From Tubulanus polymorphus (Eukaryota > Nemertea > Palaeonemertea > Tubulaniformes > Tubulanidae): a stretch of DNA of 64,000 nucleotides. The translations under genes and the position numbers were made by a program. The notes below the pieces were generated by a model. The model searched no databases. It was not told the origin of the DNA and saw only the letters and a list, made by a program, of their open reading frames with translations. Positions 1 through 64,000 of the stretch are shown here, one piece after another (within the stretch, counting starts at the first letter, position 1; the number at the start of each line of letters is the position of its first letter). The stretch lies in NCBI RefSeq assembly GCF_964204645.1, contig NC_134026.1, positions 9,561,450 to 9,625,449 of the forward strand, given 5' to 3'.

Positions 1-177
1 AGAGAAAACTTCGAGGTTTTGAGTAGCCGGTTTATTGATACTTAATAGACGGCTAATTTAACCGGTTTCTGGCTGCAAATGACAACCCTGAGAGTAGTAC
101 ATAATTTTATCCACAGCTGTCACCACTAACTGGTGTTACCATCTAAGAATGCATCATAAAGTTTACATATGTCAACA
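1..177 (-). mobile_element. Ty1/copia 3' LTR, cut by the window edge
   Basis: Read on the minus strand, a purine-rich polypurine tract at about 178-195 is followed at once by TGTTGACATATG, the usual TGTTG start of a copia-type LTR. It lies directly after the end of the copia RNase H remnant, where a 3' LTR should be. The LTR runs out of the window, so its length and TSD cannot be seen. Confidence 0.6.
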
Positions 178-429
178 TCCCCACTTAAACTTAGGATGTA
201 TGAATTACAAAATATAAACAACACCTGTGTTTACTTTATATTATATATATAGTACCAAAAATACATGAAGAGGTTATATTTAAGAGGCTCTTTATGTATT
301 TTTGATAGTACTAGTTACTAACTTCATCTCGTGCAAATATATATGCTCTGAACATACAATTTACAGTGCGCAATAAATTTTAGAATACACACACATGTGA
401 TAACATTTATATACAACTACACATTTCCA

Positions 430-1320
430 AAGAAGAATCTTAATTTTGAACGAGAAACTGGCTTTGTGAATATGTCAGCTAAATTGTTTTCAGACGCAAC
501 ACATTTTAATATGTCATGACCTTTTCTAACTTCATCCCTAATGTAGTGAAAACGTATGTCGATATGTTTTGAGCGATTGTGATGGACCGGGTTTGCTGCA
601 AGAGACCCTGGTTGTCGCCATACAACAGAATAGGGTTAATGCCATCCTCCCCCGGCAGGGATTCAAACCTGATGGCATCGAGATTGCCACGGCACGAAAC
701 CCTGCCATAATCGACCGTGTGCGCAGATACATGCGCAGTTCAGGTGATGTGATTTTTAGCCAAACAGAAATCCCGTTTTATTTTAGCCCGGGTTTTCCCA
801 TTTATAGTCCTTCCTTGAAATTTGCCTCAACGATTATACAACGAGCAATCTGATTGGTGCCGCCAGTTTTCGTTCGGAAAGCTGCGCATGTACCTGCGCA
901 CCCGGTCTACTGATGCAGGGGTTCGTGCCATGGCTGAATGTAGCGATGCCATCAGGTTCGAGTCCCTGCAGAGGGAGGATGGGTTAATGCTAGTATTATA
1001 ACCAGTCAAGTTTACATCATTCAATAACTGAGCAAGAATGGCCCCAGCTAACGCCATATACTCGGCCTCACATGTACTCAAAGCTACAGTTTGCTGTTTA
1101 CGGCTTTTCCAAGAAATTGGTGCACCCTTTTCGCATAAACTATAACAATATCCGGTAATACTATAATAATATCCGGTAATTAGTTGTTTGTAAGGAAAGA
1201 AAAGTTTTGCCCCTGATTGTGATAGCAGAAATAGCACCATTAAAAAAGTACTTTTCATCTGGGCTTATCACTGGTTCAATAGCATATCCAACGCCAATAT
1301 GAGAGGTCTGACCTCTTTTT
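430..1320 (-). pseudogene. Ty1/copia pol remnant (RNase H and C-terminal tail)
   Basis: On the minus strand, around 1040-1140, a frame reads the copia RNase H signature GAPISWKSRKQQTVALST followed by CEAEYMALA. Around 435-590 a second frame gives the C-terminal copia motifs KHIDIRFHYIRDEV and NNLADIFTKPVSR. The two halves are separated by a foldback insertion at about 629-997, and at least one frameshift lies near 595. This is a decayed end of a copia polyprotein, which in intact elements encodes protease, integrase, reverse transcriptase and RNase H. Reverse transcriptase sequence further upstream was not recognised. Confidence 0.8.
629..997. mobile_element. Foldback/MITE-like element inserted in copia RNase H
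   Basis: Positions 629-738 and about 882-997 are inverted copies of each other over roughly 110 bp with scattered mismatches. Each arm contains a stretch resembling a tRNA B box (GGTTCGAGTCC in one arm). The insertion splits the copia RNase H frame, so it is younger than the copia copy. A related sequence appears at 43,760-43,885. Confidence 0.65.
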
Positions 1321-3714
1321 CTATCTAGCTATTAATCCCATCTTGGTTTCTTTGTTGGTTGAAAGCGAAAGGGTCGTCTCATAATGCAGACGTTGAACAC
1401 CAGAAAATAATAATTGCATGCATATGTGGTTAGTAAGCATCCACCTGTAATTATCAGCTGAAATTTATTAGCTTAAAAGTCTCCGAATCATCTAAATCAC
1501 TTGTGGCCTTCTGCATCAATGTCGAGATCTAAATTTGATTCAGTGAAATTTTTGAATAGATCTACTTAATGCCGCTTTGCAGTCATTATATCTTCTTCTC
1601 GGCCTTAAACAATTTCAAAATCTACATGCGGACGACAGTGTAGAACAGGTACCAGTTGAAGTACCAAGGACTGGAAGAGTTGGTCTTGGCCCATGGTCTG
1701 CTCTATCTGTAGGAGTACCATGCAGTGGGCAGACACGCGCAGGCCTTCCAGCACAAGCAGTTCGATCTTCTACTTTTAACTTCTACTTCTACTTTTAATT
1801 TCATTTCAAATACAATACTTGCACTTTTCTCTTCGTTTTTTTCACTTATGTACCATGCGGCTCTAGCTTTTTCTAGTTTCTTTCTACAGTTGCTTTTACG
1901 CCCCATTCTAGTATAAAAGCGTGTTTTTTGTTCCTCAGAAACAACAGATTCGTGTGTGAAATGATCAAAATCGAATTTACTTCTGGGGTTTAGCTTTGTT
2001 TTTTATTTGTTATGGAATTTGATCAATGTGTTTGTCAGAAGTCATGGAATTAGCCGGGGATAATGTAATCATTCCTTATACAACACATAGGTGCCCGCAG
2101 TACATCTCTTGTTATAAATATACACCAAATATGGCAATTAATGGTTGTCTCTGGTTCAAAATTTGTGGAAATGTTTTATCCGTAGATCCATAAAATGTTA
2201 CTTGAGACGTTCATTACTATGATTTTACCATTTTTAGGCCAGCCGTAGGCTGAGCCTATTACTATACAAATGGAGTGAATTTAAATGACATGGTTTCCAC
2301 ACAAAAGGCTCTTTTGCTTGCCAAGTTAGGGCATATTCGAACAAATCACGTATTTAAGCGTAATCCATTCTCGGAATCGTAGCGAGCAGAATTTTGAAAT
2401 AGGGTCTCATAAAAATGTTTTCTGCATTTTTCACGAAAGTTAAATCGGGAAAATTTCAATTTTTATCAGCCAATCAGGAAGTTGTGTCTTCCCTGTGATT
2501 GGTTTATCTGAAAATATCAGCAGCTGTTCACGTGAATTATCGCGATTTCATTACTGGCGCTTTTGCGCATGACTTCATGTATCAACACGCGACAATACTT
2601 CCGCGTTCGCTACGTGTTCGCTGATTGGCCCATTTACTGGGAGATTCCACAGAAGCCTAATGTAGTTGGTTACAAGCGCTGTGATTGGCCCGACCCGATT
2701 CTGGCATGGCTTAGTGGGTTCCAATCCCTTGACGGGTGAAGATGATGGATCCTATCAATATCTATTGAAACTAATAAGTTTCCCGGTTGGGCAGCCGCGG
2801 ATATCTACCGGAAGTATTCCGGTTCGATATTTCGAGGTTTCTTTGAATTTTGGAGTGATATTGAAATCCGGTAAATACCAGCGGTAGATTGTGAAAACCC
2901 ATTGCATGATATTTGTATTACTTAAACGAAAAGCGTCGGGGCCGTGCCAGGAGTTTTCGTGATTCAAGTAGCGCAATAGCCTACTTCTTCGTGTTCGTCC
3001 ACCTCAATTTTCACTCCGCCGATCTCTGACACGGCTCTGTCCCCGTCGGTGCTGTGATTGCACTTTCGTACCACCAAAATTTTTTATTTCTATATCAGGG
3101 AGGTCTGGAGAATAAAAAAGTCAAAATTTGGATATCACATAGGCCTGATTTCATCGAATAAGTCGACCATGGTCGTTACGTTTCCGTACTTATTACTACC
3201 TAAAACCGTCTGAACAATTTTGTCACAACCAACATTTCGTTTACAGAAATCAGGTGTTCACGTGAACCCGCGGTATCGTCTACTGTTTTACTTCCTGGTT
3301 TTATTTTAAGATTTAAAATTGTATTTCAAGATCGATTTCTATGAAATCTTTAGTTGATTTGGTGTTTGGGAGGAATTTTTATTTGCTCTACAGAAAATTC
3401 ATCCTTGACAATTGCGCAAGGTTCGCGAAAAAAAAAGGTTTTACCAAATCGGGTGTATGACCTTGATATGCTAATTAGCCATGTGCCCGAATTGCAAATT
3501 CAATCAAATTTTATTCTGCCAAAAAAATGTTAAATACAATTCGCTTTCCGAGAGTTAATGGTATGCTGCATGGAACAAAGTTGTTTTGAGATGGGTCTTG
3601 AAGCTATTTAGGTCGAGAGATAACCATCTAGATAGTTCGTGAGAGTTCCAAAGTTTTGAAGACGCTTCAAGGTAATGTCTTGATATTTGGTTTATACGTG
3701 TATCTACCCTAGAC
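1321..3714. other. Gene-free stretch with a dispersed repeat at 3045-3240
   Basis: No protein-coding frame with recognisable domains or splice pattern was seen. Positions 3045-3240 share a run of matching segments with 55,080-55,290 in the same orientation (for example the words around TTGCACTTTC and CAGGGAGGTCT), so both are copies of one dispersed repeat of unknown class. Short C+T-rich and simple-sequence runs occur near 1770-1800. Confidence 0.5.
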
Positions 3715-4920
3715 CAGGGCTGCCAACCCTCCCGAATTATTCGGAATCCTCCCGATTTGCGTGAAGAAATTCCGACGATACGATCGGGTATACAAAATTC
3801 CGACTTTTTTTTTCTTTTTCGGCGATGTCCGATTTTCCACCCGCCAGCGCGTTGTAACACAATATGATGATTTGGTAGAACAGAATTGAATAGGTGGGGA
3901 ATTTATATGCACGCCCGCGGTGGATGAGTGCGTGGCTATATACTGTGTACGTGGGTCAGGCGATAAACAGCGCTTACTAGCGCGCGCGTGCGTGCGTGTG
4001 TGTGTATGAGAGTAGCTGTGTTATTGATTTTATCTACGCATGGCGTACGATTATTTCGTAGTAGGAGAGCAGCTTTTTAATTTGTTTCAAGAATAAAAAT
4101 AAAGTTCATTCGTTTTAAAATACGTTGTTTTCAATCATTTTTGTGAAAATATTATGACATGTGGCAAAATGTGATTGTTATTGTCAAATTGCTCCGCATC
4201 GTTTCGGAGAAGAATCGGTTTACTGCGGTAATTAGCTCGTTTTCGCAGCGCGATTAGCATTCGAAGATCCGGGTTAGATTTCAACGTGTGGACTCTTTGA
4301 AATGTTTCGGTAAGCAATTGCTTTGCTAGTTTGAACCTTAATGTTGTCACTCTTGTGTTAGTTTGATTTGAAAAGATAATTTAAGATGCTTTTGAGCAGT
4401 GCATCTCAAAGTAAACTTTTAGTTTGCATATTTGGCAGATGGCAGCACCATCGAGTAGCATGTAGATTTAGAGACTTTTTACTGTTTGTATCTTTCAGTT
4501 CTGTACGTGGAGTCTCTCTTGGACAGTATCATGGAACTGATGCTGGAAATGGATATATTCGCATGACAGCTGTATAGTGTTATGTAATTCGTTTGACAAT
4601 TTATGCCAGTTTTATGTTCTTATTTTTTAGTCTATTGTATATTTTTGATAAACACTGTTGATTTTTATCTTTCATAAAATAATAAAGAAAAAATACATTC
4701 TGTAGAATTTGCTGATTTTTTATTTTGCTAATAATTCCATATTTTCATATCCAGCTTTCATATATTACACGTGAAAGGTATTCCTAATTGAAAGCAAAAT
4801 ATTCCTACTTGGAAAAGTCTCAATTTCTTCGGTTTCGATATATTCCTATTGAAACCTTCAATATTCCTAATTAATCTGCCATTCATCCCTAAATGGAATT
4901 TTGAAAGGTTGGCAGCCCTG
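3715..4920. mobile_element. Non-autonomous DNA transposon, hAT-like ends
   Basis: The left end starts CAGGGCTGCCAACC at 3715 and the same sequence appears as reverse complement ending at 4920. This gives a 1.2-kb element with terminal inverted repeats of about 14 bp. The interior is A+T rich, has a short GC/GT microsatellite near 3985-4010 and no transposase frame. CAG-starting ends are typical of hAT elements, but no matching 8-bp target duplication is visible in the flanks, so the superfamily is a guess. Confidence 0.6.
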
Positions 4921-5045
4921 AACACAGGACATCAAAGCTAAACACTACAAAGACGGCATATCTTAGACCATACAAAGACAGGACCTCTGATCTAAAACAT
5001 ACAAACACAGGACTTCATATCTCTAAACATTTAAAACGAGTTCAC
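4921..5045. repeat. Short degenerate tandem repeat
   Basis: Three or four imperfect units of about 37 bp repeat the pattern ACATACAAAGACAGGAC with variations, lying directly outside the left end of the large transposon. Confidence 0.5.
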
Positions 5046-5057
5046 TGCATCCAGTTA

Positions 5058-5063
5058 CCGAAT
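5058..5063. other. Left target-site duplication of the 12.65-kb transposon
   Basis: CCGAAT directly precedes the TATGG terminus and is repeated directly after the right terminus at 17717-17722. Confidence 0.8.
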
Positions 5064-5134
5064 TATGGTGGCTGATTAGGGCCAAGTTAAAAAAAAAAAA
5101 TTTCGTGCAATATACCATGCAAAAAATATATTGC
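5064..5134 (+). repeat. Left terminal inverted repeat
   Basis: About 71 bp beginning TATGGTGGCTG and containing a 12-A run, then a segment reading TTTCGTGCAATATACCATGC. It is the inverted partner of 17646-17716; the copies differ mainly by one A in the homopolymer. Confidence 0.9.
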
Positions 5135-5455
5135 TTCGTTTCTGCGTCCGTTTCTGCGCGGCGCAAAAACGAAATTTACCGCGCTAAAACGCGCCAAAAC
5201 GAGCGCAGAAACGAAATTTCGTTTTAGCGCCCGTTTTGGCGCGTTTCTGCGCGGTGATTTCTCGTTTTTGCGCCGCGCAAAAACGAAGTTCGTTTCTGCG
5301 TCCGTTTTTGCGCCGCGCAAAAACGAAATTTACCGCGCCAAAACGAGCGCAGAAACGAACCTTCGTTTTAGCGTTTTGGCGCGTTTTAGCGCGGTGATTT
5401 CTCGTTTTTGCGCCGCGCAAAAACGAACTTCGTTTCTTCGTTCATGCGCGGTAAT
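5135..5455. repeat. Left subterminal GC-rich palindromic array
   Basis: A dense array of short variants of the word GCGC(A/T)(A/G)AAACG and its complement, arranged as nested inverted repeats. About two units of the ~154-bp composite that is repeated five times at the right end are present. The long overlapping frames on both strands, rich in Arg, Lys, Phe and Ala, are a by-product of the repeat and are not genes. Confidence 0.9.
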
Positions 5456-5899
5456 TTTGGTCGGATGGTGGCGCCAGGGTTCATCTCGTGATACTAATTA
5501 CGGCCTTAAAACGTTGTATTATTATACCAATTATTTTCTAATTAATTTAATTTTCAGAGTTACGTTTATACGCAATAAAACTTCCTTTATCGGTGATTTT
5601 CTGATTTTTTACGAAAGCCAGTAGCACTGCCTTCACTTAAAAGTCAACAAATTCAAATTAAATATTTGTAAAAATTGACGTTTTGATGCGGTAGCCAGTG
5701 CGTCAAGAATAGTGGTTATATTCACGGTTGAGAAGAGAGTAGGGCGTGCGCGTGTAGTTTTAATACAATACAATAAGGTCAGTTCAGTTGAACGTCTGAC
5801 TGCCCCATTGATACGTGTGATATTGACGACGCGCTATAAGGGTTCCTACGCCGCTACGGCCTCCCAAATCCCACAAATAAACCCCTCGCGCGGTAGATC

Positions 5900-8800
5900 A
5901 TGTCGTGTTTTCTACAAGAAGAAGGACAGGATGATGATGTCAGCTCAGGTATGGAAATTGTCTGATTGTCAATACTGATATTTCGAAATTTCATCAAAAT
6001 ATTAATTCTTGGTATTCTAATCCACTCTGACAACTGGTTATATTTCTTTATAGAGGACAATATCATCACACAATTGTTCAACGACGGATTTACTAATAAG
6101 GAAATTTGCCACTCACTCGAGACTTATTTTGGATTGGCAATGAGGTAAGAGGTTATGTAGCCCCTAAATAAATGTTACATGCTGAGAGATCGATGAGGCT
6201 TAATTATGCATTTTTGCTAAAATATTCGCAGAATCGTTCTCAAAACCTTGCTCTCTTTGCAGTGAGCGTACATTAAAACGGCGACTCAACAAACTGGGAT
6301 TAAAAAGGAGATGTAACTATCAATTACATGAAGTTGTCAGTGTAGTAGAGGTAATTATACAGTGAGACCTATCCATATTTGATTTCTAGTGTTTCATTAA
6401 TATCAAAATGTGTCATCGTAATATCAAGAATGTATGAATGGAGATTCAGATATCATTCTGACAAGTTAATTACTGCCAGTAATATAGGTTTCTTTAATCA
6501 TAGGAAGAGGTACGTGGCAGTGGTAGCTGTTTGGGCTACAGAGCCATGACTAGTCGATTGAGGAATCGCTATGGAATTCGTGTTCCTAGGTACGATGATG
6601 GTCCGTAATTATCAGGAGTGATACATCGACTGTTAACCTATATTTTAACCCAGCATTGATGAATTATTTTCAGGACAGTTGTTTCGGGTGTCCAGCGCTT
6701 GATTGATCCAGAAGGAGTCAGGGAAAGAGCTAGTGGTATCCTCCGTCGCCGTAATTATTCAGCCAAAGGTCCTAATTATTTGATACATGTTGATGGGCAT
6801 GATAAGCTTAAGCCGTATGGCTTTGCTATACATGGAGCCATAGATGGGTAGGTAATCGGTTGTTTTTCCATATGCTGGCCTGGATTGTTCTATTATTTGA
6901 TCTGATATGTGTGTGTGTGTGTATGTCTAAGGTATTGCTCCAATGTATAGTTATTCTAGGAGGATTCTTTGGCTCAACGTAAGCAATACAAATAATGACC
7001 CTGCTGTTATTGGCTGGTATTTTGTCGATTTTATAGAGCAAATAAAAGGTAGGTATTTTGTCATTATGCAACAACCCTGAAAATATCTCAATTTTCCAAT
7101 ATTTTCGATACTCTAATCGAAATAATGCATGAAAAATATTAAATTGTTATTGCCTTACAACGACTGCTTTGACTTCACTATTACAATGCAATGCCATATA
7201 TACATGTCAAGAACAATTGGGTATTCATGTATTTTTTATTATTTGAATTTTTTTAGCTGTACCTCGTTGCGTCAGGATTGATGCGGGGACCGAAAATGGT
7301 ATTTTGGCATCCATTCAAGAAGCTTTCCTTACGGACCATACAAATGAAGCCAGTGTAGTAATCGGAAGATCTACTAGTAATCAGGTTCGTTGACGATAAA
7401 AATTTCACTCTTTTACAATGAAAAAGATTCAATCATCACTTTCTGATTACATATATTTAATTGTTGACATGTATCCGTAATAACCAACCTTAAAAACACT
7501 GCTAGCTAAAATAAATTTATAACCAAAGCTCAGGCGCGGATCCATGAGGTAGCACCTGGGGCACGTGCTACCCGCTTGACTTTCAGTTGGGCCCCAAAAA
7601 CCTTTCCCATCATAAATTTGGTACCACCTGAGGACGTCCAATGGCCTAATATGTCCCCTAATATGTTTTTCTTTGTTTGAAAGAAGCTCAAATGCTTGAA
7701 ATTGCATCTGCAGGGGCTTATTTTCAGAGGGAGGAAACCCCCTTTGGCTTCGCGTCTTCGGCGCTCACTACCAGTGGATATTGCCTCTTTGCAATAATTA
7801 TCGCCCTTTCATCAGGTGCTACCCCTCCATATATGCCCTGGATCCGCCCCTGAAGCTTTTGCATACCTATTTGATTTGTTTTGTCATTTTATTAGTTCCC
7901 TGTAAATATGTACATTATTTACATCAGCAAAAACACCAAAAAGGGTACGTGCGCACACAAACTATAAATAGAAAATGTTATTTTCCTTCAGCGAATAGAG
8001 AGGTGGTGGCGAACACTGAGACATTCACTTGGCCAATATTGGATGAATCTGTTCAAAGACATGGCGGATCGTGGTTTGTTTTCGAATGCTGATCCTATTC
8101 ATATGTAAGACTTAATCACTGAATGTTTGTTTTTAGCCCACTTGGGACTTTACGGGCTATTGCGTTCACTTTTCATCCGTAGATGGAATCCAGCTTCAAT
8201 GCATGGATTGTCTTGATCTTTGATTTATACATGTATCTCCCCTAAACACATCTTCAGCCCAAAAACTGGCCCGGTCAGATTCAAGATGGCCGACTCGCGG
8301 CTATTTTTGTTCGCCAAAATCGCACTTACACATTTTTTTGAGTTTTTAAGGGCAATTTTAAAGACACTTCAATCTTGATCTTTCAGATATGTTTGTATCC
8401 CCCTATGGTGCATCAGCATAAGAAAAATTGGGTCGATCGGACACAATATGGCCGTCCTGTGACCTTTTTTATGCCCAAATAGTTCATTTTTGACCAGAAT
8501 TCAGAGACCTGAATGGTTTGCCATTTTTCATTGAAATTCGTGATGGGTATATTTTGAGAAGGGCTCTTAAACAAATTGTTCGATCAGTCAAACGTGACGC
8601 AATTGACAGCCATCTTAGTGTCGACAGTCCTCATTTGTAGATAGAAAATGGTTTTCCGGACTCATTCTATGATTGTGTCGAATTTCAAGGTCATTGGTTT
8701 TTGTATTATGGTCACCAGGGGCGTTGAATAGCCGATTAACTTAGTATTTTCATATTGTATTTGTCCCTAGGCATATTTTGTAACCACAATCAATTGCAAA

Positions 8801-9789
8801 ATTGTAGCTTGCGACATTTTGAATGATTGTGGTCAGTTTCAAGGTCATTCTTTTCTTGATATGTTCACTAGGTCCATTGAATATTGAAATTTTCAGATTG
8901 TTGAGCATTTCAAACCACTTTCCAAGTGGGCGTGGTGTCCCTGGTCCCCTAGTTGTATCATTAATATGATATATGGATATATTTTCAAGTATTACCATTT
9001 TCAGTGACACGCTACGATACTGTTTTTTTTATTTGATCACCAACGACTTGCTTGACTTCCAAAGGGAATGGAACACACATGTAATTGGTCCTCAGAGTAA
9101 CATGGAAGTACCGAGTGGTAAACCTGATTTATTGTACTTCACTCCAGAGGTGTTTGGTGAGTTATATTAAAATAATGTCACAAATTATACCATTTATCAT
9201 TTGCCTACATAAAACGTTTGAATATATATCTCTAGTGAGGGAATTTATTATTATGTGGAAACTAGGGTAGGATCCAGGATTTTGGATAAGGGAGGCGGGA
9301 GGCATCGGGCTAAATCCCCCGAGGGGGTCTGGAGGCCGTTCTCCTACAAAATTCTGAAATACAGGATTTTCAGGCATGAGGACAAAATCCACACCTGGGG
9401 TCTTTTTCAAAACGTATCTCGGCGATAATAAGGGGGCGGGCGGGGCGTACGCCGCTTCCGTCCCTCTAAATCCACCCCTGGACCATACGCATTTATAGCA
9501 TTGTTGTCTTTGATATGGTCATTGTACTTATGGTTCTCGTATAATGACCAGTATGTTTATCTGAATTTGTATTCTAGGAACAGATGATTACAAAGTGGCC
9601 ATTGATACGGGAATACTGGATCAAATACGCCGGGATTTTTGCAAAATCCCAAATCAAACTCGAGGGTGTGATCCACAATTTTCCGCGTTATGTGATGGAA
9701 TTCTCGCGCAAAGCAATTTTGGAAGATTTCCTTCAACCTCGATCGAAGCTTGCGACATGTATGATTGGCTATTATCTCAGTTTAGATAA
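5900..9789 (+). CDS. Intron-rich DD36E integrase-type transposase
   Basis: Ten exons join in frame into 396 codons plus stop: 5900-5948, 6054-6144, 6263-6350, 6504-6589, 6674-6847, 6951-7048, 7257-7384, 7992-8104, 9005-9156 and 9578-9789. All introns are GT-AG and every junction keeps phase. Residues ~20-66 form a helix-turn-helix-like region (TNKEIC, then SERTLKRRLNKLGLKRR). The catalytic core shows Asp145 in LIHVDGHDKLKPYGF, Asp204 in RIDAGTEN and Glu241 in RIERWW, a DD-36-E spacing like IS3 and retroviral integrases. Between them lies the DGYSRRILWL strand typical of animal proteins annotated as integrase core domain. There is no stop or frameshift. The start is the first ATG of exon 1 (MSCFLQEEG). 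It should cut and join the ends of the element it sits in. A polyadenylation signal follows at 9853. Confidence 0.88.
7531..7852. mobile_element. hAT-type MITE in transposase intron 7
   Basis: A 322-bp insertion with imperfect inverted ends: CAGGCGCGGATCCATG on the left and the complement of CAGGGGCGGATCCAGG on the right. AAGCT lies directly outside both ends, a partial target duplication. There is no coding frame. It lies inside an intron and so leaves the transposase intact. Confidence 0.65.
8136..8960 (-). repeat. Dispersed repeat R1 in transposase intron 8
   Basis: This stretch begins CCCACTTGGGACTT and ends near GTGGGCGTGGTGTCCCTGG. It is present in opposite orientation at 33,236-35,215 and in part at 11,270-11,505. 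No coding potential is seen. The shared sequence includes recurrent GATGGCC words. The class is unknown; it may be a non-autonomous DNA element, since the ends are conserved between copies. Confidence 0.6.
9263..9480. mobile_element. Short MITE in transposase intron 9
   Basis: The left end TAGGGTAGGATCCAGGATTT and the right end CTCTAAATCCACCCCTG are imperfect inverted repeats of the same CAGGGGTGGAT-type terminus seen in the MITE at 7531. There is no coding frame and no clear target duplication. Confidence 0.45.
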
Positions 9790-9852
9790 ATGTGTAAAAT
9801 GTATTTTGTATACATGTTAGTACTGTATGTATATATTGGAAGATAAAGACAG

Positions 9853-9858
9853 AATAAA
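9853..9858 (+). terminator. Polyadenylation signal of the transposase gene
   Basis: AATAAA lies 64 bases after the stop codon at 9787-9789, on the same strand. Confidence 0.6.
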
Positions 9859-10049
9859 TTCCTATTTTCCAAGATACTTCTTATTAGATCTTTATTCTTG
9901 TAGACTTGCTGGCGGACACATATTCAACAATGTTAGAATACGTCTCTTGGTGGAAATATCTATTTATTGAAGGCAGTTGTCTTGGGCAAAGCCTTTACAT
10001 GTTGTTCTTATCGAAACATATTTGAATGGTATCTAAACTCAATCAATGG

Positions 10050-10280
10050 TTAATTGAAGAAGTCCTACTGGTACCCTTGGATGTTTTTATTGCTGTCTGT
10101 TTCTTTAGTTCTGACACATTAGCTTCTGTTTTTCATCATGTGAGTTTATATACTTTAGGTTACTTGTATTTCTGGTCATTCCACCTGATGATGGCTGTTA
10201 ATCAACAGCCAAAACGTTGTGGTCTCGTTTTAATAAATTCTATTATTTAAAATTCAAATTGTGGGACTTCTTCAATTATG
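10050..10280 (+). repeat. Retroelement-like 3' end with inverted flanks
   Basis: A stem-forming motif CTGATGATGG...CCAAAACGTTG at about 10,186-10,222 has the form of the CTGA(A/T)GA-stem-(G/A)AAACGTT motif common at the 3' ends of Penelope-like and some LINE elements. The segment is bounded by inverted copies of AATTGAAGAAGTCC at about 10,053 and 10,265. No reverse transcriptase is present. Together with the sequence to 10,948 it separates the two genes of the transposon; nothing else was seen there. Confidence 0.45.
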
Positions 10281-10544
10281 TACAGTCTACACGGATTAGA
10301 GTGTTTATTCAACTACTATCAATCAATAGTGGTGGGTTAAATTGACCAATTGGCATCTAATTCTGCTAATCTAATCTATTAACACAATCAAGTCTCAGCA
10401 TATCCAACTCATGATCAACACTGACTTTAGTTTTGAGTTGTTCTGTTTAACTTAATGGTTTCTCTTGAAGAACAAACAGTCTCAACCAGAATGCCGACAA
10501 ACATCAAGAGAAAGCGATTATATTTCTATTAACTGGCAATAAAT

Positions 10545-10550
10545 TTTATT
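10545..10550 (-). terminator. Possible polyadenylation signal of the HECT gene
   Basis: AATAAA on the minus strand about 400 bases downstream of the HECT stop codon. It is the nearest candidate noticed; the assignment is weak. Confidence 0.3.
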
Positions 10551-10948
10551 GTTATATTCAACCACTGTGGGGAAATAAACATTAAAAAATGTGTCAGGCA
10601 TATAACTTTGTCTTCATAAAATGACCTTAACATTCATACTTTGATGTGCTAGCACACAATAGGTAGTATTTTAAACAGATTGCTTAGTCATCCCTAGGCA
10701 ATCAATAAAAAAAAAGTTAATGTTAAACAGTAGATTATCCTAAGTTTCGTTTCCATAATACTTAGTCGTCCATCAATGAATTGTAAAAACATTTTAGTGC
10801 ATTTATAACCGTAATCAATACCATAAAATCTAAGCTAGCATAATCACTTTTACTTAAAACAGTAGATAATGCAGTGTCACACATGTAACTAGAAGTAAAG
10901 TCTACAAACAGTTTAACAGATTATAATCCAGCAAATCACGGTTATGAC

Positions 10949-13900
10949 CTATGCCTCAGTGAAAGTTTGGCTGGCATTTTTTATTGCTGCATCCATATAA
11001 CATTTAAACAATTCGTAAGAATTGTGTACCGGCACCGAAAGAACATTGCCGCATGTGTTTGCAATGGGAAAGTCTTTAGTACAGTCACCAATATCTCCCG
11101 GATGTCGAAACTGCAGGGTTAATTTAGGGCTGAACCCTAAAACTGGAATCTCTTCTAGGCCAGTGATGAAACGTATGAAATCCGTAATGAATTCACCTAA
11201 AAAACAAATTTAATCCGAAAAATACTTAATTTGCTATGAAAAACGCCACCTGGTTGTAAAGCAACCACATTTTAGAACCACCAAATATCAAAAGGATCCA
11301 TAGAAGCGTCTTCAAAATTTCTCAAACTAACTGGATTCTGTCTAGGGACGAATGAAAAGTGAACGCAATAGCCCGCTGAGACTCAAGTTCCAAGTGGGCT
11401 AAAAATTGGTATTACTGTCTATTACAGCTAAAGTCCCAAGTGGGCTAAAAATTGGTATTACTGTCTATTACAGCTAAAGTCCCAAGTGGGCTAAAAATTA
11501 CAACATGGCTAAATTTACCTTCGATATCAAGGATATATTCCTTGAAATATCCGTATGCTCTGTTTTCCAAACGTAATCGATTTGATTCTGGTTCGCTCCA
11601 GTAGGTTTGTTCCATGTCGAATAGAGCATACACATCCTCGGCTGTATATTTTCTGCCTTCCAGTTTACAAAACGCATCTTTAAAAAGATGTGGGTATGCG
11701 GTTATGTAAAATAACACGCCATTATCCTCCAATCCAGATTTTAACCTGAAAGGAATGATACATTTTAAAGCAAATCGTGGCATCTCATCGACTCAATCAA
11801 TTATATAATGCATTTTTAATTTCTATAGTTTGGTGGCCATTTTTAAAGAATTATTTAAGTGAAAAAACATGTAGTCTGTCCACTGATGTAGCCCTGCTGT
11901 GTATCGTTAACCCTAATTATTCTTTATGTAATGGCTCGAATGTTGCAGCCACTTGTATTATATGGATGATGAACTGAATTACTATTAAATTACTTATTGC
12001 CATTGGGAGTAGGCCTAAGGAAAGAATATACGAGCTTAATAAGTTCCAGGTTTATCATGTTATCAAATTTCAAGATTTTAAAGTTTTCAAAAAGCGGTGA
12101 GATCGAAGCATTGTATTTTGAATTAGTTATTACCCGAACAGCTTTTTCCGCAATTTAGTTAACGTATTGATTTATTGTTTAGAAATCATAGGCCCCAAAC
12201 AGGAAGACAATAATTGAGGTGTGAATCTATATAGCTATATTATAAATGTCCGAATTGCCTTTGAGATAATACTTGTGTCCACAAAATACAACATATATAA
12301 TATAAAGGCACTGAACTTACTGTGCCAAAGGTACACTCAGTCGCTGAACAGCCAGAAATTTACATAGTCCTTTGATTAGTCGCTCCTTGTTGTTATATAT
12401 TGCCAGAGTCATGCAGCCAGAAACTGAGATGACGCATTCATGTTTTGCCACCATCTCGTTGAAGCTTTCTTCATCTTCACATCCTGCTATCTATAGAATC
12501 AAAAATACATGTATTTTTGATAGAATTCAGAGAAAAAAGATAACTGTTGCTGTGAATACATGTTTACTTGATCTTGCCCATCATCTGGGGAAATTTGTTT
12601 ACATGAAGGCTTGGCTGCGTTTCTAAGCTACGTTCAAGAGGTAATTTTTTCTTTATAAAAATGTATCAGATTAAGAAGACATTTCCTTACCTGTTCTAGA
12701 GTATCTTTCTCATCCCCGCAAGCTTCCAACGGTATCTCATTCCCTCTAGTCTCGTTTGCAATCATCGCATACGTAAATGGATCCAAGAAGGTTGGTAGTG
12801 GTCCTCTGTGCGTTATGCTGTACGAAAGTATGCGTTCAGCTGCCAGATAATACTGCTTTTCAACGGCTTGAATTAATGGAATACAATTAATTAATCATTC
12901 TGTGATACACTTACAATGTATAAATTATTTTTGTTTAATTTTTCTTCCTTTTACACATTTCTGTCAGTCTAGCATAATGCATACTGAGCCGTCCTTGTTT
13001 AAGACAAGTGTCACCAATTACTGTAATAAATATTTTTCCAGAGATTCGCGATGGTAAACTACAGGTTAATCATTCTTACCAATAAGCTGTTGAATGATGC
13101 CAAGTGATTAGTATGTGATTATATAAACAACAATTTTTGGGAGCTGTATGAGTTTTTGAGATGAAATGATGTGCCGATAGATATTCACCTGATGCGCTCA
13201 AAGCCAAGAATTTTTTCTCTTCATTTCCAGTGAACAAACACGAATTACTCAGCTGTTTGACGAATAAAGTAAGAAATTCTCTCGTTGGACCACCTCCATC
13301 AATTGCAAATTCCGCCTCAAACAATACGTTTAATCTGTTTCGGGCGCACCACTGTCTTCTTAAAGCAGCTCGAAATCCGACGTAGAGTGCCTCACTGCGG
13401 TCCCCTACATTTATCAAATTTACCCCATTTGCGTGTTCATCGGGCTGAAGCATGTTCAATATATCTCTGAGTGTCATGAGATCGTCTGTGTCACGAATGA
13501 TAATTGTACTACTAGCACCGTCAATAATAGAGTCCTGATCTGAAACCGAGCCTGCTATTGGACTGAGAACAGTCGCAGAATGTTGAGAAGTACTTGCAAC
13601 AGCTACTTGGTTCATCTGAATGTGCTGATTCTGTGTTGTTGGTTGTTCCATCATCTGATGAATTTCAGGGGGGCGAAACTCGTCAGAAGAGAAAAGAAAT
13701 GCTGACATCGAACTTCCATTTGTTTGGCCGAGTGCTGACTGTGAGGGGGTTGATTGGTTAGGTTGACCGGTTTGGAAAGGCGGGTAAGAGAGTCCAGTGG
13801 TGAAATCAAGTGCTGACTGTGAGGGGGTTGACTGGTTAGGTTGACTGGTGACCGAAGGCTGATGAGATCCGAATGCTGATATTGAACTTCCAATTGTTTG

Positions 13901-16256
13901 ACCGAGTGCTGACTGTGAGGGGGTTGACTGGTTAGGTTGACTGGTGACCGAAGGCTGATGAGATCCGACAGCTGATAAAGGGTCCGTATCTGCTTCATGT
14001 GTCGACAGTTCTTCACAACGCGTATGTAGATAAAGTCTTATGGGAAAATTGTTCACCGATGTCGCATAAGTCCCGAGACAGAATGGTTCTCCATTTATAA
14101 GATTTGGTACGGACCGAAACATCCGTAAGATCGGAGCATTGTACATTATTGGCTCGTGACAAACCATTCGGAAGAAAATAGTTTTGTAACTCTTGTTTTA
14201 GTTCTTCGTAACTGAGGGATTTTTCTAAGTCCAATTTAAACGATCCTCCTCCTCTACTGATTGGCACCAGTTCGTATTTGCCGTTTGCCTTCGCATGTTT
14301 CCACCCAATTCAAATTTTGTAAGTTGTTTTGACAGCGTTTTGGTTTCCTATTTTACTATTCTCAGCTGCTTTATCCTTGTTGCTTACGCCTTGTTTAGTT
14401 TTCAGTCGCCGGTACGAGTGAAGTCTGTGAAGGACGCTGCTTGAACTTGTCCCTGAAATAAGAATTCATATAGTAAAATGCTGGAATCAAATTTTAAAAT
14501 TATCCATTTAAAGTGCGTACGCTTGACTTCTGGGTATTTTTAACCCCCCTTCCCCCCATGTACGCTATCTGTACATTTTTATAACCCACTTGAGTAAATA
14601 CTTCAGTAAATACTAAATAACCCCCCTCCCTATAAAACTAAATTTTTCAGGATTCATGGTTTAAAGAAGGCAAAATTCTCCAGCCTTCATCAGAGCTCCG
14701 ACGACGATGTACCGTATCCACAAAGTGAAAATTCCTGGGAAATCCCAAGAAATATAGGGGATATTTGTAAAAATCACAATAAACTTCCCCCCTTAGAAAG
14801 TATGTACACTTTTAGCTCACCCCTCCCCTCCCCCTGTACGTTTTTGTACGGATTTTTAAAACCCCCCTTCCCCTATGGGCATACGTATTTTATGCACGGC
14901 TCCATATTTTTCACAATCAGAATCCACAGATTAATGCATGAACTGTTTCTACTTTTTAGAATTAGGCAAATGTAGATTAATGAGAGATTAATAATAGAAC
15001 AAATTCTTAGTATAATCAGATCACTTACCAGTACTGTTCCGAGCTACTCTGCATCGTTGTTTCAGACGATTTCGGTCACCAACCGTTGTGATTCCTATCG
15101 TACAAAAATCTTCATCGCTCAACATCTCTACATCTTCTAAGCCGATCTAGAGTAAAGATATGAATTGATTAAATAACAGCCATAGCCCATAAGCTACAAC
15201 TTAATAGATGGGACGCGTATATGTGGATACTACAATGTGTCTGAAATATATTTCTTTTATCAGATTTAATGTCGTTTGACCCTTAAACCTCGATGAGAGT
15301 CCCTGTAGAAGCGATTTGCCTTAAAGCCTTGCGGCGAACAGGCACCTCGCTCGAGCAGCAACGTCGCGGTCGGCAAAACATTTAGTTGCCGCCCCTTCCT
15401 CACCAAAAATGGAACTCTCAGCCACGTACACCATTTATTTTGAACCGTACATTCCCGGCTCGCGCGATATTTTGACAGAAAAATTTTTTTCAAATCAATT
15501 TTGTAACTAATTGTATTAATAATGTTTTCCTAGGGAATTTTCGGTAACTTTTCTTGCAGAAAAATATATTATTTAGATTTATTACACTTATCTAGATTTC
15601 ATCTATTACATATTAACTACTTGTTAGCAATCTGAGCCAGGCCAGCACTACTACTTACCTTCTGTTCTTTGAATATACTAATGAATTGCCCGAGACCAAG
15701 TTCCTGTAATATATCCACAAGCTGAAAAACGAATTACAATTTACTTCTGGGTTCATACGACCTTGACGTGTTGCTGGAACCGAAATTGACACAGAAAAGG
15801 AGTGTGATTTGGAGCTGTCGGAGCACACGTCGGAGCATAGTAACTCCGATATCGCCATCGGAAATTACCATACACTTCGGATATATAAATTATGGACCGG
15901 GCCCTCACTATCACGGATAGTTTTGTAAAATTACAATTGTCTTTGCTTTATAGGCTTTGATTTATTCATTTTTACCAATTCTATGAGGCCCGGGAAAATT
16001 TTGACCGGCAGCGCCCTTTTCGGGTTTCCAGCGCGATATCCATAGCAACGTAGGCTACCTGGTTAACATACCGGTACGCACGTGCTATTATATCCCAAAT
16101 CAATGTAGGCCAACAGACGATGAAAATATATACGTATAGTATTGAGTAGTTCCTTTGAGATGACCACAATAAAATCGGGTCACTGATAAAGTATCTGATG
16201 ATGATGATGATGATGATGAAATAACAAGAGAAAAAGCTCACCTCAACAGCGTCCAT
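10949..16256 (-). CDS. SAM-HECT E3 ubiquitin ligase, damaged in its large exon
   Basis: Eight exons on the minus strand: 16242-16256 (MDAVE), 15659-15721, 15029-15146, 13189-14452, 12691-12866, 12321-12490, 11519-11745 and 10949-11196. Exons 1-3 give a SAM-like domain (LVDILQELGLGQFISIFKEQ, then IGLEDVEMLSDEDFCTIG). The large exon carries a GGG-containing linker domain, a Pro/Ser/Gln repeat and the start of HECT (FEAEFAIDGGGPTREFL). The last exons complete HECT and end with the catalytic Cys in FPIANTCGNV. HECT ligases take ubiquitin onto this Cys and pass it to a substrate. The architecture resembles animal genes annotated as G2E3-like. Within exon 4 there is an in-frame TGA at 14310-14312 and a +1 frame change near 14167; elsewhere splice phases all agree. 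It is either a young pseudogene or an assembly error. Inside the 12.65-kb transposon, convergent with the transposase. Confidence 0.82.
11385..11505. repeat. Tandem duplication of an R1 end in a HECT intron
   Basis: The segment containing CCAAGTGGGCTAAAAATTGG and CTGTCTATTACAGC occurs nearly three times with a period of about 47 bp. It is the terminal part of the R1 repeat (also at 8136 and 35,215). It lies in the last intron of the HECT gene. Confidence 0.6.
13720..13985 (-). repeat. Coding minisatellite in the HECT linker
   Basis: Nearly three units of about 96 bp (32 codons) repeat within the HECT reading frame, each containing SQPNQSTPSQSAL and usually GSHQPSVTS. The period is a multiple of three, so copy-number change would keep the frame. 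The unit is rich in Ser, Pro, Gln and Thr and probably disordered. Confidence 0.85.
14505..14905. repeat. C-rich dispersed repeat in a HECT intron
   Basis: Homopolymer-rich sequence with repeated CCCCCCTTCCCC and GTACG words. The outer parts (GTGCGTACG and GCATACGTATTTTATGCAC) look like eroded inverted ends. Probably a MITE; no coding frame. Confidence 0.4.
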
Positions 16257-16878
16257 GATTGCGAAGAAGGCGATCGATACAGGGGTCGTCTCAAAACTTC
16301 TAGTCCTCGAAACCCTCTTCCCGATGATTTTAAAGAGCACCCTTCTTTTACAGAAAAATGACACTTCTTTAGATGAGAATAGAAGGGCCCAGACACTATG
16401 ATGCCAGAGTTAATCGTTTAATTTGAAAATAAATCGAGTTGAACCATTCTGTTTCCAAAAGCACGCAACCATGAATTAGATCTTCGAAAATAAAAACTCA
16501 AGGGAGTTCATAACTCGATGTGCACTGGGCATCAATATCGGCGTTTAGATAGACCTAACAAAATTTTGAATTATATGGCGTTTATTGTAATTAGACAAAT
16601 TTCATGATATATTTTCTATTTAATAATTTTTTCGTCATTAATGGGCTTACTGATCAATTCAATGTTTTTCACGCCGTCAATAAACTTTCAATTTAGTTTT
16701 CTTGTTTTTCCACGATTTCGGGAAGTGGGGGCTAGTTAGTCAAGTAAGTGAATTAGTGCCTTGGGCTCTAAAATAGGCTACGTTTTAGGATGAAGTGTTG
16801 AACTTTAGAGATGGGCCCCGAACGTGGTGCCGTTGTGACCTAGAATGCACGGCTCGGGACTGCACCACGTGGTAAAAA

Positions 16879-17645
16879 TGGACGCAGAAACGAAGTTCGT
16901 TTTTGCGGGGCGCTAAAACGAGAAATCACCGCGCTAAAACGCGCCAAAACGGGCGCTAAAACGAAAGTTCGTTTCTGCGCTCTTTTTGGCGCGTTTCTGC
17001 GCGGTAAATTTCGTTTTTGCGCCCCGCAAAAACGGACGCAGAAACGAACTTCGTTTTTGCGGGGCGCAAAAACGAGAAATCACCGCGCCAAAACGGGCGC
17101 TAAAACGAAGGTTTGTTTCTGCGCGCGTTTCTGCGCGGTAAATTTCGTTTTTGCGCCCCGCAAAAACGGACGCAGAAACGAAGTTCGTTTTTGCGGGGCG
17201 CAAAAACGAGAAATCACCGCGCTAAAACGCGCCAAAACGGGCGCTAAAACGAAGGTTCGTTTCTGCGCTCGTTTTGGCGCGTTTCTGCGCGGTAAATTTC
17301 GTTTTTGCGCCCCGCAAAAACGGACGCAGAAACGAAGTTCGTTTTTGCGGGGCGCAAAAACGAGAAATCACCGCGCTAAAACGCGCCAAAACGGGCGCTA
17401 AAACGAAGGTTCGTTTCTGCGCTCGTTTTGGCGCGTTTCTGCGCGGTAAATTTCGTTTTTGCGCCCCGCAAAAACGGACGCAGAAACGAACTTCGTTTTT
17501 GTGGGGCGCAAAAACGAGAAATCACCGCGCTAAAACGCGCCAAAACGGGCGCTAAAACGAAATTTCGTTTCTGCGCTCGTTTTGGCGCGTTTTAGCGCGG
17601 TAAATTTCGTTTTTGCGCCGCGCAGAAACGGACGCAGAAACGATG
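16879..17645. repeat. Right subterminal palindromic array, ~154-bp units
   Basis: About five units of a 154-bp composite (one unit is 20 bp shorter). Unit starts are at about 17041, 17175, 17329, 17483 and 17637, judged by the GAAACGAA word. Each unit is built from inverted short words such as GCGCAAAAACG, CGCGCTAAAACGCGCC and GGCGCTAAAACG, so a unit can fold on itself. It is the inverted counterpart of 5135-5455 but longer. Open frames through it on both strands are repeat by-products. Confidence 0.9.
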
Positions 17646-17716
17646 CAATATATTTTTTGCATGGTATATTGCACGAAATTTTTTTTTTTTTAACTTGGCC
17701 CTAATCAGCCACCATA
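17646..17716 (-). repeat. Right terminal inverted repeat
   Basis: Inverted copy of 5064-5134, ending CAGCCACCATA at 17716. It is followed at once by the right copy of the CCGAAT target duplication (17717-17722). Confidence 0.9.
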
Positions 17717-17722
17717 CCGAAT

Positions 17723-18447
17723 AGATAACTTTGCAGTGAAAGTGATTTCCCTTCTCAACCGTCAACTACTTACTGTGTGCCACTATGCAGCATATGTTAA
17801 GTCATTTTCCAGTTTTTACTACTGGTCTTCACCTTTTCTTTTGAGGAGCTGTCTCATGGGATGGCAATTAATACTGAGGAAGTCACACCATAGATCTACT
17901 TTCATAGTGTGACCTTTATATAGTGGCTACCAACAGTGACCTATTGGATGTTTCGGGGCAAAGATAGACTGTGGAAGATCTATTCTTGTAGTGCGACTTC
18001 TAGGGGGTACCGATTGTGACACAGGTTTAAACCCCAACATATATAGTGCAAATTAAGTGTATAATAGATAACCAAATTCGGAGGGGAACGCTGAAAGCTA
18101 GACCCTGTGATAGTCGTATATGGTTCGAACCACTTTTTAGGAGGGATTATACCGCTATAGACAGCAGGGGTTGGTTTTATCTTTAACCCAGGGTTAACTC
18201 AGTTGAATATGAATTGAGTTAGCCCCTGGGTTAAAGATATTATCAGTCCCAGGAATTTACCAAAGAGAGGACTACCGACCTTAACCATACACAAGTGGAG
18301 ATTGAAGCAACACAGACTTAAGTCATGTGATACTAAGGTGGTATGAGAAACTTATGCCTAGATTTGCAATCTAGGTCGGCTTATTGGGTTGATTGGTAGG
18401 GAACGATGGCAAGGTCAGACACCTTATAAATAATTGAACATATACCC

Positions 18448-18508
<61 letters not shown>

Positions 18509-20257
18509 TGAAAACATACTATTAACGGGGTTTGTGGGCTCAAACCCAATTGTGTGGTGCTATTTTAATACCCGTTTCTGGGGCATATATGTATAATTAT
18601 ATGCTAATGATATGCAAACCTCACAATTTATATAGGCCTATATGCCCCATGAATTATATACGTTTCTGGGGCATATATGTATAATTATATGCTAATGATA
18701 TGCAAACCTCACAATTTATATAGGCCTATATGCCCCATGAATTAAATACATGCACCTATACATGTAACATAACTGAAACTATGCCCTTCGTGTGGAATAC
18801 CTGAGGCCAAACGCTTAGACATTACTAAACAGCGAATTATCTCACTGCCTATTCTATTGTAAGCGACCGGGCAACAGTCGGTTCTAACAGGTCTGGGTCG
18901 ATTCATAACAATTGCGATAGGCTTTCCTACAGAGCTTCGTCCAAGTAAGGTATACAACTTCCATATTTCTCCTTGCTTTGTCGGAATATTCTCTACTCTT
19001 CACTTCTATTCACATTTTTGAAATATGGCTCTAATTGAGGGAATGAAAGTCCTTTCAAAGCTTTCAATATCCAGATACATCTGACAACAGAAACAAAACA
19101 AAATTTTCAATGAAAATTGGAAATCTCTTTATTAGGAAAAAAGCATTAGCAAATTTACAAACTCTACAAGATAATTCTGATATATTTATCAACCCTAGAA
19201 TTGTAAACCACGAGGAAGTTGGATATTCTGCCAATGGAATATTTTAATATTATTCATGTCATACATTCAAAATACAGTCGATACCTTCTGACTCAAATCA
19301 TTTAGGACCAGTGATTTTCGTTATTTCAGTTAGGCGATAATTCAAGTTCCAATATGGAAATTCATGCTATGTTTCATAAGAATTGTGTAAAGATTAGCTG
19401 ACCTGGAACTCGATGCGTTTACTATCCCAAATCAAATATGTTATACCGGTAGTCATTGGATTGTATGATATTTTGTCAACTGCAGATAAAACAGAAACTA
19501 ATCACATTTTTTAATCATTATGTTCTCAACCTGAAATCAATGGCCTACAACAAATATACCTGATAGGAATGAGATTAGTCTACAAAAATACACCATTTAC
19601 TTATGTTCACATCATTAAAAAAAAAACCTTCTCCACATTTTCTCCTGTAATCTAGTTCATTACATTTCTATAACAGGTGTAAGACTGGCATGAGGGAAAT
19701 TCTAACATTTATTCAGATCGGTCATTTTTCATTTACTGCTTTAACAATTTATATACCGGTAATATATTTGATTTTGTTTAAACATTTTCTTCTAAACAGT
19801 AATCATTGCGCTTTAATAAAAGGAGAAATCGATCAGAACAAAAACAAGCAATCATTGAAAGAAAACTCCACATACGGAATATCAATATATAGATATTATT
19901 TACATTGGGCACAGTGCTTAGTGGCAAAAACAAAGTTTCACATATCTTTAATTAGGACCATGGGTCCAGTACGACCAAATGAGTAAATTTTAGTTTTGAG
20001 CGAAAAAATGTATTTTTCTCGGATTTACGATCGCTATCTTGGTGCATTATATATGCATGTCCAACTTTCTCCAAAACTCACTCGCATGGCAAAACAATCA
20101 ATACTATGTTCTATATGTACGTTCTTGCTACAGCTAAACAATAACGTAATTATTACAAAACATAAATAAAGTGAATTTGACGCATCGATTGACGCGTCAA
20201 AAATGCTATTTTAATTTTGACAGTATATTTACGCCATACATTTAGAGGTTCCCTATA
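17723..20257. other. Intergenic stretch with simple repeats
   Basis: No gene is seen. It holds an (AT)n tract at about 18,449-18,507 and, at 18,574-18,745, two tandem copies of an 88-bp unit whose own ends (GGGGCATATAT and ATATGCCCC) are inverted repeats. The rest is A+T-rich sequence between the transposon and the 3' end of gene A; the part next to 20,258 is presumably its 3' UTR. Confidence 0.5.
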
Positions 20258-20466
20258 TTATTTCGTTTTCTGCTTCTTCGAGATAATATTATGTAGCCTC
20301 GTTCGAACCTGAGGCAAAGTTCGGCTACCACCAAGTTCTTCAACTACTTTTCTCAAGTCTACTGCTGGTGCCATTCGCTTATTATTCAAATAGTTATGCA
20401 ATATCTTACAAAAAATATCTGTTTCTCCCTTTGTCCAGGGTGCCCTCTTAATACGTGACTTCTCAT
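20258..20466 (-). CDS. Gene A last exon: SANT/trihelix-like C terminus
   Basis: The exon reads NEKSRIKRAPWTKGE and continues for about 50 more residues to a stop. The basic start followed by W-T-x-x-E and regularly spaced hydrophobics is the pattern of a Myb/SANT or trihelix DNA-binding domain. The same position in gene B has NRQPWSDVEIAALEKHL. The preceding exon (20611-20748) is acidic (SENSDDSDDND). Confidence 0.7.
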
Positions 20467-23400
20467 CTGAAACAAAATCATATAAAAATGCTACACAAAC
20501 CATTGCATCAAGACTACTGATAGGTTCTCACAATAGGCCCCATTTCCCCTAGGATTGTTATACCGTCCATAAGGTGGTTTAATCACTATGGACCCTATCC
20601 ATGAACTTACTTTGCGCTTCAGATTGGTTAGTTTCCATCTTTGGCGGAACTTCTGCATCGACCATGTCATTGTCATCACTGTCATCACTGTTTTCACTGT
20701 CTTCACACTCAGTCCACTTATCGGCATAATCCAAGGATAATGGGAGTGCTAAAACGTGTGAATAAATGCACATGTACACATACACACACACGGGTGACTG
20801 CTGTCATAGCAGAGAATACTAAAATATTTAATCTATCAGTAAAGTCAGACTTACCATCGGGATCAATATCCTCCAATGACTTTCCTTTGAATCTTGCCAT
20901 AATGCCATTTTCGGCAGCCAATAGCACCTTCGCTACCTTCGCTTTTTCAACGAGTGAAGATTGGAGGCAATATACATCTGCGTGAATTTTCACATCGTGC
21001 CCCATATGATCAGCCACCATCTTCAACTCGTTGGGCTTCATAGACAAAATCTGAAGTTATAAACCCAAATACTGGCTTTAGGGCTTTCATCCATTTCAAA
21101 TCACTTCACAATATAATTTCCATTCACAAGTATCATTATAGCCGATCATTGATTTATTATAATCATTGCTTGTTATGTCTTTCGAAGACCAGAGCTTTAC
21201 CTTCTTTATAGATATTCTTGATGAATGAAGGTTCTATTTTATATTCTTAAAAATTTCATTCACTAATACATACAGGGCTGGAAATTAGGCTTGTATGATA
21301 GTACATGTAAAAGCACTTCATGATAAGGTATGTCCTGATACGGATGTTTTAGGCCTATACAGGATCCGATATCAGCACTTGTCTATTATCACTTGTCATC
21401 CTTTTATGATAGGTTTTATATACTGGTTAACTGAATGTAGAATTGTGGGACATACATAAATAGGAAAAATCACTTCATGGTCAGGTAGTGTCTTGATATG
21501 ATGGGTTTTATATGTCACTTAACTGGATGTAGAATTGTGGGACATACATAAATAGACACTTCATAAATAGGTAGTGTTCTGATATGATGGGTTTAATATG
21601 CTATTTTACTGCATGTAGAATTGTAGGATATATATATAATGGGAAAATCCTTTCATGATCAAGTACTGTCTAGATGATTACATGACCTTAACGGTCACAT
21701 GCCCTCTTAATTTCAGTAAGTAATTAACCTAATGATTCTTTTGAATATAGATAACACCTGATATCAGGAAGACAGAAAAAAATCCCCCATATACATGTAG
21801 TCTTAAATTGTCAGGTTATTAATCAGGTAATATAAATATACAACATTTATAATTGTAATACTGTGGTTTGTATTTTAAAGAGGTTTGTAATGCTTGCAAT
21901 AAGACTAATCCTAGTTCATTGGTAAATGATAAACCTACTTGTAGTGTAGTTGCAAAGAAAGATCGGAGCTTCGTCGATCTAATTCGTTCAGGTGCATTCA
22001 GTCCGGGACACAATTTTGTCATTTCACGCATTGCAGTACAACCGTCAAGTGGTGTGTCAGCACGTTTCCTAAAATGAATGATGGATTTGCAATGCTTGCA
22101 CAAAACCTGTCACGATATGAACTAAAAAAGGTTCAGATTGTATTGCTTTGTAAAGTATATACTGTATACAAAGACATTTTTCTAAAAAATGGCTGCATGG
22201 CCTGGTAAGCACTAACTTATTTGATTATTCAGCATGTAGATGCCCACGAACAAAACCGTGTATATCAGTTGTGATGAGAGATTAAGATTTTTATCAGGAC
22301 TATTAATCAATTGACATTCAAAAAGGGAATGATTGTACCTTAATAATAATAAAATAAACCTTGCATTAATCGAATCCATTCAAGAAACATTCAAAATCCG
22401 TATTGCAATTGTTAATGGGTTAATGTTATTTGAATAGGAAAGTGCAAACACTGTATAAATCAGAAAATAGCATTCTTCCTAGAAAGACCCACATAGCTTT
22501 ATCTGTGAAACTTTACACTGACATTTCAGATAGACTTCTATCCATCTTCAGAGTTATATAAAAACTCTTCTAAATCGCTGAAGATGGATAGAAGTAAAAT
22601 CTATCCAAATTGTCAATGTCAACAGATATACGTTGTTGAATGTTCTTATTATACACGCTATATACACGTCTTTTATACACGTCTTTTATACATGCTAAAT
22701 AGAATGCCACAAGTCTAATTGATTTCAGAATTGATGTTACCTAGCAAAAATGAAGTCACTTGTACTTTGTCTGGTATCGAGGATATGTTCGATAGCTTTA
22801 ACCATCTTCTCAGTAAGCAGAATGTATACACCTCGAATACTGCGAGTGCTCTTCCCTCGGATTTCTATTACACGCATTCTACAAAAAACTCTCCAAAATC
22901 AACCCAACATATCTTGTAAATTAGATAAGAGCATATGACTAAGACAATTTTAAAACAACAATTACCGTTTGACCAAAAGCTGCTCAGCTAGAGACAGTGA
23001 TTGCAGGATCTCTTGATTCTGATCGGCATCCGGCACAATATTTTCGAAATCGCTCATGATCATTTCTTCCACTTCTGATATCCGCCTTCGGTTGAAAAGG
23101 ACTATACGGACAAGAACAGCATAAGCAAGATGTTTCCACTGTTTTGAAGTAGGCTCATGTATCATCAACGCTTTATCAATTTCAGAGTCGAGCCAATCTT
23201 TAAAGACTACTAAGTCATCTGCCACTGGATGTGTATTGCCTTGATTGAGTTTCCTAAGTTTAATCCTTCGATTAGCAACACACGAAACAGTATTGTTCCA
23301 ATGGGCCCGATAAACTACTTCGAAATCTCTTCCCTCTTCTTGCATAATTTTGTCTCCTTCAAAAATCCCCATGCTCATTTTGAGGACAATGCAATGTTTG

Positions 23401-26400
23401 ATGTAAATCCCCAAATTTATTGCCACACTCGGGGAATCTTTTTCCAAAGCTAACTTCTTAACACATTTGACTATCTGATGGAAATGTGGCCCTCTCAGGT
23501 ACGAGGAAAGCGATATCCAGTTTTCTTCGCCATTGTTCTCATTCAGGGCTTTCAGTAGCATACCGAGTAAACGGACCTTTGTTCTCAAGTTTGCTAGGTC
23601 TTTTCGGCGCTGCTCCTTTGCAGTGCCTAAACGCGAGTACAATGACAAAGCAAATTCACCAATTAATTCGTCTTTTTCGCAAATGCCAGGAATGCCAGGG
23701 TTTGCAACTGTTTCTCGCATTCTGCTGAATATCAAGTTTAATGCAACCGTATCCTCATCGATTCTTGGTACAAATGGTGATAGCATGTTTCGAGAGGTTC
23801 TTATGTAATTGATGTCTGGTTGTTTTGCCATTGGTTTGAAGTGGCAACGTGTCGCATGCTCGGAAAGGCATCCCTTGTAGAAAAAACCCTTACAAAATTC
23901 GCATGGTACGTAGTCCACTGCATTTGGTGGTTTATCCGTTTTATTGGGTCTACGGACAACGACCAACGTACCATGTCCTTCTTTTATCACTTTACAATTG
24001 TGCCGAAAGTTTCCTTCATTCTGAAGTAAGCGCATATGTTTTTTTTTTTCATTTGGATCGCGTATCAGATGGTACTTTATAATTTCTGGTTCAGACGCGT
24101 GAATACTGCACAAATGCGAGGATATTTTCGAAGTAAACACACGCTTACAATACAAACAATAATCTGCCTTTCGGTAGTCCCGCTTGCCATCTACTGACTG
24201 GTATGTCGGAACAGTAACATGTTTCAAATGAGCCGACAGTCTTGACAGATAATCTCCAAAGTCTTCTTCCTCAATATCGTTATCATTTGGATCAATTTCA
24301 TGGAGATTATCATCATCACTATCACATAGATCGTCATCAGGAATGTAATCATCTTCAGAATCTGATATACATTTTCTTTTTTTCCGCTTTTTTGGAATGT
24401 CAACATCAATTGACTGATCTTCAGAGTCAGATGAGTCAATTTGCCTTTTTTTCTTTATAATTGCATCCTGTTGTGAAGAGGTTCCAGCTTTCGGTTCAAA
24501 TACATCTTTTGGCAGTAAAGGGGCAAAATGATCCGGATTCCAGTGTCCAGGTTTAAGTTCTGAATGTGTAGTCCACATTACGAGTAAAGGTGCTTGCCTC
24601 AATGTGCCAGTCAAATTTTTTCTTGGATTTAATATATGGTTCATTATAGGCACACGATTATCCAATAACCCATTAACCGAGGGGTATACTGATCTTATCC
24701 TCCTATCAATAACTGTTGCGAGTGCCTGTATTGTCAGCATCGAAGAATAACTGTTGTGTATTGCACAAGCAATACATGCATCTGCGAAGGATGGTGAAAT
24801 CAAATCGAATCCAAATTCGATACTTCGAGTTTGATAGAAGTCAGAATTCTCAACCATTTCGATACAAGTGCGAACACGAAGTTCAGTTGCTAGATCTTCA
24901 CACCCACAAAGACCGACTGATACTGCATTGAACAAACAGTTACCATCACCAGATACATCTGCAGGCATGAGCACCCCATTTACCATATCACCACATTTCT
25001 GCATAATTTCTAATGACCTGCCATGTACCATCAGTTTTCTGTCCAAACACTTATACTCAAGTTCCCGTATCCTACTTGCAAAATAGCCAACAGTAGTTTT
25101 CAGATTCTCATAGCTTTTCTGTGCACTCAGAGTGAGCATCTTCAGAATGTTTGAGTAATCAATAGTGGTAGTAGCTGAAGATAAAATAAAAGACATCTAT
25201 CAAGTGTTAATGAATACCTAGGAAACTACCACCAAAATTTAACATGTTTGGTGTTGCAGATCTATTCTTATGAATTTAAATCAAATCTGGTAGACCTAGC
25301 CATTTTACATGTACCCAATTCAATACAATCAAAAGTCAATTTTCCGGCTTCTCAATAAAAATCTTGTCAAAGTTGTATCTAAATCCAATATCTAAAAAAC
25401 AAATATCCTACTGAACTGAATTTTTGACTTTTTGACCTCGTAGAAACTGTTGAATTAATATTCACATACATTGATAACATCTTTGCGTTATTTCATGTTA
25501 TTTTTGAAGGCATCATTGGACTACAAGTTTTTATCACTCTAACCTCTGTCTAACAATACTTCAATGTTCAATTCCTGCTGGTGCGAATACACAAACTATT
25601 TTCCATGAAAATCAATGAAATGACAGAAAATTTCATGTGCTTTTTCACTTTGCAATAGATAATAGGTACAAAACTGAATGGTTCCAAAGTAAATTTCAAA
25701 TTTCCAAAGTAAATTTCAATGTTCAAATTAATCCTAGTGGGGAGAACAATATCGGATAATTTCTATTCAACAAAACAAATTCAACATAAATAACAACAAC
25801 ATAAATAACAAGTTAAAATTGTTGGTACCCTCCTTAAAAAAAAAACCATTCCAACCATGAGCGAGGACTGGTGAGACTAAGATGACTCAAAATTTGCCTG
25901 ATCCAAACATATCTAAAGATCTAGAAATTGAGACTACAGATTACAGAGACTACTACAGAGACTACGCCATTTTCCTCTGATTGATCCAATTTTTCCAGTA
26001 GTAATAGGCTCTGGGCAGAGATACATATATTATATATACCAAACATCAAACAAGTTCTCCATGAAAACTTTTGTTGAACAAATGCTGTTGGTCACATATC
26101 TTGAATCTGATAAGACCAGTTTTTGAGCTGCAGTTGTCTCAAAAGTACTAGATACATGTATTAAGACAATCCTTTAAAATATCTCCAAAGCTTCCTAAAA
26201 TGCTTTGATTCTACCTATGGATGGACAATTGACACTAGAACGCAATATGCCTAATACAACTTTAGAACAAGATTTTTCAGTTAATGTGTAAGATTTTTCA
26301 GTTAATATGCACCTTTTTAAGGTAGATAAGATCATAACGTTCACTTACCGCAGGTTCCCTCCTTGTTTTCATAAAAAAATGGTAATTCTTCATCGCTATC

Positions 26401-29400
26401 ATAGTCATGTGGCAGAAAACCTAAATAGATTAGTTTCAATTATTTCAATTATCCATACTGGCATAATTTTTCGGCATTGACCCTCCCCCTTAGTATCTAC
26501 GTGTTAATGACACAAGCTATGCTCAACACTTTCAACGACCGAAGGATATTTTTTATGAAATAGGGAGTGTAAAGTAATATGGATTGCAATTTATTTTTAT
26601 ATCACAGTTTTTGATGCATTTTAGGACATGTCTTGTCCACAAAGTATGTGCTCCTTGAAAGACAAAAGTTCGTACAATGTGCTCTAATCCCCACCCACAA
26701 AAGAAGGGAAACCACTTTTACATGATTTCACTCTCTGAAGACCGATTGCATTTTGACTTTCTTCTCGCAAGGCATTATCTTGCAAGTCGATCGTTTTCCT
26801 TACACTCACAAAATATGAATGTTTAGGATGAACAAAAACCAGGTTTAAAGGTATAGTACACTTCAAATGTAACGTACTTATTATAGCTTGAGATATCGAA
26901 GATTCAAGTAATTCCTCGCCATCTGAAAATTCTAAAAGTAGAGAAAAGCCAAAACATCTCAAAAACTATTTGAAGAAAATATATATTTCAATTATCAGTG
27001 GGTAAGTAGTGTTAGCTAGTCCAATTTTGGGAATAAAACAAATTCCAAAGATAACTATATTGGCAGCTCATTGATGTTCAATCATTCAAATAGCTGATTA
27101 TTGGAAATGTGCATCTTGTGAATAATAAAGCTATGTAACTATCAGTAACTGCATAAATACGGTAGATATCATCGATACAGCTATTAAATTGTGAACAACT
27201 ATAACTGCTTATGCAAACAAGTGTTATCTTACCAGAACAGGTGGATTCAGAATCATTGTCAACATCACCAGAAGGGCCACATGTCAATGCATCATCTTGA
27301 AAAATAAATGATATGGTGACAATTATTGCTGCATGTTACAAGTTAAAGAATTATGCAATACGTTAATTTACCAGAGCAGGTAAATTCAGAAACTTTCTTT
27401 ATATCATCACATCAATACATTATCTTGAAAATCAAATGACAGATATAATGATACAGCAACCTGACAATTATTGCAACATAACATAAGTAAAGCATGCAAT
27501 GGTGATATAATGTATTAGATTATAATGTAACATAGAATTGTGATGCATAAAATTGTTCAAATTCTTCATGAACAGGAAAGGTCTATTTCAACTTGTTTGA
27601 AAAGGATATTGGGTTTGGGATAGTGTCCTGATATGGGATTTATATGCTGAATGTAGAATTGTAAGATATGCATAGGTAGTAAAATCACTTCATCATTAGG
27701 CAGTATCCAGATATTGTGGGTTTTATATGCCACCTAACTGAATGTAGAATTGTAGGACATATATGAATAGTAAAATCACTTCATCATTAGAGAGTGTCCC
27801 AATATGAAGGGTTTTATATGCCACCTAACTGAATGTAGAATTGTAGGACATATATAGACAGTAAAATCACTTCACAATTAGGTAGTGACCAGATATGATG
27901 GGTTATATATACTACTTAACCAAGTACAGAATTGTAGGACATACATAAATAGTAAAATTATTTAATGATTAGATAGTGTCCTGATGTGAATGGTTTTATA
28001 TGCCACTTAAGTAAATGGAGAATTGTAGGACATATGGTGAATCTTTTCTCATTAAGGTAGGATAGGTTTTATATGCCCCTTTACTAAATATAGAACTTTT
28101 AACACATATGAATAGAGAAATAGAGTTTATTTACCAGAAACTGTGAATTCAGAAATTTTCTTTTCACCAGAACACTCACGAATCAATGAAATATCTGTAA
28201 AATAAAATGACAGATACAATGATACAGCAACCTGTTGACCACTATTACTGCATTATACAAGCTAAAAAGTTACATAATGAGTAAACTTACCAGAACACGT
28301 GAATTCAGAAACTTGTTTTGAATCATCACTGGAACATTTACTCGTCAATACATTATCTAGAAAATCAAATGACGGATACAATGATACAGCAACCTGTTGA
28401 CCACTATTACTGCATTATACAAGCTAAAAAGTTACATAATGAGTAAACTTACCAGAACACGTGAATTCAGAAACTTGTTTTGAATCATCACTGGAACATT
28501 TACTCGTCAATTCATTATCTAGAAAATCTAATGACGGATACAATGATACAGCAACCTGATGACCACTTTTACTGCATTATTCAAGCTAAAACGTTACATA
28601 ATGAGTAAACTTACCAGAACACGTGAATTCAGAAACTTGTTTTGAATCATCACTGGAACATTTACTCGTCAATACATTATCTAGAAAATCAAATGACGGA
28701 TACAATGATACAGCAACCTGCTGACCACTATTACTGCATTATACAAGCTAAAAAGTTACATAATGAGTAAACTTACCAGAACACGTGAATTCAGAAACTT
28801 GTTTTGAATCATCACTGGAACATTTACTCGTCAATACATTATCTAGAAAATCAAATGACGGATACAATGATACAGCAACCTGTTGACCACTATTACTGCA
28901 TTATACAAGCTAAAAAGTTACATAATGAGTAAACTTACCAGAACACGTGAATTCAGAAACTTGTTTTGAATCATCACTGGAACATTTACTCGTCAATTCA
29001 TTATCTAGAAAATCTAATGACGGATACAATGATACAGCAACCTGTTGACCACTTTTACTGCATTATTCAAGCTAAAACGTTACATAATGAGTAAACTTAC
29101 CAGAACACGTGAATTCAGAAACTTGTTTTGAATCATCACTGGAACATTTACTCGTCAATACATTATCTAGAAAATCAAATGACGGATACAATGATACAGC
29201 AACCTGCTGACCACTATTACTGCATTATACAAGCTAAAAAGTTACATAATGAGTAAACTTACCAGAACACGTGAATTCAGAAACTTGTTTTGAATCATCA
29301 CTGGAACATTTACTCGTCAATACATTATCTAGAAAATCAAATGACGGATACAATGATACAGCAACCTGCTGACCACTATTACTGCATTATACAAGCTAAA

Positions 29401-32400
29401 AAGTTACATAATGAGTAAACTTACCAGAACACGTGAATTCAGAAACTTGTTTTGAATCATCACTGGAACATTTACTCGTCAATACATTATCTAGAAAATC
29501 AAATGACGGATACAATGATACAGCAACCTGTTGACCACTATTACTGCATTATACAAGCTAAAACGTTACATAATGAGTAAACTTACCAGAACACGTGAAT
29601 TCAGAAACTTGTTTTGAATCATCACTGGAACATTTACTCGTCAATACATTATCTAGAAAATCAAATGACGGATACAATGATACAGCAACCTGTTGACCAC
29701 TATTACTGCATTATACAAGCTAAAAAGTTACATAATGAGTAAACTTACCAGAACACGTGAATTCAGAAACTTGTTTTGAATCATCACTGGAACATTTACT
29801 CGTCAATACATTATCTAGAAAATCAAATGACGGATACAATGATACAGCAACCTGTTGACCACTATTACTGCATTATACAAGCTAAAAAGTTACATAATGA
29901 GTAAACTTACCAGAACACGTGAATTCAGAAACTTGTTTTGAATCATCACTGGAACATTTACTCGTCAATACATTATCTAGAAAATCAAATGACGGATACA
30001 ATGATACAGCAACCTGTTGACCACTATTACTGCATTATACAAGCTAAAAATTTACATAATGAGTAAACTTACCAGAACACGTGAATTCAGAAACTTGTTT
30101 TGAATCATCACTGGAACATTTACTCGTCAATACATTATCTAGAAAATCAAATGACAGATACAATGATACAGCAATCTGCTGCCAATTATTACTGCATTAT
30201 ACAAGCTTAAGTTATTTCATGAGTTTACTTACCAGAACAAGAATCATGATTTTTTTTTTCACCAGATTTGTGTTGACGAAAAGACTTGGAAGTCAATACA
30301 TTATCTTGAAAATGAAATTACAGGGTGTTAATACAATACCTAGAGTAGGTAATTTCCCAAAATATAGGCTTACATGTTGCCAGTAGACCATCTTGAATGT
30401 GATCCATGAAAATTACATGGTTTTATATCAACCTCATTTTGAGTGTGTCAAGAGAAAGTAAAAAATCGACAAAACATGTATGCCTGGTTACTGTCTTTTT
30501 TCCAATCCTACCGTTCAATTTGTAGGGAAAGAAATCAAATTACCTGCCAAGGGTAGAAATAGGAAAATTGCAAGGCGGGTTCAAAAAGTAAATACGAGGC
30601 ATTTTCGGTTAAAGCAGCCATATCAAATTCGTTAAGGGGGGTCCCTCCATCTAGGGTTAGATACACTTTTGAATAAATCAACCCTTAAAGATGAAATTTC
30701 TGAGATGTTAAATTTATAGGTTTAAGTTATCTCTGTACGAAGGGCAACTTCAAAGGGAAGGCACGAGTCTAGACCTTCGAGACCACCCGCTTGATACGCC
30801 CCTGCATGCATTTCAAAGATCATGTTTACTTCATGAGAATGGATTATTTCTAACATAAATAATAACCAATTTCATTGATGTTAAAAATATATTTTTATCA
30901 AACGATACATACTTAGACCATCAGGAAATTATAGCACTGTATAGTATTCACCTTAAAACAAAACATTTATCATGGTGGGTGGCCAATAGGACTGAACCTA
31001 AGTTTTTTTACACAAAGAATACATGCTTAACATTGCTCATTATCTAAAATATGCATTATGAGATAATTCAATGAAACAAAAGGGAACCATAAAAATTGAA
31101 AAGCATACAACAGATATATATATATAGAATATATATAAGGTTAGAATATATATAAGGTTAGGCCTATCACATGCAAAATGATTCAAATTCGTCTATTTCT
31201 GCTGTTCTGGTGGACGGCTCAACAAAGTATACCGGTAAATGTATAAACTGAGTTTATGGACATACAAATCTTATAGAGAAAAAGAGCAACATTTCTGAGG
31301 GGTGGATGCAAGCTGGATTTATATGTGCATAATAAAAGGCATAATTCAACTACCCGCCCTTGGTTGTGTTCCAACCTAATGCTTCTAAGCCAATACTGTA
31401 TCATTCACTTATACAAATTGGGTAATGATAGTTTATGGTCGTTGGTGTATCAAAATGAATCATCTACCATCATAGGGCATACCTATAAGAAGCAAGTTGC
31501 ATCTAACATAACCTATCTTATCTTCAAAGTCCAATGATATTTATTAACCGCAGAATTAACACATATTCCTGATAGACACCCTCAATTCAGATTCATGCAC
31601 AGTTATCACACACAGTACATGAAGAAAATCTCATGGCGCAAATGTAGCCTGTATACAGCAAGTTTTTATGTAAGCCATGAAATGCAAGGCAAATCTGAAA
31701 TTTACATTTGAATATGATAGACTCATTTTGCTTTTATTCTCCATGCTTAAACCAAATTCCATCTACATAGGCCTAATGACAATCGCAAGCTTCAGCATGC
31801 TGGGTGTACTTTGCAAGTTTGACTCAATCTAGAAAATTTTAATCCCAACAGGTTAACAAGCTTACCTGAGGCATTAAGTTCTTTTTTGTTAGAAGCCTAT
31901 TTATATGTTGAATACAAAAATAATTTTCCAGAATGGCATAATGGAAGCAGTGAAGAAATCAGCAAATAAGCAAATGTAGCTCATTCATGCAGCACAGAAA
32001 TACAATATGGTACCCAAATGCATCAGTAGAAACAAAGATACTACACGGCGTATCTATAGTACAATGATTAGTTGTAGAGGAACTTTTATCGTGATTAAGA
32101 AATTGATCAGTCGATGTTCTTAGGATCAGTACATACACACAGAGAAGGGTGAGGGGGTTTGAAAATTTGTATTAAAATGTCTATGGTTGTGTATGGGAGG
32201 GGGTTTGCATTTATAAACTGCTGTATGCACCATACTCCATGTAGTATGATCATTGATGTTGGACCATCGTAACTCATAACCAAAGTTTAATTTTTTCAAC
32301 ACCAGCATAAATCATTTACTGATAATTCATTAATAAAGACAAGCGTTACGAATCATAAACTGCTTTCTTCTCGGGACCCGCTGTCAAGGATAATTGGAGA

Positions 32401-35400
32401 TATTGAGGTTATGTTCACGATACTTTTTTTTCAATTGACAACTTCAGTCGTCATTCTGATAAAAATTACAAGCTTTGAACTTAGGGCTAATTCTTTGATG
32501 CACAAATGCTTGCATTAGAGGTTGTTACTATAAGGCACTAAAGCGTATACAAAAAGTATGGATGTATGGTGAAGGGGAGGGTAAGGTTCTAACTGAATGA
32601 GAGCTTCGCTGCAACAAAATTGGATGAAAATAAATCATCATAATTTACCTGTCTCCACCAATAATCAGTCACCCCGTAATCATACCGCAATTCTGTTTTG
32701 GGGGGTATGTCCTTAATAGCAAAAAATGCAATATGGGGCCTTCCTTCAGATATGACGGTTTTGGCTTTACAGTTTTCTTTGCCACCCCACCCATCATTGA
32801 TGAGCCGTCCCAAACTACCATCATCAATTGAGGCATCAATGCTGAAATGGTAAAAGTCATATTTAGAGTATTCAATTAGGCCTAATATACTTTAAGAAGA
32901 TGGGTGGTATCAAATTATGATACAGGCCTACAGGTAACAGTTAGGCTTTGAATGACTTATTTTAGTTAAAGTGTAAACTAAGTAGCCTGATGGGCAATAT
33001 CTGGTTAGAAAATCAATAGACCTACATACCACAGAGAACTGAACTTTTTGTCTTGAAATTCAAAGACATATGTATCGTCATCCCCGATTTCCTTCACATC
33101 ACGGAGTAGCCCACGATATTCCACCAAAAAATCCCCTCTACAAACTGCTTTCTTTGTGAATAATCCATATCCTTAATCAGAAAAAAGTATTATCTTTGAT
33201 TAAAAACCATTCCTTCAGGTCCTACATTAAAACCTAGGGTCCAGGGACACCATGCCCAGATGAGAAAAGGTTTGAAATGCTCAACCATCTGGAAATGTTA
33301 ATATTCAACGTCTGGTGAACTACAGAAACCATGACATAAATTTTGCATTGATTGTTTATTTATGTCTTTACTATGTATTGTGGTAACAAAATATGCCAAT
33401 GTATTAATAGGTATGATATGGAAATACTCAGTTTCTGCTATTAAGTCAAGGAAGCTACCGATATAGGTTTTTGAGGATTTCAGACTGAGATTTTTGAGCT
33501 ATATGGGCACCAAAAAGGTCACAGGACGGACTTCTTGTGTCTGATCAACTCAATTGTTTTAATGCTGATGGGCCCCTAGGCATTAAAAATATTATTTGAA
33601 AGATCAAGATAATTGAAGCGTCTTAAAAGATTTCCCTTGAAAACATCAAAATCTGTAAAAATGCTGATTTCGGCAAACAGAAATCTGCCATCTTGATTCT
33701 GACAGGACCAGTCTTTGGGCTGTAGGTGTTTCAGGGTAATATATGTATAAACCAAACATCAATCCATGTGTTTTCTAAACTTCCCAAAATAACTGGATTC
33801 TGTCTACGGACTGACACAACAGATATTCTATAAAAAAGTGGATATCATACAGATGCAGCAGTAATTTAGTAAACTAGTGGTCCAGGGACACCACGCCCAC
33901 TTGGGAAGTGGTTAGAAATGCTTAACAAACGGAATATTCAACGCCCCCTGGTGAACATATTAAGAAAGCAATGACCTTACAACTCACCACAATCAATGAT
34001 GGAACATGTCATGAGCTACAATTTTGTAATTGATTGTGGTTACAAAATATCCTTAGAGACCAATACAATATGAAAATACTAATATAATATAATAAAAGTT
34101 ATTTAGCTCTTCAATGCCCCTGGTGGCCTAGGGCCGATTCTTTTATGCAGTACGGATAATCCGGACGCTCCATTTCCATTCTTTTATTGATCAGGTGACT
34201 ATTTCTGGAGAGTTCGGAGAGTCCATTCTCTCCAATCTGTCGACCGGTGTGATTGCGGAGAGACCACGTGACAAAATGGCGACGCATGAATTTTGCCTCC
34301 TAAAACTCAGAAAAGTTACGGAAGCCGCCATTTTGATTCTCAACAACTATTCCATTATGCACAAATCAGGATATTCAATCCGGAGAATACGGACTGCATA
34401 AAAGAATCGGCCCCATAATCATAGAATATGTCACAAGATACAATTTTGCCATTCATTGTGGTTACCATACCAATGACCTTGAAACTCATACAAAATATCA
34501 ATAGGTACCAATTCTGTAATTCTGTATGTAATTCTATATTCAACTCTCCCTGGTGGTGAGAACAAAAACCCGGGTAACCCCAATTCCACGTGAGGAGATG
34601 AATACTATGACAGCGATACTATAGGCCTATATCAAATATCAAGACTATAAGTCAAAACTTGTCCATAGTTTCCTTCAAAAACCTTTTTCTGAGGACTGAT
34701 GACACGAAGATGGTCACTGATTGCATCACGCTTGACTGATCAAAGTATCTGTCTGATAGGCCTGTGTAAGAGCCCTTCTCATAGTATAACCAGATCTCGG
34801 AATTCAGGCCAAAAATGACCTTGGGCATAAAAAAGGTCACATGATGGCCATGTTAAGTCTGATCTACACAATTTTTCTTATGCTGATGCACCGGGGATAC
34901 AAACAGATGTGAATGATCAAGATAATTGATCAAAGGGTTTCAAAATTTCCCTTAATAACATCAAAAATATGTAAAAAGTGCTGATTTTGCTGAACAACAA
35001 TGGCAACCAGTCGGCCATCTTGATTCTGATCAGGCCAGTTTTCGGGCAGAAGATGTATCTAGATACATGTAAAAACTAAAGATCAAGACAATCCATTGAA
35101 GCGACTTCAAAACTTCCCAAAAGAACTTGATTCCGTCTATGGACAAACGGACGACAGATGAAAAGTGAACGCAATAGTCCACTGGGACTTAAGTCCCAAG
35201 TGGGCTAAAGATTATGTTGTCCTCATTATATATCAAAAACACTTCTCGGCCTATAGGCCTCATTAGGTTAAGGATAGGGTTGGGGTCTAGAAGGTCAGGA
35301 GGGTTAGGGTTTGATAGGGTTAAAACATTCCATTTAGGTATAATTTAGCCTACCTATTTCGCTATTGACAACTTTTTTTTCGAATGCCTCTTCTGGATCT

Positions 35401-35456
35401 TTGCCAAATTTAATAAATTCAAGAGCCACCTGACTTGGTGTCATGCGTCTCGGCAT
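20258..35456 (-). CDS. Gene A: SET-OTU-zinc finger-tyrosine recombinase-SANT protein
   Basis: Minus-strand exons assemble into one frame of 1,533 codons plus stop: 35354-35456, 33030-33171, 32649-32841, 31866-31896, 30233-30304, twelve 66-nt exons between 30138 and 28291, 28135-28194, 27233-27295, 26878-26931, 26349-26420, 22966-25174, 22741-22878, 21939-22068, 20855-21050, 20611-20748 and 20258-20466. The exon lengths sum to a multiple of three and each junction keeps phase. Domain order: SET (~1-146), acidic/Ser-rich exon array (~157-527), OTU (~595-750), basic-acidic linker with KKRKKRK, zinc-finger pair (CLYC, CEFC), tyrosine recombinase (~1000-1400) and a SANT-like end (KRAPWTKGE). It could methylate lysine, cleave ubiquitin chains and recombine DNA; none of these activities is shown by sequence. 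The recombinase resembles Crypton-type enzymes. That SET and OTU share one transcript is inferred from phase continuity and from gene B. Confidence 0.75.
20855..22878 (-). CDS. Gene A exons for the catalytic half of the tyrosine recombinase
   Basis: Three exons (22741-22878, 21939-22068, 20855-21050) continue the recombinase begun in the large OTU exon. The first Arg is in LFNRRRISEVEE (~residue 1224). Exon 22741-22878 gives VIEIRGKSTR with a candidate beta-hairpin Lys. Exon 21939-22068 gives RSTKLRSFFATTLQ with the second Arg (~1345). Exon 20855-21050 gives HMGHDVKIHADVY with His ~1371 and the nucleophile Tyr ~1380. The R-K-R-H-Y set appears complete, so this copy may be active. Confidence 0.8.
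21290..21670 (-). repeat. Minisatellite M87, copy in a gene A intron
   Basis: Several imperfect units of about 87-100 bp share words such as TGTAGAATTGTGGGACATA and AATCACTTCATG. The same unit occurs in the same orientation at 27,600-28,110 and in opposite orientation as a large array at 37,670-40,600. Confidence 0.75.
22526..22593. other. Intronic stem-loop
   Basis: CTTCTATCCATCTTCAG is followed 27 bases later by its exact reverse complement CTGAAGATGGATAGAAG. This gives a 17-bp stem in the gene A intron between 22068 and 22741. Confidence 0.7.
22966..25174 (-). CDS. Gene A large exon: OTU protease, zinc fingers, recombinase N-terminal half
   Basis: A single 2,209-nt exon with a phase-1 acceptor. 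The OTU signature reads ADVSGDGNCLFNAVS (Asp ~600, nucleophile Cys ~607) and ends with HWNPDHFAPL (His ~743), so the catalytic triad residues are present. Next come a nuclear-localisation-like stretch PKKRKKRKC between acidic runs, and paired zinc-binding motifs CLYCKRVF and CEFCKGFF with nearby His/Cys. The rest is helical recombinase sequence ending with LFNRRRISEVEEMIMSDF. No stop or frameshift. Confidence 0.88.
26349..27295 (-). CDS. Gene A linker exons between the array and OTU
   Basis: Three small exons, 27233-27295 (63 nt), 26878-26931 (54 nt) and 26349-26420 (72 nt), all phase 1 at both ends. They encode acidic or Ser-rich peptides (for example DYDSDEELPFFYENKEG). The 27233-27295 exon still resembles the array unit (DDALTCGPSGD and ESTCS). 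Another relic at about 27,373-27,424 contains a stop and is probably skipped. Confidence 0.6.
27600..28110 (-). repeat. Minisatellite M87, second intronic copy
   Basis: About five units carry the words TGTAGAATTGTAGGACATAT, TAAAATCACTTCATCATTAG and GTTTTATATGCCAC, inside a gene A intron. Confidence 0.8.
28135..30304 (-). repeat. Tandem exon array of gene A (14 phase-1 exons)
   Basis: Twelve units of about 162 bp are nearly identical, each holding a 66-nt exon with its own acceptor (TTTTCTAG) and donor (GTAAGTTT). The exons run from 28291-28356 to 30073-30138. Each encodes the same 22-residue peptide, starting DNVLTSKCSSDDSK and ending VSEFTCS. All are phase 1-1, so any number can be included without changing frame. 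Older diverged members flank them (30233-30304, 72 nt, and 28135-28194, 60 nt). Introns are as similar as exons, pointing to recent expansion by unequal exchange. The peptide is polar and acidic with a pair of Cys and is likely disordered. Confidence 0.88.
31866..31896 (-). CDS. Gene A 31-nt bridging exon
   Basis: A 31-nt candidate exon with ATAG acceptor and GTAAGC donor encodes ASKKELNAS. It is the only piece noticed that converts the phase-0 donor of the SET exon (32649) to the phase 1 needed by the array. Support is phase logic and splice sites only. Confidence 0.45.
32649..35456 (-). CDS. Gene A SET-domain exons
   Basis: Exons 35354-35456, 33030-33171 and 32649-32841. The start MPRRMTPSQVALEF is followed by the SET motifs YGLFTKKAVCRGDFLVEYRG, CIDASIDDGSLGRLIND and ELRYDYG. 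The pattern G-x-G-x-F, D-x-x-V-E-Y, C-(V/I)-D-A, R-L-I-N and Y-D-Y-G is closest to KMT5A/SET8-type lysine methyltransferases. The usual R-L-I-N-H-S is R-L-I-N-D-G here, so the conserved His is replaced; activity is uncertain. Confidence 0.82.
33236..35215 (+). repeat. Dispersed repeat R1, two or more copies in gene A intron 1-2
   Basis: Starts with GTCCAGGGACACCATGCCC at about 33,238 and again GTCCAGGGACACCACGCCCAC at about 33,882. Ends at 35,215 with TTAAGTCCCAAGTGGGCT. This is the reverse orientation of the copy at 8136-8960. The second copy is interrupted by a MITE at 34,131-34,414. Confidence 0.65.
34131..34414. mobile_element. MITE nested in R1
   Basis: The left end GGGCCGATTCTTTTATGCAG and its inverted partner CTGCATAAAAGAATCGGCCC at the right end give inverted repeats of about 20-25 bp around a 284-bp element with no coding frame. 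Confidence 0.7.
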
Positions 35457-37669
35457 CTCACCTGAAAAATACAACCAAGAATAAGGTGCTATGATAATGG
35501 GCAGGCTTATTTGTATCTTTGCCCTATTAACCGAGATATTAATACTGCAAATTGGGCAGAACACAAATCCTCACCTTGAAACATAAAAAAAATAAAAAAG
35601 AATTAAGCGATTGATTTTTGCAAAAAAAAAACCATTTAGACCAACGGCCACGTCACTGCATATCATATCAATAGCAGTAGCACTTGATATAAATTACAAA
35701 AATTGGCTGTCAAAAATATACAATAAAGAAAAAATTCATTGTGCAACACCGGTGCTTAGTTCCAAGCTTCAAGGCCTAAATATGCTAGAATTCTGTATCA
35801 CTATAGGCCTACTACTAGGGGGCCTAAATAAGTGAAACTAATTAGTAAGCAGGCATGGCTATAGGCCGGTCCATGTCCTACAATGAACCTGTAACAATGA
35901 CAGGTTGGTACCGGTATTTGGATTATAATCTAGGCTGATTCAGCAGGTTAGCTGTAGCCTACTGTGCAGTGGTAAAAGTATCAGCCTGTAGCGCGGAATA
36001 TCAGTCAGCACATCAGGTTTGGTTTCTATGATGATCGGACTGTTTTACAAACCACGACAATTCCTATACCGGTAGGTATTTGTAGGCCTATTTGTATATA
36101 CTCTAGGGCCTCTCTAAGTTCTGGATATTATCAACGTTGGCAGTAAAAGTACAAATTACAAGCCTATCTGAGATGACTCGGTCAAGACTAGAGATAGGGC
36201 CTAATACTACTAGTAAGGTCAGATGTAGTCTAGTACCTAGCCGTTGTTTTCCAAACAGGTTGTAGGTAGGGAACCGTAACAACAACTGTTGAACAGCAGT
36301 TGTTACAGTCTGTTCAGACTAGTACTAGGTCAGATGGTATTCAGGCCATCAGGGATTAGCTGGGAGGAGGCCTTTATTTTATTAGATAATAGCTTACCAC
36401 CAACCGATTACTAAATACTAACAAGGACAGGTTACTCACATCCAATGTGCTAGTGCTGGTGTACTATAGGCCTATAAGTATAGTTGAATGTGTGTGTAAA
36501 TGAATTTAGCGTTTTCTGCAATCCTGATTAGAAATGCGGTACAATGTATGTCAATATAAGAAATTTTGTAGCCAGAATTTTAATGAAACGGGCGTAAATG
36601 TAGTAATGAAAATATTGCACGTCCACCGGTTGTTTACAACGCAGCAACGACCTTCAACGTAGTCTGAATACCGGTCGTTGTTACCGGTTCCCTAGAACGA
36701 CGGCTAGGTACTAGACTACCTTCAACGCAGCAACGAACTAACCGGTAGCCCTAAATACCGAACAAAACCGTTAAATACCGACTTTATGTCACTAATCAAT
36801 TTTAGATGCGGGCATAAGGCTAATTTATTTTCGTGTGAAATCGATCTTTTTGGGATATTTCGCTTAACTTTTTGAACACATACCCTAAATTGGTCTTAAC
36901 GACCAGTGTACGGTAACTGTGCAGCCTGAATAAATCCTCGTTTTATAGCCATTTTAGACTGTATTGAATTATTGCCAAAGGGTTTTCATTTTCTCGTGTC
37001 GAAAACAGAAAAGATCAGCCATTTTTTGAAATTCTAAGATGTTTCTTGTGTTTCCGTGCCTACGAACCATGATTTTCTTTGAATAATTTGCAAACATTTT
37101 CAAATGGCAAGGGCCTAGGCATAGAAAAATATTGTTAAAATTGATTTACGTAACGGTAGTTCATTAAATGGGGTCTATTTTCTCTAATTGAAATGAGTTA
37201 AAGAAGACTTTTTTTTAGTAATCCTCCAATGCAAAACAGTTTAAAATGGATAAAACGATGATTTACTTACAGTTTCACTGGTCGTATTAAGACCTAATTG
37301 AGGTACCCGGTATGTGTTGAAAAGTTTAGTTTATAGGGAACTCAAAAAATCGATGTCAGACCAAAAAAAAATTAGAATTTAGGAACGGACATGCAGATAT
37401 GTCAGGCATACACTGCTAGTCTATTCACTTTTGTGTTTCATCAGTTTTCTCGAGATAATTTGTAACTTTTGTGAGCAAATACTTCAAACTAATGCCATTC
37501 AAGCCAGAACTGTGCAGTCGGACATCGTTTTTGTATCCATCTTAAACACTGTATTGAAGGATTGTTAAAAAGTCTTCTTAAACTTATTTATGACAGAGAA
37601 AAGAGACTTCACGAATCGCACCGGTTCTTGAAAGATCATAATTACATCAGGGCAATATCTAATCTTGCA
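35457..37669. other. Intergenic stretch upstream of gene A with a foldback at 36226-36718
   Basis: No gene is seen. Positions 36226-36275 and about 36676-36718 are inverted copies (TAGTCTAGTACCTAGCCG on the left), bounding a roughly 490-bp foldback element. An internal short palindrome lies near 36,279-36,304 (ACAACTGTTGAACAGCAGTTGT). The promoter of gene A should lie in 35,460-36,200 but no TATA box could be assigned. Confidence 0.5.
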
Positions 37670-40600
37670 TTGATTGTACTAGTCATGTCCTACAATTCTA
37701 CATTCAGTTATGTGGCATATAAAACCCATCATATCTGGACACTACCTAATCATAAAATGATTTTACTATTTATGTCTATTACTACATATGTCCTACAATT
37801 CTATATATACAATTCTATATCGCTGGCATATAAAACCCTTCATATTGGCACATTTCGTAATGATGAAGTGATTTTACTATTTTTATATGTCCTACAAATC
37901 TATAATTAGTTAGGCAGCATAGAAAACTCGACTCGTAAGAAACTACCTACGGTAATCATAAAGCATTTTACTATTTATATATGTCTTACAATACTGCATC
38001 AGCTAAGTGCAGTACAAATTTATATTCAGTTAGGTGGCATATAAAACTATCATATCAGGGCGCTATTTGTGGATGTCTTACAATTCTACATTCAGTTGCG
38101 TGGCATATAAACCCACGGCATCAGGACACTGCCTGATAATTTTACTATTCGTATATTTCCTACAAATCTACATACATTTTAAGTGGCGTATAAAACCATT
38201 CATATTAGGACAATGGACACTCTCTAATTATGAAGTGATTTTACTATTTATATATGTCCTACAATTCTACCTTCAGTTAAGTGGCATATAAAACCCTTTA
38301 TATTGGGACACTCTCTAATGATGAAGTGATTTTACTATTTATATATGTCCTACAATTCTACCTTCAGTTAAGTGGAATATAAAACCCTTTATATTGGGAC
38401 ACTCTCTAATTATGAAGTGATTTTACTATTCATATATGTCCTACAATTCTACATTCAGTTAAGTGGCATATAAAACCCTTTATATTGGGACACTCTCTAA
38501 TGATGAAGTGATTTTACTATTTATATATGTCCTACAATTCTACCTTCAGTTAAGTGGCATATAAAGCCCTTTATATTGGGACACTCTCTAATGATGAAGT
38601 GATTTTACTATTTATATATGTCCTACAATTCTACCTTCAGTTAAGTGGAATATAAAACCCTTTATATTGGGACACTCTCTAATGATGAAGTGATTTTACT
38701 ATTTATATATGTCCTACAATTCTACCTTCAGTTAAGTGGAATATAAAACCCTTTATATTGGGACACTCTAATTATGAAGTGATTTTACTATTTATGTATG
38801 CCCTACAATTCTTTAATCAGTTTCGCAACATATAGAACTCATCATCAAATTTATATTCATTTAGGGGGTATTTAAAACTATTCATGTCAGGACACTACCG
38901 AATCCTGAAATGATTTTACTATTTGTGTAGGTCCTACAATTGTACATGATCAGTTGCGTGGCATATAAAACCTACGGCATCAGGACACTGCCTAATGATT
39001 TTACTATTCGTACATGTCCTACAAATCTACATACATTTTAAGTGGCGTATAAAACCATTCATATTAGGACAATGGATAATCATGCCATTATTTTACTATT
39101 TGATTATGTCCTGCAATTCTACATCCAATTAAGTGGCACATATATCGGGACACTGCCTAATCGTGAAGTGATTTCACTATTTATATATGTCTTACAATTC
39201 TACATCCAGTTAAATGTCATATGAAAAAAATCGTTCATACCTATTGGGACACTCTCTAATTATGAAGTGATTTTACTATTCGTATATGTCCTACAATTCT
39301 ACATACATTTAAGTTGCGTATAAAACCATTAGTGTCAGGACACTAGATAATCATGGCGTTATTTCACTATTTAAATATGCCCTGCAATTCTACATTCAAG
39401 TAAGTGGCATATAAAAACATTAAAATCCGGACACTACCCAATCATGCAGTAATATTATTTATCAAAAATCCATAGGAGCAAAAACAATACAAATCTCATT
39501 TTCTAATGAGTAATATATATTTATTATAGTAAACGTTTTCGGGAGTTACATTATCCCCTCTTCAGGCATAGCGCGCAAGTGATTAAATTTTCATATAATA
39601 CGTTTTTAGATAATTAACTACTAGTCAAATATATTCACTCAGTAATTTAGATTGTGTATAATTAATTATCTTTATATTGTAATCATCTTGTCACTCAGTT
39701 AATTGAAATTGTTTGTAATTAGCTTCGTCCTATTCTATATAAATACCAGTATGATATGAACATTTAATCACTTGCGCGCTATGCCTGAAGAGGGGATAAT
39801 GTTACTCCGGAAAACGTTCGCTACAATAAATATATATTACTCATTACAAAATGCGATTTGTATGGTTTTTGCTCCTATGGATTTTTAATTATCTTGACCC
39901 TCTACCTAAGAACTAATATTATTTATATATGTCCTGTAATTCTACATTACGCTGCGTGGCATACAAAAGCATATCAGGACACTGCCTAATCATGAAATGA
40001 TTTTACTATTCATATATGTCCTACAAATTTACATACATTTAAGTGGCGTATAAAAACCCTTCGTATCAGCCCACTAGATAATCGCGACGTTATTTTACTA
40101 TTCATTATGTCCCGCAATTCTACATTCAGTAAAGTGGCATATAAAACCCACCATATCTGGACACTCCCTAATGATGAAGTGATTTTACTATTTATATATG
40201 TCCTACAATTCTACATGCAGTAAAATAGCATATAAAACCCATCATATCACACACTACCTAATTATGAAGTGATTTTACTAATTGTATCTACACATCTACA
40301 TTCAGTTTATTGGCATATAAAACTATTCATATCTGGACACTACCTAATCATAGAGTTATTATAATATTCATATTACACACTACCTAATTATGAAGTGATT
40401 TTACTAATTGTATCTACACATCTACATTCAGTTTATTGGCATATAAAACTATTCATATCTGGACACTACCTAGTCACAGAGTTATTATAATATTCATGTC
40501 CCCCAATTATGCATTCATTTAAGTGGCATATAAAATCAATTATATCAAGACACTACGTAATCATGACGTGATTTTACTACAGTCAATCTTGGTGTTTGCC
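37670..40600 (+). repeat. Large M87 minisatellite array
   Basis: About 30 imperfect units of 85-95 bp. The core reads TGTCCTACAATTCTAC, AAGTGGCATATAAAACCC, GGGACACTCTCTAAT and ATGAAGTGATTTTACTATTT. Units from about 38,270 to 38,780 are nearly identical, and the edges are more diverged. It is inverted relative to the two copies inside gene A introns. Long frames through it on the plus strand are by-products of the repeat. Confidence 0.9.
39463..39913 (+). mobile_element. Non-autonomous Penelope-like insertion in the M87 array
   Basis: A 451-bp insertion between two exact copies of a 13-bp target duplication, TAATATTATTTAT, at 39450-39462 and 39914-39926. Its two halves are inverted repeats of about 130-140 bp (each with ATCCATAGGAGC near the outer end) and a 20-bp unpaired tail follows the right arm. 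Each arm contains CCTGAAGAGGGG...GAAAACGTT, the stem motif found in Penelope-like terminal repeats. The long target duplication, inverted terminal repeats and tail fit that class; there is no reverse transcriptase. Confidence 0.7.
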
Positions 40601-42812
40601 TATCACTCAGGACTCGGCTTTTTAGTATAGATTAGGTGATGTACGGATACAAGATAACCCATAGTTCTACTAATGAATTATCAACCATATAAACTGATTT
40701 AAGTGCATAACCAGTACAATAGCCGGTTTACAGATGTTTAGATTGTCTACGTAAACTCTTGAACTTAAACTACTATCACACTTGAAAGCAATACGAAATA
40801 CCAGCCATCATTAAATGGAGAAGCTTTAGACTTAGACATTGAGCGATTACTTCTAAGTTACTCATATTTCCCACTGACCTCAATTACTAAATTAGTTGTT
40901 AATATTCTTTTCACTACAGATGTAGGTCTACGTTCCCGACAACTGATACGGGTTACATACATAGTCTAACATAGAAATGGAGAATGGGTCTACGAATTAT
41001 TGAGTACAAATTAGACACACATTATAATGATAAAGCGGGGATGGCATAGCCGAGGTTGACTGTATTCTATTTGTTCCCTGGTACTAACTACAGATAAGGA
41101 AAAAACCTTCCTATCTGAATACTGCCTGATAACAAAATGATTTTCATGATTATGCAATATGGCCTACAATTCTATTAAGCATATCAAGCGTATTTGTTTG
41201 TATCATTAAATATCCCATAAATGGTTTCTGACAATGACAACTACTTTTGAGTTTATCAAGTCGGCAAACCATGGTTTTGATGATTTCAAAATATCAATGC
41301 AATACATACTTCGGACAATAAACAGTAATGATACACTTGTATTGATCTAATCAAAGAATGAAGTCCATCTCTATTCGATTTACATAAAAAAGAATTCCTT
41401 CAATGCAGTGTATGTAAAACGAATAAAGAATCGACGGTTAAGTTCAAAGCACGTGCTGGTCGTTTTAAGGCATGTACCTCTAAAGCAGAGTACATAATGG
41501 TACCCTTCGTCCATTTAAAAAAGTTGAAATATACTGCATTTGGCCTATGGATAAATGTCTCCAATGATGTTACATGTAAAAAGGACATGCAAGATCGGCA
41601 AACTAATAAAGAAAGCTTACCTTTTTCCTTTTTGGCTAGGCTTAGACTCAATGTTCTCGCATCACCGCGAATAGTAACTGGACATGCGCATTGACCTATC
41701 GGTCGAGTTCATTGTTTGCTGTAGGAGATGAACCCTACCGAACCTCGAAGCAAAGGATTATTTTAATTGCCCAATGAATTTCATATGAACAATGTGTTGA
41801 GAACACGCGTTTTTGGAAAAAAATATATCTTAATGTTCTTGAAGATTCTTGCAGTTTGTAAGTGTAAATCATATACACACTACACAGCCGTACACCCTGC
41901 TCTGCTCTGTATGGGCTCTCCCGAACTTCCGGAGTTCTGCCAGGTGATGGTTTCTCCTAACTTCTGACGTAGAAAAAGGGGCGGAGCTTATCTGTTCTAA
42001 CCGTCAGATGGGGCTGCTGTATTGCTTTATATATAAATATCTTTGTCAGACCCGATTACGCCTACGACTGCAAGTGGGTGATTGAACAATTTTCTGAGCG
42101 TTTGCAAGGTGTAACAATTACGGGACACTTTGTATGCCCCGTAATTTTTCACCACCCCGCAACAAGGAAATTAAAAAGACAAACGCCCCGTTAATCGTAC
42201 ATTATCTTAGTATATATATACACATATCAGTAAAACTGCATGTGGTTTATTAAACTTTCATACAATAACAACAAGAGGCCCACGGGCCTTGTACTTTCAT
42301 GATGCAGTAGAGGAAGAATGATTCAGTATATAAAGTTTTACATTGTAACGATGTAACAAGTTTTAAAATAGTTAAGAGGTATAGCCGATAGGCTATGTGG
42401 CGATAATGTTCATTTTCTGTTAATATATCCTTCCATGAAAAGACAAGCCCATTTTAGCTGCCCCAAAGATCATACTACATGAAAAAATGCATCAAGAATT
42501 GGTGTAGGCATCGTGCTGAAAAGAAATCCAAGATGGATAGCAACCCTGGTGGCCATACTTGAACTCAATGAATTTTCAATAAGGGGTAGACATTTCACCT
42601 ACCAAGTCTGACACCTAGTATCCTTAAAATGCATCAAGAATTGCAAGATGGCTGACCTGGCGGCCATATTTGAAGGCCGATGACCTCCATATACAAAAGG
42701 CATGGACAGCTTGACCCTGATCCTGACACCACATTTTGTGGAAATCAATCAAGATCTGGGGCTGCATCCTGCAAACAAGAAATTAAAGATGGCCACCCCA
42801 CGATGTAATTGT
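40601..42812. other. Intergenic stretch, no gene seen
   Basis: Scattered dispersed-repeat sequence only. From about 42,270 there is an AAGAGGCCCACGGGCCTTG motif and several GATGGCC-containing lines like those at 61.2-62 kb, suggesting another dispersed family. Open frames here are short and lack domain or splice support. Confidence 0.45.
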
Positions 42813-43256
42813 TATTGACTTCCTATTGTATAGGCCTAACCCAGGCAGTCCTCCTTATTACCGAGATGACATGAAATATAGCATATTTATTTATTCCTTA
42901 TCGATTTTAACACTTGAAATGATGTTATATCAGTAAAATAAATACCTTCTAGTCATATTTTAAATATTTTTCCGGATATTTTGTAAAAAAAATTTTGACT
43001 TCAAATACGTAATCTCGGTTAGCAATAAAATTTTATTAAATTTGATTGATCGACGATCTCTTGGTAAAGTTAAAAATTATTTTTCTACAAAAATATCTGA
43101 CAAAATATGTAAAATATGACTCCAGCAGGCATTTATAACTGATATAATATGATTTCAAGTGTTAAAATCGATAAGGAATAAATAAATGTTATATTTCATG
43201 TCATCTCGGTAATAAGGACTGCCTGGGTTAGGCCTATACAATAGGAAGGAGTCAAT
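42813..43256. mobile_element. Foldback element with long inverted arms
   Basis: The left arm starts ATTGACTTCCTATTGTATAG and the right arm ends with its near complement (CTATACAATAGGAAGGAGTC). Pairing continues for about 150-170 bases through CCCAGGCAGTCCT and a stretch reading TCGATTTTAACACTTGAAAT. The total is about 440 bp, with a short A+T-rich centre and no coding frame. Confidence 0.8.
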
Positions 43257-43759
43257 TAAGATTCGACTTTTTGAAAAACCAGCACAGATGCCTCTTCAAA
43301 TCACATGTAATTAAAACATTCAGTGCTGCTTCTTAGTTTGATGTCCCTATTTTCATCGCGCATGTGGTTAAAATTATTGTCTACATCGAACGTCTTCAAC
43401 AGCTGATACAACCGCACCCGCCTTATCACAGGTGCACTCTGCCGCCGTGATTCGCCCATTCAACGATAAAAACTTTCCCACGGTCTTATTTTTGGCATTT
43501 TCTAATAATTTGGGGAAATATTTTTAAAAAGCGAAATTTCACAGTCTGCATTAATAAGATTAAAGTATTTATTCGTTTGACAAATCTTCCTCTGAACTCC
43601 CAACAAGTTATAAGTGGCGACACGAAAATGACGTCATCGACTCACTACCATCTTATAACCTTCATGACTACGTCATGAAGGTAAAAATCACCAGCACTTC
43701 AAAATTTTGGGTGAAATAACTTCAAAAGTGGAGTTCCACAAAAGTCTACGTTAATACCA

Positions 43760-43885
43760 ATCCCCTCACAGGATTCGAACCTGATGGCATCGAGACAGCC
43801 TTGGTACGAACCTGCAACACTGGTTTCTAGCTATGGTTGAGTTAAGCGATACCTTCAGGTTTGAATCCCAGTCGAGGATGTTGAT
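43760..43885 (-). repeat. tRNA-like/SINE-like repeat related to 629-997
   Basis: The minus strand carries GATGCCATCAGGTTCGAATCC, with a good tRNA B-box match (GGTTCGAATCC). The same GATGCCATCAGGTT(C/T)GA words occur in both arms of the foldback at 629-997. No full cloverleaf could be drawn, so it is not called a tRNA gene. Confidence 0.45.
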
Positions 43886-44191
43886 ATCTAGGCCACACCA
43901 AAAGAAAAGCCTGTTTCTCGGACCCGACCGACACGATATTTCGTCGTTTCAAATAATAATTTTCAGAATAAAATATAATTGCCTACCGACCCTTTTTCAA
44001 AATTTTGGGTGAAATAATATTTTAAAAAAATTGGTCCAGTAAAAAGTATATTTACGACGACCTACCCCATTTTCAAAAGTAGACCCAAATTTCTTTTCTA
44101 TGAAAAGACTCCCTACCTACATACCCATTTTGGAGATTGCCCCGCCGGAGAAACAGGATTTTTTTTTTTGGTGTGGCCTTTGTGTATGCCA

Positions 44192-44460
44192 TTATTTCAT
44201 CATTTTCTTTTTCTCAATCAGATTATACATTTTACTTTTAATTACTAGCCAGTTTCTGTTTTGTAAGCAAGGAGCCAGCCTCTTGCATTGATCTATTTGG
44301 TGCCTTTTAGGCACAACTAAAGTCCGTAAATTTGTAGCTAAATGCTTTTCTAAAGCAGCAATTTCAACGTCTGACCAAGGCTGACGATTCGTCACCGATT
44401 TTCTCTTTTTTGCATCATTCTTTCCGCATTTCTTTGATATATCTCCAGTCGTGGATGATA
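44192..44460 (-). CDS. Gene B last exon: SANT-like C terminus
   Basis: Open from a phase-1 acceptor to the stop at 44192. Contains KKRKSVTNRQPWSDVEIAAL and later CLQNRNWLVIKSKMYNL. The pattern of basic residues, then P-W-(S/T)-x-x-E and a second Trp, matches the SANT-like ends of recombinase-related proteins and corresponds to the last exon of gene A. Confidence 0.7.
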
Positions 44461-45167
44461 CTACAATATAAAAAGACCAATTAGCAGACAAAATTAAAGA
44501 GGCAGCTAACAAAGAAATTAAAAGCATGAGGCACAAGTGTTGGGGTGATCAGTTTGCACATGTGTAATAAACCAATGTGAAGGCTTTAGCTCTCAAAAGA
44601 TTGTGCATTCAAAGCTTACATGATGCATTGGTATTTCGTCTCATGAAGAAGAAATTTAAAGGAATACTTAATCATAACCTTTTTCTGTAACCTATAAACA
44701 AAGTCAGAAATTTGCATGCTATATAATATACGCACCATTAACTTCTCGCTTTCTTTTTGCGGCAAGACCAGCAGATTTTGGAACTGTAATGAAATATTAT
44801 CACAGCTTAGTAAAATGTTGCAAGAGCAATCATATATTGATTCTAAATAATTTGACTCTAAAGAGTGCATGCAACCATTTCTGGATCAAGAGTTCACATG
44901 ACAGAGTTCAATCGGCTTATTTATAGATTAACAACAAATGATGTCAACTATTTCCTGTCACCGTGATCAACAAAAAATCTCCCAATATACCCAAGGCTAT
45001 AGGCTAAAATAAAAATGTTATTATTGAAAAAAATCTAAGCAGTATGCTTCACATTTCCAGCTTGGACTAAAAATAAGTCTGAAATGTAAACATTATGTGG
45101 CTAAAGTGACGATAAAGTTATCATAAACCTAGCTTGAAATTTCAATGAAGTTTATTTATGTACATAC

Positions 45168-46414
45168 CTGACTGTGATATCAACACTTTCCACACGGAAC
45201 ATAGATTTTAGAAGATGTTTCTCAAACTTAGATAAAGTTTCATACATTTCATCATCAACATTTTTAGTTTTTCCACCCTTTTGGTAATCGGAAATAGTTA
45301 ATCTGGAGATCTCTCCCTGTCTTCTTTTGTTGAACGACATTACCTCAGCTAATGTTCCAGTAGCAAGATTTGTCCAGTTTGTCGATATTTTCATCATTTT
45401 TCATCTTCAGGTAATCATGAAATCGTTTAACATCTTTCGTTAAGGGTAAAAGCTTTGGCTTGTTGAATTTTTTCAGCCGTACAGTTCTCAGAGCACAACT
45501 TGAGATTTTTGTGTGTCAATCACAAGTACTCAATTTACCAAAATCTTTCGCACGTTTTCTTAATTCTGAGTCACCTGTTCTTAATGCCTGGCCAGAAAGA
45601 ATTTCAGCACATCGATTTAGGTTATGGCCCAAATCTAGCGCTAGTGAAGGTAAACCAAATGAGCCATTTTCATATCTAGATACTTGCCGAACAGCAACTA
45701 CAACTGTGTCAAACTTTCTAGGATCTATGGCATCACCCAAACATTGAATATCAGGGCGCATAACATCCACAAGTCTAGCTAACTGGCGCATTTTTTTTTT
45801 AATGTTGGCATACTGATGCTTCTGACCTTTGCAGCGTTCAAATTTTTTGGTTCCGAATTCCAAAATAAGCGGGTCATTTTTCACAATTAGGCTCAACCGA
45901 TCAGGGTGTAATCTTCCCAATATGTCGTTTTTGAAATCATCATTCAATTCAGTAGCTTTGGAAGGCAAAAGTAAGGCTGACTTGCTTTGGACTCGTCCTC
46001 GGGACCCTGATTCTGAAGAGATACAGGTTTTTTTGTGCCGCCAAAGAACTTTCCGATAATAAAGATTCAGACAGTTATCACAAAGCAAGTAATCATCAGC
46101 GCAGGTGACTTCTGTCGGCCTCTTCTTCGCAACGATAACACCTTCACCTGCTTTTAAAACGTCACAATTGTGGTTGAAATCCCCTTTTGCTCTTAGCGTA
46201 TCAATTAAATCATTTCTCTCCTTTGACTTTTTTGGTAAAGTTAAAATTCTCTGAATTTCAATTTCTGCGCCATGATCACTATACCAATGACGTGGCACCT
46301 TCGAGTAACCTTTCCCACAAAAAACACAAAAATGTTTTTTAGCTCCTTCACTAGTTGATGATGCAACATATATTTTCTGATCACTGCCAGCAGGAACACA
46401 CTTCTGAGAGTTTC
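45168..46414 (-). pseudogene. Gene B zinc-finger and recombinase N-terminal exon, with TGA and frameshift
   Basis: Reads CVFCGKGYSKVPRHWYSDH and LLCDNCLNLYYRKVLWRH (zinc-finger pair), then the helical recombinase N-terminal region. The frame meets TGA at 45516-45518, stays open afterwards (HTKISSCALRTVRL, aligned with WNNTVSC in gene A), then must change frame before FNKRRQGEISRLTISDYQ. The exon ends at 45168 with GTATGT. Confidence 0.8.
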
Positions 46415-46473
46415 CTAGATGAATGAAAAATAGTCATTGCATCGTTTAAATAGACTATAAAGGTAATCAAACC

Positions 46474-46760
46474 GAGGACATATGTATATCTGATGTGTAA
46501 ACATGTGGAATAAATTTGGCAATCAAACTGAGGACATATGTATATCTGATGTGTAAACATGTGGAATAATTTTGGCAATCAAACGGAGGACATATGTATA
46601 TCTGATGTGCAAACATGTGGAATAATTTTGGCAATCAAACTGAGGACATATGTATATCTGATGTCTAAACATGTGGAATCATTTTGGCGATCAAACTGAG
46701 GACATGTATATCTGATGTCTAAACATATGGAATCATTTTAGCGATCAAACTGAGGACATA
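46474..46760. repeat. 56-bp minisatellite in a gene B intron
   Basis: About five units with starts at 46474, 46530, 46586 and onward, each containing GAGGACATATGTATATCTGA and AACATGTGGAAT. Related single units occur through the other gene B introns (48.8 kb, 50.1-51.1 kb). Confidence 0.85.
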
Positions 46761-47770
46761 TGTCTGGAAGTTTGATAATAACACATAACTATTTTGACAG
46801 ACAACCCCTGATATACCACCATCCCATATAGCGTTACCTTCGCCTACCACCAGCCAGGTTGTCTCAATGTACATCTCTATACATAGTATATATATAATAC
46901 CGCCAAAATCGATCTGCCCTGATGTGGGTGGTATATAAAGCTTAAAAAATAATTACCATCGATAATTGTAGCTGTTGTTTGGCTCTTAGTGTCAGTGTCT
47001 TGCTTCAGGGAATGTTCCACAATTACTTTTGCTGTGACATTTTCTAGAATGAAAATAAGCCTGATTTGAGACCTTACATTTTATCGAATTAAGGATGATT
47101 TTTAAACAAGCGGACACATAAAACCAATTTAACCGAGGACATGATCTCTACCCAACACAAATATTCTTAAAACAACTACCTCTTCCGAATCTAGCAGATT
47201 CTCTGTCATTACCAGTGTCTAGCGTCTGTGATTTGGCTGAGTTCTCAATCACCCTGGATTTAGCTCCGGACTTTTCTAGGAAATAAAGTATACAAGGTTT
47301 TAATTTAAGGCTACACATTTATACCAAACATAAAAGATATACATGTATATCTTTTAACCAGATGCAGTCTTTCAAGGGGGATACCGGATTATGCGATCCT
47401 TGAATCTCACAGGAAACTAATAACAAAACTTATCTTGAACCCGGAGGACTAATTAAATAGAGGGGATAGTAGGTTGATTCCACTGAAAAATATTGGGCTT
47501 GCTATGCACTATTAACAGGGTTTATTTCTTCCCTGCTGACCAAAATTCACTGCTTTTCAATACCACATGAGTTCCCGAAATGGTGTGGCAAATCCAATAC
47601 CCCAATCATCATGTTCAAAAAATACAAAAATGATATATTGTCAGATAAAAATAATTCTATTTTCATTTTTTATCAATCTATTTTCTAATTTAAAATTTAA
47701 AGATTATCCATTTCAAAATTAGTGCCTAAAGAATTATTACCAGTCAAAAGCGGATGAGATAGATACTTAC

Positions 47771-48445
47771 TAGGTTGTTGGAAGCACTTAGGTTCCAGTA
47801 ATGGAACAAAGTGATCAGGATTCCATTTCTTTAAACGCAGCTCACTGTCCGTGGTCCACATAATATATATAGGATTTTTTCTCCTTTTGTTTCGTGGATT
47901 CAGAGTTGTGTTCAAAATTGACACTCTGTTGTCTGTCATTCCACTGACAGCAGGAAAAACTGAGGTAATACTCCTATCAATAACAGTAGCTAATGACTGC
48001 ATGGTGAGAATTGACGAAAATGCATGGTCTGAGGCACAAGCAATGCAAGCGTCCTCATAATCCGGCGAAATAATATCATGACACAGCATATCAGCCATAG
48101 TCCGATAGTGAATATCATGCGTAACCATCTCAATGCATGTACGGACACGTAGTTCGGTTGCAAGATTTTCAAGCCCAGTAAGGGCTACGGATACAGAATT
48201 GAACAGACAGTTGCCATTTCCTGTTACATCAACTGGCATAAGGTTATCACCACCATATGTCTGTAGAATATCACGAGAATATGAATGCACCGAAAGTTGA
48301 TTTTCATTGAACGGTGTAGAATGCAGACCATTTCGACATACTTTAGGACTTTCCACTGATACAGCATTCTTCAATTCCAGAAAACTGATTTTCGCACTTG
48401 CAGAAAATTTTTGCAAGATATTTTCGAAGAAACCTAGATTTAGAC
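47771..48445 (-). CDS. Gene B OTU exon
   Basis: A 675-nt exon, phase 1 at both ends. Contains MPVDVTGNGNCLFNSVS (Asp and catalytic Cys of OTU), LATELRVRTCIEMV shared word for word with gene A, and KKWNPDHFVPLL (His). It is open throughout. Predicted to be an OTU-family deubiquitinase domain. Confidence 0.88.
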
Positions 48446-48904
48446 CTAAAAATGAAGCATAAAAATTTTTCAACTGGTAAGTTCAATTCTATAATTCCAC
48501 ATCAAATCTCAGGTGCACAACATCAATCATATCTCCAAAACAATTAAATCTTTTAAGATACATTAATAAAAAGGGTAATACAAAAATGTACATCAATTGA
48601 GTGAACAGGTGTGAAAATCAACAATGCAACAACTCAATAATTACCTCTTACTCGCTTCAAATGTGCACTGATGTTATAAATAGGAAATTCCATATCACCA
48701 TCATCATTTGAGCTACCACAATCTGAACTATATACATGTTCAGTATCTGAAAATGCAAGTGGAACCATTTTAATAAAAGAAAATTAGTAAGTGTAACCTT
48801 AACCATTTTTTACAATGAAACTGAGGATATCCATAATCTTAATGTTTTAACAGGTGGAATCATTTTGAAAATAAAGCTGAGGATATATATAACCTTCACT
48901 AACA

Positions 48905-49535
48905 CGAACTTCAAAGCTGCCCGTATTGACCCTGCCTATCACTCCTCAAGCTGCCCATATTGACCCTGCTTATTACTCCTCAAGCCGCCCGTATTGACCC
49001 TGCCTATCACTCCTCAAGCTGCCCGTATTGACCCTGCCTATTACTCCTCAAGCCGCCCGTATTGACCCTGCTTATTACTCCTCAAGCCGCCCGTATTGAC
49101 CCTGCCTATCACTCCTCAAGCTGCCCGTATTGACCCTGCCTATTACTCCTCAAGCCGCCCGTATTGACCCTGCTTATTACTCCTCAAGCCGCCCGTATTG
49201 ACCCTGCCTATTACTCCTCAAACCGCCCGTATTGACCCTGCCTATCACTCCTCAAGCCGCCCGTATTGACCCTGCTTATTACTCCTCAAGCCGCCCGTAT
49301 TGACCCTGCCTATCACTCCTCAAACCGCCCGTATTGACCCTGCCTATTACTCCTCAAGCTGCCCGTATTGACCCTGCTTATTACTCCTCAAGCCGCCCGT
49401 ATTGACCCTGCCTATCACTCCTCAAGCCGCCCGTATTGACCCTGCTTATTAATCCTCAAGCCGCCCGTATTGACCCTGCTTATTACTCCTCAAGCCGCTT
49501 GCATCCGCCCAGACTATTACTCAAGCCGCCCCAGA
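48905..49535. repeat. 34-bp GC-rich minisatellite in a gene B intron
   Basis: About 18 near-identical units of 34 bp built on AGCCGCCCGTATTGACCCTG and CCTATCACTCCTC, in the intron between exons 48645-48746 and 49922-50074. It is G+C rich compared with its surroundings. Confidence 0.93.
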
Positions 49536-49921
49536 TCTATTTTCAGATGCTGCACGAAAACGGTTATAGTGGGATTCAAAGCCAATAGCTTATAAACTAG
49601 ACACCCGAGTCCTCAAAATACCGTACAGAAATCAACATCCTCCTATTACAATTACTCAAGTATTTCGAGTATGAACATGACAGGTCTTAGAGCTCACTTC
49701 AAATCCAAGTAAGTTTGGATGAATTGGGGGTGGGGGGGGGCCATAAGGACACCATTTTGGTGGCCCAGCTCATCAAATCTTATATCATAACACCAACTCG
49801 CAATGCATAAAAATAAACAGCAAATGAGCTATTCGGTATCGTGATGAACTTGGATTTTCCCTAAAATTAATTGACACTACATTGTGAAATTCCTCAGTGC
49901 TAATGGGTTAAAAATAATTAC

Positions 49922-50950
49922 CTTCACCGATAATCGTAGTGGATTCTCCATCATCATTGCTAGCTGCTGGTGATGCCGTGACACCGATAAACGTAGGCTC
50001 TCGATCATCATTGCAAAAGTCTTGCTTTTCTGAAGGTTTCTCGATCACTGCTGCAGATGTTGCTGTGACGTTCTCTACAAAGACAAAAAGTCTGGTTTCA
50101 ATTTAAGGCAATATATTTTAGAACATTAAACTGAGGATGATTTTTAGTGGAAATGTTTTGAAAATCAATCTGAGGACATTCATTATCTTGATGTTTAAAC
50201 AAGTGGAAGCATTTTGACAGTCAAAATAAGGACGTGAAACTATTTTGATAAGCAACGGTCAAACTAAGGACTTGATACTTGAAGTTCGATAACGGGAACC
50301 TTTATGACAGTCAACAGTCAAACCCAGGACATGCATGTATACAAATACTAAAAAAATAAAGACATTCACCGATAATCATAGTGGATTCTCCATCATCATT
50401 GCTAGCCGCTGGTGATGCCGTGACACCGATAAACGTAGGCTCTCGATCATCATTGCAAAAGTCTTGCTTTTCTGAAGGTTTCTCCATCAATGCTGCAGAT
50501 GTTGCTGTGACGTTTTCTAGAAAGACAAAAAGTCTGGTTTCAATTTAAGGCAATATATTTCATAACATTAAACTGATGATTTTTAGTGGAAATGTTTTGA
50601 CAATCAAACTGAGGACATTCAATATCTCAATTTTAAGTAACTGGAAGCCTTTTGACAGTCTAAATAAGGACATGAACCCATACTGACAAGTAATGGTCAA
50701 ACTGTGGACATACATAATCTTGAGGTTCGATAAGAGGAATATTCATAACAGTCAAACCCAGGACATACATGTATACAAATACTTAAAAAATAATTACCTT
50801 CACCGATAATTGTAGTGGATTCTCGATCATCATTGCTAGCTGCTGGTGATGCCGTGACACCGATAAACGTAGGCTCTCGATCATCATTGCAAAAGTCTTG
50901 CTTTTCTGAAGGTTTCTCGATCAATGCTGCAGATGTTGCTGTGACGTTTT
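49922..50950 (-). repeat. Gene B tandem exon array (three ~51-codon exons)
   Basis: Exons 49922-50074 and 50798-50950 (153 nt) and 50370-50516 (147 nt, donor shifted by two codons) are near copies. They encode ENVTATSAA, EKPSEKQDFCNDDREPTFIG and ASNDD with small changes. All are phase 1-1. Flanking introns are also duplicated, with a period near 430 bp. Exons 47180-47275 and 46957-47043 look like older relatives (ENVTAKVIVEHSLKQD). They sit at the same place between SET and OTU as the array in gene A but share no obvious sequence with it. Confidence 0.82.
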
Positions 50951-52713
50951 CTAGAAAGACAAAAAGTCTGGTTTCAATTTAAGGCAAAATATTTTAGAAC
51001 ATTAAACTGATGATTTTTAGTGGAAATGTTTTGACAATCAAACTGAGGACATTCAATATCTCAATTTTAAGTAACTGGAAGCATTTTAACAGTAAAAATA
51101 TGGACATGGAACCATTTTGATTGTCAAACTGAGGACAGGATGTTAAAACAAAGAAACTGGGTCAGTAAAACTAAAAATAAATAGTCACATTTGGACACAT
51201 GTCATTTGATATATTACTACACTGTAATTACAATATAATCAAATATTCTAAAAAAATGTTGCCTTTTTGAAATGTGTGGGCACTTATATCATAGGCAGAA
51301 ACTTTAACTTCAACGAGCTTAATAAATTTTGGTACTAATACCCAAATAATCAGGTCAGTTAATGTATAAACCATTGATGCATAAATTTATATGCATAAAT
51401 TTTACGCAACCATTCAAAGTTCACTTTGCCTCAATGATTACATTTGATTATTCAAAGATCAATTCAAACTTAATTGGTATGCATTTTATATTCTAAAAAG
51501 CATTACAATACACTCCTTAAATGTGATGGAAGTATTAAAATTCGACAAATTCAATGAAACAGTCAACTGCTTTCAAATGTTTGCAATGATCTTGACCTTT
51601 TATGAACATTCTATAAAAAATGTGGAAGTAAACATTAAATGATCGCTCAAATGGTAAAAACCAACTAAAAATTATGCAAGTCAAGTCATGGAGGTAGGAA
51701 ATGCTCAACTCGGCAAAACCAACCTCCAGTCTACTGATCGAAACACCATTGATTTGATAATCGACATATTCCGTCACAATAAATTACAGTAAAATCTTAC
51801 AAACCACTAGAACACAAAGGACAACCAATCACCTTTTTAAATTTTAATCACCTTAGTTCGACCACTTGCAAGTTTTCTTTTTATCTCTCAAATCGAAACT
51901 AACAGAGCATAGTCTTGGTTTAGTGGCATTTAAAAAAGGAGTAATCAGTTGTCAATAGCTGATGATCAGTCAGAATACACTGTAAGCTAAAGATTATTAA
52001 TGTTGCTGGCGAAGTATCAACAATAAAACAAGACAAATGAGCATTTGCCTTCTTTTATACTGCCAAATTTTAGCCTACCTGTATAAATATTTTCCTGGAA
52101 TGAGGTCCAAGTATAAATATGAAGCTTCTATATAAATAACTTAGGTAACAGTACTAAAGTACAAACTACTAAAAGGATTTGTTAATTTATGATCCGTAAT
52201 ACTGGGCACAACATTTCCATTTGAATACAAGAGCCCCGACACGGTAGCTTTAAAAATTATGGCCCAAAGACCTGTCTTTCAATCAATTTCATATTCCAGA
52301 TGAAGATTTAAAGGAACAGCTTCAGATAATTATGCATGATTGAAATTATATTTCTTTCAGCTGTCTAAACAGTGCAGCAAAATTTTGCGGATGGAATTTT
52401 ATTTTCGTGCAAAACCATTGCAATACAGCCACGCAGGGGCTGGCGACAGCTTCGCTGCCGCTAAAAATCAAATATATTAAAGTCCCAGCTCCTGATTTAC
52501 TCTGAAAAACCACTGGGTAACTTCAATTAAATGTGCGATAATGCCTAGTTTTTTTTTTTACAAATCTTCTGAAAGATGGTCCAAAATACAGCAAGCTGAT
52601 AAGACACTAAAAGACTGGTAGGAAAACTGTTGTAATCTGTAAATATTTAACGATTTTAATAATTGATGTGAATACCTATATAGTAGTGAATTATAATTCA
52701 CTACATTTCTTAC

Positions 52714-54384
52714 CTGATTATCTTCCCAGGGATAGGAATCTAATCCATAGTCATACAGCAGCTCCTCATTGGCGTCTATGTTTCTAGTTGCGAAGAAACA
52801 TATGACCGGTTCCCCAGTTCCTAATTGCAAGACTTTTGCTCTTATGTTCCTCTCTCCTTTTACTCCATGGTTAATTAACCATCCATATGACCCATTTTCT
52901 CTATGAGCATCTACACTAAATGACAAGACATTAGGTATTCATAAATCAAATTTTACATTCTATCATTAAAAAAAAGAAGTAAATTGAATCCTTAAAGCTG
53001 CAAAAAGAGCAAGACATGGGCTAGATAGTGATCCAATTAAAACAGAATATTGAAATGGGGAGAAAATTGACCTTTCTGATCTGATGATCTGTCTTGATGA
53101 TGTTCAACAAAAATGTCTATATGCAAATATTGATATACTAATCATTCATTAACATGTCGATAACTGTACATAGTGTGAGACAGGCCACACACAAAAAAAA
53201 AAGAAAACAGAATGGCACTTCAACTGCTAACTCTAACCATTACTCATTTCATCCTATGTTGTTAAAATCATCATACCGCCTGTACAAATTAACTTCATTA
53301 AGTGCACGGTTCGAGCTTCATGCTCTTTGTGTAATGTATAAACTGAATTATCTTATGTTATTATGTACAAATATATGCTGAATAAACTACATTATATACA
53401 AAAAAAATTGCGCTTCAAAGAGTTAACAGCACAATTAGTGAAATACAATACATAGGCCCTACACATGACATAGTTTAGACACTTACCAGTAACCACGACC
53501 CTTGAATTTGAAAAAATAACGATAAACAGATGGATCGTTCTTCTCTCTTTCTAAGCCTTCTCTCTCATCAATCAATTCGCCCCGATGCTGGAGTAGAAAA
53601 GATTGATGCTCCCTCCTGACTGATGTTCTAACTCCACGCCCTAAAAATACATTTAATAAGACTAACTGAACACCTGTTCATCGAGTTACAATGAGATTTT
53701 TTGGTCGAGGAGCCAAGCCAAATAATCATATGCAATGACAGGGGGCACTGAGGGAGTTTAGATAGATATTTGAAAGGTTCAACCTAGAATATCCTGTCTG
53801 ATATTTTCCAATGAAAACTCATATACCCAGAAGCCTGGAGAATCTCTTCCTTAAACCCCTTCTACATGATTGAAAATCATAGTGAAAGTTTCAGTGAGAA
53901 GTCAGTGTTTTCAATAAGAAATTAACAAGCCAGGTCCCTTTGAAAAACAGGAGGGTCCCCCTATGTCACAGTCCCTGAAACAAAAGCTGGTTTGAAAAAC
54001 AGGCGGGTCCTTTACAAACAACAGACGGGTCTGGGACCTGGCTCTTATTGAAAACACTGGAAGTAACAAATATAAAATTCTTAGGCATAACTTACCTTTT
54101 CTCGGAAATTTATCGATGTAGTAACCAGGCGGATCACTTTCTGTCCACAGAATAGCTAGTTCATTCGGGGAATGGCGCTACAAATCATAATATAAACAAT
54201 AAGAAAGGTGTATGCGCAGTAAACTTTGTCTCCGAAAGTGCAGCCATATGTCTGTGATTCTCCTCTTTTGGAGACGTCAACTAACTGCTAAAACCATAAA
54301 GCCTAAGTTAAAATACCATGAAAATGAAGTAGGCCTATAAAGGTGTGGTTTAAAAAAAGAATCAATACTAACCCTGCGTTTCAT
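52714..54384 (-). CDS. Gene B SET-domain exons
   Basis: Four exons give HSPNELAILWTESDPPGYYI, GRGVRTSVRREHQSF, FKGRGYCVDAHRENGSYG, WLINHGVKG and NEELLYDYGLDSYPWED. The C-V-D-A, L-I-N-H and Y-D-Y-G motifs match the KMT5A/SET8 pattern, and the L-I-N-H His that gene A lacks is present. All phases agree. Confidence 0.82.
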
Positions 54385-56119
54385 CGCATTTGTCTTCTCA
54401 CTAAAATAAAAATAGAAAGGACTGAGAAATTCTGGTCGGCCTAAAAAATTGGTCAAGAATTGCATCCTTTAACGACATATTTCATGGCAGCCCCTGATGG
54501 CTACAATTTGAATCAAATTGACCCAAATGTAGATAGGATACAGGCAATAAAGGGATACCAAATCGTGAAACTCAATCACAAACTGGTTGTTGAATAGATT
54601 GGCTGTTATAAGACCAACCTTAAAGCAACTTAACTCGACACACATAACCCTACTTACTTATTGGATATTGTCATGATATTGCATTCAATAAAATAAACTA
54701 GGCCTAATTATTTCATTGAGGCAGCATTCGTCTAAGTCAATACGAAGTGGATATTTAACCGTATACGACAAAGTGTTTACTTCCGCTATTTTACCGTACA
54801 TTACTATATATAATAATAAGTAACAATAAAATCATTTTATTGGGTTTAGGGGCTCTTGACCATTAATTTCACACCTATATTGTAGTAAGGCAGAGAAACT
54901 CCACCGTTGCACGGGCAGCGGTCCATTTTATCCCTAGGGATAGGATTAGGGTAAGGTGAGGTACTATCTAGTTAAAACATTCGGTTGGTTTTCAGCGAGC
55001 TTTACCGGCCCGAGTTCCATGTCTCGCTCTATCCACTCTATTTTCTCTAACTCTGTTCTCCACACTTTCATTGAATTTTCGGCGCTATTGCACTTTCATA
55101 CCCCTCCCAAAAATGTTAATTTCTGTATATTATTAATCAGGGAGGTCTACAGAGTCAAAATAAATTACTTTTGCCAAAAAAAGATTTCCCAAGCCAAAAT
55201 TATGATAATTTGGGGCCGATTTCCTCGATTCAAACTGACGGGTCGGCCATGCTTCCGCACTAATTACCACCTAAAAATATCAGAACATCTTTAAATCAAT
55301 AGCTAAGTATGAAAATAATGCAAACATACGCCTCATTTTCAGAGATGGTTATGTTTGAAAACGTGGTTTTTGCAAAGTTTTAATGTCATGACATTTCAGT
55401 GGAGGGTTAGAAACTTTGATTGACATCCAATATGGCGTTGTTGACGTCGAGAATCAACGAATTTACACATGATTTAGGGCCCAAAATAACAAAATATTAA
55501 CGTAGAAAAAGCAAGTTGTTTGGGTCAAAATTTTCTGATTTCTTTTTTTTCTGAAAGCAAGCGAGAAAGCAAACTGCTTGTATTCATTGTACAGTACTTA
55601 TATAAGCTGCGCTGCTTGGGCAGTGCGCCAATAATCAATATTATTTATGCGTTGTACAAAATGTTTTTATTGATATAGGTACTCTGGTTCTGCACATTAC
55701 CTATATCAATAGAAAACATTTTGTACAATGCATAAATTCAAGCATGGACACGATCCTCACTAGTTACTAAGCATGTACACTTCGCATCTTTTTTATACAA
55801 GTTCAAATCTATTTTCTCTATCTATTTTGTGGGATGAGTTGACTTCATGCTTAGATTTACAAATAACTTTAACTAAATACATTTTTCGAATATCCTTCAG
55901 TTCCAAATTGGTCAGCGATAATTTACGCAGACTAAGGATATTTGTGGGTCTATCCAGATAATAGTGCAGTTCTAACTGCTCAAACCCCTTGTTCCAAAGA
56001 ACACTTTAAGGCTTCCTGTACCTGTTCGTAATCTAGCTTACGTAGTTCAGTTGAAAGTATATCAATGACATGTTCAAACTTAACAGAGTTTACATCGATT
56101 TGGATTTTTTTTGGATTTT
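54385..56119. other. Intergenic stretch with dispersed repeat and hairpin
   Basis: No gene is seen. Positions 55,080-55,290 match 3045-3240 (same dispersed repeat). Positions 55643-55737 form a near-perfect hairpin with arms of about 39 bases (GCGTTGTACAAAATGTTTTT and its complement) and a 17-base loop. Confidence 0.5.
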
Positions 56120-56275
56120 TTTTCAGTAAATGAGCCAAGGCAAGTTCAGCCGAACAAATTACTGTCTGATTTACATTGCAATGTTGGTGAACTGATGCGC
56201 TCTCAAGGGAACAAGTGGAAGCTATCAGGGCCAGAGGGTATGGTGGTCTAGATCAATAAACATTTAAAAAATAGC

Positions 56276-57799
56276 GTGTTAAACAATGATGTAACAACAC
56301 AGAATTACAAATGGTTGATAAGCTTGTGCGATGACTTGGTACCCGATGATAAGGAATATAAAATCATCTCGGAAGTTAGAAACAAATTCGGCCTCAGTTT
56401 GACAGACTCTATCAAAGACGGCCATGTGAACAAAGTGTGCATTAATATAGTCAACTCCGAGCAGTTGAGCAATGAATCAATCCAAAATTTCCTGCCCTAC
56501 CCAATTACATCGTTATCATCAGTTGAAATTGCCAAGCAAAATGATGATCAAACTGCAGCAGTGGCAGTGAAGGCAAAAAAAGCCAAGTCGAAAAGTCCCA
56601 AACCAATAAATATGACAGATATTATGCGACATCGCCCGGACATCACTTGTCAGTTCATGTGTGCAGATCAGTATACAATGACCGATCATGAGGTTCGACA
56701 GCACTATATCATTCTAAAATTAGAAACAATGACGCATATTTGTCCGCAGTGCCGGTTTGCGACAACTGATTTGTGCAACTTCATCTGTCACCAATTGAAT
56801 GGCCATGTGCAGGATGCATTGTTTGTTTGTCACAAGTGTAAAGCTCGACTGGTCAGCCACTTTCACCTGGCATTGCATTTAAGGAGCCTTTGCGCCTACG
56901 ATCCATCCATCGGCCTGCAAAATTTGTGGAGTCAGCGGGTGACAGCAACAACTGTTGAATTGAAAAATACTCAACCAGCCATCAAACCTGTAGCGATAAG
57001 CATTCAGAAAAGTGGCTGTTTCCTATGCAAACGGCAGCATATAATTGGTAAATACATGTGCAGAAATTGCTCTTTCGCGACTTCATGCCCAAGACAGTTG
57101 GAAGATCATATGTTAAGCATACATCACAGTACGCACATTCATCATTGCCCCGTTTGTGGGTTTAATACAAAGAGCTACAATCAAATTGAAACGCATTTAT
57201 TGAGGAAACACAGGGAAAGTTTTACTTAGCAGGATATGTCGTTTCCGCCTGTTCATCATGCTAACAATGGATTAATGCTCACTTGCGCTTTTTGTATTCT
57301 GAAGGTGCCGTTGAAGTTTTCGTCAACCTGTGATTTGAAAGAACACCTTGGCATGGTGCACATAAAAGAGAATTATTTCGAAAGACCATGGACGTGTGAA
57401 GATTGCCACTTCAAATGTGTCACAGAAACGTACATGAGAAAGCACTACATGGATGTTCATAAGAAAATAATTTCAGTTGGACAAGTCAATAGAAATGCAT
57501 TGGAAACACTGAAACCAGTATTAGACCAGATGTTGCTTGTATGCACTGGTTTTTGTCAGCCTAAGAAATCAAATGATGATTGTTTCGCAAAATTTTCAGC
57601 TACTGCTAGCAGCTTGGAGAATGTCTCGGTATTAACTAATGATGAAGAGCCGATTTTTGTGAATACGTGCTGTGCAGAGACTATGTCTAGCACTACCAGC
57701 CTTGCAGAGAATGTTTCTGCCATTATGAGCCATACTTGTATTCACAATTGTCTTAAATTTAAGTGCCCCCTAGTTTGTCTCTTAACTGCTTCTCTTTAA
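56276..57799 (+). pseudogene. C2H2 zinc-finger gene with an in-frame TAG
   Basis: A long plus-strand frame with about seven C2H2-type fingers: HICPQCRFATTDLCNFICHQ, FVCHKCKARL, YMCRNCSFATS, HHCPVCGFNTK, then after a stop LTCAFCILK and WTCEDCHFKCV. The TAG at 57227-57229 splits two halves in the same frame with fingers on both sides, so this is a nonsense mutation, a read-through site or an assembly error. The frame opens at a GTG without an ATG, so upstream exons are expected; an open segment at 56130-56238 (NEPRQVQPNKLLSDL) after a good acceptor is a candidate. Such proteins usually bind nucleic acid. No family name is given because the fingers are irregular. Confidence 0.6.
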
Positions 57800-57927
57800 T
57801 CTGTTTTAGCGTGTAACTGTTTCTACGTTAATTTTCCTTTAGTTAGTATCATCTCTGATTACTTGAATTAGTCTCTTTGTCTCTGGATTGTATGTATCTC
57901 TCATAATTTCTGTATTATTCATTATTT

Positions 57928-57975
57928 CTGAAGATGACTATTAGGACATAGACGAAACGTTGAATAAACTACTAA
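57928..57975 (+). repeat. Retroelement-type stem motif after the zinc-finger gene
   Basis: CTGAAGATGAC...GACGAAACGTTG followed by AATAAACTAC. It has the same layout as the motifs at 10,186 and inside 39,463-39,913, typical of Penelope-like or LINE 3' ends. Confidence 0.4.
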
Positions 57976-58079
57976 AATTTTTGGACTTTTTCGTTATCAT
58001 TGTGGGATTCTCTCTACATCGCTTCAGACGGATATAGTGTTTTATCAATCGTGATATCGGTTCTTTCCACTGTATTAAA

Positions 58080-58695
58080 ATGGCAACGGTTGTCAACGAA
58101 ATTATAAATGATGACGATTTTGACGATCTATTCTTTGATAGTGACGAATTGGTTCAGATCGATACGGAAATATTACGGGAATCCTCTGGATCAGGATCAA
58201 CTAATTCGGCCGATTCTAGTGAGTGTTATTCCTTTTGAATCAATGAAATATCGGAATAGTTTCCACCTAATTGCAGGCACTTTATTCTTTCCTTTTCTTT
58301 TTCATATAGGTACTTCTCAGGCTCAGCTGACCAAAGACTGCGATCTGAACACGAGAAAACACACATACAGGTATTTTTTAAAATTTATTTTTATAATCAA
58401 TACAATCCTTTTAGGTTATAAAATAATAAACGAATACAGAAAATAATATATAAACATAATATAAAAAATCCAGATAAGTACATGTTAAAATAATAATCAT
58501 TATTATTATCTTCGCAGGAACACTATATATTTGGAAAAGGCTATGACTGAAGTGATTAACCATCGAGTATTTAAATTCAGTTCAAATGGAATGGCAGCAG
58601 TACATTATGGAAAATCGATCGATAAAATTTTGACTACAAATACGTCGCCGTCCAGACTTGGAATTGACCAGTGGTTTACATGTCCATTGTTTTAA
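58080..58695 (+). CDS. Small acidic protein of unknown function
   Basis: Three exons (58080-58218, 58310-58370, 58518-58695) join in phase to 125 codons plus stop. The start has a good context (ATGG). The N terminus is very acidic (NDDDFDDLFFDSDELVQID), then a Ser-rich stretch, and the C-terminal exon reads NTIYLEKAMTEVINHRVFKF and ends GIDQWFTCPLF. No family is recognised. It lies tail to tail with the zinc-finger exon on the other strand. Confidence 0.55.
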
Positions 58696-58739
58696 TTTGA
58701 TAGTCACAGGGACAGTTTTTTTAACGTTTTTGTTCTTAC

Positions 58740-58914
58740 GCCATTTTTGTAATTTGACACGACACATATTACAGATATATATCGGGTACTGTTCAGTATC
58801 ATCATCAAAATCAATGTTGAACAACTCCTTCACATGGCTTTTGAAATTATTTTTATCGATAGGACGACGATCCGGAGGTTTCGCATTTTTTCCACACAAT
58901 CGACAAACATCCAT
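58740..58914 (-). CDS. N-terminal C2C2 zinc-finger exon of an unknown gene
   Basis: The minus strand starts MDVCRLCGKNAKPPDRRP and ends ICNMCRVKLQKW, with a strong donor (GTAAGA) right after 58740. The CxxC pair, a helical middle (FKSHVKELFNIDFDDD) and a second CxxC are the layout of ZAD-like domains and of the N-terminal zinc motif in RAG1-like proteins. The reading frame runs on past the donor to 58582 but loses domain character there. Later exons were not found, so the product is unknown. Confidence 0.5.
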
Positions 58915-59650
58915 GACTAAAAACAAGAAAAGGTTAATTAAATGAGATTGCTGATGCTATTTAGGCAACTTGGTTTATATGGGGGACAATAATTTGTAGG
59001 CCTAATGTAAGCGTTATTAAGTAACATTATTATGTAGTAAATACACATTTTAAAGATCATACTTCGTGTATATGTTTGTGTCGTAACATAGCAACATGAC
59101 GTCAGAAACGAAAGCTGCGCGAGTCTGGGCCGAAATATTTGACATCTTCAAGGCCCAAATAACGCTAAATTCGGAATCGGAACGAACTGGCAAAAACATA
59201 TGTTTAACACATAAAAACAGACTTTAATCACAATATAAATACTTAATGTTCCGATACCGGGTTTTGGAGATATAGAAGAATGAAAATACATACCTTTTTG
59301 GACAAATTTTACGAGAAATTGTTGAATTTCAACCGATTTTCTAAAGAAAAATATGTGTATACAGAGCCACTTCCACGTTGTTCAATGAGCTGCAGTGCGC
59401 ATGCGTAGTATCGATCGCAGAACATTTATCGGGCTAAAACTATTGCGGGTTGTTCTGCGACCGAATCAAAGTTGATGTTGACTGGTGTTCAGCTGGTAAC
59501 ACACACTCGATAAGCGTAGCTTACTGCTGTTGCGGTAACCTTTGATGTACGGACTGAATTGAATAGCCTACATCCGGCAATTAAAAGCGTCCGTATTCCA
59601 TCTCATCACACTTCCCTGATAAATACAAGTTTCCGTTAGTCATTCCGGAG

Positions 59651-60925
59651 GTGATTTTAACGAAACGTGACCAGCTATCAACGTACAGGTGTAAGAAATG
59701 TTCGCACACAATGCGTCAGTTTAAACAGGTTGAAGAACATATGATTGATGCACACATGATGGATGCTAAACCTTATCGTTGCGCATTTTGTATGTGTGAA
59801 GAATCTTCTCCCGAACACTTATTGAAGGCGCATTTAAAGCTGAACCACTCTCCAGAAAAGGAAACAATCGTTCAGAATGAAGTCTATACAGAATGCTTAG
59901 GAAAAATTCAAGATACGATAAAGATGGTCGCGGGAACCAGAATCGCCATTCCTGGAGCTGAATTGTACTGCAATTTGTGTCAAGACAATGTGTTAAACTG
60001 CTGCAGTTTAAAAATCATGGAAAATCATTTTAAGGCTCAACATGATAACAAACAGTTTAATGTGACCATAAAATTCCCTATAATCAGGCATCCAACTACA
60101 TATTATCCTCTTCGATATTGTAAAAAAAGGAAGAACTTAGCGAAACAATATTTAGCGCGAGAGGATGATTTCAACACCCCTCATCCGATGCCTGATTATC
60201 CCCGCATTGTTTATGTATCAGATAAGTACAAATGCCGCAATCACAGTCGAGTTGAAGACTGCAGCATTTTCCTGTGTCATCTGTGTGAATGTATTGAACT
60301 CTGCTTAAAGGAAGAAAAAAAGAAGCATCACATGTTAGTGGAGCACTTGATGAAGTCAGGTTTACGGCGTACAGTTAACAGACACCTGCGCATAGTCCAT
60401 AGAAATTGCTCTAAAGAGGTGATTGTTGACGATGCAGCTGCACGACAGTTGAACAGTCAGGTTGAGGAACTATTCAATGACTGTAATGTTCGCCATGAGA
60501 GTTTACGCCTCGATAATGTACTTATAAAACAATCCGATTGTCAACCTCTACTACAGAAACTGAAGGCAGGTAAAGCAGATGACAATGTTTCGTTGTATGT
60601 TCCTGAACCCGATATTGATGATAATGGATCTGCTGATTCAGATGCTGAAACCCTTAAAAAGGGTGCTATAGAAGATAAAATATCAACATGTGAAGATGGT
60701 ACGGATAAAGCATTTCCTAAAGAGTTGAAAAAACGTAGATTGTGTGATAACACACATGATCAACCGATCATTAAAAGTTGGCGAAAATCTGATTCCTGTT
60801 GCTCGAATATGAATATATCGATTGACGAACTTAGTCAAAATGATGCCAAACTCAAAATGCGTTGTGAAATTCCACTTATTGATATTACTAGTAAATTTAT
60901 CCAGCTTCCTTCGTTGCCTCAATGA
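59651..60925 (+). CDS. C2H2-like zinc-finger protein, 5' end missing
   Basis: A 424-codon frame to the stop at 60923-60925. Irregular fingers: YRCKKCSHTMRQFKQVEEH, YRCAFCMCEESS with a later HLKLNH, LYCNLCQDNV, FLCHLCECIELC and RHLRIVH. The C-terminal third is acidic and Ser-rich with KKRRLCDN, perhaps a nuclear signal. The frame is open back to 59585 without an ATG and starts at GTG in the listed span, so an upstream exon must supply the start; an acceptor TTAG at 59635-59638 is a candidate. Finger spacing and style resemble 56276-57799, so they may be paralogues or parts of one locus. Confidence 0.55.
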   Translation: MILTKRDQLSTYRCKKCSHTMRQFKQVEEHMIDAHMMDAKPYRCAFCMCEESSPEHLLKAHLKLNHSPEKETIVQNEVYTECLGKIQDTIKMVAGTRIAIPGAELYCNLCQDNVLNCCSLKIMENHFKAQHDNKQFNVTIKFPIIRHPTTYYPLRYCKKRKNLAKQYLAREDDFNTPHPMPDYPRIVYVSDKYKCRNHSRVEDCSIFLCHLCECIELCLKEEKKKHHMLVEHLMKSGLRRTVNRHLRIVHRNCSKEVIVDDAAARQLNSQVEELFNDCNVRHESLRLDNVLIKQSDCQPLLQKLKAGKADDNVSLYVPEPDIDDNGSADSDAETLKKGAIEDKISTCEDGTDKAFPKELKKRRLCDNTHDQPIIKSWRKSDSCCSNMNISIDELSQNDAKLKMRCEIPLIDITSKFIQLPSLPQ

Positions 60926-63900
60926 GACCCTTCTGCACAAAGTGAACAGGTGCCTTATTCCTGCTTTTGATTTGCTAGATCCTGTGCATATACCTTTTTA
61001 TACCACTAGCCACTATAGCTCAGTTGAATCATTTGTTACCTGCATGGGCCAATCCAGGGGTATTTCCAGGTGGCATTTGAAGGAAAAAAAGAGCATTTCT
61101 ACATTTAAAGTGTACCTGTATTACAATGAGGTCCACGATCCATGCCTTGGTAGCACCAACAATTGGTAGCACCAAGAATGTAGATGACATTTTCTATTAG
61201 CAGATGAATCTCAATGGCATTCTACATGGCTGGACTGGCAGCCATCATTGATTCCAAAAATGTAAATTTCGGCCCATCATGGTAGATGTACTTTAGAACA
61301 TTGATTTTTCACATGAGAATGGTAAATGATGGTGTATGTATCCATGGTCATCCCCAGGATTTTTTTTTGGGGGGAGTTCGTTTTTAGGAATAGAGGGAGT
61401 TTGGGGGTCCTCCCCCAGAAAATGTTTGAAAATTTCGTGCAAGCTGGGGCATTCTGGTGCAATCTGAGACTGATAAGTAGACTGGTATCCCTTTTACTTT
61501 GCATGTATCGATTTTATTTTGCTAATTTAGCAAATGCAGACTGTGTGCCGACGTTCATCGACATTTGAAAATACAAAAAGGGGGTCCCCTCTAGGGATGC
61601 CCATGGTATCTAAATCTATTTTATAATGTCCAAGATTGTTGACTGGCAGCAATCTTTGATTCCCAAAATGTTCATTTTGGCCTGCAGCTGTGAATGTAAT
61701 CTATGAAGAACATTGATCACATCAGAATATTAGATGATATTACATAACGTTAGATGAATCTATGTCATAATGCCCACCAAGATGGTGGACTGGTGGCCAT
61801 CTTGGATTCGAAAATCGTGCATTTTGGCCTACAACAATGAATTTTTTATGTAGAGCATTGATATTCCACTTGAGAGTGTTAGATGATATCATGTATTAGT
61901 TATTTTTTTAAGGTCAGCATGTCTTTAGAGATGGCTGACTGGTGGCCATCTTAGATTCTGAAACTGTACTTGTTAGTCTGACTACTGTGAATTAATTTTC
62001 AGAATTGACATAATACCTTTGCGCCATGTATTGCAAAAACGTATTTCAGCTACATTGCACAAACATTTGTTTTGAAATATATTTTCTATTTATGGGAATA
62101 GAGATATCCAGGGAATACATGTGGCCCATTCCACCCGTTGATGTTGCACTCTTAAGGCCACCTGGTATGTAAGTTCCGATGGGCTATTGCATTTACTGTT
62201 GATCCAAATTGTTCATTTATCTGTAAACGATCAAGTTTTCTTGTTTGGAAATTCTTGAAATGATTTTATGTATAGTCTTGATATCTGATTATGAATATCT
62301 TATACAATACTTATACGTATTTACCATCTCTAGCCTGAATGGAATCAAAACGGCTGCCTTTTGGCCATCATTGTTCGGCAAAACCAGGGAAAATATCATG
62401 AGGAAAATATCATTTTTTAACTATATAACTTAAAGGCCTGATATTGATGATTGTTAGCGCTGTCATTGTCGTAAGACATCTTTTTAAGTAACCTTTGTTA
62501 ATTTGTCAATACAAATGTATGTTCCCAATAAGGATTACACGTAAGGTGAATGACTAGGCGAGGTTGCCTAGTTATTAGGAATTGGGTGTATTCTCATTAA
62601 CATTCATGCATTTCTAATTATCAAATGTATCATGTATTCTCAATGTACATAGATGCAATTAATCTGTACTGTTTTGTCATTTAACTATTGGGACAATTCG
62701 AAACCTGTATGGATTGAGATAACAAGATGAGGAGACCGCTTTTATGATGAAACATTCGCTTGTAAGGCAATTGGTTTTAAAGGGTTAGAGCTAAGAAAAA
62801 AATCCACTAGCATTCTTAGCTCTTGCGTATAAAATTGGCATGACCTCGATAGGCGGCGTCGTCTCTACGAGCGGGATATACGGGGAATTCCAGCGCTACT
62901 AAAATAATTATGGGAAAGCCATAAATGGTGAACGTTTCATTGGACTAGGTGCCGTATGTGTGAATTTTTAAATGCTCATTGCTGATAAGAATATCATTAT
63001 TTCATATATCGCCATAGGTATTGTAACATTTTAATGCCCGGTGATTGTGTTGATTGAGATTGAAGTGAAGCAAACGTTTACTACACAAGGCCTCCACGTG
63101 TGCGGGAGTGCTTAACATTAGACTGTTGCACACACAAACACACGCTCATACAGACTACTATATGGTGATGCTGTAACGCAGCTTGGTACATGCATGTTTG
63201 GTATGATAACAGGCTGAATAATCGTCGTAGCAGAAGATGAGCGCTGTGTTTTCATTTTTGATAGAATTTGTAATAAATTGTAATTTCTTGTGACCTGAAA
63301 ATACCAAGCAGCAAACTATAGGTATAGGTCAAGGTCTGAATATTGTAGTGGTAAATTCTAGGATTTAAAACGATTTCATACTACGCCCCGGCGGCCATAC
63401 ATTGTAAGAGGTTTCGTTTCCAAGACTCATTATTCAGCCACCCTCTGATATGTGACATCGTATGAATTTTATTTGAATATTTTTTCATATTGTGAAAAAT
63501 ATTTTTTCGAAAATATAAAATAGTCTCCCTGCCGCCCCTACCTGTACCCTACGAATTTTTGGACGTGGACCATAAACAAATGTTTATCTTTGGTCTTATT
63601 TGACTACAAAATAATTCTTTAAGAAAGATAAAATATAATATAAACTTCTAGAACTTTGAAGTCACGAATTAAAAAGATATTTCAAGCAATGCCCTTACTC
63701 CAAACAACCTCTAGCTTTCAAGGTAAACCACACTTTGCCCATGGACAATTTATTTAAAAATCATGATCAGCCTAACAATAACAGACCGGGCAGTTATAGG
63801 AATGAACTGAAAACAAGTTATAATTCGATCTTAGCATAACACAGAAAATGTATATGTACATATATGAGAAACACACCGAATTCCACATAATAAGTATTGT

Positions 63901-64000
63901 TAATACTGGTAACATTGAATATCATTGTTATACTAATGGGAAGTCAAGTCTAGCATCAGCAGTTAGCCAGTTACACTGTTGTTTCTCCTTCATGACTTCT
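60926..64000. other. Non-coding end of the window
   Basis: No gene is seen. Positions 61,150-62,000 hold three or four diverged copies of a line with ATGGTGGACTGGTGGCCATC and similar words, a dispersed repeat also glimpsed at 42.5-42.8 kb. From 61,342 to 61,608 a short element has C/G-rich ends (CATCCCCAGGATTTT on the left and CCCCTCTAGGGATG on the right). Confidence 0.5.

Follow-up and report, generated by a model that had tools for sequence, protein, structure and literature searches.

A predicted Tubulanus polymorphus gene joining KMT5A-type SET, OTU and tyrosine recombinase modules, and its relatives among animal recombinases

Organization of the LOC141907100 locus

Locus LOC141907100 of the nemertean Tubulanus polymorphus holds the first of two gene copies (copy 1) in the 64-kb window, i.e., the whole stretch of DNA that was analysed. 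Rebuilding of its exon chain on the minus strand, from 35456 to 20258, gave 27 exons with GT..AG at every intron, agreement of phase at 26 of 26 junctions and a coding length of 4602 nt; the last of its 1534 codons is the stop, leaving a protein of 1533 aa. The exon number, codon count and phase agreement of the original prediction were thus reproduced, and the intact SET, OTU and recombinase R-K-R-H-Y motifs that it had described were located in the chain. We think it fairly probable that a single gene at this locus encodes a fused protein, composed of a SET domain, a linker, an OTU domain, two zinc motifs, a recombinase core and catalytic domain and a helix-turn-helix-like binder.

All features given here lie on the minus strand. 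Exon 1 (35354..35456) carries the start codon (MPRRMTP..), exon 2 (33030..33171) the GxG and EYRG part of the SET domain and exon 3 (32649..32841), which ends in phase 0, the LIND and YDYG part. The motifs are GYG35, LIND95 and YDYG135. The domain matches Pfam SET (5e-14), and against the PDB its top 14 rows are all KMT5A/SETD8 (best 8e-13). With KMT5A the closest among SET classes and YDYG retained, as in all nine aligned SET sequences, the predicted domain is of KMT5A type, but KMT5A has LINH where copy 1 has LIND; this His of the NH motif is also Asp in the seven fish rows shown, and is His in copy 2.

The proposed bridge from SET to linker is the weak 31-nt exon 4 (31866..31896); the gap contains no other candidate, and the pyrimidine tract of this one is weak. 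This exon is not significant alone because, in a chance control, a comparable candidate was found in 68 of 124 overlapping window segments of the same size. The linker itself begins with the diverged exon 5 (30233..30304), followed by exons 6 to 17 (28291..30138), twelve 66-nt exons of phase 1-1 that sit in a 162-bp tandem array, ten of them identical and two with one base altered. Exon 18 (28135..28194), whose sequence also occurs in the deposited protein P0001, exon 19 (27233..27295) and the acidic exons 20 (26878..26931) and 21 (26349..26420) complete it. This linker probably owes its length to the repeated tandem duplication of a single small exon of symmetric phase.

Exon 22 (22966..25174) encodes the OTU domain, a charged linker, the two zinc-binding motifs, the core-binding region and recombinase box I. 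The OTU domain carries D604 and C607 (D-x-x-C) with H743 downstream, and scores 27.0 bits for PF02338 (cut-off 23.3). After R1225 of box I, the recombinase residues are K1273 in exon 23 (22741..22878), R1345 of box II, together with Thr1342, in exon 24 (21939..22068), and H1371 of box III and the nucleophile Y1380 in exon 25 (20855..21050). Exon 26 (20611..20748) is a further acidic linker and exon 27 (20258..20466) encodes the C-terminal domain and the stop. This domain had been called a SANT module; a C-terminal helical domain is indeed present and is conserved within the recombinase family, but it had no Pfam match as SANT and homeodomains headed the fold comparison of its low-confidence model, and 'helix-turn-helix-like' would be the safer name. 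Dispersed repeats are present in the copy 1 introns, and Rfam gave no match within the 64-kb window.

The RefSeq protein of this locus, P0001, is 1179 aa long and agrees with the chain from OTU to C-terminus at 1069 of the last 1070 residues, with a single K/R difference. This agreement, together with the match of the SET exons to KMT5A/SETD8, places the copy 1 chain beyond chance. P0001 is without exons 1 to 4 and has three of the repeat exons, as opposed to 12 in the window DNA, which makes an unbroken SET-to-recombinase transcript less sure; a single uninterrupted transcript of exons 1 to 27 is at present a predicted chain. The predicted fold of P0001 (mean pLDDT 49) was of little use.

A second copy and the fish fusion proteins

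The window contains a second copy in the same orientation (54.4-44.2 kb) with the module order of copy 1, in which SET and OTU have open frames and the recombinase is broken. It starts with a 12-nt first coding exon (54373..54384), whose intron is without a counterpart in copy 1, an exon preceding the SET core (54096..54177), and the two SET exons (53487..53640, and 52714..52915 with LINH and YDYG). The linker consists of three 153-nt exons (50950-50798, 50516-50364 and 50074-49922) in a 434-bp tandem array (49922..50950). The OTU frame (47697..48482) scores 23.4 bits and retains the Cys and His, with the Asp of D-G-N-C changed to Asn. The zinc-binding and core-binding region (45519..46433) is an open frame closed by a stop, a piece of box I lies in a different frame (45155..45400), and boxes II and III were not found in this copy. 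The C-terminal helix-turn-helix-like domain (44192..44536) is nearest to fish. The OTU domains of the two copies are 49% identical and are sisters in the OTU tree, whereas their recombinases fall in different clades. For the recombinase core, a recent origin of copy 2 by tandem duplication of copy 1 was rejected (AU p 8.8e-5, an optimistic value as the pair was picked after a first tree had split them).

A search with the SET region returned 12 matches, all of them fish proteins and all with the same recombinase; they represent 11 named loci or records, with P0015 and P0016, two isoforms, counted once. In these fish the SET-recombinase fusion is annotated as single proteins with the modules ordered as in copy 1, and it is on homology with them that the proposed link between SET and recombinase in Tubulanus rests. 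The domain order sought in other genomes by the original prediction was recovered in fish for SET and recombinase, while the OTU addition was seen only in Tubulanus, P0001 being the only OTU-recombinase protein found among annotated proteins within the length limits.

The fish proteins bear directly on a different reading of the locus, namely that a gene for a short SET protein is followed by a separate neighbour, the OTU-recombinase gene as deposited, the two being joined in our chain only through spare in-phase splice sites, which are common. A transcript start between the SET and OTU exons had been named beforehand as evidence against a single gene, and in the deposited annotation the coding start of P0001 (MILVL) does fall there, downstream of the SET exons, inside exon 5 and in a different reading frame, and SET is missing from the deposited protein, which bears out that condition in part. 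The frequency of chance bridge candidates in the window agrees with this reading, as does copy 2, where no comparable bridge exon was found at the same strictness. Against it, besides the unchanged order of the joined modules in fish, SET exons lie upstream of both copies and share three introns (phases 1, 2 and 0 in each), and a GT donor follows the last SET exon at the equivalent place in both. We therefore regard two separate genes as unlikely, and prefer the single fused gene.

It should be noted that SET presence on the recombinase tree takes three changes as labelled and not a single gain. The absence of SET from other records is weak evidence, since the deposited Tubulanus protein also lacks it.

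The recombinase family and known systems

Members of the recombinase family were found in molluscs, nemerteans, a sea star, ants and fish, and the R-K-R-H-Y set is retained throughout, from worm to ants to fish. P0001 matches PF00589 above the cut-off (1.1e-6), and the fold resembles those of Xer, Cre and topoisomerase IB. These residues and this fold place the copy 1 enzyme in the tyrosine recombinase superfamily, with the exception of the box II histidine (H-x-x-R), which is absent; of 34 aligned rows, 31 cover this position, 27 of them with T and 4 with R. Topoisomerase IB, too, is not known to carry a box II histidine. When the PDB was searched with a profile of the wider family A4, no recombinase was among the rows. 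As to a possible viral origin, two IMG/VR scans with the recombinase family gave no relative, and in the BFVD fold search none of the rows reached E 0.001, those for integrase and Vlf-1 being weak. Five PHROGs families had one matched member each (0.0076-0.084), none named integrase and four nameless.

The original prediction had likened the gene to Crypton-type elements. Cryptons and the genes derived from them (KCTD1, ZMYM2-4, QRICH1 and WOC) are, like the Tubulanus family, eukaryotic tyrosine recombinases, and domesticated versions exist in animals (PMC3212892, abstract). Membership in the animal Cryptons (CryptonA/I) was rejected on layout, as section 8 of that paper describes them as having no C-terminal domain and terminal repeats as not found, whereas the copy 1 family has the conserved C-terminal helical domain; nor was there a DUF3504 match in any protein scanned. 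The Tubulanus family further differs in its zinc motifs, in the SET of some members and in the OTU of Tubulanus, and PMC3212892 contains no mention of OTU nor, going by the matches listed, of methyltransferase. In their domain description our recombinases can be likened to the telomere-specific recombinases of endogenous nimaviruses, for which a SAM-like domain is described together with a zinc domain of the C2H2 type (PMC10871703, section 10).

A MULE-type transposon is the probable source from which the OTU domain was captured. Proteins P0006, P0008 and P0009 carry OTU domains 37-42% identical to that of copy 1 together with MULE or Mutator matches; they have no SET match, and their class presumably uses a DDE-type transposase and not a tyrosine recombinase. 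The closest analogy for the SET fusion is SETMAR, whose SET is among the PDB rows and which, in primates, joins a SET domain to a mobile-element enzyme, the mariner transposase; this is a DDE transposase in one lineage, not a tyrosine recombinase. KMT5A itself is not known to carry a recombinase.

Mobility, origin and possible function

Near-identical family copies occur on separate contigs in a dace (Rhinichthys P0017 and P0018) and an ant (Pogonomyrmex P0035, P0038 and P0039), as judged from protein records. Because of these copies and the retained catalytic residues, we consider it most likely that the family is made up of mobile elements together with genes derived from them. The Tubulanus gene looks resident and old, with its 27 exons, repeats in the introns, and one intact and one broken recombinase in the window. 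Domestication as a host chromatin protein, in which the recombinase would bind DNA while SET and OTU act, as in the Crypton-derived ZMYM and QRICH1, would suit the intron-rich locus with its dispersed repeats and the SET and OTU frames that stay open in copy 2. We hold this to be rather doubtful: the catalytic R, K, R, H and Y have been preserved from worm to fish while Crypton-derived DUF3504 genes have lost most catalytic residues (PMC3212892, abstract), near-identical copies lie on different contigs in the ant and the dace, and the OTU of copy 2 has also lost its Asp. That the entire 15-kb gene is currently moving in Tubulanus is very improbable; the signs of recent copying at family level and the conserved residues would fit, but P0001 has no other OTU-recombinase companion in the set of annotated proteins above, its introns hold dispersed repeats, no element ends were identified in the 64-kb window, and the two copies are deeply diverged.

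Our own reading of the origin, which we put forward tentatively, is that undescribed animal tyrosine-recombinase elements, some with their own KMT5A-type SET, trade modules such as the MULE-derived OTU and extend their linkers by exon copying, and that the two Tubulanus copies, with sister OTUs on recombinases of different clades, are a snapshot of this trade. In the protein of the preferred single fused gene, DNA would be bound through the zinc motifs, the core domain and the C-terminal helices, and, going by fold and residues, the recombinase tyrosine would attack it and lead to strand exchange. The SET domain may methylate lysine, perhaps on histone H4, the substrate of KMT5A, either where the protein has bound or within the recombinase, and the OTU domain may strip ubiquitin from neighbouring histones or from its own protein. 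KMT5A also carries a PIP-box degron. Such a degron as the reason for an OTU partner was rejected, as a scan of copy 1 and of four fish proteins found no PIP-box.

What appears to be new, judging from predicted proteins, is the union of methylase and recombinase in a little-described animal family, supported by the fish proteins, with the OTU addition only in Tubulanus; among the matches listed, no literature title or abstract opening described a SET-recombinase or OTU-recombinase fusion. A recombinase with its own lysine methyltransferase raises the question of whether a mobile element marks its target chromatin or evades silencing by writing marks. The family spans several animal phyla, its catalytic residues are conserved and the SET form is present in fish, which makes both activities testable. 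Among the fish records the name is 'uncharacterized protein' throughout, except for one 'N-lysine methyltransferase SETD8-A, partial', and readers of such annotations may therefore be misled.

Gene structure and linker repeats of copy 1

The chain of copy 1 was derived anew from the DNA, and the exon list of the original prediction was not used. It comprises 27 exons on the minus strand, from an ATG at 35456 to a stop at 20258, with GT..AG introns throughout, phases which agree at all 26 junctions and a length of 1534 codons, stop counted. This independent rebuild bears out the phase-matched, 27-exon, 1,534-codon chain on one strand that had been proposed, and the SET, OTU and recombinase motifs claimed for it were found in the rebuilt chain; the observation at this locus is confirmed.

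A protein search with the large OTU exon as query retrieved the copy 1 gene itself, LOC141907100, annotated as an uncharacterized protein of the palaeonemertean ribbon worm Tubulanus polymorphus. The deposited protein (P0001, 1179 aa) equals the rebuilt chain across its last 1070 residues save for one K/R difference, and the window may therefore represent another haplotype or individual than the source of P0001. The deposited protein contains the OTU, the recombinase and the C-terminal domain, without SET, and its start (MILVL) lies inside exon 5 in a frame which differs from that of the rebuilt chain.

The linker repeats of the window are encoded in a 162-bp tandem array (28192-30239). Every unit contributes a single 66-nt phase 1-1 exon, flanked by splice sites of its own, and ten of the 12 exons are identical. 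P0001 has only three such repeats, and repeat-number polymorphism or alternative splicing is therefore likely. Tandem repeats preceding the recombinase, with lineage-specific units, are also found in the fish SET-recombinase proteins P0012-P0014 and P0016-P0021 and in the clam protein P0002, none being counted in the fish proteins P0022 and P0023. Most of these proteins have 3 to 14 repeats, P0020 has 19 and P0002 has 3, and the number is unequal between two copies whose recombinases are identical. A separate 91-bp tandem repeat occupies two copy 1 introns (21405-21675 and 27647-28035) and recurs at about 37641-40580, between copy 1 and copy 2, in longer arrays of reversed orientation.

Association of SET with the recombinase

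Exon 4 (31 nt, with a weak pyrimidine tract) is the only in-phase bridge within the 2.3-kb gap between SET and linker in copy 1. At least one comparable candidate occurs in 68 of 124 window segments of the same length (overlapping, both strands), and no bridging exon was found in the 1.7-kb gap of copy 2 at the strictness applied to copy 1. Searching with the SET part among proteins of about 843-2682 aa gave 126 candidates, 12 of which match, all from fish (P0015 and P0016 being isoforms of one gene), and the recombinase part of copy 1 aligns to all 12. In most of them SET is followed, in this order, by a repeated linker, zinc motifs, the recombinase and C-terminal helices; P0020 is without zinc motifs and core, and P0021 stops early. 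An R-x-S/T-P motif near the N-terminus is present in 11 of the 12 and likewise in copy 1 (RMTP) and copy 2 (RHSP); the remaining fish protein, P0022, is a fragment beginning within SET. The nearest relative of the SET part is KMT5A/SETD8.

The original prediction of one protein with all modules stands in part: the fish proteins unite SET and recombinase in the same order, and P0001 starts in exon 5 without SET. None of the 12 fish proteins has a precomputed OTU domain. Taken together, the sequences make a good, if indirect, case that SET belongs to the copy 1 recombinase protein.

Domains, motifs, family conservation and the fold matches of a relative are established for copy 1 or its family. 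In the proposed mode of action the zinc motifs, core and C-terminal helices would bind DNA, Y1380 would cleave a DNA strand, and at or near the bound site SET would methylate lysine and OTU would deubiquitinate. Two features are real cautions as to full activity of copy 1: the box II histidine is absent, and SET has an IND motif. No publication on a SET-recombinase or OTU-recombinase fusion was found among the matches listed in one open-access library.

Copy 2 and the discordance between modules

Copy 2 lies at 54.4-44.2 kb on the minus strand, like copy 1. Its SET exons share three introns with copy 1 (phases 1, 2 and 0 in both) and have one further early intron. The linker comprises three 153-nt exons within a 434-bp array, and the open OTU frame keeps Cys and His, with Asn replacing the Asp of D-G-N-C; a 34-bp minisatellite (48914-49498) lies between the two. 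The zinc/core region and the C-terminal domain are present, a box I piece lies beyond a stop in another frame, and boxes II and III were sought in copy 2 and not detected. The recombinase of copy 2 is broken.

Between the two copies, OTU identity is 49% and the OTUs are sisters (support 98/96), whereas the recombinase cores are 24% identical. The copy 2 core matched 15 of 16 family proteins, most weakly P0001 of copy 1, and did not match P0025, which is without part of the region. Grouping of the two cores as one pair was rejected (AU p 8.8e-5, for a pair chosen after an earlier tree had split them). The C-terminal domain of copy 2 is of fish type (best 8e-12); that of copy 1 has its best outside match in Dreissena (5e-7). 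SET identity is 35% between the copies, 38-48% between copy 1 and fish and 32-36% between copy 2 and fish, and the sister pattern of the OTUs is not seen for SET. The adjacent loci at 20258-35456 and 44192-54384 combine sister OTUs with recombinases from different clades. Either the OTU exon was copied between the adjoining loci, or OTU evolution has been much slower; no further OTU-recombinase proteins that could decide between exon copying and slow evolution were found.

Origin of the OTU and other features of the window

Among nine OTU relatives outside the recombinase family three have transposase matches: P0008 (Transposase_mut 3.9e-9, MULE 1.3e-5), P0006 (MULE 0.004, under the cut-off) and P0009 (precomputed PF10551). 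The nearest relative by identity, P0005, has an OTU match alone. The OTU was probably captured from a MULE-type element.

Elsewhere in the window, two minus-strand frames gave no Pfam match: by eye, the frame at 13076-14167 ends in a stretch similar to the beginning of a HECT ubiquitin-ligase domain, and the frame at 827-1258 resembles a Copia-type ribonuclease H remnant. A 154-bp tandem repeat is located at 16946-17643. A zinc-finger frame at 56276-57229 has a weak POGZ-like double zinc finger, under the cut-off, and on the opposite strand a zf-AD domain at 58582-58926 scores over it.
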